From NCBI RefSeq assembly GCF_033568475.1, contig NC_133121.1, forward strand, positions 28,565,374 to 28,629,373: a stretch of 64,000 nucleotides of DNA, read 5' to 3'. Below, in pieces: positions 1-64,000 of this stretch. The position numbers were made by a program, and so were the translations under genes. This stretch comes from Henckelia pumila (taxonomy: Eukaryota; Streptophyta; Magnoliopsida; Lamiales; Gesneriaceae). The notes beneath the pieces are model-generated. The model made no database searches. It was given only the letters and a program-made list of their open reading frames with translations, and had not been told where the DNA came from. Positions within the stretch are counted from its first letter, which is position 1, and every line of letters starts with the position of its first letter.

Positions 1-648
1 CCCACTAGTAGAATAAGTATTTAACACTATTTCTATTTGGCCTCTACAAGACCCAATAGTGTTTAATTAATCCAACACTTGAATTATTTTAATTATTTGG
101 ACTCTACAAGGTCCACTAGTATTTAATTAATTCAACACTTGAATTAATTTAATTAAGTTCATAATAATAGTTTTGAAAATCACAATTTTCAAAAACTAAT
201 TATTTTTCAAGTTAACTTTTAATCTTGGAACACATTCACAAATTAAAAGTTACTTTCCCATTTATTCTCCTTTAGAAGTCATACTTTTAATTTATCTCAC
301 TTATAAACTCCTTTATAATCCGTTCAACACATTAAACTAATTTTATTCTCAACGGAATCTAGAAAGCAAGTACTTGTGTCACCCTCAATGGTTCATTGAT
401 ACAACTAGCAGTGAGTTCATATCTCCATGTGATTCGGGATCAACAAGTCTCTTATATGAGCACACCCTAAATAGCTTCATTCTTATTTATCAACTCATTG
501 ATAATAAGAACGTCAGAAAACTCAAGTATGATAGTACCCAACCAATCATGTTAAACATCTAGCAGCATCGCTTACATGACTCCCTAGGTATCAAATGATA
601 CTACCTGCAAGAACTATTCAATTATGGTTAGCGTACAGTACGGTCCCT
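1..648 (-). repeat. Decayed copia LTR relic, first part
   Basis: Read on the minus strand, this stretch aligns by eye to the middle of the copia LTRs at 28666-30526 and 40098-41995. Shared landmarks include the 'accgtactgtacgctaacc' block, 'gatacctaggga', and 'ccattgagggt'. It is much more diverged than those copies and its ends are not visible. The homology stops abruptly at 648, where a CACTA-ended element begins, and resumes at 5952. I infer an old LTR split by that insertion. Confidence 0.7.
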
Positions 649-1000
649 CACTACAAGAAAAACGACAAACGACAACGCTTTTTCCGCGTTGTTATTGTCA
701 CAAAAAAGCGTTGTCGTAGCCAGTGTTGTGAAAGACCGCGGTCAAAGACAACGCAAAAAAATCGTTGTTGTTTTGAGCAAAAACAACGCATAAAAAGCGT
801 TGTGATATTTGAAAAAACAACGCTTTTTCCGCGTTGTCTTTTTTAGCAACGACAACATTTTTTATGCGTTGTCTTTGACCGCGGTCTTTCACAACACTAG
901 CTACGACAACGCTTTTTCACAACGTTTTTAAAAGCGTTGTGTTTTGCAAAGACAACGCTTAAACCATCTACGACAACGTTTAAAAAACGTTGTCTTTTCT
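649..1000. repeat. Left subterminal inverted-repeat array
   Basis: Multiple direct and inverted copies of gacaacgcttttt and aaaagcgttgtc lie within 350 bp of the left CACTA end. In the CACTA superfamily such subterminal repeats are transposase binding sites. That role is inferred here from position and motif only. Confidence 0.7.
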
Positions 1001-1164
1001 CAAATAAAGAACAAAAAAAATAAAATTTAATTCACAAATTTTCAATATTATAAATCACTCAATATTCAAAATTTTTGAAAATTAAAACTAATATACAATA
1101 TTTCAATATTATAAATCATTCAAATATAACAAAAATCATTCAAATATAACAAATAATCGAATTC

Positions 1165-1800
1165 TTCATGTTCATCTCGACCATGTGCGCTATGCTTTCT
1201 GCCTCAAACCGGAGTCGGCGATCAGACCAACTCTCAGAATGCTAAATCCATTTGGAGGACTGTGAATGTGCTGAACAATAGCCGCAAACAAGAATAAAAT
1301 TTCAAAGTAATGGTTATGAATGGCACAATAAATCAAACATCAAAGAAGAAAAGTAAAATGGAAACAAATACATAATCTACATACTGAAAATGTGCTCCTC
1401 ATTATCCAAAAGCTCCAGCCCCGCATCATTTCAAGCAACCTTATTTTCCAATTAATCACCTCTCAGGCTTGACGAACGTTTTGAGAGATAACTTTGTCTA
1501 ATAGTTTGAACCTGAAACTGCAAGTTTCAGACTAGCATTCAACTCAGAATACAATAAAACAGTAGTAGAGATAAAAAGTTCAGTAATGAAGAAATAATTA
1601 TTCATAGCCATAGTAGGCTAAGGCTTAATTTCAACTTCTAAAACTACATAGTGAATCTTAATAGAAGAAATAATTATATCATCCTTCCAAGATCATAATA
1701 AACTTTACATCGCGAAGCCTCCATTGCAAATTCCTTTAAAACCATCACATCACGAGTAGTCTCAACCAGAGCCTGGATTGCCATGAAAAGATCTTAAGAC
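1165..1800 (-). other. Unassigned coding-like stretches inside CACTA-like element
   Basis: On the minus strand several short open stretches are bounded by plausible splice signals. One begins with an ATG-led run (about 1690-1786) whose residues include ALVETTRDVMVLKEF and continue through EASRCK. Others are near 1480-1540 (after a tgcag) and 1385-1425 (rich in D/E/L). They follow the kinase fragment in the same orientation but do not match the CIPK C-terminus. I do not recognise the source. They may be exons of a second captured gene, or 3' flank of the kinase locus. Confidence 0.3.
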
Positions 1801-1859
1801 ATAATTCAATAGCAGCAGATTTGATATAAATATGCCAATCTGGAAATCCTTAGGAATTG

Positions 1860-4268
1860 ATAGGTGTCCCTTGCACCCATACTTTTCCCCATACAGTTTC
1901 ATCTGAGAAAGATGAACATCACCGAGAGTTTAGGCTTGAGACTTTATTTTGATATTTTTTTAATGTAGCCCGTGTAAGTAACTTAAAAAAAACTTATATT
2001 GGACACTAATTTTAGTCACAATAACATGAATGACAACTATTCACTGGCTCTCAGTCTATGCTCCTACTTCGCTCCTTAATATTTTCACATAGGTTCTAAA
2101 ATGTTCTGCAGATAATAACAAGAGTCAAGGGTGTCATGTGCCTGAGAAACATGCAATAAAATGCTACAACCCTCCAAAAAAGATTCCATGACCAAAATGA
2201 GAAAAGGTGGTGTGAAGCAGATACTTTTAGTTCTTCTTCTGCACACCGAAACCTAAGGAACCAGCTTCTTGCTCAATTTTTGAAGCAATCTCATTCGCAG
2301 AACATTTGGATGCAAACCTCATTTCTCGCTTAACAAACCCATGTAGCCATCTAAAGGGTTGGGCATTTTCCACTGCTACTTAAAATAGAGTGATTCTACC
2401 ACTCCATCACAACTATAATTTCTAGTGCATACATGTACATACCGCTTGCTTTTCAAAAAGAGAATTGAGATTGAGACCCCGCGAGAAGGAGATAAGCTCA
2501 AAGGCAGTCATGATCAGTGGTGGGGTAGGTTGCTGTTCCTCTTGCATTTCCACAACAAATTTCGGTGAGTCCTGAATTCAAGAAAGAATAGTTTAGTACA
2601 TCTATCCTCAAAAATTTAAAGAATATAAGCTGCATCAGAACACCCATCGCTGATTCATTAAAAAGAGCATCAACATCGTCAAGAAAAACTTCCTGACATT
2701 CAAATATAGGTTTCCTATATCCTTTCTTGAACCACCCATTTTTTAGAACCTCAGCAATTGTGATCCTCTGCTCCACATGGCAAAATCATGTGAAGAAGTT
2801 ACAATCGGCATGAAAAATAGATCAGCGAATTTAGTAAACGAGCTTAACTGAACACCGATTTTTCTGACTGAAAAATCTAAAACGCTTCTGGTTTTGTTGT
2901 TCTCTTCCTTTGGCACTGTTGGAAGGGTCATATGTAAATAGCATGAAAGAAGTGAACATACTGTCAATGGATTGGGATCCAATAATCTTGTAATCAAATT
3001 CTTGGTGCTGGTAAAAAACCAAGGAGGGCATATGAACTGCGCTGCAAATATCTGAAACGGAGATTAGTGCGGTTTGAGCATTAACATGCATATATTACAA
3101 ATTTTATCCAACGTAATGTGATACTTGCACCGATTTTAACCTGATATCTCTACTGTTTTAATACCTTAAATTTCATTCAGGTAGATTCAGTGATTTCGAG
3201 AGATGTACATTTGTGAGGATAACTCCACAACACAACACGATAGAATTGATAAATGTGATTTTGTTACCTTTTTGTACAATGCCATAAGATTTGGATCTTC
3301 AAAAGGTAAATAACCAGCCATAAGAACAAAAAGTACGACACCACATGACCAAATATCTGCTTTGGCTCCATCATAACCCTTACTTTTAATCACCTGCATA
3401 ATTTAGTTAGATGATTAAAAATCTTAGATAGAAAAGAATTGGAAAACAAAATGCACGAAAAGCTAATTGCATACCTCTGGAGCAACATAGTTGGGTGTTC
3501 CACATGCTGTATGAAGTAACCCATCTTCCTGACAACAAGATTACAAAAAATTGAACTTCAAGCACAATATAACATCTTGAGTTAGGCTAGATTAAGATCT
3601 CGACAAGGTGTCTCAGAAATGCAGCAAAGGTAAAAGCAAAATCTAGCTTGCTTACCCAAGCTTGCTAAGATAGTGCACTTAATCCAAAGTCAGAGACTTT
3701 AAGGACGCCACTAGCGGTAATCAACAGGTTATCCGGCTATACATTAATAAAAATGAAATAGAATTTGAGTTCCAACCATCAACTATCAAGACTGTTGCGC
3801 GCAACACTTTTCTGAGATGTTCCAAGATTAACAAGAAAATTAGAAGCTTACCTTAAGGTCTCTATGGTAAACGCCTCTACTGTGGCAGTAATCTACAACA
3901 TTAACTAGCTGCTGAAAATATTTTATAGCTTCATCTTCTCCGAGCCTACCTTTAGTAGCCTGGCCTCAAGAAACCACAAGGAGTATTGTCATCAGCTACT
4001 ATCCTCATAATCAATCTTTCATGATTACACATTGACATCAAATAATACTCGTAGCTTACAATTTTGTCAAAGAGTTCACCACCACTGACAAATTCCATCA
4101 CGATGAATACCTTTGACTTGCTGGCCATGACCTGCAGGGAGGGCAAATAACTCGAATCGAATTAACAGGTTTGGAAAAAGTTGGCTTGACAAGTTAAATA
4201 GCTACCTCATGCATTCGAATGACATTTGGATGCCTTATTAACTTCATGGTTGAAATTTCGCGCTTAAT
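1860..4268 (-). pseudogene. CIPK (CBL-interacting protein kinase) fragment, captured and broken
   Basis: Eleven exon-like blocks on the minus strand, in gene order, encode a SnRK3/CIPK kinase. Phase-compatible blocks with GT/AG borders are 4206-4268, 4060-4131, 3852-3959 (ends in the catalytic HRDLK), 3656-3736 (contains DFG), 3475-3528 (CGTPNYVAPE), 3268-3393 ([20 protein letters not shown]), 2962-3051, 2644-2767 and 2443-2571. The 2443-2571 block holds the NAF/FISL motif (MTAFELISFSRGLNLNSLF) that binds calcineurin-B-like calcium sensors. Two weaker blocks near 2230-2350 and 1862-1902 match the PPI/C-terminal region. The exon-rich layout fits the intron-containing CIPK clade. It is not functional as it stands. 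The ATP-binding N-lobe exon is absent, a TAG replaces a glutamine-type codon at 3665-3667, a TAA falls at 2227-2229, the 2644 donor junction is out of phase, and the extreme C-terminus is missing. In plants, CIPKs relay calcium signals to transporters. Here it is cargo of the surrounding transposon. Confidence 0.88.
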
Positions 4269-5704
4269 CTGCAGGAGCATTATATTTTAACAAAACAAAG
4301 AGAAACAAAACTTAATTACTGGCAACAAGACAATGAAGCACGCCAGAGACCATAAAGAAAAAACATGCAGTTCAAATTGTTGTAAAGAAAGTAACAACAC
4401 CGGCTCCCTCCCACACGCAAACATAACAAAGAGATATATTTACTAATTCTCACATTCATTACATCTTTATTCATGCCATGTCTAGCTTTATATAGTCAGA
4501 CTACTGCAAGTTGATCCATAAGCATTTGGCATGCATCATTGAAGTAGTTTTAGAATTTTAACGTCCAGAGATGTTGAAAGACCAGAAAGATATTCCAGTA
4601 AAAGTTGGGAAATCATGTTTCTAACATAAGTTTAAAAAATCAAACCAACTCCTATTGCAAATGGAGAATTGCAATAGAATATGCAAAAGATCAAACACCC
4701 ATAAAACAAAGACAAATATATCAAGATCGAGAACAGGCAAAACAAGAGAAAAGAAATAGAAATAAAAGAGCAGCGAAGCATAAAAAAACTAGAAAAAGCC
4801 CAGAGGGTTATCCATCAGCACCATGAGAGAAAATGACCAGTGCAATGGCAAAACAAGGTTGAAAGTAAAGTCAACTCCAAATAATGAAATAAAATGTAAA
4901 CAAATACTTCGAATGACACTTTTTAAATTAACTGGTGGAAATGAGAGAGAACACCTGCCATATTCTTTTAATGAAATCTCCAATGAACTAAGGCTAAATC
5001 TAATGAGGGTACACTGATACACAACTAAATAAATAATACAGTGAATAATTTCCAACTAACTTTGACGAGAATGCTTAGAGCACACAAATATTTTACAAAA
5101 ACAGAGTAAATGCGTGAAGGATGCTTGAAATTTGACAGGAAAAACAAAGATGCATCTGAACGTTAGAACTAGAAACATATATCTACCACATGCTCAACTA
5201 ATTCGAGCATCGTTTTTAGGTGAATGATGACAATAGAAAATTAGCAGAAACTAATGGGTCCATATTGCTTAGAATAAAAATACATACACTAAGCCGTGTC
5301 AACTCCCCATGATTTGCAAGGCGTAAATCCAGCCCCTACAGCTCCTCATGAGTTTAAACAGATCGAGCAAGCCGCCACTTTCTCCCCCTCGTCGCCAAAG
5401 TTTAAAGAGATCAAGGTAGATTCGAAGTCTTTGCAAGCTCGTCAACTAAAAGAACAGAAACAATCGATGAATGATGGAAAAGCAAAAGAAGAGTGAGAAA
5501 TTGCCATTAACAATTTGTCAAATTGGAATTGAAAGAGAGAAAAAAAGAAAGGGAATCGCGATGGAAGGGCTTCGGGATTTAGGGTTAATTTTTCAGACGT
5601 TTAAAGAGTAAAGGGACGCGATGAAGGGTTTGGGGATTTTTGGGTTTTTTACGTTAAGGCAAAAAAAACATATGTATTTCAAGATTTATTTATTATTTAA
5701 AATT
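4269..5704 (-). other. Non-coding interior of CACTA-like element
   Basis: No exon of a kinase N-lobe or any other protein was found on either strand. On the minus strand 5280-5640 has the look of a 5' leader: C/T-rich, with 'accctaaatccc'. This suggests the captured fragment may include the upstream flank and first intron of the donor kinase gene with its first coding exon lost or diverged. That is an inference. Confidence 0.4.
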
Positions 5705-5951
5705 AAAAAATGGTTTATTTACAACACTTTTTAAAAAGTGTTGTAGTACATATAAAAAAAACGCTCTAAGGCAACGCTTTTAAAGCGTTGTCTTAGACCT
5801 AAAAAACGGTTATACACAACGCTTTTTAAAAAAAGCGTTGTCTTTTATGAATTTAAAAAAAATAACAACACTAATTTTCATTAAAAGCGTTGTAATTTAA
5901 AAAAGACAACGCTTTTTACCAAAAAGCGTTGTCTTTTAAGTGTTGTGTTTG
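5705..5951. repeat. Right subterminal inverted-repeat array
   Basis: Repeated aaaagcgttgtc and gacaacgcttttt motifs, the same as at the left end, spaced through about 240 bp. The outermost bases (5936-5951) do not restore a CACTA terminus, so the right terminal inverted repeat has decayed or been truncated. Confidence 0.65.
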
Positions 5952-6300
5952 AGCTTACAGCACGGTCCCTTCAACTCATATATCCCGACCGATTCGACAA
6001 CCATTGGTTTATCGAGAGTTGTCATTGAATCGATAACTATGTGTCATGCCATAGTTGCATCGAAGATGTAATTCAAGAAACCCCTTTATTAATTACCATC
6101 TACTCTGATCAGAGATTTCAAGTTACATATGCATGAGATCACATAAGATATCGATACCCAAAGGTAAGCGGTGAATCCCTGGCTACAATGCATCGAATTC
6201 TATATGTTTCGACACAACACCCAATGTTGCCACCTGATGACCCCAGTTGAGTCGGTAAACAAGTCAAAGTAAAGCGCTAGAATATAGTGGCAATGGATCG
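5952..6300 (-). repeat. Decayed copia LTR relic, second part
   Basis: The minus strand continues the LTR homology broken at 648. Landmarks are a 'tatatcccgaccgattcgacaac' type block, 'ggtgaatccctggctacaatgcatcga' type sequence, and 'gagtcggtaaac'. All have counterparts at 29180-29510 and 40680-40950. Homology fades near 6300. Confidence 0.65.
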
Positions 6301-6437
6301 GGTTTAAACACGGTCCTGTGCTACAGGGCGGGTTCAACCCCGATCAAACGAGTTTAGGGGCAAGGCGAGTCCAGGTCAACGGGTCCGGGGTGGGTCTTGA
6401 ATTACAAATTCAAATTTGAAATTAAACACATTCAACC

Positions 6438-6451
6438 GAATTATTGTTATT
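6438..6451. repeat. Left target-site duplication of eL32 retrocopy
   Basis: gaattattgttatt here matches gaattattgttttt at 7093-7106 (13 of 14). The second copy starts one base after a 12-A tract. Direct repeats flanking a poly(A)-ended transcript copy are the mark of LINE-type reverse-transcription insertion. Confidence 0.75.
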
Positions 6452-7091
6452 CCCTCGGTAGGAGCTCGACTGCGTCGCCACTAGAAGTGATGGTTGTTCC
6501 TTTACTTACCAAGAAGATTGTTAAGAAACGGGTCAAAAAGTTCAAGTGGCACCAGAGTGATTGCTATGTTTCTGTGAAGACAAACTGGCGTAGGCCCAAG
6601 GGTATTGATTCCCGAGTCCGAAGGAAGTTCAAGGGATGCACCCTCATGCCAAACATTGGATATGGATCAGACAAGAAGACACGGCATTATCTTCCCAACG
6701 GGTTTAAGAAGTTTGTTGTTCACAATGTCAAGGAACTTGAAGTTCTGATGATGCACAACAGGACATATTGTGCTGAGATAGCGCACAATATTTCAACCAA
6801 GAAAAGGAAGGTCATTGTCGAGCGGGCGGCTCAGCTGGATATTGTTGTGACCAACAAATTAGCTCGTCTGCGCAGCCAGGAGGATGAATGAGCTATTGGG
6901 GTAAACTTACATTCTCCTGTAATATGTTTTTGAGACTACTTGGTATTGGAAAGTTGAGTGGAAATGTTGACAATGCAAACTTTTGTTTCGTGCTATCTAT
7001 CTGTATTGTGTGTAATACACAGTTCCATTTGGATTTGCAATGACTTTTTGCTTTCAAGCCCGTTGAAGAATTTTTTTTTAAAAAAAAAAAA
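6452..7091 (+). mobile_element. Processed mRNA insertion carrying eL32
   Basis: The inserted unit runs from the leader directly after the left duplication, through the coding region and about 190 bp of 3' UTR, to a poly(A) run at 7080-7091. The right duplication begins at 7093. It is the product of a retrotransposon's reverse transcriptase acting on a host mRNA (inferred from structure). Confidence 0.75.
6490..6891 (+). CDS. RPL32: Large-subunit ribosomal protein eL32 (retrocopy, intact frame)
   Basis: The 133-residue frame matches eukaryotic ribosomal protein eL32 in full and has the family's usual plant length. Diagnostic blocks are the start [21 protein letters not shown] near residue 40, [33 protein letters not shown] and the end [10 protein letters not shown]. 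eL32 is a 60S subunit protein that binds rRNA in the cytosol. I chose the ATG at 6490 because it gives the canonical N-terminus; the frame is open further upstream only by chance. The copy is intronless, has a short 5' leader (6452-6489) and a 3' UTR ending in 12 A (7080-7091), and is flanked by 14-bp direct repeats. This indicates a processed retrocopy. Residues about 20-27 deviate from the usual family sequence (W, H, C, Y where basic residues or proline are usual). Whether it is expressed cannot be told; the 5' flank is LTR debris. Confidence 0.9.
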
Positions 7092-7106
7092 TGAATTATT
7101 GTTTTT

Positions 7107-8612
7107 ATGGAAAGGGGTAGTTATGCGCGAAATCTTTTGGTAAAGATACGTGTCTCATTTCGATGTGATGCACATTTTCATTTATAGATTTTCAATCTCT
7201 ATAAATATATCTCATATAGAATAAAAAAAATTACATACATTGAAACTCGAAAATATATTGAATTTTCGTCCATCATATTGCGCATATAATATTTTCAATC
7301 ATCATTAAGGGTTCAAAAATCATCTTAAAGTTCATCAAATTTTGTAATGTGGAGTGCTCTTATTAAAAAAAAAAAAGATGTTGTATCTTGAGAGAGGATT
7401 ATCGTATCACCATGTGTGGGACAAAATCATCTTAAGGAGATATAGTAGTCTAACTCTAGCCTCGACTTTAATATTTTGTTCGTGTCTTGTTCCAGTACAT
7501 GTCGGGACATCTGTACATCAATTAAACAGTTTCAGTTTGCACAAAATCCAGAACCAACATGCCCTTGTCCTTCATCTTATTCTTTGAAACTACTTTTATT
7601 TTTGGTTCTTTTTCTAGTACAAGACATCGTTTTTCTTTCATATTTGTCCTTATATGGATCGATATTAAATATGACACATAAGAGGATTCCTGCTATATAA
7701 TATTCTGTCTAGCAACTCTAATTTTTCCTAGCAAGCGACGGAGAATAACAAGCTAAAAATAAAAAATACACAAATCTTAAAGATAACAAAGCAGTACGAA
7801 ATCATCCCAAATAAATTGGCAATTAAAATTGTTGAAGTTGACTGCCTAAATCTCTCATAGCTAGTAAATTAGAGCTAGGACAACATATTTTTTACTCAAT
7901 TAACTTTCCAATAATGGTGTACCAGGAATTGAAGTATGTTTACTCCACAATTTGACCATGTCACCATTTGTAAATTTAATTTTGATTCTGTTAAACGTTA
8001 TTTGATTTTTTTTGGTACTATATATCTCTTATTTTAGTACTATCTTTTAAATTTTTCTTGATTTGATCCATAGCAATTTAGATATGCATTGATATTGTCT
8101 AATAATTTAGATACGTCTTTGATATGATATGCGGTTGTTGATAAGAATGATGGTTTAAATTTGAATATATCTTTGATATGATATGCGGTTGTTGATAAGA
8201 ATGATGGTTTAAATTTGAATATATCCCTTGATAATATCTTAATGCAGTATGTTAGATTTGATAAAATCACATGTTGTCTGCTTAAGATTGAATATTTGTA
8301 GAATTGGTGTCTATGTTCTTTTTTTATTCAAAAAATTTAAAACTTCATTATTGATAAATGATGACTTGCAATTGTATGTCCAGGTTCGGCGGAATACTTT
8401 ATGTGACTCAGGGAATTGAATGCATATATTATTCTAAAAAATATAACAGCAGCAGTGACGAATTCTGAAGGAAAATACGAACTTTTCATTTTGTGTCCCG
8501 ACATCTATTGGAACACTTTTCACTTCGAGCGGCTTTATCATTCTGTTTTGAGAGCCTTTAATTTCATTTTCGGTGGCGCACATACAACTATATTGATTGG
8601 TGATACATTTCA
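7107..8612. other. Intergenic, AT-rich, no gene seen
   Basis: Neither strand shows a recognisable protein, RNA gene or LTR. Open frames here are short and have no family resemblance. The only structure is a 54-bp tandem duplication at 8116-8223. Confidence 0.5.
8116..8223. repeat. 54-bp tandem duplication
   Basis: Two head-to-tail copies (8116-8169 and 8170-8223) read essentially identically, each containing gatatgatatgcggttgttg. The near-perfect identity suggests a recent slippage or unequal exchange event. Confidence 0.9.
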
Positions 8613-9096
8613 TGTCGGCAGAATTAGCCATAAAGGATGACAACGTGTTGGCAAAATGATTCATGCATTAAATGCATGTAGACAATTCATGTGAGCAGCT
8701 GTGCAAAAGTTGAAACGTATGATATCAAAAACAATTCAGAATTGAATTGTGTTTCTTGCGTTCACACTAAAATCCGCAACTATAAATACATGCATTCTGC
8801 ATCAGTTTCAGAGCACCCAACATCGAGGAGTTCTTTTCTCTCGTTTTAAACATTCAAGTGATTTGAGTGTTTTCTATATATATTTGTGAGATAGGTTTTC
8901 TCCTGTATTAAGAGAGTGCGTGTCTCTTTGGAAATACAGAGAGAGGTTGTAATTCTCCAAATATTATAGTGGAATCTTTTGGTCTTGCCCGTGATTTTTA
9001 CCCTAATAAGTTTTGGGGGTTTTCCATGTAAATTTTGGTGTCTATTTTATTCTTCAATTTCCATAGTTTCTATCTCGTGATGCCGCACCTGAGACA
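8613..9096 (+). repeat. C1 left LTR
   Basis: 484 bp. It differs from the right LTR by scattered substitutions, roughly 5 percent by eye. A TATA box (tataaata, 8781-8788) would drive the element's transcript. The copy at 13296-13303 is in the right LTR. Confidence 0.9.
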
Positions 9097-9102
9097 AAAA
9101 AG

Positions 9103-9114
9103 TGGTATCAGAGC
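9103..9114 (+). other. C1 primer binding site (tRNA-iMet)
   Basis: tggtatcagagc, complementary to the 3' end of initiator tRNA-Met, lies six bases after the LTR end. It primes minus-strand cDNA synthesis in copia elements. Confidence 0.85.
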
Positions 9115-9230
9115 CTTGGCATAAAATTTCTTAAAATTCTGAGTATGCTCTGTGGTTGCAGCTTTGACTGATCTTCCACATCAGAAAAGATTTTTTGAAG
9201 ATTTTATAAGGCAGGATTCTTGTAGTCAAG

Positions 9231-12200
9231 ATGACGGCAAAATACGAGATAGAAAAGTTCAATGGGAGCAATTTTTTGCTGTGGAAATTGAAGGTGCAAG
9301 CAATTCTAACAAAGAAGCGTTGCTTAGAAGCTATTGGAGATAGACCGACGAAGATCACAGATGATCAAAAGTGGAACGAGATGAATCACAATGTTGTTGC
9401 CAATTTGCACTTGGCTATAGCGGATGAAGTATTGTCAAGTATCTCTGAAATAAAAAACGCAAAAGTTATTTGGGATACTTTGGCAAAATTGTACGAGGTC
9501 AAGTCACTACACAACAAGATTTTCCTAAAGAGAAAGCTTTATACTCTTCGGATGGCGGAATTCTCATCGATGGCCGACCATATCAACACACTGAATACTC
9601 TATTTTTTGGGCTCAACTCTATGGGGCATAAAATAGAGGAAAAAGAACGTGTGGAGCTTCTACTTCAGAGTCTACCAGATTCATATGATCAGCTCATCAT
9701 CAATATTACCAACAAAGTTCTTTCGGATAATTTAAATTTTGACGACGTCTTAACTGCGGTTCTTGGAGAAGAGAATCGTTGAAGGAACAAGGAAGATAGG
9801 TTGGCAATGTCGAAGCAAGAAGAGGCTTTGCCGATGACGAGAGGAAGATTGACGGAGCGTGACTCTAGTGGGAGCCACAGATATGGTAGATCCAAGTCAA
9901 GAAGTAAGAAAAAAAATATTTACTGCTTTAAATGTGGCGGTAAAGAGCACTTAAAGAGAGAGTGTACGAAGAGCATCGAGAAGGGATCTCAAGGAAATGT
10001 GGCAAGTACTTCAGCAGTGGTAAAATATTATTCAGCAAAGCAGCAACAGTTGCGGAAGGCAGACACAGGTTTTGTGATGCATGTATTATGGATTCAGGAG
10101 CGACGTGGCACATGATGTCATGGAGAAAATGGTTCGATCAGTATGAACCAGTCTCGGAAGGATCTGTATTCATGGAAAATGATCATGCCTTGGAAATCGC
10201 TGGGGTCGGTACCATCAAAATTAAAATGTTTGATTACAGTATTCGCACCATACGGGAGGTACGACATGTGAAGGGCCTGACAAAGAATATTTTGTCTTTG
10301 GGGCAATTGGATGATATTGGGTGCAAAACTCGTATCGAGAAAGGGATCATGAAGATTGTGAAAGGCGTTCTTGTGGTTATGAAGGCGGAAAAGTTTGCTG
10401 CAAATCTGTATGTATTGTTGGGGGAAACACACAAATAGGCGGAACTAGTTGTTCCATCAATTGGTTCGAGATAAGAATCAACAGTGTTGTGGCATAGAAA
10501 GCTTGGGCATATGTCAGAACGAGGAATGAAGATTATCTCTGAACGGAAGCTGTTGTCAGGGCTTACAAAAGTAACTCTACCTTTTTGTGAGCATTGTGTT
10601 ACCAGTAAACAACACAGATTGAAGTTTGGCACATCTACTGCCAAAAGCAAAGGCATATTGGAGCTGATTCATTCTGATGTTTGGCAAGCATCGGTGGTAT
10701 CCCTAGGAGGAGCGAGATATTTTGTCTCGTTTATTGATGATTTTTCTAGGAGATGTTGGGTGTATCCAATCAAGGAGAAGTCAGATGTTGTCGAAGTTTT
10801 CAAAGTGCGGGTTGAACTTCATTCTGATAAGAAAATCAAGTGTTTGAGGACTGACAATGGAGGAGAATATACCAGTGATGAATTTGATGCATTCTGTCAG
10901 CATGAGGGCATCAAATGAAAGTTCACGACGGCTTACACGCCTCAACATAATGGAGTGGCGGAGCGGATGAACAGAACTTTGTTGGACAGAACAAGGGTCA
11001 TGTTGAGTACTGCGGGTCTACCAAAGTCATTTTGGGCAGAAGCAGTCAAAACCGCTTCTTACATCATCAATCGTTCTCCTTCAGTGGCGATTGATTTGAA
11101 GACTCCGATGGAGGTGTGGACTGGCAAGCTAGCTAATTATTCTCGATTACATACATTTGGAAGTCCGGTGTACGTTATGTACAATGAACAAGAAAGATCT
11201 AAGTTTGATTCCAAATCCAGAAAGTGTATCTTCTTGGGCTATGCTGATGGAGTAAAGGGGTTTCGCTTGTGGGATCCCACTGTCCACAAGCTTATCATCA
11301 GCAGAGATGTTATCTTCGAGGAAGATAAAGTGAAGGGAGACAAAGGCACACTAAATTTAGAAACTACTATCATCCAGGTGGAAAATAATACAGACGAAGA
11401 TCAAGCAGTACCAGAGCACGAGGAACAAGAACCAGTTGAGTCAGAGGTTTCCAAAGTGAGGCAGTCAACTCGAGAGAGAAGACCACCAGGTTGGCTTTCA
11501 GATTATGTCACTGAAAGAAACATTGCATATTGTCTATTAACAGAGGATGGTGAGTCATCGAGTTTTCATGAGGCTAATCAAAGCTCGGATGTATCCCTGT
11601 GGATGACAACGATGCAGGAAGAATTGGAAGCATTGGACAGGAACAAAACTTGAAATCTTGTTACACTACCACGAGGAAGAAAAGCTATCGGTAACAGATG
11701 GGTCTATAAAATCAAACGTGATGGCAATAACCAAGTGGAGCGGTATCGTGCAAGATTGTTTGTCAAAGGGTACGCTCAGAAAGAAGGTATTGACTTCAAT
11801 GAGATATTTTCTCCTGTGGTTCGACTTTCAACAGTCAGAGTAGTATTGGCAATGTGTGCGGTGTTTGACCTACATCTAGAACAACTAGATGTGAAAACAG
11901 CATTTCTTCATGGCGATCTTGAAGAAGAAATCTATATGCTCCAGCCAGAAGGTTTTGCAAAAAAGGGCAAAGAGAAATTGGTTTGCAGGTTGAACAAATC
12001 TCTGTACAGTCTCAAACAGGCGCCGAGGTGTTGGTACAAGAGATTTGATTCCTATATCATGAACCTTAGGTACAACAGACTCAGTGCAGACCCTTGTACG
12101 TATTTCAGGAGGTCTGGTGATGATGATATCATTTGGTTGTTGTATGTGGACGACATGTTGGTAGCAGGCTCCAAAAAAGATCGGGTCCAAGAATTGAAGG

Positions 12201-13052
12201 CATAGTTGGCTAGGGAATTTGATATGAAGGACTTGGAACCAGCAAACAAGATTCTAGGGATGCAAGTTCACCGAGACAGAAGCAACAAGAAGATTTGGAT
12301 TTTCCAGAAAAATTATTTGAAGAAAGTCTTGCAACGCTTCAACATGCAAGATAGTAAGCCAGTTTCAACCCCTCTTCCTATTAACTTCAAATTATCTTCT
12401 GAGATGTGTCCTAGCAGTGAAGCAGAAAGGATGGAGATGTCTCGAGTACCGTATGCATCAGCAGTGGGAAGTTTGATGGTCTCCATGATTTGTACAAGAC
12501 CAGACATTGCACAAGCAGTGGGAGCAGTCAGTCGATAAATGGCGAATCCTGGACTAGAGCATTGGAGCACGGTTAAGAAGATCTTTAGATACATTAAGGG
12601 TACCTCGAATGCTGCATTATGTTTTGGAGGATCAGATTTTACACTCAGGGGCTATGTGGATTCAGATTATGCAGGTGATCCAGATAAAAGAAAATATACT
12701 ACTGGTTGTGGCATTATCTACCACGGATGCAGAATACATGGTAGCTACTCAAGCATGCAAGGAGGCAATGTGGATTAAAAGGTTACTGGAGGAACTTGGG
12801 CACAAACAAGGAAATATTCCTCTATTTTGTGACAGTTAGAGTGCCTTGCACATTGCAAGAAATCCAGCCTTTCATTCCAGGACTAAACACATTGGAGTTC
12901 AATTTCACTTTGTACGGTAAGTAGTAGAGGAAGGAAGTGTGGATATGCAGAAAATCCATACGAAGGATAACATTGCTGATATTCTGACCAAGCCAGTGAG
13001 TACAGACAAGTTCGAGTAGTGTAGATCTTCATGTGGCCTAGCAGAAACGTAA
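9231..13052 (+). pseudogene. C1 gag-pol, multiply broken
   Basis: Domains in order: gag (9231-9782); zinc knuckle CFKCGGKEHLKREC (about 9930); protease with MDSGATWHM (about 10085) in a shifted frame; GAG-pre-integrase (LWHRKLGHMSERG, 10485); integrase core (SDVWQA, FIDDFSRR, TDNGGEY); integrase C-terminus (10955-11653); reverse transcriptase (11735-12205, with LLYVDDMLVAG near 12140); and RNase H (about 12540-12900). Breaks include a TGA at 9780, a frameshift near 10050-10080, TAG at 10436, TGA at 10916, a stop/frame change at 11653, TAG at 12203, TAA at 12536 and a frameshift near 12710. An intact Tnt1-type polyprotein is a single long frame, so this copy cannot move on its own. Confidence 0.92.
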
Positions 13053-13127
13053 GCAGCGGGAATGGCAAGATTAAAAGGACGTGTGGAGCTGTGTTTGATT
13101 CTCAATCAAATCTCCAAGTGAGAGAAA

Positions 13128-13609
13128 TGTCGGCAGAATTAGCCATAAAGGATGACAACATGTTGGAAAAATGATTCATGCATTAAATGCATGTGGACAA
13201 CTCATGTGAGCAGCTGTGCAAAAGTTGAAACGTATGATAGCAAAAACAATTCAGAATTGAATTGTGTTTCTTGCGTTCAGACTAAAATCCGCAACTATAA
13301 ATACATGCATTCTGCATCAGTTTCAGAGTATCCCAACATCGAGTTATTTTCTCTCGTTTTAAACATTCAAGTGATTTGAGTGTTTTCTATATATATTTGT
13401 GAGATAGGTTTTCTCCTATTTTAAGAGAGTGAGTGTATCTTTGGAAACACAGAGAGAGGTTGTAATTCTCCAAATATTATAGTGGAATCTTTTGGCCTTG
13501 CCCGTGGTTTTTATCCTAATAATTTTTGGGGGTTTTCACGTAAATTTTGGTGTCTATTTTATTTTTCAATTTTCATAGTTTCTATCTCGTGATGCCGCAC
13601 CTGGGACCA
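13128..13609 (+). repeat. C1 right LTR
   Basis: 482 bp, same termini as the left LTR, with a TATA box at 13296-13303. It abuts a coding-like stretch at 13611. Confidence 0.9.
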
Positions 13610-13610
13610 A

Positions 13611-13769
13611 TATTCCAAAGAGGAAGGTGATGTTCACGAGAGAGAATCATCTATAGCATCGAAGGAAGTTCGATCAAAGGAGGATTTAAAGATGAGTAGT
13701 GCTCGCCAAGTGAGATCTATTGAAAAGCGTTCTTCAAAAAGACATCATTATAAAAAGAGAGTCTTTTAA
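13611..13769 (+). other. Coding-like stretch, possible terminal exon
   Basis: Directly after C1, 52 codons are open to a TAA at 13767. The encoded residues are rich in S/E/R/K: an acidic start (SKEEGDVHERESS), then MSSARQVRS, and a basic tail (SSKRHHYKKRVF). The composition recalls the C-terminal tails of RS-type splicing-related proteins, but no family can be named. AT-rich DNA follows that could be a 3' UTR. The 5' part of any gene is not visible beyond C1, so this could be chance. Confidence 0.3.
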
Positions 13770-14010
13770 TTTTGTTTAAATCCTTGGTTGATTGTAATGT
13801 TATTTTGGTTTTAGTAGATTTACTTAATATCTGAGTGTGGTCCCATGTATATAGGTCGAATCATGGTGTATTGGTGCTCTATATTTTATTATTTATTTTA
13901 TTATTTATACAAGTAATAAACAATGATTAAGAACAATTAACCAATACTATAAAATAACGCACTTTCGATATAAATTGCTTTTGCGTTACAATAAATATCT
14001 AGATTGTACT

Positions 14011-15135
14011 TGTTAGAACCTAAGGGGTGAATTAGGTTTTATGGTTCTTTAGCAATTTAAAATGAATTTAGAAAAATTTTGAATTACATAAACGGAATAC
14101 TTTTGGACAACCAATAAAAATAATATAATAAAGTAAAAACATAAAGTAAATGCAGTAAATAAATAAAGAAATAAGGAAGATAGAAATTTTTTGAGGAAGT
14201 TCGATAATAAAACGTTTACGTCACCCCTTCTTGGTTAAAAACTATTAGCCAAGGTATAACTAGATCTTCTTGGCTTTGATGACTCCAAGTTAGCCTTTAC
14301 AAAGACACTCGCCGTGTCTACTTGGTCTTGAAGGCTCCAAAGATAACCATGAAAATTCAACACAACTTCAAAGACAACATTTACGAGCACCACACTTTGA
14401 TAACTCAAAGAGTAAAATACAATGTCGACGTTTTGATAGAGAACACGAATACTTAAAATAGAAAACTTCGATTGCTTGTTGGTTGTCTTCAAGAGTGTCA
14501 GTGTCCTCTATTTATAGTGATGATCTCGAGTGCATTCGAAACGTCTGATCCCTATTCAGATCGTCTGATCCTGAGTTAACCAATTCCTAAATTTGTTACT
14601 ATGAGATCGGATTTTCCGAACTGCTTCAGATCCATATTTCCTTCGGAGATTCAAATATTCAAAAATATTTTCATCTTCATGTTTGGATCCTTCGATCCTG
14701 CTCGGATCGTCCGAACTCCTCCCACTTTTTGATATTTTGAATTTCAGTTTCCGCAAATCTTCCAATTGTTTATCCATACGATCGGAACGTCCAAATCCAT
14801 GTTCGAAGCTTCTGAATTGTCCCGCCTTGCTTGAAATTTGAATTTTTAATTTTCGAGATTTTTGGATTCTGGTTAGACCAATTCGGAACGTCCGATCTTC
14901 CATCGGATTGTCCGAACGAATAGACATCACTCCATCCGAACTTCTTAGTTGGGAAACAACGAAGTATGCGTTTGGATCGTCCGAACTGTCTTTGGATCTT
15001 CCGAACTCAACTAGCTTAAAATTTTAAAATATGCATTTTACTCAAATTAAACATTAGTAATGGTTAACCGAGTGTTGATATCATCAAAATATGAATTTTG
15101 AGATATATTAGCACATTAAAAATATTAATCTCACA
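14011..15135 (-). repeat. LTR-like repeat with 20-bp-phased palindromes
   Basis: On the minus strand the unit ends ...ttaggttctaaca at 14011, an LTR-like 3' end. A TATA box lies at about 14508-14518 (tataaatag on the minus strand). Upstream of it (14540-15010) are many diverged copies of a TTCGGAnnnTCCGAA palindrome. Neighbouring copies recur at 20-bp spacing, for example 14541/14561, 14882/14902 and 14971/14991. Boundaries and target duplication are not resolved; no internal genes accompany it, so it may be a solo LTR or a non-autonomous element. Confidence 0.5.
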
Positions 15136-15571
15136 ACTCGATATTTGTATGCGTTTAAGGCATAATAATACTAAAATACTAGAAACAATCCTCTACCATG
15201 CCCGACTTAGACATCAAGTTTCCAAAGTCATGAAATATCATATTTAACAAACAAAATAGAATGAAACTAAGAAGCCCAAGAAATGATATCCACATTTCAC
15301 CTTACATCTACTTCATAAAAACAAGAATTAATTAAGCAGTTTCAATGTTCCAAAAGCAATATTTTTAAAACAAGACCAACTAGTCAGGTCCGAAGCAAGC
15401 ATAAAAAATCGTTTTAACAGTCAAACTATTGGGAACCAATCAAACCCAATAAAGAACCGATCGAATTAGCCTTAAACCGATAAACCAGTTTGACAATTAA
15501 TTTTTTTAGCATTTAATTATTTCTTATATCCTTCCAAAAAAATTATTTCTTATATTTAAAATTAAAATTTT

Positions 15572-15602
<31 letters not shown>

Positions 15603-15944
15603 ATTATTTGGTCTTGAACTTTGGTTTTTTTCAGAGAGGTTTTGAACTTTGTTAAGGATACTATTTTAGTAGTATTTGATCTTATTTTGATTTTTTTTTG
15701 TTTATAAAATATATAAGTAATATATTTGGTATTTTGAAGTTGTTTATATTTTAAACTTTGGTGAATATATTTTTTGTTACATATATACATATTTAAGGTC
15801 TTTAAAATTTAAATATATCAATACCATATTATTATTTTATATAATATAACAGTATTTCGATTCGATCGTCTGTTTGAACTGTTTTTTTAAGAGTTTATCG
15901 GTCTAATAATAAAAACACTGCACTCAAATTTATCCAATCATATA
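15136..15944. other. Intergenic, AT-rich with TA microsatellite
   Basis: No gene or element recognised. A (TA)n tract occupies about 15575-15601. Confidence 0.5.
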
Positions 15945-16590
15945 AAAGCATCTTCAACCCTCCTCTATAATGGAGGATTTCTCCATTATAGAATAATCCT
16001 CCATTATAGAAGAGGGTTTCCCTCTCCAACCCTACTCTATATGAACTCTCCATTTTGGAAAGTGCAACTGTACATATAGAGTAATATTTTAGAGAATGAT
16101 ATTATTTACAAAAATACCATCCTCGAAAACCGCAAAATGGTCTTTTTTTTGTCCACTTGATTTTTCTTTTTTTTTTTTACTTAGTTTAGTGTTCAATTTT
16201 TAAATTTGTTTTTAATTTATTTGAAATTTTTTTATTCATTAATTAATTGTAATTTTAATATTATATTAAACACCAAATGAAAATAATAAACAAGGTCATA
16301 AAAAAAACATAATTCAAAATATTTTTCTAATGGTCAATATGTATGTTGTTCTTTAAACCTTATGCACCGTTTATGTTTATCTTGTTTTATATTTTAAATC
16401 TGTATAATTAATGTTGCGTGTTGTTTGAAATTTAGTGACCAAATAAATACATTATTTAAAAAATCAAGTCAAATATATTATAATTGTTGTATTTTTAATA
16501 ATATAATATATAGTTATTAATATATTGTACGATTTCTTTAAATCATATCAAATTAATTCAGTTGAACGATATATTATGTATTTATTTAAT

Positions 16591-16627
<37 letters not shown>

Positions 16628-16682
16628 ATTTGAAAAAAAAAAATAAACAGAAAAAATGGATTATTTGGTCATATTTAGAGGT

Positions 16683-16760
<78 letters not shown>

Positions 16761-16905
16761 TGTGTATGTGTGTGTTTGCAAAAAATATAAATAATAAATA
16801 ATAAACAGAAAAATGAAATATTTTGTAATATTTAAAGGTTGTGGGTTGGAGAAGTTGTTTGAAAATAGAGATTGCAGATCTCTATTTTGGAGATGGTGAT
16901 GCTAT
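15945..16905. mobile_element. PIF/Harbinger-like MITE remnant, with microsatellites
   Basis: The left end reads agcatcttcaaccctcctc. The right end, read on the minus strand, gives agcatcaccatctcc, then ctctattttc and ttctccaaccc. These are weakly matching inverted ends of the 'agcatctccaaccc' type seen in plant Harbinger-related repeats. A 22-bp stem (15958-15979 with 15995-16016, one mismatch) forms a hairpin near the left end. The interior is AT-rich and includes (TA)n(TG)n tracts at 16590-16626 and 16686-16775. There is no coding capacity. Confidence 0.45.
16686..16775. repeat. Compound (TA)n(TG)n microsatellite
   Basis: About 35 bp of TA followed by about 55 bp of TG with a few interruptions. 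A shorter tract of the same type lies at 16590-16626. Confidence 0.95.
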
Positions 16906-16920
16906 ATGTACATGAAAGAT

Positions 16921-17060
16921 TACACATTGGGTTGCACGTTGCATTTGAAATTACATAAATATCATTAATATATTTTGGAAATAGATTTTTCAAATAAAGT
17001 GGAAGGATAATTTTGTAATTTTATGTGTAGTGTGTAACACAACGTGTAACTCACTGTGTA
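16921..17060. mobile_element. 140-bp MITE-like inverted-repeat element
   Basis: The left end tacacattgggttgcacgttg and the right end (minus strand tacacagtgagttacacgtt) form terminal inverted repeats of about 20 bp with four mismatches. The interior is AT-rich and non-coding. A 3-bp 'gat' adjoins both ends, too short to be decisive. Confidence 0.55.
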
Positions 17061-17839
17061 GATGTAACATTTATTTTTTGGAGAATATATGATGAAAAAT
17101 AAAGGATATGAAGTGGAGTGACCTACGTCTTAACCTCTACCCCCTCACAAAGTTTACCAAGCCTTCTAAAAACACCTCCATATATAGGCAGAAAAGGAAA
17201 TAAACTATCTCGATAGTATTCGTGATTTCTACCTTTGATAAATGCGTAAACAAAATGTTAAACACGCTTATATAAGTTGATTAATTGAATAAAAAGACAA
17301 ATAAGCATATATATTACACCCGATAGCTCTTCTTTCTTTAATGTCGGAGATTAATTGCAGGGATTGTCTTCTTTTCAATGGCTTCGAATAGTGATATCGA
17401 TTTGAGATGGGCAGCTAGTGCGAGGACTACTCTACTGAATTTCTAATGCACTTTAGGACTTGGCTTAATTCAGTCGACAAATTGGATTCACAAATGGGCA
17501 AAAACAGAGGCGGATAAGGCTGTGGTTGGAGGACTAGAATGAGTTTCGATCAGTTGAGCTCGAAGATTAGTTGAGTTTCAGAAACAATACAAAAACATTC
17601 TAACGGCTCTATTTCTGTGTCTAATGGTTATATCATTCTTGGAGCCTACAATTACAACATCTTGAAGATCAAATACAAATTTTTAGAAGAGAGATTGAAG
17701 GCAGAGGGCAGCTAAACAGATTATCAGCTAGATTGAGAGCAAAGCCCAAGGTGTGAAGAACAAGAAGAAAGATGAGCGTTCACTGTCAACTTCTTCAAAC
17801 CAAACCCAGTTTATAGAACACTCTTACTTGTCCAATATC
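17061..17839. other. Decayed sequence, probably retroelement-derived
   Basis: No intact frame. The plus strand around 17340-17800 has broken, gene-like stretches ahead of an LTR-like segment, as expected for a remnant element. No domain can be named. Confidence 0.3.
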
Positions 17840-18494
17840 TTTGTATATCAATTGAAGAGAGCTCACTCACACACTTACGGAAGATTTACTTTGATGATTA
17901 GTTGAGTGAGTGTCTTAACACAAAGACGTTAAAAATTGTGTTTGTAGTCTTGGCATAAAGATGTTAAACATTATGCGGATTGTGAGGTTGCGGCCTACAA
18001 TCAAGTGTGACTAGAAGTTCTAAAATAGGCAGTGGGTAAGTCCTAGTCTTGGAGTGAGTTTGTACAAATGGATTGTATAAATCAAAGTCTTCTAGTGCTA
18101 TCCTTCCGAGGAGGAAGAAGGGGTGATGTAGGAGTTGTTGAAATATACGAACATCCATAAACAAATCTGTGTCTCTTTATTTCTTGCATTTATTTATTGT
18201 TACAGTTTTGGATTGCATTGTTGAAGCATTTTATGTGTTTGATAAAATACTTAAATGTTGCATTCAAAGTGTTTGATAAAATGTTCAACTAAACGATTTT
18301 CATCTATCAACTTGCATCCTTTTGAAATGATTTATAAAATGATAAATCAGTTTCTAAGAAGGATTATTTCGAGTATTTTTTGCTTGGTTTTGAAACCAAA
18401 CTCAATTTAATTCAAAGGTACTCAATATTTCAAGAACCATGCTATTGTATCTCAAAATATTTAAAAAGTGTGCATTCACCCCCCCCCCCCCCCC
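17840..18494 (+). repeat. LTR 3'-portion of a decayed copia-like element
   Basis: The stretch includes 'gcataaagatgttaaacattatg', 'gcagtgggtaagtccta', 'gaggaggaagaaggggtgatg' and 'gttgttgaaatatacgaacatcc' type sequence, which I associate with LTRs of a widespread plant copia group. It ends in a 16-C run (18479-18494). There is no second LTR nearby. Family placement is from recall and uncertain. Confidence 0.4.
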
Positions 18495-18505
18495 ACTACA
18501 CACCG

Positions 18506-18678
18506 TTTTTTATCTTATCATAATGATTGTGACAGCTTTTATAGGATATGTACTACCTTGGGGTCAGATGAGTTTTTGGGGAGCAACAGTAATTACAAGC
18601 TTAGCTAGCGCCATACCTGTAGTAGGAGATACCATAGTAACCTGGCTTTGGGGTGGGTTCTCCGTGGACAATGCCACT
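18506..18678 (+). pseudogene. cob: Nuclear insert of mitochondrial cytochrome b (cob)
   Basis: About 173 bp encode an internal piece of apocytochrome b of respiratory complex III. The block [20 protein letters not shown], then [20 protein letters not shown] and FSVDNAT, reads without a stop. It matches the region around the Qo-site loop and following helices. Neither end of the gene is present. It sits between a 16-C tract and unrelated LTR-like DNA. The good preservation suggests a fairly recent organelle-to-nucleus transfer (NUMT), probably as filler at a break. It cannot be a working cob gene here. Confidence 0.9.
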
Positions 18679-18683
18679 GACCG

Positions 18684-21600
18684 CTTAATTCGGTTATATA
18701 GCAAGTGCACTAGGTCAAGTTATAGTAAGTGGGCATAGAGTCCAAGTATCGATCCCACAGGGACTGTAGCCAATTCTCAAGATTTAATTATTTTACTTAA
18801 TCTAGAAAGAATAATAAAAAGGACTGCGATGAGTTTAATAAAAATTCAATTAAAATAAACAATAAATAAATTTTACTATCTAACGACTAACGCAAGGAAA
18901 AATTCAAGTAAACTGAGACAACCAAGACACACGAAGGTACCGAACAAATAATGCAAATTAGTGGCAGATCTAGAATCCAGATTTAATCTTAAATCACGGT
19001 GAATTATCATATCTTGTTTAACAGTCTAGGTCTAGAATTTGTTAAACCTATTCAAGTATTGACGGATTAATTTTCATAATTATAATCAAACATGAATGCA
19101 TTCAATATTTGTGATAATTCATTTTTCACCTAAAACCGCATACTGAAACCGAATACTATTTTTATTCGGTTTAACCATTTGTCAATTATTGGATCGATCG
19201 AAATCAATTTCTAATTTGTCGACTCAGAATCAATTAACAAGCAAGTAAATAATTGATCAGGTTATTCACAAGAACAAAATATAAATTCAACAATCAATAA
19301 TCTTAATAAAAATCTAAGAATCCCAAATCAAAATCCACATGTTCGACATAAAATTGTTTGGCCCAATCTCGCGGTCTTGGTTGAACAAAAACTAATCAAT
19401 AATTGAAAACAATATTCAAACAAAAGTTTTAATCAACAAAAATTGAGAAATAAAAGAGAAGAGAAGAAAATCTCCAAGCCTCTCGCCTCCTAGCCGCCTC
19501 ACGTCTGGTTCCTGCGTGAATCCCCCTTTAATCTGCTCTTTAATCTTCTATTTATAGGATTTGAAAGCCCATAAAATAAAACCCACAAAATAAGAGTTTA
19601 ATTCCGAAGATTCTCTTTTCTAATCTGCGCGAAATCTTGCTCGAGCGGGAATAAGTTGCGCTCGAGTGAGTAACTTTCTGCTAAATTATATTTTTTTCAC
19701 GCTTCTCAGGTCTCGCTCGAGCGGCAACAAGTTGCGGCTCGAGCGAGCTCACTTTTTTCCAATGCGTAGCGGTTTTAAAAAATTCATATATGGACTTCTA
19801 GCCATCAGATCGAGCCGAAATTTGGACAGCAGCTTCAAAACATCTTGACTTCAATTTGAACGATGAATAGCGGATTTGGATATCTGTAGCATTAAAAATA
19901 AATTTATGATCATAGATGCTCGGTAATTCATTATTGCGGCTCTTCTCTTGCTCCAAATTCTTGATTTCTTCAATATTTTCTTCAAACAAACCCGGAGATA
20001 CACACGCATAAAATAAATTATAAATAAAACATGTAAAAACACACATGAAACCATATGGATGCGTGCCTAATAAATCTAAAAATAACACAAAATAATGCAC
20101 AAAAAATGCACTTATCAACTCTCTCATACTTAAACTTTGCTCGCCCTCGAGCAAAACATATAAAAACAATAATGCAAACCCAAACATAAGTAAGGACGAG
20201 TCAGGGAAATTACAGCCTCGGAGAAGTTCCAACACCTACAAAAACAAATCACAAAAATGCTCTCGATTTTTCATAATACACCATCAGTTTAGCGTGAACG
20301 TGTGTGTGTGCCATGTTATTTCAACTACATGCAACTTAAAAAGAATCTGTTATACGACTGCTTAGCGACCTATGACAAATCAGTGTAACCATCACAATCA
20401 AGTGTCCATTTCTTCCAACGATTTCTTAACAAAACACACCTCCCTTGAGATAGATTACACACCTCCGAATTTTGCACTCGATTTTCTTAAGCCCCAATAA
20501 TTACCCGCGAACTTAGCCATAACTAAGATAGGATTAGAATTTCAATTCCCTCGTCTATAGCCCGGATGTATCAACAATCTCATGGAATTCGAAAAATTAG
20601 TTTCAGACTAGGTGATTAGGATTTCAATCCCTTGCCCGAAAGTCGGATGGAGTTGTTATTATTTTTTCAAAGAATTAAATTTTTAATTTTTTTAAATTTG
20701 CATCAATTTCATTCTTAAAAATTATTTGGTGTGCCCAAGATCATAAGTGCATTGTCAAAGGATCATTAGAATTCAAAAGACACAACTAAGAACACTTAGC
20801 ACCTAGTGTCGTGCAATGGTCAAACAGCCACAAACATCATCAATGGTATCGCTACAATTCACTGGTTTAACATGAGTGCTTAAAAATATTCACGGTTCAA
20901 CCTACGGTTTCTCATGTCCAATCAAGAGCAAAAACAAAAAAAAATTTCATAAAAATCATAACTTCATATCATCATCGGCTCCCATTTATCATCACACTTA
21001 CACACATGCAAACAAACACTAAAACGAACGAGACACACTCCAACTAAATGATTACGAATACAACACAAACATAACAAACAATAAAATAAACTAGTCTACC
21101 CCCCATATTTTTCCCAAAGCATTGCTCTCAATACTTTAGACACACAAACAAAATGCAAAAACAAACACACAAATGCAAAACGAACATAAAAACAATGAAA
21201 ACAAAAATAACACTCCCCTCGTCTTAGACTCGTTCTCTCTCCGGCTATAGAACTCCATAAGTAACTTCTTTTAGCGGGACAACATACTGCACATATAAAG
21301 ACGACGGGTAAGGCGATGGATTACAAAAGATAATAAAAATAAAAATTGAAAAGACTCTAACTACTAATGTCTAAATAAATAAAGAAAATGCGGAAAATTT
21401 TAAAAATTTTGGCATGACCTATTTGTTTGAATAATAAAACCACCTGTCTCAAACAGCAGTTTAAATAGACCTCAACCCAAGGTGAACAACAAACACAAGC
21501 ATGCAAAACAATATCTAATTCGACGCCAACCGAAAGAACAAAGTATTTAATGTTTACATGCCAACAATAAATTGCAGGGAAAATCACGTCCTGCTACGAA

Positions 21601-23588
21601 AAGGGGAAACAACACATAAACATAAATGCGGAAAGAAAAGAGCTGCAACGGTCAGGGTGTGCCTCCGAACACCTATGGGCCCTGAAAATCCTGCCCCGCA
21701 GTCTCATCCAAATGCTCACCTGCACCAAGCACAATAGTGAGCCTAAAAGTCCAGCAAGATTTAAATAATACAGCAAGGGTTCAAAATAATGCATAATACT
21801 AAAAATAGTGCCCAATAGACTAATGAATCTCACGCGAAAGGAATAAAGTCAAGACATGCCCGAAGTAAGAACAATGGCAACATGCGATGGAAAACACATT
21901 CATGAAACATTTATCCTTTACTTTCACTATTGAATTTGGATCCTCGACTGTGACTATGATTTCGATCGATCGATGCCTATAGTATACAATGCCGGCAAGA
22001 AAGTCAAGATTTCTCCGGACCCCTCATTGCCCTTTAATTGGTAGGGAAATCGAGATTGCTCCCGACCTCGTACTACACATCCATTTGGTAGGGAAATCGA
22101 GATTGCTCCCGACCTCGTACTAAACGTCTATTTGGTAGGAAAACCGAGATGTCTCTTGACCTCGTACTATACGTAATTTGGCAAGTGAATCAGGGCATCC
22201 CCCGACCCAACATTGCACGTACAAGTCACAACCAACTCACTTCATTCTTTAACTATTTCTTTCATTCAACAATTTCTCATTTCAACATTTAATCCTTTAC
22301 AAACATTTCTTTTGATACTAGACTTCGGGACTAGAATATTAAATAAATTTTGAAGTCACAAACGCGAATAAATGGCGTTGAATAATGTAAATGAAATAAA
22401 CTCAAAAGATAGCATAACATAAATTTTATGGATGATTGGAGTGTAGGGGAGCACCCTAGGCTTAAAGCTTTACTCACATTTTTTTAAGTTTACGCTCATA
22501 AGGCCCAACTCGAGCGGTTAACCCATAAAATCCAAAACTCATCCTATTTAAATCCAAAAGGTTTTCCGTTCAAACCGGCACATCAAACACACCTTGAAAT
22601 ACTCTAAGAACCAGTATTTACATTTTTATAATGGTCCAAACCAACTCAAAAACTTAGACACCCGGACAGCCCGTAAAACAAGGGAAAAATCTGCTCACGT
22701 TACTCTAACTTAAAACGTACATAACCCAATCGATTTTTACCCGGAATAGGCCCAATTTACACCGACACGATCCTTACATCCTATACTTTAAGAAAATCAA
22801 AGGTAGCCCCAGTCCAGGCCTCTAAAACTGAACCCACCAGAATCATTTCCCAAGACTTGATGCAACGGTAAAAATTCTGTTTTGACACCTTTGAAGCTAA
22901 GGCCACTCAAACTTACTCCTCATGCTCTAACCCTTCAACAACCCATCCAAGCGACTCATTAGCATCCCAATATGTCAATCTAGAGCCTTTGAACTAGTCT
23001 CTTGCCCGATGCTATCTCATTACATTTGTTTCATCCAATACGATTACCCGGCGCCCTCAAACTCTTCAATCCAACACCTCAACCAAAATCCTATTGGACC
23101 AGCCCCTATTATGTGTACAAAACTCATTCAAAACACATGTTTAAGACCCATGAACATCCCATGGGCAGCCCCTCCACTCCTCTCATCCATTTCTCCAAAT
23201 TTTCAATTTAAACGCCACAAACTCAAAGCAATTTATATCATTTCAATGCAAAGCCACCAAATAACATGGCTAACACCACGTACAACTTAAAATCAATCAA
23301 ATACATATTGACATGGGCCGAACACTACAGGGAACTACTGAATTTTCGTTCAAGACATAAAACTTTACACTTAGAAGCAAGAAATCACCCCAAAACTCCA
23401 ATATGCAAGCTAGGAAATGCATTATACAAAAAGGTTCACCCCATGCCTCACCCCTTGCCAAAACCGAAATCACACACACATTTTACACTAAAAATCTGCC
23501 AAAAATTCGAAATTACAAGAAAGATTCAAGAAGCGTATAACCTATGCTTGGGTTTTAAAATTAGAAAGGAATTTCTTGCCTCAAAATT
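18684..23588. repeat. Long non-coding LTR-like region, unclassified
   Basis: About 4.9 kb without any recognisable protein. It begins with 'tatagcaagtgcactaggtc' and 'gtatcgatcccacagggac' type sequence, which I recall from plant non-autonomous LTR elements. It continues with 'gctcgagcg' motifs around 19640-19750 and a 'ccctcgagcaaaaca' segment near 20145. A 47-bp tandem array lies at 22038-22224. Sequence like the outer LTR parts of gypsy elements follows up to the Harbinger fragment. No LTR pair or primer site was identified, so borders and class are open. Confidence 0.35.
22038..22224. repeat. 47-bp tandem array, about four copies
   Basis: Units start at ttggtaggg (22038, 22085, 22132) and ttggcaagtg (22178), each followed by variants of aatcgagattgctcccgacc and tcgtacta. 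The last copy is the most diverged. Such arrays are common in untranslated parts of plant gypsy LTR elements. Confidence 0.85.
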
Positions 23589-23821
23589 GCAACCAAAATA
23601 ATATGATTGTGGAGGACGAAAGAGAGGATATGCTCGAAGATCGTGATTTTCCTGCTCGTGATAATGAATACGTGCCACCGGATATTGTTACTTCGCGAGA
23701 TCCTACCGTAAAGTTTAACGCTTTTTTGGAGCGACGTGTCGGCATTCAGAACAGAGATTTGCATAATAAGCTTCAGAAGGATTTGATTGAACATATCTGG
23801 AGTTTTTATGGAGATGAATAA
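23589..23821 (+). pseudogene. PIF/Harbinger transposase C-terminal fragment
   Basis: The open frame carries NMIVEDER followed by a charged linker. After that comes a segment with FNAFLERRVGIQNRDLH and a C-terminus resembling LIEHIWSFYG. This pattern is typical of the end of plant HARBI1/ALP1-like DDE nucleases (DDE_Tnp_4). The catalytic core is absent; the break at about 23588 joins it to LTR-like DNA. AT-rich sequence to about 24240, ending in 'ccattgaacatgctctta', may be the 3' end of the same element. It has no function as it stands. Confidence 0.6.
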
Positions 23822-24313
23822 TTAATAATGTATTTTTTCTTAATTATGTGTGTGATTTTAAAAATTATGTTTTTAACTTTATGTGTAAGCTTTTAATTTT
23901 AATTATGTGTAATATAAAATTTTAAATATGAAATTTTATTGTGTTGAATTATTCATATATTTAATGAAATAAAAATTATTTGTGTATTTCTTAATTTTCT
24001 GTAATATTAAAATTTTAATAATGTGTAATTTTAATTTTTTTAATTGTGCAAATTTATTTTGTGTTTGAATAAAAATATATTTAACAGAATAAAAAATTAA
24101 TATCTCAACATCCTCTCTACAACATCATCTCACCCGCGCAGAACCATCATCATGCAATGAAGTTACCAACTTCATCTCACCAACATCATCTCACCATTGA
24201 ACATGCTCTTAGATGGACATTCGACCATGTGGGTAAAGGGAAATAATGAAATTAATATTAAAGAGGCCGAATTGATATAATGAATATTTCAAGGGGTTAA
24301 GTGAAATTAAGTG

Positions 24314-24398
24314 TAATATATAATCACCCCAAAACCCTAGGCTCTCATTTTAGCACTAAAGCCGCCGGCCTCCCCCGTCTCCCAAATCCTCCGCCGCA
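24314..24398 (+). promoter_or_regulatory. uL15 promoter region with TATA-like box and telo-box
   Basis: A TATA-like run (taatatataa, 24314-24323) is followed by a telo-box (aaaccctaggc, core 24332-24339) and a C/T-rich leader up to the ATG at 24399. Telo-boxes (AAACCCTA) near the start site are typical of plant ribosomal protein genes and help coordinate their expression. Confidence 0.6.
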
Positions 24399-24839
24399 AT
24401 GACGACTCGATTCAAGAAGAACCGCAAGAAGCGCGGCCACGTGAGTGCAGGTCACGGACGTATCGGAAAGCACAGGAAGCATCCTGGAGGCCGCGGTAAT
24501 GCCGGTGGCATGCACCACCACCGCATCCTGTTCGATAAGTATCACCCCGGGTACTTTGGGAAGGTCGGTATGCGCTATTTCCATAAGCTCCGGAACAAAT
24601 TCTTCTGTCCCACCGTCAACGTCGACAGGATCTGGTCGATGGTGCCGCAGGATGTCAAGGACAAAGCGTCTAAGGACAAAGTGCCGATGATTGACGTGAC
24701 GCAGTTTGGGTATTTTAAGGTTTTGGGAAAGGGGTCGTTGCCCTCTGATCATCCTTTTGTGGTAAAGGCGAAACTTGTGTCAAAGAATGCTGAGAAGAAG
24801 ATTAAGGAAGCTGGTGGCGCTGTTGTGCTCACTGCTTGA
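24399..24839 (+). CDS. RPL27A: 60S ribosomal protein uL15 (RPL27A)
   Basis: The 146-residue intronless frame is full length for plant RPL27A. Key blocks are the basic N-terminus [55 protein letters not shown] and a C-terminus ending GAVVLTA. uL15 is a 60S subunit protein that binds 25S rRNA in the cytosol and is assembled in the nucleolus. The ATG at 24399 gives the canonical MTT start in a favourable context (ccgcaATGA). No frameshift or odd substitution is evident. The telo-box and TATA-like box upstream, and the GC-rich coding sequence against AT-rich flanks, support an active host gene. Intronless copies of this gene are usual in plants, and no poly(A)/target duplication pair was seen, so I do not call it a retrocopy. 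Confidence 0.95.
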
Positions 24840-27065
24840 TTAGGATTTTGGTGAATTTTCTTTTTCTGTCTTTTTGTTATCAATCACTTGGTTTTGGCAT
24901 AGACTTTGTCAGCGTTATTACTCGAAGCACTTCTAATCAAGCTGCTCTGTTTGTTTAGTACGAATGCTTTGTTTTCGGACATCCTATATGCTATCAAAAA
25001 TTGCATTTTTTATGATTTTTTTGTGGATGGTTTGGATGAAGTTTGCAGTCAATAAGTTACTTGTTGGTTTACTTGCGTGAATACTAATTACTGTGGTTTG
25101 TACTTGTGTTTGGTTTGGTTCCATGAAGTAAATCTTGTGGAATGAATTTGGATAGAAGTACTATTTATGCAATCTTCACTAAGGTGCATGGAAATAGAAG
25201 GCCTTTGCTCAGAAGACAAAGTTGAGGGCAAGGTGCCTTTCGGGTTAGACTAATAATCAGTTCATTTATAGTGAGAAGGGATGACCATTCTCGTGCATGA
25301 TATTTTGTTTCATTATTTCAACTTTAAAACACGATTAGAAGACAACCTTTGAATGGTTGAATCTTTAAAGGAAACCAAAGTTAAACCTTCATGGTTGAAG
25401 CATGCCCTTTAATCGAATGGATGAGTCTTGGTTTGTGTCAAGAACTAATGGCTTGGTCTTGTGACACAAGAGTCTTGGTGAAGATTCTTGGGTTTTAACA
25501 ACTGCTGTGGCTTATATGTACATACATTTTCCTACAAAGTGGAATCTCATCCAATTCTTGATCTATTGTTTGATTCATTCACCAGGTTTTTCTTCGACTT
25601 TTGTCATTTGGGCCGAACCTATTATTGCTGGTTTTGTTGTGGAGATTCTATATATATGTTATTGGCTTCATATCATTTCAGTTAAACCTTGTGTGTTACC
25701 CATTAGAAGATGTTGGAAAACCTCGTCGCCTGACCGCGATATTAACATTGCAGAAGTAGAGTATGGCAACTGTTGATCATCCAAACCAAATCCATCCGTA
25801 CATTCTTTTAAATTAGGAGTTTTTTTGTCACCCTTGATTGCAGTGTACATTCTTTTAAATTAGGAGTTTTTTTGTCACCCTTGATTGCAGTGTTGATGGG
25901 ATCGATTAGATTTTCATCGTTGATGATGGGATCGATTAGTTAATAAAGTACAGAATACCATTAACACTTGATACCCTGGGGCACACCGAACCAACCTTGA
26001 ATGTGGTGTATACTAGTACAGCGGTACACGTTAGACAACTAGATCGAGCCACTTCATCTGCTTTGAGTTTTATTGTTTCGTTCGGTCTCAAGTATTTGTC
26101 GATTATTCGAGTGTTCCAGTGTTATTATCTGATACCTTTGAAATTACTGTATTATCAACAGTTATATCATTAAGAAAAAAAAATTCATTTCACATTCATA
26201 CGGTAAAAACAGAGGGCATTTTGAAAAAAAAAATTCGAGTTGCTCGGAGATTACATTAGTCGAGAACCTGAATATTTCCAATTGATTGGGCTCGAGTATC
26301 ATAGTTGTGTGTTAAATGAAGCCTGAGTAAGATGCTATATTGGCATATTGCTACTTGAGCTCCATTTGGTTTCTTTAAAACAAAGAGAAAGGGAAATAAA
26401 ATGTAGTTTGTGGTGCAGAGCCGATAATTTTACCAAAATTTAAGATATGATAGCATTTTCAGATGCTAAACATAGATGACGGCAAACAAATATACTGATG
26501 TAAAACTTGTTAAATTTTGGGTCAGGATCTCCAAACCATAGTCCTTACTCACCGGTGTAGCACGACAAGTTCCCTAAGTGTTTTCTAGAATTCTTTTCCA
26601 AACATTACCTAAAACAAGCAATGGGTCGGGTTCACTAGGTTGAAATAGGTCTTGTTACAATTTTGAGGATAAATATGATCCGACCCATTAAAATTAAATC
26701 TTACACTCGATTCTATATCTTAGTTTTAATGTGTTGAACACATTAGCTTCGTCAAACAATTATTACTGTTAATCAAGGGAAACATAATTAATTTAGGTAT
26801 TTATAGCATTCGTAAATTGTAATTTTTTTTAAAAAAATAATCCATAATTTATAGTTTTATTTTATTTCTTCCATAATTTATAGTTTTTAGTGATTATGTT
26901 TTAATTTAAGTTAGATGATAAGAAATAAAAATATTATTTAAAATATATAAATTTATTATGTATACACTATTTTCTACGCATGTTGCGTGTGAAAATATAC
27001 TAGTATTTGTTATAAATCATAATAGAAATAGAGAAATGAGTAGAGAGAATTAATGAGAAAATAGA
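24840..27065. other. Intergenic region 3' of uL15, no gene seen
   Basis: The first few hundred bases are the likely 3' UTR and terminator of uL15. The rest has no frame with family resemblance on either strand. A 47-bp tandem duplication lies at 25798-25891, followed by two copies of gatgggatcgattag. The region 26800-27065 is very AT-rich. Confidence 0.5.
25798..25891. repeat. 47-bp tandem duplication
   Basis: 25798-25844 and 25845-25891 are near-identical (gtacattcttttaaattagg ...). This is a simple recent duplication. Confidence 0.95.
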
Positions 27066-28665
27066 TAATTTGAAACGATCCAAAACTACTACTAATTTTT
27101 TTTCATATATATATATATATATATTATTCTATTTCTTTACCTTAAAATATTATTACTATATATATATATCATACTTCAAATAAATTTACATAACTTAATA
27201 TACACTATATAAATATATGTGTATATTACATGAAATTAATTATTAAATCATGATAAAATCTCATGCATAAAAATCCCCACAACTAAATATTTTTAAATAA
27301 ATTTTTTCAACAAATCCATGCAAACTAGAAAATAAATACGTAAATCTAAAAATCAATGCATACCCTCAAACTTATATATTAAAACATATGCGGAAAAATT
27401 TGTTTTTAACTCTCAAAACATCAATATCATAAATGAGTTATGGTCACGGGTCTGCTAGCTGCCCGGATACTTATACGCTCTCGCCGTCAGTCGGAACCAC
27501 ATTTTCTTCATTATGCTCAGGCTCACCTGCACCATTTAAATCCAGTGAGTCTAGATGCTCAACACGTTTTATCATTACGTAACAACATGAAACCACACAC
27601 AAACACACATCATATAAAATATTGTGAATATACTTATACGTGCATGATCTTAAAAACATATGCATATAAGCATGTATCGTTTAAACATAAACATTATCAT
27701 CATACTTTATCATAAACATTATTCTTAATACGTCTCATAAAATGACATGTCTTAAATTCTCAAATCTCAACAGGTCGTATCCATATCGATGGTCTCATAC
27801 TCAACGATTGATCCATCATAAAATCAACGTACGTGGTGGTGGGATTTCCACCTCTGTGCTGCCACTTCATCAACACTCAATGTTGGATCCATAAGCTCAT
27901 TATAACATAAACATTATCAGGAAGGTCACGGGGCCCAGGTATCCCGGCCTCCAACCATATCACTTTCCACCTTTTCTTTAACTTCCATAAAAACATTATT
28001 TTTCTTAACATGCCCTTAAACTTAACATAAAAATTCTTACATGATGCATGAACATAAAAATTCTCATTATTTTTTTATTTCATAAAAATTTGTCCGTACA
28101 TATATATTTAGTTTATTTTCTTAAAAATCATACTTATATATAATAAAAATACATGCATGAGTTAAATATATATTTACGGACCTTTTATTTTTCCAAAGAC
28201 TTGTTCGAGCTGCTCACCCCTTAGATTTAACCCATACATTTCTAGACTGACCCAATAATTCTCATGGACCCCAGATCCATGAAAAATAATGGTCTCACAT
28301 AAAATATTATTTAAGTTCATTTAAATTAATTAACTTAAAATTAATCCAATAATTCTAAACTATCCCAAAAACGCTTAAACCGGCCCATTAACTTAAACAT
28401 TAGCCCATTTAAATTACTAAACCAGACACAACTTGACCAATAATTCTCATGGATCACTCGGTCCATGACAAATTAATGGGCTCACTTCATTAATTAATTA
28501 AGCCCAAATTTACAATTAAACTGGCCCAATTAATTAATTAACCAAACCCAAACCTATTAATTATTAACTTAATCTTTTTTTTAATTTAAAATAAAAATAT
28601 CCGAGCCCAACTAATATAACTCTGACCCGACTAACTTGACCCATCAACTTTTTAGACCCGATCCG

Positions 28666-30526
28666 TGAAAGAGTGGGTGCCCAGTGAGCCAACTTGTGGC
28701 TATGGGCTTTGATGACTCTTTGTACAAACGATCTTTTGTTTAATGTAATTTACACTTTTATTAATGGCAATGACTTTATCTTTCTTCATATTGTTATATT
28801 ATGATATACTATTGTTGTTTTGATAAAGACCTTGAATATACTATAGTGTATGTAAGATGTGGTAGAACATGGGGATGTCTATCATGAAATACATCTTATA
28901 GTCACTGTATATTCTAAACTGTTCCTAGTCGATTGAGCCGTCCGATAATAAGGATAAGGATCGCTCGAGTTTGAGACTAGCATTTGCGATGCGGAGTACC
29001 ACGTTTCATTGGTAGGGAACATGGAGATGTTCGAAGCATGCAAATGGATATTCATAGGATGAATAATCGAACTACCCTATCCGGACTTTCCAAGTGGTTA
29101 TCACTTATCGAGTGGATTAAGTCCGCAGTTTTGGTTGTACACCATTAGTCCTTACTACTTGAAACATCATGGAGACTCTATATGCTAGTACTGTGCTTTG
29201 ACTCGTTTACCGACTCTATGGGGGTCATCAGGTGTCGGGATTGGGTACAGTTACAACACATATAGGAGTCGATGCATTGTTGTCAAGGATTCACCACATA
29301 CTTGCGAGTGTGGATATCCTATGCGATCTGAGGAGATATTAGTGTGACGAATCTCTGGCCAGAGTACTTGATGTGATTTAAGAAATGGTTTCTTAGTAGC
29401 ACATGCGATGTCACTAATTTGATCTTCAAGATGCATTGCATAGTTATCGAATCTTGAGCGACTCTCGATATACCAATGGTTGTTGATTCGATCGGGATAT
29501 ATGGATGAAGGGACCGTACTGTACGCTAACCAAAATCTACTGGTTCTTGTAGGCACTATCAGTGATACCTAGGGAATCATGGGGCGATGTTGCTAGGCGC
29601 TTTACCATGATTCGATGGGCAAGTCGGAAAGTGTTGTTCCGATTCACAAGGAGTTGTGAGCCCACGGCTAGCTGTATCCCTGAACCATTGAGGGTCACAC
29701 AGTGTAATGGAGTTTTAATCCCCGTTGAGATAGTTAAATTTAAAGAGTTAAATTTAATGAATAAAGAAGTTGGACTTCTTAAATAAGAGTAAGGGAGTAG
29801 GATTTCCTAAAATGACATAGGGATGTACATTTTTGGAAACCACTGAATTCGGATTCAGGAAAATTTATCTTGACTTTAAAATGTGCAGAAATGGTTTCTG
29901 TGCACATTGATGAAATCGGTTTATCAATCGGAGTCACGATGAATTTTATATTAATTTCTGAACATGCGGGCTTTGCTTGTCGGGCCTCAACTTATGACTA
30001 ATGGGCCCTAAGGTGTTAGTGGCCTGCATTATAAATAAGTTATTGCAGTACAGAAATTACACACAACTGGTCATAATTTGAGAGACAGAAAATCGAAAAC
30101 CCTAGCTCTCTCTCAAAAGAAATTCGGCCGCCCCCTCCCTTCTCTGCGTGAGAAATTCCGGTCTGTGATTTTGAATTGCAGTCTGGAATAGCGAATCAAA
30201 TTCGTTTATTCTCTTCGTAGAAAACTTCTGATAGATTTTCTAGTGCAATCTATCAGAGGGATTAAACCTCCATTCGTGGACCTGATTGAAGGAGTTCATC
30301 AGTTCCTGGGAGAGACAACAAGAGCAGAGAAATCTGTTGGAGTCCAATAATCTCGCTTCGAGATTGAAGGTAAAATTTAATAATAGTTATTTAATTTTAC
30401 ACACACTTATAATTTAATCGTTAAACGGTTGATACCCACACTATGGAATTGTTCCATAATAAAATTTTTAAACTTCCGCTGCACCAGGTATCAATCGTGA
30501 TTGATCTGAACGCCAGTTTTCCAACA
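28666..30526 (+). repeat. C2 left LTR
   Basis: 1861 bp, starting TGAAAGAGTGGGTGCCCAG and ending CCAACA. A TATA box (tataaata) lies at 30030-30037. Homologous to the C3 LTRs and to the relic at 1-648/5952-6300. Confidence 0.9.
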
Positions 30527-30527
30527 G

Positions 30528-30539
30528 TGGTATCAGAGC
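30528..30539 (+). other. C2 primer binding site (tRNA-iMet)
   Basis: tggtatcagagc begins two bases after the LTR end and is complementary to the 3' end of initiator tRNA-Met. Confidence 0.9.
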
Positions 30540-30640
30540 AAGGTTGCTCAGATCAAACGATTAAATTAATCGATTGTACAAAAATTTTTGGGTCTTGGTT
30601 TTTTAAAACAAAATAAATATTTTAAATAAAAAAATTTTTT

Positions 30641-30960
30641 TTCGGGCAAAACCCGGGCAGCGATTGGATCGCTGCCCGGTGGGGCAGCGACGGTCACTGC
30701 CCCGGGCGGCGCACGTCGCCGCCCAGGGGCGGCGCTCAGCGCCGCCAGGGCAGCGCTCGGCGCTGCCCAGCGCAGCGCAGCGCAGAGCGCTGCCCAGGGC
30801 GGCGCACAGCGCCTCCCAGGGGCGACGCTCGGCGCCGCCCAGGGCAGCGCACGGCGCCGCCAGGGCAGCGATTGTCGCTGCCCTAAAGGGGCAGCCGGGC
30901 TGCCCCGGCCCGCGCCCACGGGTGCGGGCCGGCCCGGGAGTGTCCCGGGCGGCCCGCGGG
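30641..30960. repeat. GC-rich palindromic repeat block in C2 leader
   Basis: About 320 bp of very high G+C in an AT-rich element, built from repeated and inverted gggcagcg / cgctgccc and ggcgcc-type units. C3 has only about 110 bp in the same place (42107-42215). Open frames through this block on both strands are by-products of the repeats. Confidence 0.85.
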
Positions 30961-31969
30961 AAAAATTATTTTTTTATTTAAATTAATTTTAATGTGTTAA
31001 AATTTTATTTTTGGTCCGGTCAAAAATTGTTTTTGATTGGTTCACGAGGCATCGGATCGAATTGTTCGAGTCCGAAAATTTTAAAATTGATTTTTGGATA
31101 AATTTGAATTTTTGGAAAATTTTAATATTTTATCCTTAAATTGAATTTTGAAATCAATTATTTTTGGTACAATTGATGATAAGATTTGATCTTATGTATA
31201 TATTAGATAAAATATGATTTTATTTAATAAAAGGTAAAATATGATTTTATATGTAAAATATGATTTTATATATAAAATATGATTTTATCCTGTTTAAATT
31301 TAAATTGCCATATGCATGATATCCAATGAATTAATTTTGAATTAAATGTTATTGGATAAGGATGATCGATTGCCATGACCAATTTTGTAGGTGTATGTTA
31401 GGAATTTACATTTGTTTTATTGTTGTTGGTTTTATTAATGGGCCTGGTTTATGGCCCAATATGAATGTCATATGTAATAAAAGTGGGCTTGGTTTATGGC
31501 CCGTTCCCACCCCTAAAATGTATCCCCTACTTGTCATTGCTATTTATTGTAAATACATTAGATTTAGTGGGAGATCAAGATTTGAAGATGGTGGGCCCAG
31601 CAGACAATAAAGACGAAGAAATGTAAATTGGAAGCTAATGTAATAGGATTGCATTGCATACTGCATATTACCTAGGATTGGACTAAGACTCGTGATTGGC
31701 AACCACGAGTCAATTAGAAATGGAATCGATCATCCTATATATAATATATGATATTATGATTGTATGCATGTTTTAGACATAATTGCGTGAATCCGGCAAG
31801 CATGCAATAATTTGAAATTGATGAGACAAATTTTTATAATTAAAAATCCCTCATTTTAAATATGATTTAAAATTGATATCAAGATAAATAAAGGAAATTT
31901 AAATTTGTTTAAATATTCCTACCTTCCATCAACGGTCAATGTATGAGATGCTACCCGCGGATACGGTCC

Positions 31970-32250
31970 GGCTCATATTATTGGGGGGGCCCGTTCGTCG
32001 GAAAGCTGTACATTGGATCGACAAATGTTGTAAGTTGGGTGGAACTCCCATGGGATCGGCTCATATTATTGGGGGATCCACATGGCGACCGTCCATCACA
32101 ACTTAATATTGATGGGTCATCTTGACATGTCACTTTAAACGGCATCATATTATTGGGCCCTTATTGGACATGAGGTAAATACATGGGGGTTGCTTTGGAA
32201 GCAATTGGGCTCTACCTTTTGAGAATTATGGTTGGCTGATATTATTCGGG
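31970..32250 (+). repeat. Four-fold leader motif upstream of C2 gag
   Basis: GGCTCATATTATTGGG and close variants occur at 31970, 32058, 32141 and 32234, about 190-470 bp before the gag ATG. The spacing (88, 83, 93) is almost the same in C3. Role unknown; packaging, dimerisation or translational control are possibilities. Confidence 0.75.
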
Positions 32251-32440
32251 ACCATAAGTTTGTCAATTGGACTCCATGTTCTCACTAAGAAAAAAGTTTC
32301 CCGTTTTCACTAGAGGGTAGTGAAATCGTTAAAATAGTGGGAGTGAGATTCATAAAATTAAATTCGCCTATTTTATGTCTTAGTAAATTGCTTAAACAAT
32401 CATTGATATATGTCTGTTTTTCTTTTCAGTATTTCATACA

Positions 32441-35400
32441 ATGAATTCGCGTAATCCATTATTCTCGATCCTCGAACAAAACAAGTTGACTGGCGCAAAC
32501 TATACGGAATGGTTCCGGAAGTTGAAGATTGTCTTGACTTCGGAGAAGATGCTCTACGTGTTAGAGAAATCACCTCCGAAGGAAGCACCAGCTGACGTAA
32601 GTCCGGAGGAATTGGCCAAACTTGATGCATGGTGGGACCATGACATCAAGACCAAATGCTATATGCAAGCCTCGATGTCTGATGAACTCCAGAGGCGATT
32701 TGAGGACACCGTGAATGCTGCTGACATTCACGCTCAACTCAAGGAACTTTTTGGGGCTCAATCGAGGGCTGAAAGGTTCGCTACTGTTAAGGAGCTAATG
32801 ACGTGTCGCATGCGTGAAGGGACTTTGGTCCGTGATCATGGGGTACGAGTGATTTGGCTCATACAGAAGTTAGCAACTCTTGATTTGGTGTTGGAGCATG
32901 AACTCAACGTGGATTTACTGCTTCTGTCTCTTCCTTCTTCGTTTGACGGATTTGTGGTAAATTTTAATATGAACAAGATAGAGGCCACCCTTGAAGAGAT
33001 GGTCAATATGCTTGTGACATATGAATCCACACTAAAGAAGGATAAACCAGCTTTCTTGGTGGGCTCCTCATCTTCTGCTAAGAAGGGGCCAAGTACGAAG
33101 GGTAAGAAACGTTCTGCCCCACCCAAGAAAGTCGAACCCGAGAAGAAGCACAAGACAAAGGCTTCAAACAATGGAAAATCCAAGGATGTTTGCCATTACT
33201 GCAAGAAGCCCGGTCATTGGAAGCGCAATTGCAAGGAATATCTAGAGCAGTTGGGAACTGCAAAGGGTATGTTCTATATTGAAATAAACATTTCACTTAA
33301 TACTACTTCTTGGGTATTGGATACCGGATGTGGATCTCACATTTGCAATGATTTGCAGGTGATGACAAGAAGTCGCAGGCTTAGAATGAGTGAGACCCAG
33401 CTGAGGCTCGGGAATGGTTCCAGAGTTGAAGCTACAGCCATTGGAGATGTTTGTTTAATTTTGCAGAACGGTTTTAAGTTATTTTTAAGAGATGTTTTAT
33501 TTGTTCCGGATTTAATTAAAAACATTATTTCTGTTTCTATGCTAGATAGAGATGGTTATTCTTGCAATTTTGTGAATGGGATTTGCAATATTTACAAGAA
33601 TGAATGTTTGATTGGAAATGGACAACTTGAAAACGATCTATACAACTTAAAACTAAAAGACGTTCCAATAAATTATGTTGATAAACCGGCGACAACAAAC
33701 AAAAGGAAAATCGATAGCCAAAACCCGGCAAACCTTTGGCACGCTAGGCTAGGTCATATTTTCTCAAGAAGGATGAACAAGCTAGTGGGAGAGGGCATGT
33801 TTGATATGTCTGATATTAACTCTCTACCTACTTGTGAATCCTGTCTAAAAGGAAAAATGACTAAATCTCCTTTTAAGGGGAAACCTGAGCGTAGTCAAAA
33901 TCTGTTGGATTTGATCCATACAGATGTTTGTGGTCCATTTAGAGTTGGGACTCAATATGGCCACACCTACTTCATTACCTTTACTGATGATTATTCAAGG
34001 TATGGGTATTTATATTTAATGAAATATAAGTCTGAAGCATTTGAAAAGTTCAAAGAATTCAAGGCTGAAGTAGAAAACAAGCTAGGTAAAAGTATTAAAG
34101 CACTTAGATCGGATCGAGGTGGAGAATACTTGAGTACCGAGTTTTTGGACTATCTGAAAGAGAATGGGATTCTTTCTCAGTGGACTCCTCCTATGACACC
34201 ACAGCTGAATGGTGTATCGGAGCGTCGTAATCGAACTTTGTTGGACATGGTTCGATCCATGATGAGCTTCACTGAGCTTCCACCTTCATTTTGGGGCTAT
34301 GCGCTTGAAACGACGGTATTGTTGTTGAACAACGTCCACACTAAAGCAGTGGACAAAACACCATACGAGTTATGGAATGGCAAAGCTCCTAAGTATTCGT
34401 ACTTGAGGATTTGGGGATGTCCTGCTTACGTGAAGCGGACAGTGGGAGATAAGTTGGATAGTCGATCCAGCTTATGTTATTTTGTAGGGTATCCGAAGAA
34501 TTCAATCGGATATTATTTCTATTATCCTGCTGAAACAAAGGTGTTTGTTTCAAGGAATGCCACCTTCTTGGAGAAGGAGTTCTTATTGGATAAGAAAGGC
34601 GAGATGATGGAACTCGAAGAAATTCGAGAAGAACCCGAAATACAAAATAACGATCCTACACCTCAGGAACCATTACTGGACACGCCTGAACCTAGAAGAT
34701 CCGAGAGGACTTCTAGACCTCCTGTTCGATATGGTCTTCTTCTTGAAGGGGATCAAGATGAACCCGACATTGGATGTGATCCAAGAAACTTCAAGGAAGC
34801 AATTTCTGATGCGGATTCAAATATATGGCTTGAAGTTATGCAGTCTGAATTGGATTCAATGCATACAAACCAAGTTTGGTCTTTAGTAGATCCTCCTGAT
34901 GGAATTGTTCCAATAGGGTGTAAATGGATCTACAAGAGAAAGCTTGGGCCTGATGGTAAGGTATTGACCTACAAGGCGCGATTGGTGGCGAAAGGTTACA
35001 CTCAAAGACAAGGAGTTGACTATGATGAAACCTTTTCACCAGTTGCAATGTTCAAGTCCATAAGAATCCTTATTGCCATAGCTGCATGGTATGACTATGA
35101 GATATGGCAAATGGATGTGAAGACTGCTTTTTTTAATGGAGACATTAAGGAAGAAATCTATATGAAGCAGCCGGAGGGGTTCACATCCATGGGAAGCGAG
35201 CATAAGGTATGCAAGCTTCAGAGATCAATTTATGGTCTAAAACAAGCATCAAGAAGTTGGAACCAGAAATTTGATGAAACAATAAAAGATTTTGGTTTCA
35301 TCAAGAACCCGGAGAAACCGTGCGTGTACAAGAAAGTAGTTAAGGATGCTGTGACATTCTTAGTACTTTATGTTGATGACATCCTACTCATTGGGAATGA

Positions 35401-36354
35401 TGTAGGGATGTTGCAGTCAACAAAGATATGGTTATCAGGTAGATTCTCGATGAAGGATTTGGGTGAGACATCCTACATTCTTGGGATACAGATCTATAGA
35501 GATAGATCTAAGAGAATGATAGGACTCACTCAATCAACCTACATCGACACCATATTGAAACGGTTTTCAATGGATGGGTCCAAGAGAGGACATCTACCCA
35601 TGTGACATGGAGTTTCTTTATCCAAGTCTATGTGTCCCAAGACTGATGCAGAGATAGAGAATATGACACATGTACCATATGCGTCAGCTATAGGTAGTAT
35701 CATGTATGGGATGATATCTACCAGATCGGATGTAGCATTTGCTCTGAGTGTCACGAGCAGATATCAGGCTAATCCTGGTCAAATGCATTGGAAAGCCGTG
35801 AAGGACATTCTTAAGTACTTACGAAGGACTAAGAATATGTTCATGGTATATGGAGGACGAGATCTGAAATTGGAAGGCTATACCGACTCTAGCTTCCAAA
35901 GTGACGTGGATGACTCGAAGTCAACCTCTGGATTTGTGTTCATGCTCAATGGCGGTGCTGTCTCTTGGAAGAGTTCCAAGCAGGACACCACAGCGGATTC
36001 CACCACTGAGGCTGAATACATTGCAGCATCAGCTGCTGCTAAAGAGGCCGTTTGGATGAGGAAGTTCGTCCAAGAGTTGGGCGTCATTCCTGAATTGTTG
36101 GTCCAGTCCCGGTGTACTGTGACAACACGGGTGCCGTTGCTCAAGCAAAGGAACCAAGGTCTCATCAAAGATCCAAACACGTACTGAGGAAATACCACAT
36201 CATCCGGGAGATTGTGGAAAGAGGAGACATCACTGTCGAACGAGTGGCCTCTACAGACAATATCGCTGATCCGCTTACTAAGCCCTTGCCAGGACCATTG
36301 TTTGACAAACATCGCGAAGCAATGGGTCTACGTAGTATGACTAGTTGGCTATAG
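32441..36354 (+). pseudogene. C2 gag-pol, nearly intact but broken at RNase H
   Basis: A 1054-codon frame runs from the ATG at 32441 to a TGA at 35603. Domains: copia gag (residues 1-245); zinc knuckle CHYCKKPGHWKRNC (251-264); aspartic protease with WVLDTGCGSH (Asp 294); GAG-pre-integrase LWHARLGH (about 431); integrase core with HTDVCGPF, FTDDYSRYGY and SDRGGEY; and reverse transcriptase with YVDD at 977-980. After the TGA the same frame continues into RNase H (DSSFQSD, TTEAEYIAA) until a 1-bp deletion near 36092. The last part (36112-36354) lies in another frame and ends ...MTSWL. At the TGA site sister C3 encodes cysteine (TGT), so one substitution explains the stop. Confidence 0.95.
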
Positions 36355-36368
36355 GGCAAGTGGGAGAT

Positions 36369-36432
36369 TGAAAGAGTGGGTGCCCAGTGAGCCAACTTGT
36401 GGCTATGGGCTTTGATGACTCTTTGTACAAAC
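36369..36432 (+). repeat. C2 right LTR remnant (64 bp)
   Basis: The sequence matches the first 64 bases of the left LTR and then ends at ctttgtacaaac. The next bases (tcataaacccgag...) are G1 LTR. About 1.8 kb of LTR is missing, so no target duplication can be scored. Confidence 0.9.
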
Positions 36433-37356
36433 TCATAAACCCGAGCCCGGCCCGTTTAAAGCCTAAAATTCAGAACCTAACTTGTGCAAAAATCTGCACA
36501 CGACCAGCCTCTTAAAACAGCTGCGGTCGCGGGAATCCGGCCACCACCGGCCAGAGAACCACCCCCAGACCTATCCCACATCCATACGGTTCTAACCCAA
36601 CAAATTTGACTTTAAACGGAGCCCTGTAGAAGGAGAACGAACCAAAACAATCTAGCCATAGTTTCTGCTCGCGCGCAGAACGCATGCACTGACTTCAGGC
36701 CATTCGATCGTCTAGCTCCAGCCACCACCTGCCGGAACACCACCTGGAGGACCTTTCACAAGGTCTTGGGGTTCTAACCCAACTGGAATCAGACCCTAAC
36801 TCGCCCTGTGGACCAAGAACGAGCCATCACACGCAAATTATTCAATATGCGACCAAACCTGTGTCCAGCTCGATCCTAGCCCAAACCAATTACTAAATCC
36901 ACTGGACCATCATCAAAACACGACCCTAAGGACCCAAATTAAGACCACAAACCGAAGTACAGCAGTCCCGATAAATCCATGATTAGAAAACTCATAAAAC
37001 TTGAGCCATATGCATCAAAAACTTGATAACATGCATGAACCATGAATAATATCATTCAAATCTGAAAAACACATGCATTAACAGATCATTCATATTAAAA
37101 AATACTGTATATGATTTAAATGGTGGCCAAGAATGAATTCGAGACGTGCCTTTACGTTATTTACGCTCGAATTTACATTTTCATCGCGTAGATCGTAGTC
37201 CGGGACAAACGGGGCAATGAATCTTAAATATTTCTTCAAAGTTCACGTGAAAAGTGTGTGAGAGTGCAAGGGAGGCGGCTGCAAATCTGATCTGAGGGCT
37301 AGGTTGACGTGAATATGGGTGGAGAAGAATGAAAGCGAAATTAACTTATTTATTTG

Positions 37357-39034
37357 GTGTTGGAAGTTCACAAGGTGCGGGATCATCGAGATCAATGGCT
37401 CAATCTGTGAGACAGACATCTTCTGTTCATTCATTCCAACCACAGACTCAACAACAAGGTAAACAAGAAGGAAGTCAGACTGTGAGTCAACCTCCGAGAC
37501 AACAAGCTCGAGTGTTTGCTTTGACTGAGGAGCAGGCACAGGCATCACCTGATGATGTGATAGCAGGTACTTTTTTTCTTTGCGGTTATCCTGCTTATGT
37601 GCTAGTTGATATAGGAGCTTCTCATACCTTTATTTCTGAAAAATTTGCGTTATTGCATTCATTTTCTGTTGAATCTTTATCTGCTATTGTGTCTATTTCT
37701 TCACCTTTGGGAAAAGGTATAATGTCGATGAAATCAGTTAGAAAATGTACATTGCAATATGATGATAATGAGATTGAAATAGACTGTATTGTTCTTGGTT
37801 TGTCCGACTTTGATTGTATTATCGACATCGACATGTTAACCAAGTACAGGGCTACAGTTGATTGTGTTCAGAAGGTTGTACAGTTCAGACCTGAGATGAC
37901 TGATGAATGGAGATTTTATGGTAAAGGTTCAAAATCTCGTATTCCTTTGATATATGTTCTATCCATGACACGTTTATTGCAGAAAGGAGCAGAGGGATTT
38001 CTTGTATATGCAGTAGATGTAACAAAAACTAGCCCGAAATTGGATGATTTGCCAGTGGTTAGTGAATTCGCTGATGTCTTTCCTAATGAGATTTTAGGAT
38101 TGCCTCAATTTCGAGAGATAGACTTCAACATTGAACTGATGTCAGGTACACAACCTATTTCAAAAGCACCCTACCAAATGACACCAGTTGAATTGAAAGA
38201 GTTGAAAGAACAGTTGGAAGATATATTGGCCAAAGGGTACATTAGACCGAGTGTCTCTCCTTGGGGTGCACCGGTAATTTTTGTACGAAAGAAGGACGGA
38301 ACAATGAGATTGTGCATAGACTACCGACAACTGAACAAGGAAACGGTAAAGAATCATTATCCTTTACCTAGAATTGATGACTTGTTTGATCAGTTGCAGG
38401 GTTCGTCGGTATATTCTAAAATTGATTTGAGATCCGGCTACCATCAATTGAGAGTAAGAGATGAAGATGTATCGAAAACTGCTTTTCGAACGAGGTATGG
38501 TCACTTTGAATTCATTGTAATGCCGTTTGGTTTGACGAATTCTCCAGCGGTATTTATGGGTCTTATGAATCGAGTGTTTCAGAAATATCTTGATGATTTG
38601 TTATCATATTTATTGATGATATTCTGATCTATTCCAAAAACCTATGTGATCATGCTGACCATTTGAGAACAATTCTGAAGACGTTGAGAGCAGAAAAACT
38701 GTATGCCAAGCTATCAAAATGTGAATTTTGGTTGCGGAAGGTAGTATTTCTTGATCATATTATATCCGAAGACGGTATTTCTGTTGATCCGAGTAAGGTT
38801 GAAGCAGTGATCAGTTGGCCTAGACCGACGTCTATACCAGAGATACAAAGTTTTATGGGTTTAGCAGGTTATTATCATCGCTTTATTAAAGATTTCTCGA
38901 GTATTGCCAAACCTATTACTCAACTCACTCAGAAAAATGCACCGTATATCTGGACTGAGGCTTGTGAAGATAGTTTTATTGAATTGAAGAAGATGCCGAC
39001 ATGTGCACCAGTCTTGACTATCCCTTCGGACTAT
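37357..39034 (+). pseudogene. Ty3/gypsy pol fragment patched into G1 3' LTR
   Basis: Opposite in orientation to G1, this 1.68 kb piece encodes the end of gag (Q/S-rich linker), an aspartic protease with [10 protein letters not shown] (usual DTGASH, so the catalytic-triad Thr is Ile), and a reverse transcriptase ([39 protein letters not shown]). A 1-bp loss at about 38602 shifts the frame just before the FIDD catalytic motif. The frame then continues through the thumb (FMGLAGYYHRFIKDFS) to an abrupt end near 39034. RNase H, integrase and LTRs are absent. It resembles the del/Tekay-type gypsy elements, and G2 at 62.2 kb encodes a related protease. In the intact G1 LTR the same point (52314-52331) carries just 11-17 bp of ordinary LTR. 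Confidence 0.9.
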
Positions 39035-39529
39035 GCTTTAAAATTAATTAAATCAAGTTTAAAACTTTTAAGACCACTAAATATTCAGATTTAAAACTCT
39101 AAATTTTCGTAATATATAATTAATTATTGGCTTTTGAAAGTATCTTAAAAGCCCATAAAATGGCCTATTTTAGTGAAAATTGGACTTTTATACATATATA
39201 TATACATTAAAACTTCTATTTTTTGAAAATAAAATCTTAAAATAATATAATTTAAGACTCTTAAAAATCCTAGACAATTTTTGGATGGAAATTTCTATCT
39301 CGTTCATCTACAATCCCGTCTACGCGATCGCAAAAATATCTTTTCTCAAATAAATTCACAAATTTCATAATATCGGGTTAAATGCTATAATAACTTTAAA
39401 ACATGCACATAAATCACATAATTCACATAACAGCACATAAAAATCATTAAACCCCTTATTTTTAATTTTAAAATCATTAAATCTCATAGTTATACATGCG
39501 AGTTTACGTAACGAATTTCCGGCGTTACA

Positions 39530-39546
39530 ATTCTCCCCCCTTAAAT
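39530..39546 (-). other. G1 polypurine tract
   Basis: On the minus strand an ...aaggggggagaat run lies immediately before the 3' LTR start (TGTAACGCC at 39529). It would prime plus-strand cDNA synthesis. Confidence 0.75.
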
Positions 39547-40092
39547 GGAATTTTGTCCTTGAAATTGCAGTAAGCACCGAATAGATCCGAAACTTCAGCC
39601 ACCGAAACTTGATCATAGGAATATTTGGCGTATTAATAAAATCCTCTCGCCAACCATGGTTAAGTAATTACATCTATAATGTGCTCAAAGTACCGCGATC
39701 ACCTCATCATAACCTTGCACCATGTTTTGCAACTCTTGCACTTGGTTTTGTGCATGCAAGTTTTGAGTGTTGAGGGCTTGCACTTGGCCTTCTAATTCTT
39801 GTATGCGAGTATCAGACTCGTGGCCACTGGGCTTCATTGCGTGCAGCTTGTTGGACCGCGGTTCGAAGTTCCTTCATTTTAGTCGTTCTTTGGTTATTCA
39901 GTTCTTCATATTCAGCGACGGTAGCTAAGGACGACTCTATCTTTCTTTTAGTCTTCCCATGCTTCTCTTCCTCCTTATCAAGATAGTAAGCAAATCTTTC
40001 TACGTCGGCTTTGAGGTGATTCCTATGTTCCTCTATCTCGCTTTTGTTTGCCTTGCAACGTCTTCATGTTCTCGATCAGTTCCTCTTTTGCA

Positions 40093-40097
40093 CGTTT
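40093..40097. repeat. C3 target-site duplication (CGTTT)
   Basis: CGTTT at 40093-40097 and again at 49452-49456, directly outside the two C3 LTRs. An exact 5-bp duplication is the norm for copia integration. Confidence 0.95.
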
Positions 40098-41995
40098 TGA
40101 AAGAGTGGGTGCCCGGTTAGCCAACTTGTGGCTAAGGGCTTTTGTGACTCTATGTATAAACAATCTTTGTTTAATATAATTTACATTCATTAATGGCATT
40201 TTCTTTGTCTTTCTTCATATTTTTATATTGTGATATACTATTGATGTTTTGATAAAGACCTTGAATATACTATAGTGTAAGTAAGATGAGATAGTGAATA
40301 AAGAGAGATCACTATTATGAAACACATCTTATAGTCACTGTATATTCTAAACAGTTTCTAGTCAATTGAGCCGTCCGCTAATAAGGATAAGGATCGCTCG
40401 AGATTGAGACTAGCATTTGTGATGCCAAGTACCACGTTTCATTGGTAATGGACATGGAGATGTTCAAAGCATGCAAATGGATATTCATATGATGAATGAT
40501 CGAACTACCCTATTCGGACTTTCCAAGTGGTTATCACTTATCGAGTGGATAAAATCCGCGGTTTTGGTTGTACACCATTAGTCCTTACTACTTGAAACAT
40601 CATTGAGACTCTATATGCTAGTACTGTACTTTGACTCGTTTACCGACTTTATTGGGGTCATCAGGTGTCGGAATTGGGTACAGTTACGACACATATAGGA
40701 GTCGATGCTTTGTTGTCAAGGATTCACCACATACTTGCGAGTGTGGATATCCTATGCGATCTGAGTAGATATTAGTGTGACAAATCTCTGGCCAGAGTAC
40801 ATGATGTGTTTTAGGTTACTCGGTTTTCCTAGTAACACATGCGATGTCACTATTTGATCTCCAAGATGTGATGCATATTTATCGAATCTCGAACGACTCT
40901 CGATGCACCAATGGTTGTTGATTCGATCGGGATATATGGATGAAGGTACCGTACTGTACGCTAACCAAAATCTACTGGTTCTTGCAGAAACTATCAGTGA
41001 TACCTAGGGAATCATGGGGCGATGTTGCTAGACGCTCTTACCATGATTCGTTGGGCAAGTCGGAAATTGTTGTTCCGAGTCACAAGGAGTTGTGAGCCCA
41101 CGGCTAGCTGTATCCCTGAACCATTGAGGGTCACACAAGTAATGGATTACTAAACCCCGTTGAGATAGTTAAATTTAAAGAGTTAAATTTAATGAAAGAG
41201 AAGTTGGACTTCTTAACTAAAAGGGAGTGGAATTTCCTAAAATGACATAGGGATGGGCATTTTTGGAAATCACTGAATTCGGATTCAGAAAAATTATCTT
41301 GACTCTAAAAGATGCAGAAATGGTTTCTGTGCACATTGGTGAAATCAGTTTATCAATCGGAGTCACGATGAATTTTATATTAATTTATATATTAACAGGC
41401 TTGGCTTGTTGGGCTTGAGTTATGGATTGTGGGCCCTAAGGAGTTAGTGTCCTAATACAATCATAACTTAATCTAGTCTAGAAATTATCTATAAATACAT
41501 GTGTAGTGTTCGAAAATCAAAAGAATTCGTCTCTTGCAATTTTTGAAATCACACATATATTTTTAAGGGGAATTTTCGAAAATCTCTCTGTCCCTTTAGA
41601 GAAAATTCGGTCTGTGATTTTTGTGAAAAATTACATTCCGAATTAACAGATCAAATCTGTTTATTCTCATCGATAAACATCTGATTGATTTCTAGTGCAA
41701 TCAATCAGAGGGTTTCTGTTTTCTGTTCGTGGACCTTATTCCGGAGATTGATCGTGAAGCCATCGGTTCCCGGGATATACAAGAAGAGCAGATTAAATTT
41801 TGTTGGTGTCCATAATCAAGCCGTTGCTTGAATAGGTAAAAATTTAATTGTGATTTTATTTTTTACTTGCATAATTTAATCGTAAAGTTTTGATACCCAT
41901 GATATGGAATCGTTCCATAGCAAAAAATAAAAATTTTTAAACTTCCGCTGCACCGGGTATCAATTCTTAATTGATCTGAACACGTTATTCCAACA
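40098..41995 (+). repeat. C3 left LTR
   Basis: 1898 bp, TGAAAGAGTGGG...CCAACA, with a TATA box (tataaata) at 41490-41497. Confidence 0.95.
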
Positions 41996-41996
41996 G

Positions 41997-42008
41997 TGGT
42001 ATCAGAGA
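41997..42008 (+). other. C3 primer binding site (tRNA-iMet), altered end
   Basis: tggtatcagaga follows the LTR. C2 and C1 have tggtatcagagc, so the last paired base or bases are changed in C3. Confidence 0.8.
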
Positions 42009-43156
42009 CAGGTTGCTCAGATCAAACGATTAAATTAATCGATTGTACAAAATATTTGGCCTCGGTTTTTTGAAAACAAAACGAATTTTAAAAATTAAAA
42101 TTTTGACGGAACAGGGGCATTGGGGCAGCGATGAAGCTGCCCGCCTCCACATGGGCAGCCCTGTCCCACGTGGAGGAGGGGGATGCCCGGGAATGTCCCG
42201 GGCAGTCCGGGAAAAATTAAAATTGATTTTTTAATTAAAATTTTAATATTTTGGAATTTTAGTTTTTGGTCCGATCGAAAATTATTTTTGATTGGTCCAC
42301 GAGGCATCAGATCAAATTGTTTGAGTCCGAAATTTTTAAAATTGATTTTTGGATAAATTTGAATTTTTGGAAAATTTGTAAATCTTATCCGTTAAATTAG
42401 ATTTTATAAAATTAATTATTTTGGTACCATTGATGATAAGATATGATCTTATGAATGTATTAGATAAAATATGATTTTATCTTTTAATTATGATGTCATT
42501 GCATGTTATCCAATATTTTAATTATTGGATAAAAGGATGATCGATTGTCATGACCAATATTTTAGGTGTATGTTAGGTAATTTACATTTGGTTTTATTGT
42601 TGTTGGGTTTTATTAATGGGCTTGGTTTATAGCCCAAATTTGAATTGTCATTTGTAATAAAAAGTGGGTTTGGTTTATGACCCGTTCCCACCCCTTAAAT
42701 ATGTATCCCCTACTTGTCATCAAAATTTATTGTAAATTTGTTAGACTTAGTGGGAGATAAAGATTTGAAGACAATGGTGGGCCCAGCAGACGATAAACAC
42801 CGAAGAAATGTAAATGGAAGCTCAATGTAATAGGATTGCATTGCATACTTGCATATCACCTAGGATTGGACTTAGAATCGTGATTGGCAACCACGGGTCG
42901 ATTAGATAATGGGATCGATCATCGTTAAATAATATATGATATTATTGATGTATGCATATTTAGACTAAATTGTATGAATCCCGCAAGCATACATAAATTT
43001 CATGATGAGACAGATTTTCAAAAATTAAAAATCCCTCATTTTAAATATGATTTAAAATTGATATCAAGATAAACAAAAGGGAATTTAAATATTGTTTAAA
43101 TATTCCTACCTTCCATCAACGATCAATGTATGAGATACTACCCGCGGGCACGGTCC

Positions 43157-43436
43157 GGCTCATATTATTGGGGGGGCTCGTTCGTCGAAAAGCTGTACAT
43201 TGGATCGACACATGTTGTAAGTTGGGTGGAACTCCCATGGGATTGGCTCATATTATTGGGGATCCACATGGCGACCGTCCATCACAACTTAATATTGATG
43301 GGTCATCTTGACATGTCACATTAAACGGCGTCATATTATTGGGCCCTTATTGGACATGAGGTAAAAACATGGGGGTTGCTTTGGAAGCAATTGGGCTCTA
43401 CCTTTTGAAAATTATGTTTGGCTGATATTATTCGGG
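43157..43436 (+). repeat. Four-fold leader motif upstream of C3 gag
   Basis: GGCTCATATTATTGGG-type motifs at 43157, 43245, 43327 and 43420 (spacing 88, 82, 93), matching the set in the C2 leader. Confidence 0.75.
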
Positions 43437-43627
43437 ACCATAGTTTGTCAATTGGACTCCATGTTCCCACTAAGGAAACAAGTTTCCCGTTTTCACTAGA
43501 GGGTAGTGAAATCGTTAAAATAGTGGGAGTGAAATTCATAAAATTAAATTTTGCAATATTTTATGTCTTAGTAAATTAATTAAGGAATCACTGATTATTG
43601 TCTGTTTCTTTTCAGTATTTCATTACA

Positions 43628-46600
43628 ATGAATTCGCGAAATCCACTATACTCAATTCTCGAACAAAACAAATTGACTGGCGCAAACTATACGGAATGGT
43701 TCCGTAAATTAAAGATTTTTCTAAACTCGGAGAAAATTTTCTACGTGTTAGAAAAGAATCCTCCAAAGGAAGCACCGGCTAATATAAGTCCGAAAGAATT
43801 GGCAAAACTTGATCAATGGTGGGACCATGATGTCAAGGCTAAATGCTATATGCAAGCTTCAATGTCTGATGAACTCAAGAGGCGATTTGAGGATGTCGTG
43901 AATGCTGCTGACATACACATGCACCTCAAGGAACTTTTTGGAGCTCAGTCAAGGTAGGAGAGGTATGCCACCGTCAAAGAGCTCATGACATGCCGCATGC
44001 GAGATGGGACTTCGGTCCGTGAGCATGGGGTACACATGATTGGGTTCATTGAAAAATTGGTAACACTCGATTTGACTTTGGAGCATGAACTAAACGCGGA
44101 CTTGTTGCTTCTTTCCCTTCCTTCGTCGTTTGACAGATTTGTGGTGAACTTCAATATGAACAAGATAGAGGCCATCCTTGAAGAGATGGTCAATATGCTT
44201 GTGTTTTATGAGGCCACATTAAAGAAGGATAAACCGGTACTTTTGGTTGGCTCCTCTTCTTACTCCAAGAAGGGGCCAAGTGGAAAAGGTAAGAAACGTT
44301 CTGCCCCACCCAAGAAAATTGTACCACAAAAGAAGGCCAAGACAAAAGCTTCAAACGTGAACATATCTGGAGATGTTTGCCATCACTGCAAGAAACCCGG
44401 TCATTGGAAACGTAACTGCAAGGAATACCTCGAGCAGTTGCAAACTGCAAAGGGTATGTTTTACATTGAAATAAATGTTTCACTTAATACTACTTCTTGG
44501 GTATTGGATACCGGATGTGGATCTCATATTTGCAATGATTTGCAGGTGATGACAAGAAGTCGCAAGCTTAGGATGGGTGAGACCCAGCTGAGGCTTGGAA
44601 ATGGTTCCAGAGTTGAAGCCAAAGCAGTGGGAGACGTTTATTTAGTTTTGCAGAACAATTTTAAGTTATTTTTTAGAGATGTTTTATTTGTGCCAGATTT
44701 AGTTAAAAACATTATTTCTATTTCTATGCTTGATAGAGATGATTTTTCTTGTAATTTTGTGAATGAGATTTGCAATATTTACAAGAATGAATGTTTGATT
44801 GGAAATGGACAACTTGAAAACGATCTATATAACTTAAAATTAAAAGACGTTCCAATTAATTATGTTGATAAATCGGTAACAACAAATAAAAGGAAAAACG
44901 ATAGCCAAAACCCGGCAAACCTTTGGCATGCTAGGCTAGGTCATATTTCCTCAAGGAGGATGAACAAGCTAGTGGGAGAGGGCATGTTTGATATGTCTGA
45001 TATTAACTCTCTACCTACTTGTGAGTCCTGCCTAAAAGGAAAAATGACTAAATCTCCTTTCAAAGGGAAGCCTGAGCGTAGTCAAAACCTGTTGGATTTG
45101 ATCCATACAGATGTTTGTGGACCATTTAGTATCGGCACTAAATTTGGACACACCTACTTCATTACCTTTACTGATGATTATTCGAGGTATGGGTATTTAT
45201 ATTTAATGAAATATAAGTCTGAATCATTTGAAAAGATCAAAGAATTCAAGGCTGAAGTAGAAAACAAATAAGGTAGAAGTATTAAAGCACTTCGATCGGA
45301 TCGAGGTGGAGAATACTTAAGTAACGAGTTTTTGAGCTATCTAAAAGAGAATAGGATTCTCTCTCAGTGGACTCCTCCTATGACACCTCAGCTGAATGGT
45401 GTCTCGGAGCGTCGCAATCAAACTTTGTTGGACATGGTTCGATCTATGATGAGCTTTACTGAGCTCCCACCTTCGTTTTGGGGCTATGCGCTTGAAACGG
45501 CGGTATTGTTGTTAAACAATGTCCACAATAAAGCAGTAGATAAAACTCCATACGAGTTATGGAATGGCAAAGCTCCTAAGTATTCGTACTTAAGAATTTG
45601 GGGATGTCCTGCTTACGTGAAACAGACAGTGGGAGATAAGTTGGATAGTCGATCCACCTTATGTTATTTTGTAGGATATCCGAAGAATTCAATCGGATAT
45701 TATTTCTATCATCCTTATGAGACAAAAGTGTTTGTTTCGAGGAATGCCACCTTCATGGAGAAGGATTTCTTATCAGATAAGAAAGGCAAGATGATGGAAC
45801 TCGAAGAAATTCGAGAAGAACCCGAGATACAAAATAACGACCACACACCTCAAGATCCTTCAACGGACACGCCTATATCTAGGAGATCCGAGAGGACTTC
45901 TAGACCTCCTGTTCGATATGGTCTTCTTCTTGAAGGAGATCAAAGTGAACCCGACATTGGATATGATCCAAGAAACTTCAAGGAAGCAATTTATGATGCA
46001 GATTCTAATTTATCGCTTGATGATATGCAATCGGAAATAGACTCGATGCATACAAACCAAGTTTGGTCTTTAGTAGATCCTCTCGATGGAATTGTTCCAA
46101 TAGGGTGCAAATGGATCTACAAGAGAAACCTTGGGTCTGATGGTAAGGTACTTACCTACAAGGCACGATTGGTAGCAAAAGGTTATACTCAAAGACAAGG
46201 AGTTGACTATGATGAAACCTTTTCACCAGTCGCAATGTTCAAGTCCATAAGAATCCTTATTGCCATAGCAGCATGGTATGACTATGAGATATGTCAAATG
46301 GATGTGAAGACTGCATTTCTTAATGGAAACATTAAGGAAGAAATATATATGATGCAGCCCAAGGGATTCACATCCATGGGAAGCGAGCATAAGGTATGAA
46401 AGCTTCAGAGATCAATTTATGGTCTCAAACAAGCATCAAGAAGTTGGAACCAGAAATTTGATGAAACAATAAAGGACTTTGGTTTCATCAAAAACCCGGA
46501 GAAATCGTGCGTGTACAAGAAAGTAGTTAAGGATGCGGTGACATTCTTAGTGCTTTATGTTGATGACATCCTACTCATTGGGAATGACGTAGGGATGTTG

Positions 46601-47542
46601 CAGTCAACAAAGATATGATTATCAGGTAGATTCTCAATGAAGGATTTGGGTGAGGCATCCTATATTCTAGGGATACAGATCTATAGAGATAGATCTAAGA
46701 GAATGATAGGACTCACTCAAGCAACCTACATCAACACCATATTGAAAAGATTTTCTATAGATGAGTCCAAGAGAGGACATCTACCTATGTGTCATGGAAT
46801 TTCTCTATCCAAGTCTATGTGTCCCAAGACTGACAAAGAGATAGAGAAAATGACACACATACCATATGCGTCAGCCATAGGTAGTATTATGTATGAGATG
46901 ATATCTACCAGACCAGATGTAGCCTTTGCTCTGAGTGTCACGAGCAGATATCAGGCCAACCCCGGTCAAATGCATTGGAAAACCGTGAAGGATATTCTTA
47001 AGTACTTGAGAAGGACTAAGAATATATTCATGGTTTATGGAGGAAGAGAATTGAAATTGGAAGGCTATACCGACTCTAGCTTTCAAAGCGACGTGGATGA
47101 CTCGAAGTCAACCTCTGGATTTGTATTCATGCTCAATGGTGGTGCTGTCTCTTGGAAGAGTTCTGAGCAAGACACCACAGCGGATTCCACCACTGAGGCA
47201 GAATACATTGCAGCATCAGCTGCTGCTAAAGAGGCCGTTTGGATGAGGAATTTCGTCCAAGAGTTGGGCATAATTCCTGAAGCTGTTGGTCCAGTTCCGG
47301 TGTACTGCGACAACACTGGTGTCGTTGCTCAGGCAAAGGAACCAAGGTCTCATCAAAGATCCAAACACGTACTGAGGAAATACCACATCATCCGGGAGAT
47401 TGTGGAAAGAGGAGGCATCACTGTCGAGAGAGTGACCTCTACAGACAATATCGCTGATCCACTTACTAAGCCCTTGCCAGGACCATTGTTTGACAAACAT
47501 CGCGAAGCAATGGGATTGCGTAGTGTGACTAGTTGGCTTTAG
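43628..47542 (+). pseudogene. C3 gag-pol, one frame with four nonsense codons
   Basis: The frame from the ATG at 43628 to the natural stop at 47540 (1305 codons) is uninterrupted by indels. It contains four in-frame stops: TAG 43955, TAA 45269, TGA 46397 and TGA 46616. Domain order is as in C2: gag, zinc knuckle CHHCKKPGHWKRNC, protease WVLDTGCGSH, GAG-pre-integrase, integrase, RT with LYVDDILLIG (about 46555) and RNase H ending ...VTSWL. At the last two stops C2 reads TGC and TGG, so single changes suffice. At the RNase H region where C2 is frameshifted, C3 is intact. Confidence 0.95.
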
Positions 47543-47556
47543 GGCAAGTAGGAGAT

Positions 47557-49451
47557 TGAAAGAGTGGGTGCCCGGTTAGCCAACTTGTGGCTAAGGGCTT
47601 TTGTGACTCTATGTATAAAGAATATTTGTTTAATATAATTTACATTCATTAATGGCATTTTCTTTGTCTTTCTTCATATTGTTATATTGTGATATACTAT
47701 TGATGTTTTGATAAAGACCTTGAATATACTATAGTGTAAGTAAGATGAGATAGTGAATAAAGAGAGATCACTATTATGAAACACATCTTATAGTCACTGT
47801 ATATTCTAAACAGTTCTTAGTCAATTGAGCCGTCTGCTAATAAGGATAAGGATCGCTCGAGATTAAGACTAGCATTTGTGATGCCAAGTACCACGTTTCA
47901 TTGGTAATGGACATGGAGATGTTCAAAGCATGCAAATGGATATTCATATGATGAATGATCGAACTACCCTATTCGGACTTTCCAAGTGGTTATCAATTAT
48001 CGAGTGGATAAAATCCGCGGTTTTGGTTGTACACCATTAGTCCTTACTACTTGAAACATCATTGAGACTCTATATGCTAGTACTGTACTTTGGCTCGTTT
48101 ACGGACTTTATTGGGGTCATCAGGTGTCGGGATTGGGTACAGTTACGACACATATAGGAGTCGATGCTTTGTTGTCAAGGATTCACCACATACTTGCGAG
48201 TGTGGATATCCTATGCAATCTGAGGAGATATTATTGTGACGAATATCTGGCCAGAGTACATGATGTGTTTTAGGTTACTCGGTTTTCCTAGTAACAGATG
48301 CGATGTCACTATTTGATCTCCAAGAAGTAATGCATAGTTATCGAATCTCAAACGACTCTCGATGCACCAATGGTTGTTGATTCGATTGGGATATATGGAT
48401 GAAGGGACCGTACTGTACGCTAACCAAAATCTACTGGTTCTTGCAGGCACTATCAGTGATACCTAGGGAATCATGGGGCGATGTTGCTAGACGCTCTTAC
48501 CATGATTCGTTGGGCAAGTCGGAAATTGTTGTTTCGAGTCACAAGGAGTTGTGAGCCCACGGCTAGCTGTATCCCTGAACCATTGAGGGTCACACAAGTA
48601 ATGGATTACTAAACCCCATTGAGATAGTTAAATTTAAAGAGTTAAATTTAATGAAAGAGAAGTTGGACTTCTTAACTAAAAGGAAGTGAAATTTCCTAAA
48701 ATGACATAGGGATGGGCATTTTTGAAAATCACTGAATTCGGATTCAGAAAAATTATCTTGACTCTAAAAGATGCAGAAATGGTTTCTGTGCACATTGGTG
48801 AAATCAGTTTATCAATCGGAGTCACGATGAATTTTATATTAATTTCTATATTAACAGGCTTGGCTTGTTGAGCTTGAGTTATGGATTGTGGGCCCTAAGG
48901 AGTTAGAGTCCTAATACAATCATAACTTAATCTAGTCTAGAAATTATCTATAAATACATGTGTAGTGTTCGAAAATCGAAAGAATTCCTCTCTTGCAATT
49001 TTCGAAATCACACATATTTTCAAGGGAAATTTTCGAAAATCTCTTTGTCCCTTTAGAGAAAATTCGGTCTGTGATTTTTGTGAAAAATTACATTCCGAAT
49101 TAACAGATCAAATCTGTTTATTCTCATCGATAAACATCTGATTGATTTCTAGTGCAATCAATCAGAGGGTTTCTGTTTTCTGTTCGTGGACCTTATTCCG
49201 GAGATTGATCGTGAAGCCATCGGTTCCCAGGATATACAAGAAGAGCAGATTAAATTCTGTTGGTGTCCATAATCAAGCTGTTGCTTGAATAGGTAAAAAT
49301 TTAATTGTGATTTTATTTTTACTTGCATAATTTAATCGTAAAGTTTTGATACCCATGATATTGAATCGTTCCATATCGAAAAATAAAAATTTTTAAACTT
49401 CCGCTGTACCGGGTATCAATTCTTAATTGATCTGAACACGTTATTCCAACA
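47557..49451 (+). repeat. C3 right LTR
   Basis: 1895 bp, the same ends as the left copy, followed directly by the CGTTT duplication. Confidence 0.95.
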
Positions 49452-49763
49452 CGTTTCTCAAGATCCAATGAAGCTCTAAGTGATCCGATGACTAGAGTTT
49501 TGTCACGAATAATGTTATGGACATCCTCGTGTATAACGCATCTTGGAGACATACTGTAACCCCATAAATCCCTCACGTAACCGCAATGCATAACTAAGTA
49601 TTTTATCTTAAAATTTTCATACTTAAAATTTTCATAACATAAAATTCTCATAACATAAATCATGTGCCCCTACATAAAACATAACTTAAAACATTTAAAC
49701 TCACAGACTGGCAGTACGGCTTCTGAGCTCCATGTAGCAACCTAGTCACCCTCCAAAGACCAT

Positions 49764-49776
49764 GACTCTGATACCA
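49764..49776 (-). other. G1 primer binding site (tRNA-Met)
   Basis: Minus strand tggtatcagagtc, two bases after the 5' LTR end. It shows that the adjoining LTR is the 5' one and sets the minus-strand orientation of G1. Confidence 0.85.
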
Positions 49777-49778
49777 AT

Positions 49779-52700
49779 TGAAACGATCCAAAACTACTAC
49801 TGAATTTTTTATATATATACATTATTCTATTTCTTTACCTTAAAATATTATTACTATATATATATATATATATATATATCATACTTAAAATAAATTAAAT
49901 AACTTAATATACACTATATAAATATATGTGTATATTACATGAAATTAAATAACATGAAATTAATTACTAAATCATGATAAAATTTCATGCATAAAATCCC
50001 AACAACTAAATATTTAAATAAATTTCTTCAACAAATCCATGCAAACTAGAAAATAAATACGTAAATCTAAAAGTCCATGCATACCCTCAAACTTATATAT
50101 ATATTAAAACATACGCGGAAAAAATTATTTTAACTCTCAAAACATCAATATCATAAATAAGCTATCGTCACGGGTCTGCTAGCTGCCTGGATACTCATAC
50201 GCCCACGCCGCCAGTCGGGACCACATTTTCTTCATTATTCTCAGGTTCACTTGCACCATTTAAATCTAGTGAGCCTAGAGGCTCAACACGTTCTATCCTT
50301 ACGTAACAACATGAAACCACATACAAACACACATCATATAAAATATCGTGAATATACTTATATGTGCATGATCTTAAAAACATAGGCATATAAACATGTA
50401 TCTCTTAAACATAAACATTATCATCATACTTTATCATAAACCTTATGCTTAATACGTCTCATAAAATGGCATGTCTTAAATTCTCAAATCTCAACAGGTC
50501 GTATCCATATCGGTGAACTCATACTTAACGATTGATCAATCATAATACCAACGTACGTGGCGGTGGGGTTTCCACTTCTGTGCTGCTACTTCACCAGCAC
50601 TCAATGTTGGATCCATAAGCTCATTATAACATAAATATTATCAGGAAGGTCATCGGGCCCAAGTAACCTGGCCTCCAACCACATCACTTTCCACCTTCAC
50701 TTCAATTTCCATAAAAACATTATTTTTCTTAACATGCCCTTAAACTTAACATAAAAGTTCTTACATGATGCATGAACTTAAAAATTCTCATTATTTCTTT
50801 ATTTCATGAAAATTTGCCCGTAAATATATATTTAATTTATTTTCTTAAAAATCATACTTATATATAATAAAAATATGTGCATGAGTTAGATATATATTTA
50901 CGAACCTTTTATTTTTTCAAGGACTTGTTCGAGCTGCTCACCCCTTAAACTTAACTCATACATTTCTAGGCTGGTCCAATAATTCTCATGGACCCTCAGG
51001 CCCATGAAAACTAATGGGCTCACATAAAATATTATTTAAGTCCATTTAAATTAATTAACTCAAAATTAATCCAATAATTCTTAACTAGCCCATAAACGCT
51101 TAAACCGGCCCATTAACTAAACATTAGCCCATTTAAATTACTAAACCAGACATAACTTGACCCAATAATTCTCATGTGTCACTCGGTCCATGACAAATTA
51201 ATGGGCTCACTTCATTAATTAATTAAGCCCAAATTTACAATTAAACTATCCCAATTAATTAATTAACCAAATCCAAACCTATTAATTATTAACTTAATCT
51301 CTTATTTAATTTAAAATAAAATATTCTAGCCCAACTAATATAACCCAAACCCGACTAACTTGGCCCATAAAATTTTAAGACCCAACCCGAACCTATAAGC
51401 CCGAGCCCGGCCCGTTTATAGCCCAAAATTCAGAACCTAACTTCTGCAGAAATCTTCGCACGACCAGCCTCTTAAAACAGCTGCAGCCGCCAGAATCTGG
51501 CCACCACCGGCCGGAGAACAACCACCCAGACCTAGCCCACATCCAGACGGTTCTAACCCAACAATTTGACCTTAAACGGAGCCCTGTAGAAGGAGAACGA
51601 ACCAAACAATCTAGCCCTAGTTTTTGCTCGCGTGCAGAACGCATGCATTGAATTCAGGCCATTCCGTCTCCCAAATCCGGCCACTAACGACCAGAACACA
51701 ACCTAGAGGAGATTCCCCAAGGTCTTGGGGTTCTAACCCAACTAGAATTAGACCCTAACTCGCCCTGTGGACCAAGAACGAGCCATCACATGCAGACTGC
51801 TCAATATGCGACCAAACCTGTGTCCAGATCAATCCTAGCCCTAACCAATGACTAAAGCCACTAGACCATCATCAAAACATGACCCTAAGGACCCAAATTA
51901 AGACCAAAAACCGTAGTACAACAGTCCCGATCAAGCCATGGTCAGAAAACTCATCAAACTTGAGCCATATGCATAAAAAACGTGATAACATGCATGAACC
52001 TTGAATAATACCATTCAAATCTGAAAAACACATGCATTAACAGATCATTCATATTAAAAATAGTGTATATGATTTAAATGATGTCCAAGAATGGATTTGA
52101 GACGTGCCTTTGCGTTATTTACTCTTGAATTTACGTTACTATCGCGTAGTTCATAGTCCGGGACGAACGGGGCATCGAATCTTCAATATTTCTTCAAAGT
52201 TCATGTGAAAAGTGTGTGAGAGTGTGAGGGAGGCGGCTGCAAATCTGATTTTAGGGCTAGGTTGACGTGAAGATGGGTGGAGAAAAATGAAAGCCAAATT
52301 AACTTATTTATTTGTATAGTATATTGGACTAGGCTTTAAAATTAATTAAATCAAGTTTAAACTTTTAAGCCCATTAAATATTCAGATTTAAAACTCTAAA
52401 TTTTCGTAATATATAATTATTGGCTTTTGAAAGTATCTTAAAAGCCCGTAAAATGACCTATTTTTAGTGAAAACTGGGCTTCTATACATATATATACATT
52501 AAAACTTCTATTTTTTGAAAATAAAATCTTAAAATAATATAATTTATGACTCTTAAAAATCCTAGACAATTTTTGGATGAAAAATTCTATCTCGTTCGTC
52601 CACAGCCTCGTCTACGCGATCGCAAAAATATCTTTTCTCAAATAAATTCACAAATTTCTTAATATCGGGTTAAATGCTATAATAACTTTAAAACATGCAC

Positions 52701-52823
52701 ATAAATAACATAATTCACATAATAGCACATAAAAATTATTTAACTACTTATTCTTAATTTTTAAAATCATTAAATCCCCTAGTTATGCATGCGAGTTTAC
52801 GTAACGAATTTTCGGGCGTTACA
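49779..52823 (-). repeat. G1 5' LTR
   Basis: 3045 bp without insertions. It aligns throughout with the pieces of the interrupted 3' LTR at 27071-39529. A TA tract lies at about 49855-49878. Frames within it have no protein resemblance. Confidence 0.88.
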
Positions 52824-55800
52824 GAATTCATATGAATCAATACTCCATGTGCAATTATTATTGAACTCAATCACCTTATTTATAAGGAAAGATTACAAGA
52901 TACAAATCTTTACAGATATTATCTTTACAAGCATCCAATTCTTCAAAATCTCCATTTGGCGAGATTGATGCTCGGGAACTTCATCGGGACTCAAGTGCTG
53001 CTTCGTTAAAACCTTAACAGTAAAATACCTTGAAAAAAAAATCTTAACGAAGAAAAAATAGTACAAAAATATATACTTTCTTTGGATGTCTTCCCGACGA
53101 TTGATGCGCCTCGTTAAAACCTTATCAGGAAAAATCCAGTGAGACAAAATCCTAATGAAGGAAAAAGAGTACGACATCTCGCGATACTTGTTAATTGCCT
53201 CACTAAAAACCTTGTTATGAAAAATCACGTGGAAAAAATCATAGACAAGGAAAAAAGAGTACAACTTTGATTGCTCCCCATCTTGCAAGTATCACTTAAA
53301 ATTATTAACTCGTCTTATTCCAATCTTGTGCACTAATTTGTCAAAAATTGATTCAGATGCTGCTTTTTCCATATATATGGTACTTCAAGACCAAATATAT
53401 TTTATTCTTCGAGTTGGAAAAAATAATATTTTGAGCATAAAATCCTTCGAGGATGTTTATATATGTATCACTGTTAAATCAGTGCATCCATGATAAGTGC
53501 AAATATTTTCTCATAATCTTCTTGAAATATTTTGAAAAACTTTGCTAATATTTGCTCATATGTCACACGTCATTCGTCAATCATTTGTTATTGACAGTCA
53601 TTATTTTTCATAATAGCAAAAAACATATTAATAGTTATATAATTTCGATCCTAAATAATTTGTGAAATCTCATCTTTTATATACTTGTTATTCTTTAAGA
53701 ATAACATAATCCAAATTGGATTTATTGAAATAATTGGTCGGTCATGCTTCTAGTGTCCTTTTTCATTTACTTGCAAATAATATAAGATATAGTCCTGCAG
53801 GACATTATTTCTTTTTAATAACGACCAGCCTCCATTATTATTTTCATATTGAGACATTCACACATTTTCTTTAAAATGATTTTTCGTCATTAAAGACGAT
53901 TTATATACATTGTTCAACTTGAATATAAATAAAGCTAAATAGTATAAAACATCTTATACACAAGATCAAATAATATATTTTGAGATTTAAACTTTGAACG
54001 TCATTTTCACTTTATATTTCATCGGGATCGATATCAAAAATTATTCTTGTAGCTTCTATTTTCTCCCCCTCAATGTTGGAAACATTGTTTCACGAGAATA
54101 AAAAATGAGAATTTGCGTCATTAAAATCTCATTGCTCAAGATAATTGATCATATATTATTTCTAACATGTTTTCAATCCCCTCAAGAGATTATTGTGTGC
54201 ATTTCTCACATAACTAATAACTTTCTATACACAATCATTTGGCATAATATTTACAATATATCTTTCAAATATCCTCAAATATGACGCATTTATTCTCATG
54301 GTTTAATAGTTGATTGGAGACAAAATAAATCAACTAAACCAACTCATTTATAATAATAAAATTGATATACATATCCTTTTTTTTTTTTTTTTATCAAGCT
54401 TGTCTTGATTATATATTCTGGAAGTTTTTCTTAATACATATTTTTTCAAACATCATATTACGCTTCGTGGGCCCACGTTATTTATTCATTCCAAATAATA
54501 TGAGATTTTTATAAATTTGAGCGTTTTGATAGTGCTATGAATTTCGCTAAGCCATAAATAAGAATTCATAAAATCTTCTGGATCTTTGATTAAAAAACAT
54601 TCATATTTATAGATCCAGGAACTTTTGGCTTATTAATTAATATCTTTGTGTACTATCAATAGTTTTTCAACTATTTATATAATTTGAATGCTCAATCCAA
54701 TTAGTTATGCCAAACTCTGAAATTATTTGTATCAATGATACTTTTGGAGCTCTTTAGCTCTTTTAGAAATATTGATTTGTAATATACTATGTAAACCAAA
54801 TCAATATCTACTAGATTAAAAAATCCATATACATCAATGTTTATCATTATGTTATAATATCAAGCACATCATCTTTTTCATCGCCACTCAAATGATCTTC
54901 TAGATCTTTCAGACATTCAATAAACATACGATGAAACATATGATTTTGGTAGACATCAACGATCTCCACAAACTTTTATATCTTGTTTGATAGATATCAA
55001 TAAATTCCCTTTACTTACTTCAAGTACTACATCATTTAAATATTAGTGATATGAGATAACAATGTACATTTAGTACAATACTTGATTATGACATATATCT
55101 CAATATTTTATGTCATATTCATGATTCATATCTCTTTTCATATGAGATAACATATTATTATTTTTTTAAGAATTAATCAACAACAGTGTATCAACTGTGT
55201 TCATTGACACTGTCACATTCATTTAAAAGAATGGACCACATTAATTAGACAATTTTCATAGTTGTATTTCCTTGAACAAAATATTATATAAATAAAATAT
55301 TAGAAGAATTGAAATTGAGAAATCGGAAGTACATTTCAAATTCTTGTATGCACCAAGTAGATCTTTTACCTTCAACAATGGCATTCAATCTATCACAAAT
55401 GTCATCTCACATTAAGTTTATGCTTTTACATGTACGATAATAACATGTGATAAAAAATACTTTATCATTTATTTAAAAAGTGATAGCTTAATCAAATGAT
55501 TTTGAAAAAAATCAAAATTTATATCCACAATAAAAATTGAGGAATTTAAAATCCATAATCAAAATTTATGGAATAAAAATTTAACAATCCAATATATCCT
55601 TAAAATCTCAATCCATAAAAATTATCACTTAATTGAATAATCAATATCTCATGCAATATATTGACCAATAGAATAGATTCGCAAAATTTGTAGATCTTAT
55701 TTTATATCATCAAAATATTTTATGTGAATCAAAACACATGCTAGAATTTCCAAAATTTAGTTTAAACAAAAATAAAAACTTAATTTACCAAAAATAAATT

Positions 55801-56754
55801 AGTTCAATAAATAAATAAAATGACATGAAGTTAGTCATAAATCAACTCATTGACATCAACATGCATAGGCTACCATCAATCTGTCATCGTTTGCCAAATA
55901 TAGATGATGGCCCAATTCATTGAGGTTAACATTTTTTTTTCTTTTTCGGTTGATAGTGTCGCGATCTTAGTACCACACATTAATAATTTTCAATCAATAA
56001 CCTATGTAGTTCATCATTGAACATCACGTCTCTATTCATAAAAATATGACAAATAATAGTTCATGCTTCTTCTAGAGCATTAAGAACAAACATATGCTTT
56101 GAATCGATATCAAGTCAATATCTTTTGATATATATCTATAATATATCTTTAATAACCCTTTCTTAAAGCTATTGACAATTTTAGATTATATATCGATATT
56201 CTTTGATAAGTTGGACTAAATTTCTCAATTCATAAGATCCTCAACAATCAAAAGGACATTAAATTATATTCTTCGAGAATTATGTCCAATCTTGGATTTT
56301 ATATAAGTATTCTTCATGAATATCAACAAATCTTAAATCTTTGATCAATATTTATTTATAAATATTGATATATTTTGACATAGATCTATCTCTTTCAATA
56401 ATATTTATAGATATTGGATATCATATCAGATATCCATAATGATTTCTTTAATTTCGTAATATACGAAATCATATATCATATCTTTTATCATGAATCTCTA
56501 CGATTCTCTATACATTATATCATAATCATGAATCTCTTTCGATATATCAAAACCGTAATCATGAATCTCACAAAATTTTTAATATATTATATCATGATAA
56601 TGAATTTCTTCAAATTCTCAATATAAAATCATGTTGTTCTACTGTAGAGCCACAACATGTTCATGATATTTCATGGACACCAATATATCAATTATTATCA
56701 TTGTGCAACTTCTAGAGCACCAATGAACACATCTCTCATAAAATTGAGTATTGA
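52824..56754. other. AT-rich non-coding region, retroelement debris at left edge
   Basis: About 3.9 kb of strongly AT-rich DNA with no frame of interest. The left 450 bp (52890-53290) contain three related units on the minus strand. The right part (about 56100-56640) has imperfect repeats around atcatgaatctct and atatcaata. I recall sequence like the left edge from copia LTRs. The remainder is unidentified. Confidence 0.4.
52970..53260 (-). repeat. Three diverged about 90-bp direct repeats
   Basis: Units near 52980-53060, 53085-53175 and 53180-53260 each follow the pattern 'cctcgttaaaaccttatcag', then a gaaaaatc block, then 'gaaggaaaaagagtac'. The open minus-strand frame across them encodes three similar segments, but this looks like repeat sequence, not a gene. 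Confidence 0.65.
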
Positions 56755-57064
56755 TGTAAAGCCCGGAAATTCGCTTACGTAAACCCGCATGCATAATTAG
56801 GGGATTTAACGATTTAAAAATAAGTTAAAAAGTGATTAAATGATTTTATGTGATATTATGTGATTTATGTGCATGATTTAAAACTTTATTTTAGCATTTA
56901 ACCCGTTATTATGAAACTTATGAATTTATTTGAGAAATGTATTTTTCAATCGCGTAGACGGGACCGTGGACGAACGAGAAAGAAAATTTTTACCCAAAAT
57001 ATTTTATTGAGATTTCAAGGGGAGTAAATTATTATTTTAAGATTTTATTTTCAGAAAAATAGAG

Positions 57065-57131
<67 letters not shown>

Positions 57132-59315
57132 TACTTTCACTAAAATAGGCTATTTTATGGACTTTTAAAATATTTTCAAAAGCCCATAAACATATATTTC
57201 GAAAATTATAAAATTTTAATCTGAAAAATAGTGGGCTTAAATGTTTTAACTTAGTTTAATTTTTTTAAGTGAGTCTAACCCATTTTAAACATAAATATAT
57301 GCAAGTTTGGCCCATTTTCTTTTCTTCTACCTCACGTTTTCACTCTATAACCGCCACCATCAAATCAGAAAATTTCTCCTTCTCTTCTTCACAGCACACA
57401 CAACACGTCCCTTGAAGATTTTTGCAAGATTTTTAAGAGTCGGTTGTCCCGCAGAGCCCTATACGCGTCGGTATCAACTATTTGCTTGAAATCTTCAAAA
57501 AAAAGCACGTTTGATTCCTTCCTTGCCACCTGTTAGATAAATATTATCATTTTTTTGAAGATTTAGATTGTGTGTTTTCATATTTTTGATTGTAAGATCA
57601 GATTTCTCTTGTTCTTGCATGGTTGTTGAGTTTTCTGGACATGTTGATGGTTATGGATTGATTTTCTGACATGCGTTTGTTCGAGGGGCTGACCAAGGTA
57701 TTTCAGGTCTAGCTTGGGTCCTTAGGGTCATGATTTGATGTTGGTTCAGTGGCTTTAGTTTCTAGTTTGGCCGAGAAGCAAGATGGACGCAAGTTGGAGG
57801 CAGATTGAGCAGTCTGTGTATAATGGTTCGTTCTCAGTACACAAGGCGAGTTAAGGTCTGATTCTAGTTGGGTTAGAACTGCAAGATAGTGGGAAAGGTA
57901 GGCCAGGTGGTGCTCTAGCCGGTGGTGGCCGAAGCTAGGCGACCAAAGCTCTGGAAGGGCCGCCCAGTCTGCTGCACGAGAAGAGGGATTAGGTTAGGGT
58001 TCGGGCAGTTTGGGGCAGCGGGCAGGGGCTCGGGCAGGGTCATTTTGGGTCAGGTCGATGTGTTTTAGGGTCAATTCAGGTGGATACGGGTCCGGGTTAA
58101 GTTATTTTGGGTCCGAGTATTTTAATTAGAAATTAAGTGATTAATTAAATGTTCATGGGCTTGGACTTTATAAAAATTATTTATGGGCTTGAATTAATAT
58201 TTAAATTAGTCCATTAATTTTTCATGGGCCTAGTGATCAATGAGAATTTATGGGCCAAGTTGTACTGGATAAGTCTTATATGGGCCAGACTAGGAATAAA
58301 TGGGCCAGTGAGAGTTTATGGGATAATTTAATTAATGAGCTTGGTTTGAGTAATTGAGACAATCTAAGTAAATTAAGGGACCATTCTGAGAGTCTATAGG
58401 CTTAAGTTTTAGGGGTCAGCAGCTCAAACGAATCCATGAAAAATTAAATATCCGTAAATGTATATTTAATTCATGCATGCATTTTAAGTATAAGTATAAT
58501 TTTTATGGAAAATAATAAATATATATTTACGGATAAAGTTTTATGAAATGATGAAATTATGAAAATTTTTATTTTAAGTTCTTGTATGCATGAAAGATTA
58601 TTTTTATTTATGATTAAGGACAGTTAAGAAAAAAATATTTGTATGGAAGTTGAAGTGGTGTGGCAGCACAGTTATGATTAAGAGTCACGAATCCAACCTG
58701 CTAGCAGGCTGGTGAAGTGGCGGCACAGAGGTGGTATTACCACCGACACAGAGGTAGTTATACTATCGGCATTGAGGTGGAGATTCTACCGCCACGTACG
58801 TTGGTTTTCATATTGATCAATCACTCATGTTTAAGAGCCACATTCATGGATACAACCTGCACAAAAAGATTTATGATTAAGTGATGCCTTATGATGATTT
58901 AAGATTTATGTTATTCTTATGATTAAGAATAAGATCATGATTTTGGTTAAGTGTTTACGAATAAGTTTTTATAAGCATGCATTCATACATATATTATGAT
59001 ATAAATACGATAAGCACATGTGACTTCATATTGTTATGTACGGATTGAACGTGTTGGGCCTCTAGGCTCACTAGATCTAATGAGTGCAGGTGAGCATAAT
59101 ATGGATGATGAGCATATTGCCCCAACTGGTGGTGACGACGTCTGAGCGCCCATGCAGCTAGTCCGCCCATGACCTTCTACTCAGTCATTTTCAGTATATT
59201 GAGAGTTTTTAAACATGATGTTATTTTTCCGCACATGTCAGTATTTTTGTTAATTTTATGGGTTTGAGGATTTTCTAAATTATGTTTGTACGATTTGAGG
59301 ATTTTAGAAATGTGT
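56755..59315 (+). repeat. Truncated G1-family LTR, plus orientation
   Basis: It begins TGTAAAGCCCGGAAATTCG and follows the G1 LTR on the plus strand through landmarks such as the 'ggcggcacagaggtgg' block (about 58720) and 'gtgcaggtgagcat' (about 59084). It stops short of the LTR 3' end, cut by the next LTR at 59316. A long TA tract lies at 57065-57127. Confidence 0.75.
57065..57127. repeat. (TA)n microsatellite
   Basis: About 31 perfect TA units. Confidence 0.98.
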
Positions 59316-60240
59316 TGTAGTAGCCCAGTTCTATTTTACAAGATTAAGTTGATAATCATATTTAGATTTAATAAATCAATATTAAGGGATTTTAATAAGA
59401 TCTAACAGACCAAAGATTTGGGTCCAGAATGCCCAAAAAATGGTTAATGGGCATATTGGGCTCGAGCAGTTCGGAGGATCCAAACTGGGTTTTGAGGGTC
59501 CGAACCAGGATAGTTCGGAGGCTCGAATGGTGTTCGGGGGGAGGGAGAGATCGTAAAATCCGATCAAGGGATCGGACGGTCCGAACTCACCCAGGAACAG
59601 GTATCCAAATATCGAGTAGACAATGACGTCATTGCTGACATCACATGGCCGGATCGGACAATCCGAAGTATAGATCGGATTCGATGTGTCACCAGGATAA
59701 GTGGCAAGGAGGATTTTACAAGTGTCTCAGATGTGTAGGATCGGATGATCCAAAGAGGAGATCGGACCGTCCGAAGTTGCATGTAGGCTACATGTGCACC
59801 ATGCACAGTTCGAACTGTCCGAACCTGGGATCGGACCGTCCGATCGAGGTCTATAATTAGGGCCGAGGATGGCTTATTTTGAAATCATTCGATCCTCCCC
59901 TCTCTCGGTAATGGCTATATTTTAAGGGCTTAGAGACTCTTTCTTTAAGAGTTGGAGTAGGAAATTGTATTTTTTTTATATAGCGGGCAGTGTCAGCAGT
60001 AGTAGCCAGCGGCGGAGCTCTGGCGCGGCGTCCAGGAGTCATAGATAGGCTATGGTTCTGGGACATGCGTATCAGCGGGCTGATGACGGACAAAGGTATG
60101 GTTTTGGTTCCCTATAGTAAATAGGGAGTAGACTATAGTTTAATTAAGGCTTTTTAAAGCCTAGTACGTGATATTTGACATGATATGTAATGCATGGTTA
60201 TTTTATTGCATTGTACTGCTGCATGGTATGATATGAATTT
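59316..60240 (+). repeat. Truncated gypsy LTR, related to G2 LTR
   Basis: It starts TGTAGTAGCCCAG and parallels the LTR at 60564. It holds an array of TTCGGA/TCCGAA palindromes (59470-59844, several at 20-21 bp spacing), a weak TATA at 59849, and 'taattaaggcttttt' near 60140. Homology ends at about 60180-60240. Confidence 0.65.
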
Positions 60241-60563
60241 TCGATGTATGGAAGGCAAACACGATTATATCGAATTGTACCCTCAATCCAATAACAAAAA
60301 GAATCAATTAATTTGCCCAATCTTGAAACAAGTAACGAATTTGGAAAATTCACCTCTAGCTTACAACAAAACTAGCAACAGAAATTCACAAGGTAAGTAA
60401 ACAAATTATCACAATGAGACCTTCAGAAAACTTGTTTCTGACAACCCACAAAGATAATCAATCGAAAAATGCCATAAAGCTATGAACTTTGATAAGTTTG
60501 ATTTGAATTAAAGAAAAAGATTCAACAAAATTCTAGAGAGAATTTTTAATTGATGAATATCAA
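60241..60563. other. Unidentified spacer between two LTRs
   Basis: AT-rich with no frame or repeat match seen. Confidence 0.4.
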
Positions 60564-60889
60564 TGTAGTGACCCGTATCCAGAATTAAGGATTCATTGTA
60601 ATTAATCCAACGATCATGTTTAGATTAAGTAAAACATGATTAAGGGGTTTCCAAAAGGATCTAAGGAGTTCAAAAATGGGTCCAAAACACTCAAAAATGG
60701 TCGGGAAGTTTTCGAGGGTTCGGAGGGATTGGAGGATCCAAACGGGATCGAAAGATCTGAAGTCAGGATCGAAGGCTTAGAACGTGTTCGGACGGTCCGT
60801 CGGCAGGATCGGACGATCCAAAAAGGTCCAGGGCTTACGTCATCATCTACGACAGCAAGGTGACATCATTGTTTATGTGTGGATGGGAC

Positions 60890-60964
60890 TTCGGACGATC
60901 CGAAGTCAGGATCGGACGATCCGATCGTGTTCGGAGGATCCGAACTGGGTTCGGACGGTCCGAA
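60890..60964. promoter_or_regulatory. Four 20-bp-phased palindromes upstream of G2 TATA
   Basis: TTCGGACGATCCGAA (60890), GATCGGACGATCCGATC (60910), TTCGGAGGATCCGAA (60930) and TTCGGACGGTCCGAA (60950) start exactly 20 bp apart. The TATA box begins 8 bp after the last. Further diverged copies lie upstream to about 60710. The spacing puts each site on the same helix face, as expected for dimeric-protein binding sites (inference). Confidence 0.8.
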
Positions 60965-61480
60965 ATCGATCTATAAATAGGGGAACCGAGATTCATTTTC
61001 AAGCGCACCAAACTCCTTTCTTCTCTCGATTCCTTAGCCTTCTAACTCAGATCTAGGAAATTCTAGACGTCCTATGGGGAATCCGGAAGTGGCATAGCGA
61101 TACAGGCATCGTAGCGGAGCTGTGACCTAGTTTTGAGGCAAGCAACAACAAAGGACTGACGACGGACGCAGGTATAGCTTTGACTTCCTAAAAATATTTA
61201 GGAGTATAGAATAGCTTAATTAAGGCTTTTAGAGCTTAAATATTGATGCATGGGTATTTACATTGTAGATTCCATAGTGCGGATTTGTAGGCGTGGGATC
61301 TAGACCCGTGGTGCTAGAAATTGCCTGCAGTGTTAGAGGTACGTAAGTACTGACCGAGATAGCCGGCATGATATATATGCTTATATGTTGCATGAGTATG
61401 TGCTATATGTTTTCCATGATTTACTGCTTTGGCACATGCATGCTTTTACACTGGACCGCATCCCGAGAGATGTGAGTCAT

Positions 61481-61633
61481 TGACAGTTTCTATAGGAAGC
61501 TTGTAACTCATCATGGACTCGAGTCAGGTATTGTCAGTTTCCATAGGGAGCTTGTAACTCATCATGGACTCGAGTCAGGTATTGTCAGTTTTCATATGAG
61601 CCTTGCGTCCTGTTTTGGATTCGAGTCAAGCTT
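61481..61633. repeat. 51-bp tandem array, three copies
   Basis: Units at 61481, 61532 and 61583, each with cagttt..ata, a cttgtaactcatcatggact-type block and cgagtca. The third is diverged. It lies downstream of the TATA box, so it would be in the transcribed part of the LTR. Confidence 0.9.
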
Positions 61634-62168
61634 TGGGGAGGCTGTGCCCCTGGTTTTGCTATCACTAGGAGCGTTCACGACGGTGGAGCAGATGCTATAG
61701 TTGATAGGGTGAATATACGAGTACCCCCACGGAGTCGCTCTTTGGCAAGGTACTGTATATTCGGTGGCGCCCTGAGCAGACTATTTTACACAGGATTTTA
61801 AAGTCATTTGCTTGCTGCATATTAGTTTATATATCATTTCTTTCATATTGAGCATTGTCGCTCATGCCCTGTGTTTGGTGTTCTTGGAATACCTTGTGGC
61901 GGGGCAGGTTTGAGGCTAGACGGTTCAGGAGGCTCGTACCCGGAGTGAGGCCGGTGTCGGAGGCAGCGAGAGTTAGCGGTAGGGTTATGACCCCATGAAC
62001 TTTCGATTTGGTTGTATAAGTATTATACAATGTTGTTATCTTCGCTTGTATTCTGCCGATTAGATTTGTTGTATTTTGAATATTCCGCTATTCACGCTTT
62101 TAATATTATTACATGCGCTTTATTAAATCTGATTAGGTAGTGGATCCGGATAGGGTCGCTACATTTAT

Positions 62169-62180
62169 TGGTATCAGAGC
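62169..62180 (+). other. G2 primer binding site (tRNA-iMet)
   Basis: tggtatcagagc, five bases after the LTR end. Confidence 0.9.
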
Positions 62181-62237
62181 GCATTGTAGCTGGGAATTAG
62201 CAAGTGGATTAATACATTATCTGATGTTATTGATCAG

Positions 62238-64000
62238 ATGGAAGAGTACGATGAGAGTCACGGCAGTGGAAGCGGTCATTGGGAGGATCGTCATGACCGT
62301 AGATGGGATCTCCTAGACATCGCGAGGAGCGAAGGAGATTCAGCATGCATCTTTTTCTTCAGATGAGTCCGAAGCCATTGATAGGTGGCGAGACACCGGG
62401 AGTTGCCAAGGACTGGATTGAGCGCTTAAAGAACTTTTTTCAAGAGTATCAGTGTACTGAGGAGCAAAGGATGGAGTCACTGGGTTTTCTACTAGAGGGC
62501 AATGGCGGGAAGTGGTGGAGGACCGTTTCCACACCGATCATAGCAGCCAGAGGAGTTGCTACTTGGGCAGAGTTTCGAGCGGCTTTCGAGAAGTTGTACT
62601 TTCATCCAGCCCTACTGCAGTCGAAGGACACCGAGTTGTTGAGCTTGCGGCAAGGGACGATGACTATTGACGAGTACCAGCAGAAGTTAATCGAGCTTCT
62701 CCCTTATTGTTAACAGTTTGCCGGTAGCACTATGGTGCAGTACACTCTATTCCTTTAGGGTCTTAACCCTGAGATCACCAGATGGTTGCCGTGGGTGGGG
62801 ATCTGACTTATGAGGACTTGGTGAGCCGTTTTCACCAGGCAGAGGACAGCATTCGTAGGAACAGGTCCATGGGTTATTCTTCTAGACCGACTAGATCCTT
62901 GGGGCCGAAAGTCCAGTCTTTCAAGAAACAGGGAGGCACTTCTTCTTCTTCCTCTGGATCCGGAGGTGTGCACCGATTTAGTGGCAAGAAGTGGAACCGT
63001 TGTCAGCAGTGCAGACGGAGACATCCTGTAGGTCAGTGTCCTCAAATGACCAGCGCATGTTTTCAGTGTGGACAGGAGGGACATATGAAGAGGGACTGCC
63101 CTACTCTGATGGGAGCAGCGAGTGGATCCTTAGGCACTCAGGAATCTGTGCAGCACCAGCAGCAGCACTCTCAGCAGCAGCGCCAGCAGTCGCAGCCGTC
63201 GCCGCGACAGACTTCTTCTCGAGGTCATTCTTCCTTACGGCCACGTGTTCAGGGGCAGGTCTTTGCACTTAACAAGGAGCAGGCGGAGGCAGACAGTGAT
63301 CGCATGATTGCAGGTACTTGTAGCTTATGTGGTATTTCTGCTTATGTCTTGATTGACACTGGTGCATCACACTCATTTATTTCGGCATGATTTGCTAAGA
63401 GGCATAGTCTACCCTATATTCCATTAGACATATTGCTAGTTGTTTCGACTCCTATGAGTCAAGAGGTTTTGGCTAAGCGTCTAGTTATGGATTGTATTCT
63501 GGATTTCGAGGGACATCAGCTTAGTGCTAACCTGATGGTTTTAGACATGGAGGATTTCGATTGTATCATTGGTATAGATATTCTGACTACCTATAGAGCG
63601 ATAGTAGATTTCTATCAGAGGTTTGTGCAGTTTCGTCCGGAGGATGGAGATACATGATATTTCTATGGTAAGGGAGCGCGACCCCCGATTCCAGTGGTTT
63701 CTGCTCTGAAAGCCCGGCGTTCTTTAGAGTCTGGCGGGGAAGGCTACCTTATCTATGCCATCGATGCGACCAGACATCCAGGAGATACCAGTGGTCCATG
63801 ATGTGTTTTCAGACAAGATTCCAGGCTTACCAAAAGTGAGGGAGATCGAGTTTGGCATTGAGTTACTGCCAGGGACAACACCAATTTCCAGAACTCTTTA
63901 TCGATTAGCTCCTTCGGAGATGAATGAATTGCAGAAGCAACTTCAAGATCTTCTTGATAAGGGTATATTCGGCCGAGTGTTTTGCCATGGGGAGCCCCAG
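62238..64000 (+). pseudogene. G2 gag-pol, partial and broken
   Basis: The frame opens at the ATG at 62238 and shifts near 62300-62340 into the gag core (MSPKPLIGGETPGVAKDWIE, FEKLYFHPALLQSK) and a TAA at 62711. Gag resumes from about 62780 with two Cys-rich motifs (CQQCRRRHPVGQC and the zinc knuckle CFQCGQEGHMKRDC). The protease follows with an intact DTGASHSFIS (about 63357) and a TGA at 63388. The frame continues to a TGA at 63655 where tryptophan is usual (RFYG/WYFYG context). A frame change lies near 63760 and another near 63962, just as RT begins ([13 protein letters not shown] in shifted frame). The remainder is outside the window. Confidence 0.92.

What the first reader, a model, noticed from the sequence alone, without database searches (positions are those of the whole stretch)
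39530..49778. LTR element whose only gene is a coiled-coil protein
G1 has all cis parts of an LTR retrotransposon (3 kb LTR pair, tRNA-Met site, polypurine tract, near-matching target duplication), yet its about 0.9 kb interior encodes one ORF of about 168 residues with coiled-coil composition and no gag, protease, RT or integrase. Large non-autonomous LTR elements usually carry no ORF or a relic gag. A dedicated coiled-coil ORF suggests a parasite with its own particle or RNA-binding factor, or a captured host exon that became standard cargo. The joined frame is exact across the C3 insertion site, which argues the reading is real.
Basis: partly seen in the sequence, partly recalled or inferred. 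Interest (0 to 1): 0.88.

Follow-up and report, generated by a model that had tools for sequence, protein, structure and literature searches.

The report
Retroelement whose only gene is borrowed
This is a worn-out copy of a plant jumping element that cannot move on its own and whose single gene, for a long rod-shaped protein, is related to an accessory gene of another jumping-element family and sits where the usual particle gene should start, so it may be an example of one parasite borrowing a part from another.

Summary
The observation mostly holds. G1 (minus strand) has 3-kb LTRs, a tRNA-Met-type primer site, a polypurine tract, a near-matching target duplication and a ~0.9-kb interior without gag or pol; the frame is in phase across C3. 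But this copy's ORF is not one open frame: two frameshifts break it.

It is homologous to a 163-codon ORF, open in 13 of 15 loci examined, that lies between 5' LTR and gag in a full-length Gypsy family, "P", like the 5' additional ORFs described for Tekay elements. G1's LTR ends, primer site, 5' leader, pol tail and polypurine tract instead match another abundant family, "A", whose gag starts at the AUG where G1's ORF starts. Ten G1-type copies were found; none of the eight read at length has gag-pol. Variants shared among copies have a much lower nonsynonymous/synonymous ratio than singletons (Fisher P = 0.0013), so the protein was probably selected while the family spread.

Best reading: a non-autonomous family on an A-type backbone in which a P-type coiled-coil ORF replaced gag at gag's start codon. 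Close precedents exist (wheat RLG_Sabrina, Tekay 5'aORFs). New variant of a known kind; function unproven.

The parts
49779..52823 (-). 5' LTR of G1 (3045 bp)
49765..49776 (-). primer-binding site TGGTATCAGAGT (initiator tRNA-Met type; tRNA identity recalled)
   Evidence: exact match to the pattern
49553..49764 (-). 5' leader; 34 non-G1-type places match at 81-90%; no blastn match to the leader of family P
49452..49552 (-). start and first ~33 codons of the coiled-coil ORF (ATG 49550-49552), ending at the C3 insertion
40098..49451 (+). C3, nested Copia element with gag-pol; LTRs 97.6% alike; target duplication CGTTT at 40093-40097 and 49452-49456
40026..40097 (-). coiled-coil ORF, second piece (first frame left of C3)
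39815..40045 (-). coiled-coil ORF, third piece (second frame)
   Evidence: AlphaFold one helix
39685..39822 (-). coiled-coil ORF, last piece (third frame); ends earlier than in most relatives
39530..39684 (-). tail: relic of the last codons of pol and the polypurine tract; with the LTR start 80.7% over 83 bp to the A copy
39028..39529 (-). 3' LTR, first block
37357..39027 (+). 1671-bp Gypsy gag-protease-RT fragment inside the 3' LTR; no match elsewhere in the window that would give it LTRs
36435..37356 (-). 3' LTR, second block
28666..36431 (+). C2, nested Copia element; 3' LTR cut to 64 bp
27071..28665 (-). 3' LTR, third block; outer flank TAATT versus GAATT at 52824-52828

Best explanation
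G1 is a decayed, repeatedly invaded copy of a non-autonomous Ty3/Gypsy (Tekay-like) family. Its backbone (LTR ends, primer site, 5' leader, last codons of pol, polypurine tract) is that of an abundant family A that carries gag and pol; in G1 gag-pol is gone. At gag's own start codon sits a coiled-coil coding region homologous to an additional ORF (between 5' LTR and gag) of a second full-length family P. Shown: the homologies, the positions, the absence of gag-pol in the copies read at length, and the constraint pattern. Inferred: (1) the two parts met by template switching between co-packaged RNAs; the donor was P-like, not P itself, because synonymous sites between G1-type and P are saturated; (2) A's Gag, RT and integrase mobilise the family in trans through the shared primer site, polypurine tract and LTR ends; (3) the ORF is translated from gag's former AUG and its product, a long acidic helix that probably self-associates, helps the element's own spread (for example by joining or modifying particles, or by acting on silencing in the nucleus as proposed for Tekay 5'aORFs). 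Step 3 is the weakest.
For: P: ORF of 163 codons in front of gag, open in 13 of 15 loci, gag-motif frame downstream in 15 of 15; 32 places in the genome at 86-100% identity over all or nearly all of the query, 28 of them without stop; gag, protease, RT, RNase H and integrase in the copy read. The best piece of each of the 10 G1-type copies is 50-61% identical to P's ORF, some second pieces as low as 40%, and homology runs through the stop and about 40 nt beyond in 5 of 5 copies tested. A: in L059 LTR end, primer site and leader like G1's, and gag directly at the matching AUG, open for 559+ aa to the end of the stretch (932-aa open frame); its 3' end (L060) matches G1's tail, polypurine tract and LTR start, 80.7% over 83 bp; P's polypurine tract and LTR differ. 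Around the AUG, G1-type and Q-type leaders align and P's does not. Constraint: dN/dS within 10 G1-type copies 0.43 (codon bootstrap 0.31-0.60); shared variants 36 syn: 40 nonsyn, singletons 47: 133, Fisher P 0.0013. Leaving out shared variants whose codon also occurs in the P/N2 copies: 29: 39, Fisher P 0.014. One helix over residues 2-144 in the intact P-type protein, pLDDT 89.9, no alignment used.
Against: None of the 10 G1-type copies is intact from ATG to the usual end, so expression today is unlikely. Sister interiors on the same backbone lack the ORF, and some of them (L048, L056, L057) keep about 15 codons that resemble its start, so loss of the ORF did not stop spread. Related copies are not independent, so the P values are optimistic, and part of the shared variation may predate the merger. 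dN/dS between G1-type and P or N2 could not be computed because synonymous differences are saturated. No transcript, protein or transposition evidence. Only one A copy was read, at both ends; its middle was not, and the search meant to map pol next to such gags did not complete. The name Tekay rests on domain order, a sub-threshold chromodomain match in P (E 0.0021, cut-off 25.1 bits not reached) and recall, not on an RT tree. The heptad test is only moderate for the intact forms (P 48, N2 73, L003 22 of 2000 shuffles at window 28).
Confidence: 0.72

Rival explanations
1. Plain internal deletion: an older element with G1's LTRs had leader, coiled-coil ORF, gag and pol in line; G1-type lost gag-pol, while the A/Q families lost the ORF. 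No recombination between families.
For: P, N2 and the third family (L039) have the ORF in front of gag; N2 shows that such deletions happen, with pol removed down to about its last 50-60 bp.
Against: No G1-LTR element with both ORF and gag among 8 G1-type places read at length, 11 usable Q places and the 1 A place; these are samples of large families. G1's ORF is 50-61% identical to P's in the best pieces whereas the Q-type gag matches P's gag at only 33-38% over short stretches (found in 3 of 5 gag-bearing Q copies), the reverse of what common descent of both would suggest. The ORF start coincides with gag's AUG in A and Q1.
Confidence: 0.2
2. The ORF is a passenger: retained because a short interior is simply what is left, with no function in the non-autonomous family.
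For: All 10 copies are now broken; sister backbones without the ORF (L048, L049, L052, L053; and ~0.53-kb interiors L056, L057) also spread.
Against: Shared variants are depleted of nonsynonymous changes relative to singletons, also after leaving out codons seen in P/N2.
Confidence: 0.2
3. Captured host exon.
For: Coiled-coil composition; LTR elements do capture host sequence (recalled).
Against: The ORF's matches whose surroundings were read lie in LTR elements (P, N2, L039, G1-type); not all 125 matches were examined. The only database hit (P0002) comes from a contig of this genome's length and is P-type. No Pfam family above cut-off.
Confidence: 0.03
4. Chance open frames, not a gene.
For: 48 of 2000 shuffles reach as far with two frame switches.
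Against: Open homologues in many places and dN/dS 0.29 within P.
Confidence: 0.01

Closest known systems
5' additional ORF (5'aORF) of Tekay chromoviruses, sunflower Tekay 13-2 and grass RIRE3/Retrosat-2 (PMC11728184, passages read)
   Same: Extra ORF between 5' LTR and gag, conserved within the family, helical segments, function unknown: matches family P here.
   Different: Sunflower protein is ~400 aa, proline-rich and largely disordered; here 163 aa in P, acidic, predicted as one long helix. The passages describe it in gag-pol elements, not as the only gene of a non-autonomous family.
RLG_Sabrina non-autonomous variants NA2-NA8 of wheat (PMC9744471, section 2.7 read)
   Same: Same LTR backbone with the gag region replaced by different short coding segments; helper family elsewhere.
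   Different: There four of the short proteins had no homology to other wheat proteins and two resembled viral capsid proteins in 3D; here a source family and the place of the exchange (gag's AUG) can be named.
TR-GAG and other single-protein elements (PMC9784723, passages read)
   Same: Two LTRs, one ORF, needs a helper. The Q1-type (gag only) is of this kind, N2 (ORF plus gag) close to it.
   Different: The single ORF of G1 is an accessory ORF, not gag or a pol domain.
RLG_Quinta / RLG_Cereba of wheat (PMC11302176, passages read)
   Same: Autonomous/non-autonomous pair recognised by shared LTR ends and primer site.
   Different: Quinta keeps gag plus a domain of unknown function.
LARD elements (recalled)
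   Same: Long LTRs, no gag-pol.
   Different: LARD interiors are described as non-coding.

Membership tests
LTR retrotransposon | LTR pair with TG..CA ends, primer site, polypurine tract, target duplication | tested here: met
   duplication only 4 of 5
Non-autonomous derivative of family A | same LTR ends, leader, primer site, pol tail and polypurine tract | tested here: met
   (one A copy), supported by Q copies
Non-autonomous derivative of family A | mobilised by A proteins | not testable with these tools
   needs an experiment
Tekay 5'aORF | ORF between 5' LTR and gag in a gag-pol element | tested here: met
   for family P; in G1 itself gag is absent
Tekay 5'aORF | element belongs to the Tekay clade by RT phylogeny | not tested
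   no named reference RTs at hand; chromodomain in P below cut-off
Tekay 5'aORF | sequence similarity to sunflower or grass 5'aORFs | not tested
   sequences not held; the paper itself reports no amino-acid similarity between sunflower and grass ones
TR-GAG | single ORF is gag | tested here: not met
   no gag domain in G1's ORF pieces
LARD | non-coding interior | tested here: not met
   ORF homologous to open P ORF and constrained, though broken in this copy
RLG_Sabrina-type modular set | same backbone, different interiors | tested here: met
   coiled-coil, gag-only, no-ORF and ~0.53-kb interiors with one leader type and similar LTR starts

The most novel reading that the evidence does not exclude
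A retrotransposon parasite replaced gag by a rival family's accessory coiled-coil gene at gag's own start codon, and natural selection kept that protein while the parasite spread. The protein would then be an element-encoded adaptor that makes a foreign helper's particles or the host's silencing machinery serve the parasite, and would give a clean system to find out what plant 5'aORFs do, since here the ORF acts without its own gag and pol.
Probability: 0.35. Interest if true: 0.78.

Novelty: new variant of a known kind. Interest (0 to 1): 0.55.

Why it matters
The function of plant 5' additional ORFs is open; the ones I saw described are inside gag-pol elements, where loss of the ORF is hard to separate from loss of the rest. 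A family in which the ORF alone was kept under constraint isolates its contribution. It also offers candidate parents and an exchange point for a modular non-autonomous family. I found no report of an LTR element whose sole gene is a 5'aORF in the searches (open-licence PMC only; the survey of Steinbauerova et al. cited is not held), so priority is not established.

Tried and rejected
Protein database: the 76-residue piece of G1 found nothing at E 10 (1 candidate); the N2 form found one protein, a P-type copy labelled Henckelia pumila, so I know of no relative outside this genome. Viral contigs and prokaryote genome contigs: pattern matches, none confirmed. Pfam on ORF pieces and intact forms gave only sub-threshold matches. 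The Gypsy element at the window's end (gag from 62303) was considered as parent and set aside: its primer site (62169) is followed by gag within ~130 bp, and tblastx of G1's interior found nothing there. Unfinished: a protease-RT search to list helpers (not completed) and LTR copy counts (not completed). L058 was fetched on the wrong side and set aside (one search shows a gag match beside that place). L054 (gag 69%, then nothing recognised in 2.9 kb) is unclassified. L036 has ~1.45 kb of unexamined sequence within its interior. L041 has no 5' LTR in the fetched stretch. L009 and L010 were seen only in 3.2-3.3 kb.
Full report
ANATOMY. On the minus strand G1 runs from a 5' LTR (49779-52823) through a primer site (TGGTATCAGAGT, 49765-49776), a leader, an ORF and a polypurine tract (39530-) into a 3' LTR that is now in three blocks (39028-39529, 36435-37356, 27071-28665). 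Its interior is cut by the Copia element C3 (40098-49451, target duplication CGTTT), its 3' LTR by Copia C2 and by a 1671-bp Gypsy gag-protease-RT fragment. Outer flanks TAATT and GAATT agree in 4 of 5. K2P between LTR blocks is 0.075, 0.109 and 0.059 over 1578, 919 and 495 sites; C3's LTRs differ by 0.025. At a recalled rate of 1.3e-8 per site and year, G1 is about 3 million years old and C3 about 1.

THE ORF IN THIS COPY. The codon phase matches at the duplicated CGTTT on both sides of C3, each side read separately. Left of C3 the reading needs three frames, so the copy is broken by two frameshifts; the finding's single 168-residue ORF is not there. With two free switches 48 of 2000 shuffles do as well, so this copy alone proves little. 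The 77-aa piece is predicted as one helix.

THE GENOME. The window is in an 885-Mb assembly. One database protein from a contig with the same length as C3 of this assembly (204334071) is labelled Henckelia pumila, a Gesneriaceae. The G1 interior found 10 close places including itself (the other nine 85-94% in their best piece; 40 of 278 candidates scored, so a lower bound) and a larger set at about 76% in parts of the coding stretch.

FAMILY P. In that second set the ORF is open and lies between the 5' LTR and gag: 163 codons in 13 of the 15 loci fetched (12 with ATG; L029 and L030 broken), with a frame holding a gag motif downstream in 15 of 15. One copy (L033, L034): LTR pieces 98.6-99.0% alike, primer site at L033:7695, ORF 8114-8602, gag from 8836 with Retrotrans_gag, CCHC and protease, then RT, RNase H and integrase in L034. 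tblastn with this ORF gave 125 matches (150 of 298 candidates scored): 32 places at 86-100% over all or nearly all of it, the query's own place included, 28 without stop. Pooled dN/dS within P is 0.29 for the ORF (13 copies) and 0.19 for a 150-codon gag piece (10 copies). The P-type protein is predicted as one helix, residues 2-144, pLDDT 89.9, from a single sequence, net charge -20, no cysteine.

FAMILY N2. A further group at about 60-67% identity has an open frame of about 184 aa in many places. In L045 the ORF (174 codons from its ATG) is followed by gag, but pol is deleted down to about its last 50-60 bp; L046 shows the same start in two successive units. Several members lie in tandem with ~3.9-kb spacing. 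So P, N2 and G1-type form a series: ORF-gag-pol, ORF-gag, ORF only.

G1-TYPE COPIES. Seven other copies were read with 10-kb surroundings: interiors of about 0.9-1.2 kb in six, 2.35 kb in L036 where part was not identified; LTR sequence was found on both sides in 6 of 7 (not L041). In none is there a gag-pol-sized gap between leader and polypurine tract. The stretch from ORF end to polypurine tract is shared between copies (L037 and L043: 77.7% over 457 bp), which fits one origin. Homology to P runs through the ORF's stop and about 40 nt further in 5 of 5 copies tested. Several copies end with the same acidic tail as P (GDGEIID), which G1 and L003 lack.

THE BACKBONE. G1's leader and primer site hit 34 more places at 81-90% whose match stops before the ORF body (40 scored of 1196). 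Of 12 fetched, 11 are usable (L047-L057): gag-only interiors (L047, L050, L055; L051 with an insertion and its end not reached; L054 gag-like but not classified), interiors of one kind without an ORF of 80 aa (L048; L049, L052, L053 with extra unidentified stretches), and ~0.53-kb interiors (L056, L057). tblastx against P pol found none in the ~3 kb read of each; a 58-bp pol-tail match was seen in L057. A tblastn with this gag gave 18135 candidates (150 scored), many with long open frames. One such place, L059, has an LTR of about 2.6 kb whose start matches G1's (68% over 388 bp) and whose end, primer site and leader match, and gag begins at the AUG that in G1 begins the coiled-coil ORF. Its 3' part (L060) has a pol end, then the tail and polypurine tract matching G1 at 80.7% over 83 bp including the LTR start, and an LTR start 98.6% like the 5' one over 561 bp. 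The middle of this copy was not read. P's leader, polypurine tract and LTR do not match G1's. I call this family A; the copy read has no coiled-coil ORF before gag.

SELECTION. Codons of the 10 G1-type copies were compared by in-frame segments only. Pooled dN/dS is 0.43 (codon bootstrap 0.31-0.60); between G1-type and P or N2 synonymous sites are saturated and no value was obtained. Variants seen once (mostly after insertion) show 133 nonsynonymous to 47 synonymous changes, variants shared by two or more copies 40 to 36 (12 stop variants left out; columns with fewer than 4 copies left out); Fisher P = 0.0013. Without shared variants whose codon also occurs in five P/N2 copies it is 39 to 29, Fisher P = 0.014. 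Related copies are not independent, so these P values are optimistic.

HOW IT PROBABLY WORKED. The backbone supplies what must act in cis (promoter LTR, primer site, polypurine tract, integrase-recognised ends) and matches A, so A's proteins are the likely helper; the coding part came from a P-like element, most simply by template switching at gag's start. That the protein-coding sequence was kept while gag and pol were not points to a benefit of the product to the element; that ORF-less interiors on the same backbone also spread shows it was not essential. An acidic long helix does not look like an RNA-binding nucleocapsid; oligomerising adaptor or scaffold is my preferred guess (about 0.3), silencing-related nuclear action as suggested for Tekay 5'aORFs (PMC11728184, passages) the next.

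COMPARISON. Tekay 5'aORFs, Sabrina NA variants, TR-GAG elements and the Cereba/Quinta pair each cover one side of this. The combination - an accessory ORF as only gene, candidate parents named, constraint seen - I did not find in print (searches named under why it matters). It is a new variant of a known kind.

Noticed in passing
own genome C1:18185250-18193617, C2:9928095-9936512, C3:74092093-74108317, C4:208802534-208810958, C1:151272722-151277181: N2-like ORFs in tandem with ~3.9-kb spacing, as if LTR-interior units were amplified by unequal recombination or as multimers; only part of the C3 array was read (L046).
   Followed up: partly
L044 (C2:5158000-) 4660-4950 and 5502-5791: Two pieces of the coiled-coil ORF in inverted orientation about 550 bp apart; could give a hairpin RNA against the family.
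   Followed up: no
window 37357-39027: Gypsy gag-protease-RT fragment inside G1's 3' LTR, opposite to G1's sense, replacing about 10 bp; looks like repair filler.
   Followed up: partly
window 28666-36431: Copia C2 has a ~1.9-kb 5' LTR but only 64 bp of 3' LTR, identical to the 5' one, and no clear target duplication; a 1069-aa gag-pol frame is open.
   Followed up: partly
window 56755-59320 and 62169-64000: Opposite-strand LTR, 66-79% like G1's in pieces, cut off by another sequence; then primer site and gag-protease-RT of a different Gypsy element without coiled-coil ORF before gag.
   Followed up: partly
window 24360-24839: Open frame that reads like ribosomal protein L27a (name recalled, not searched).
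   Followed up: no
own genome C3:6826947-6827453: ORF match reported inside an open frame of 3567 aa; not looked at.
   Followed up: no
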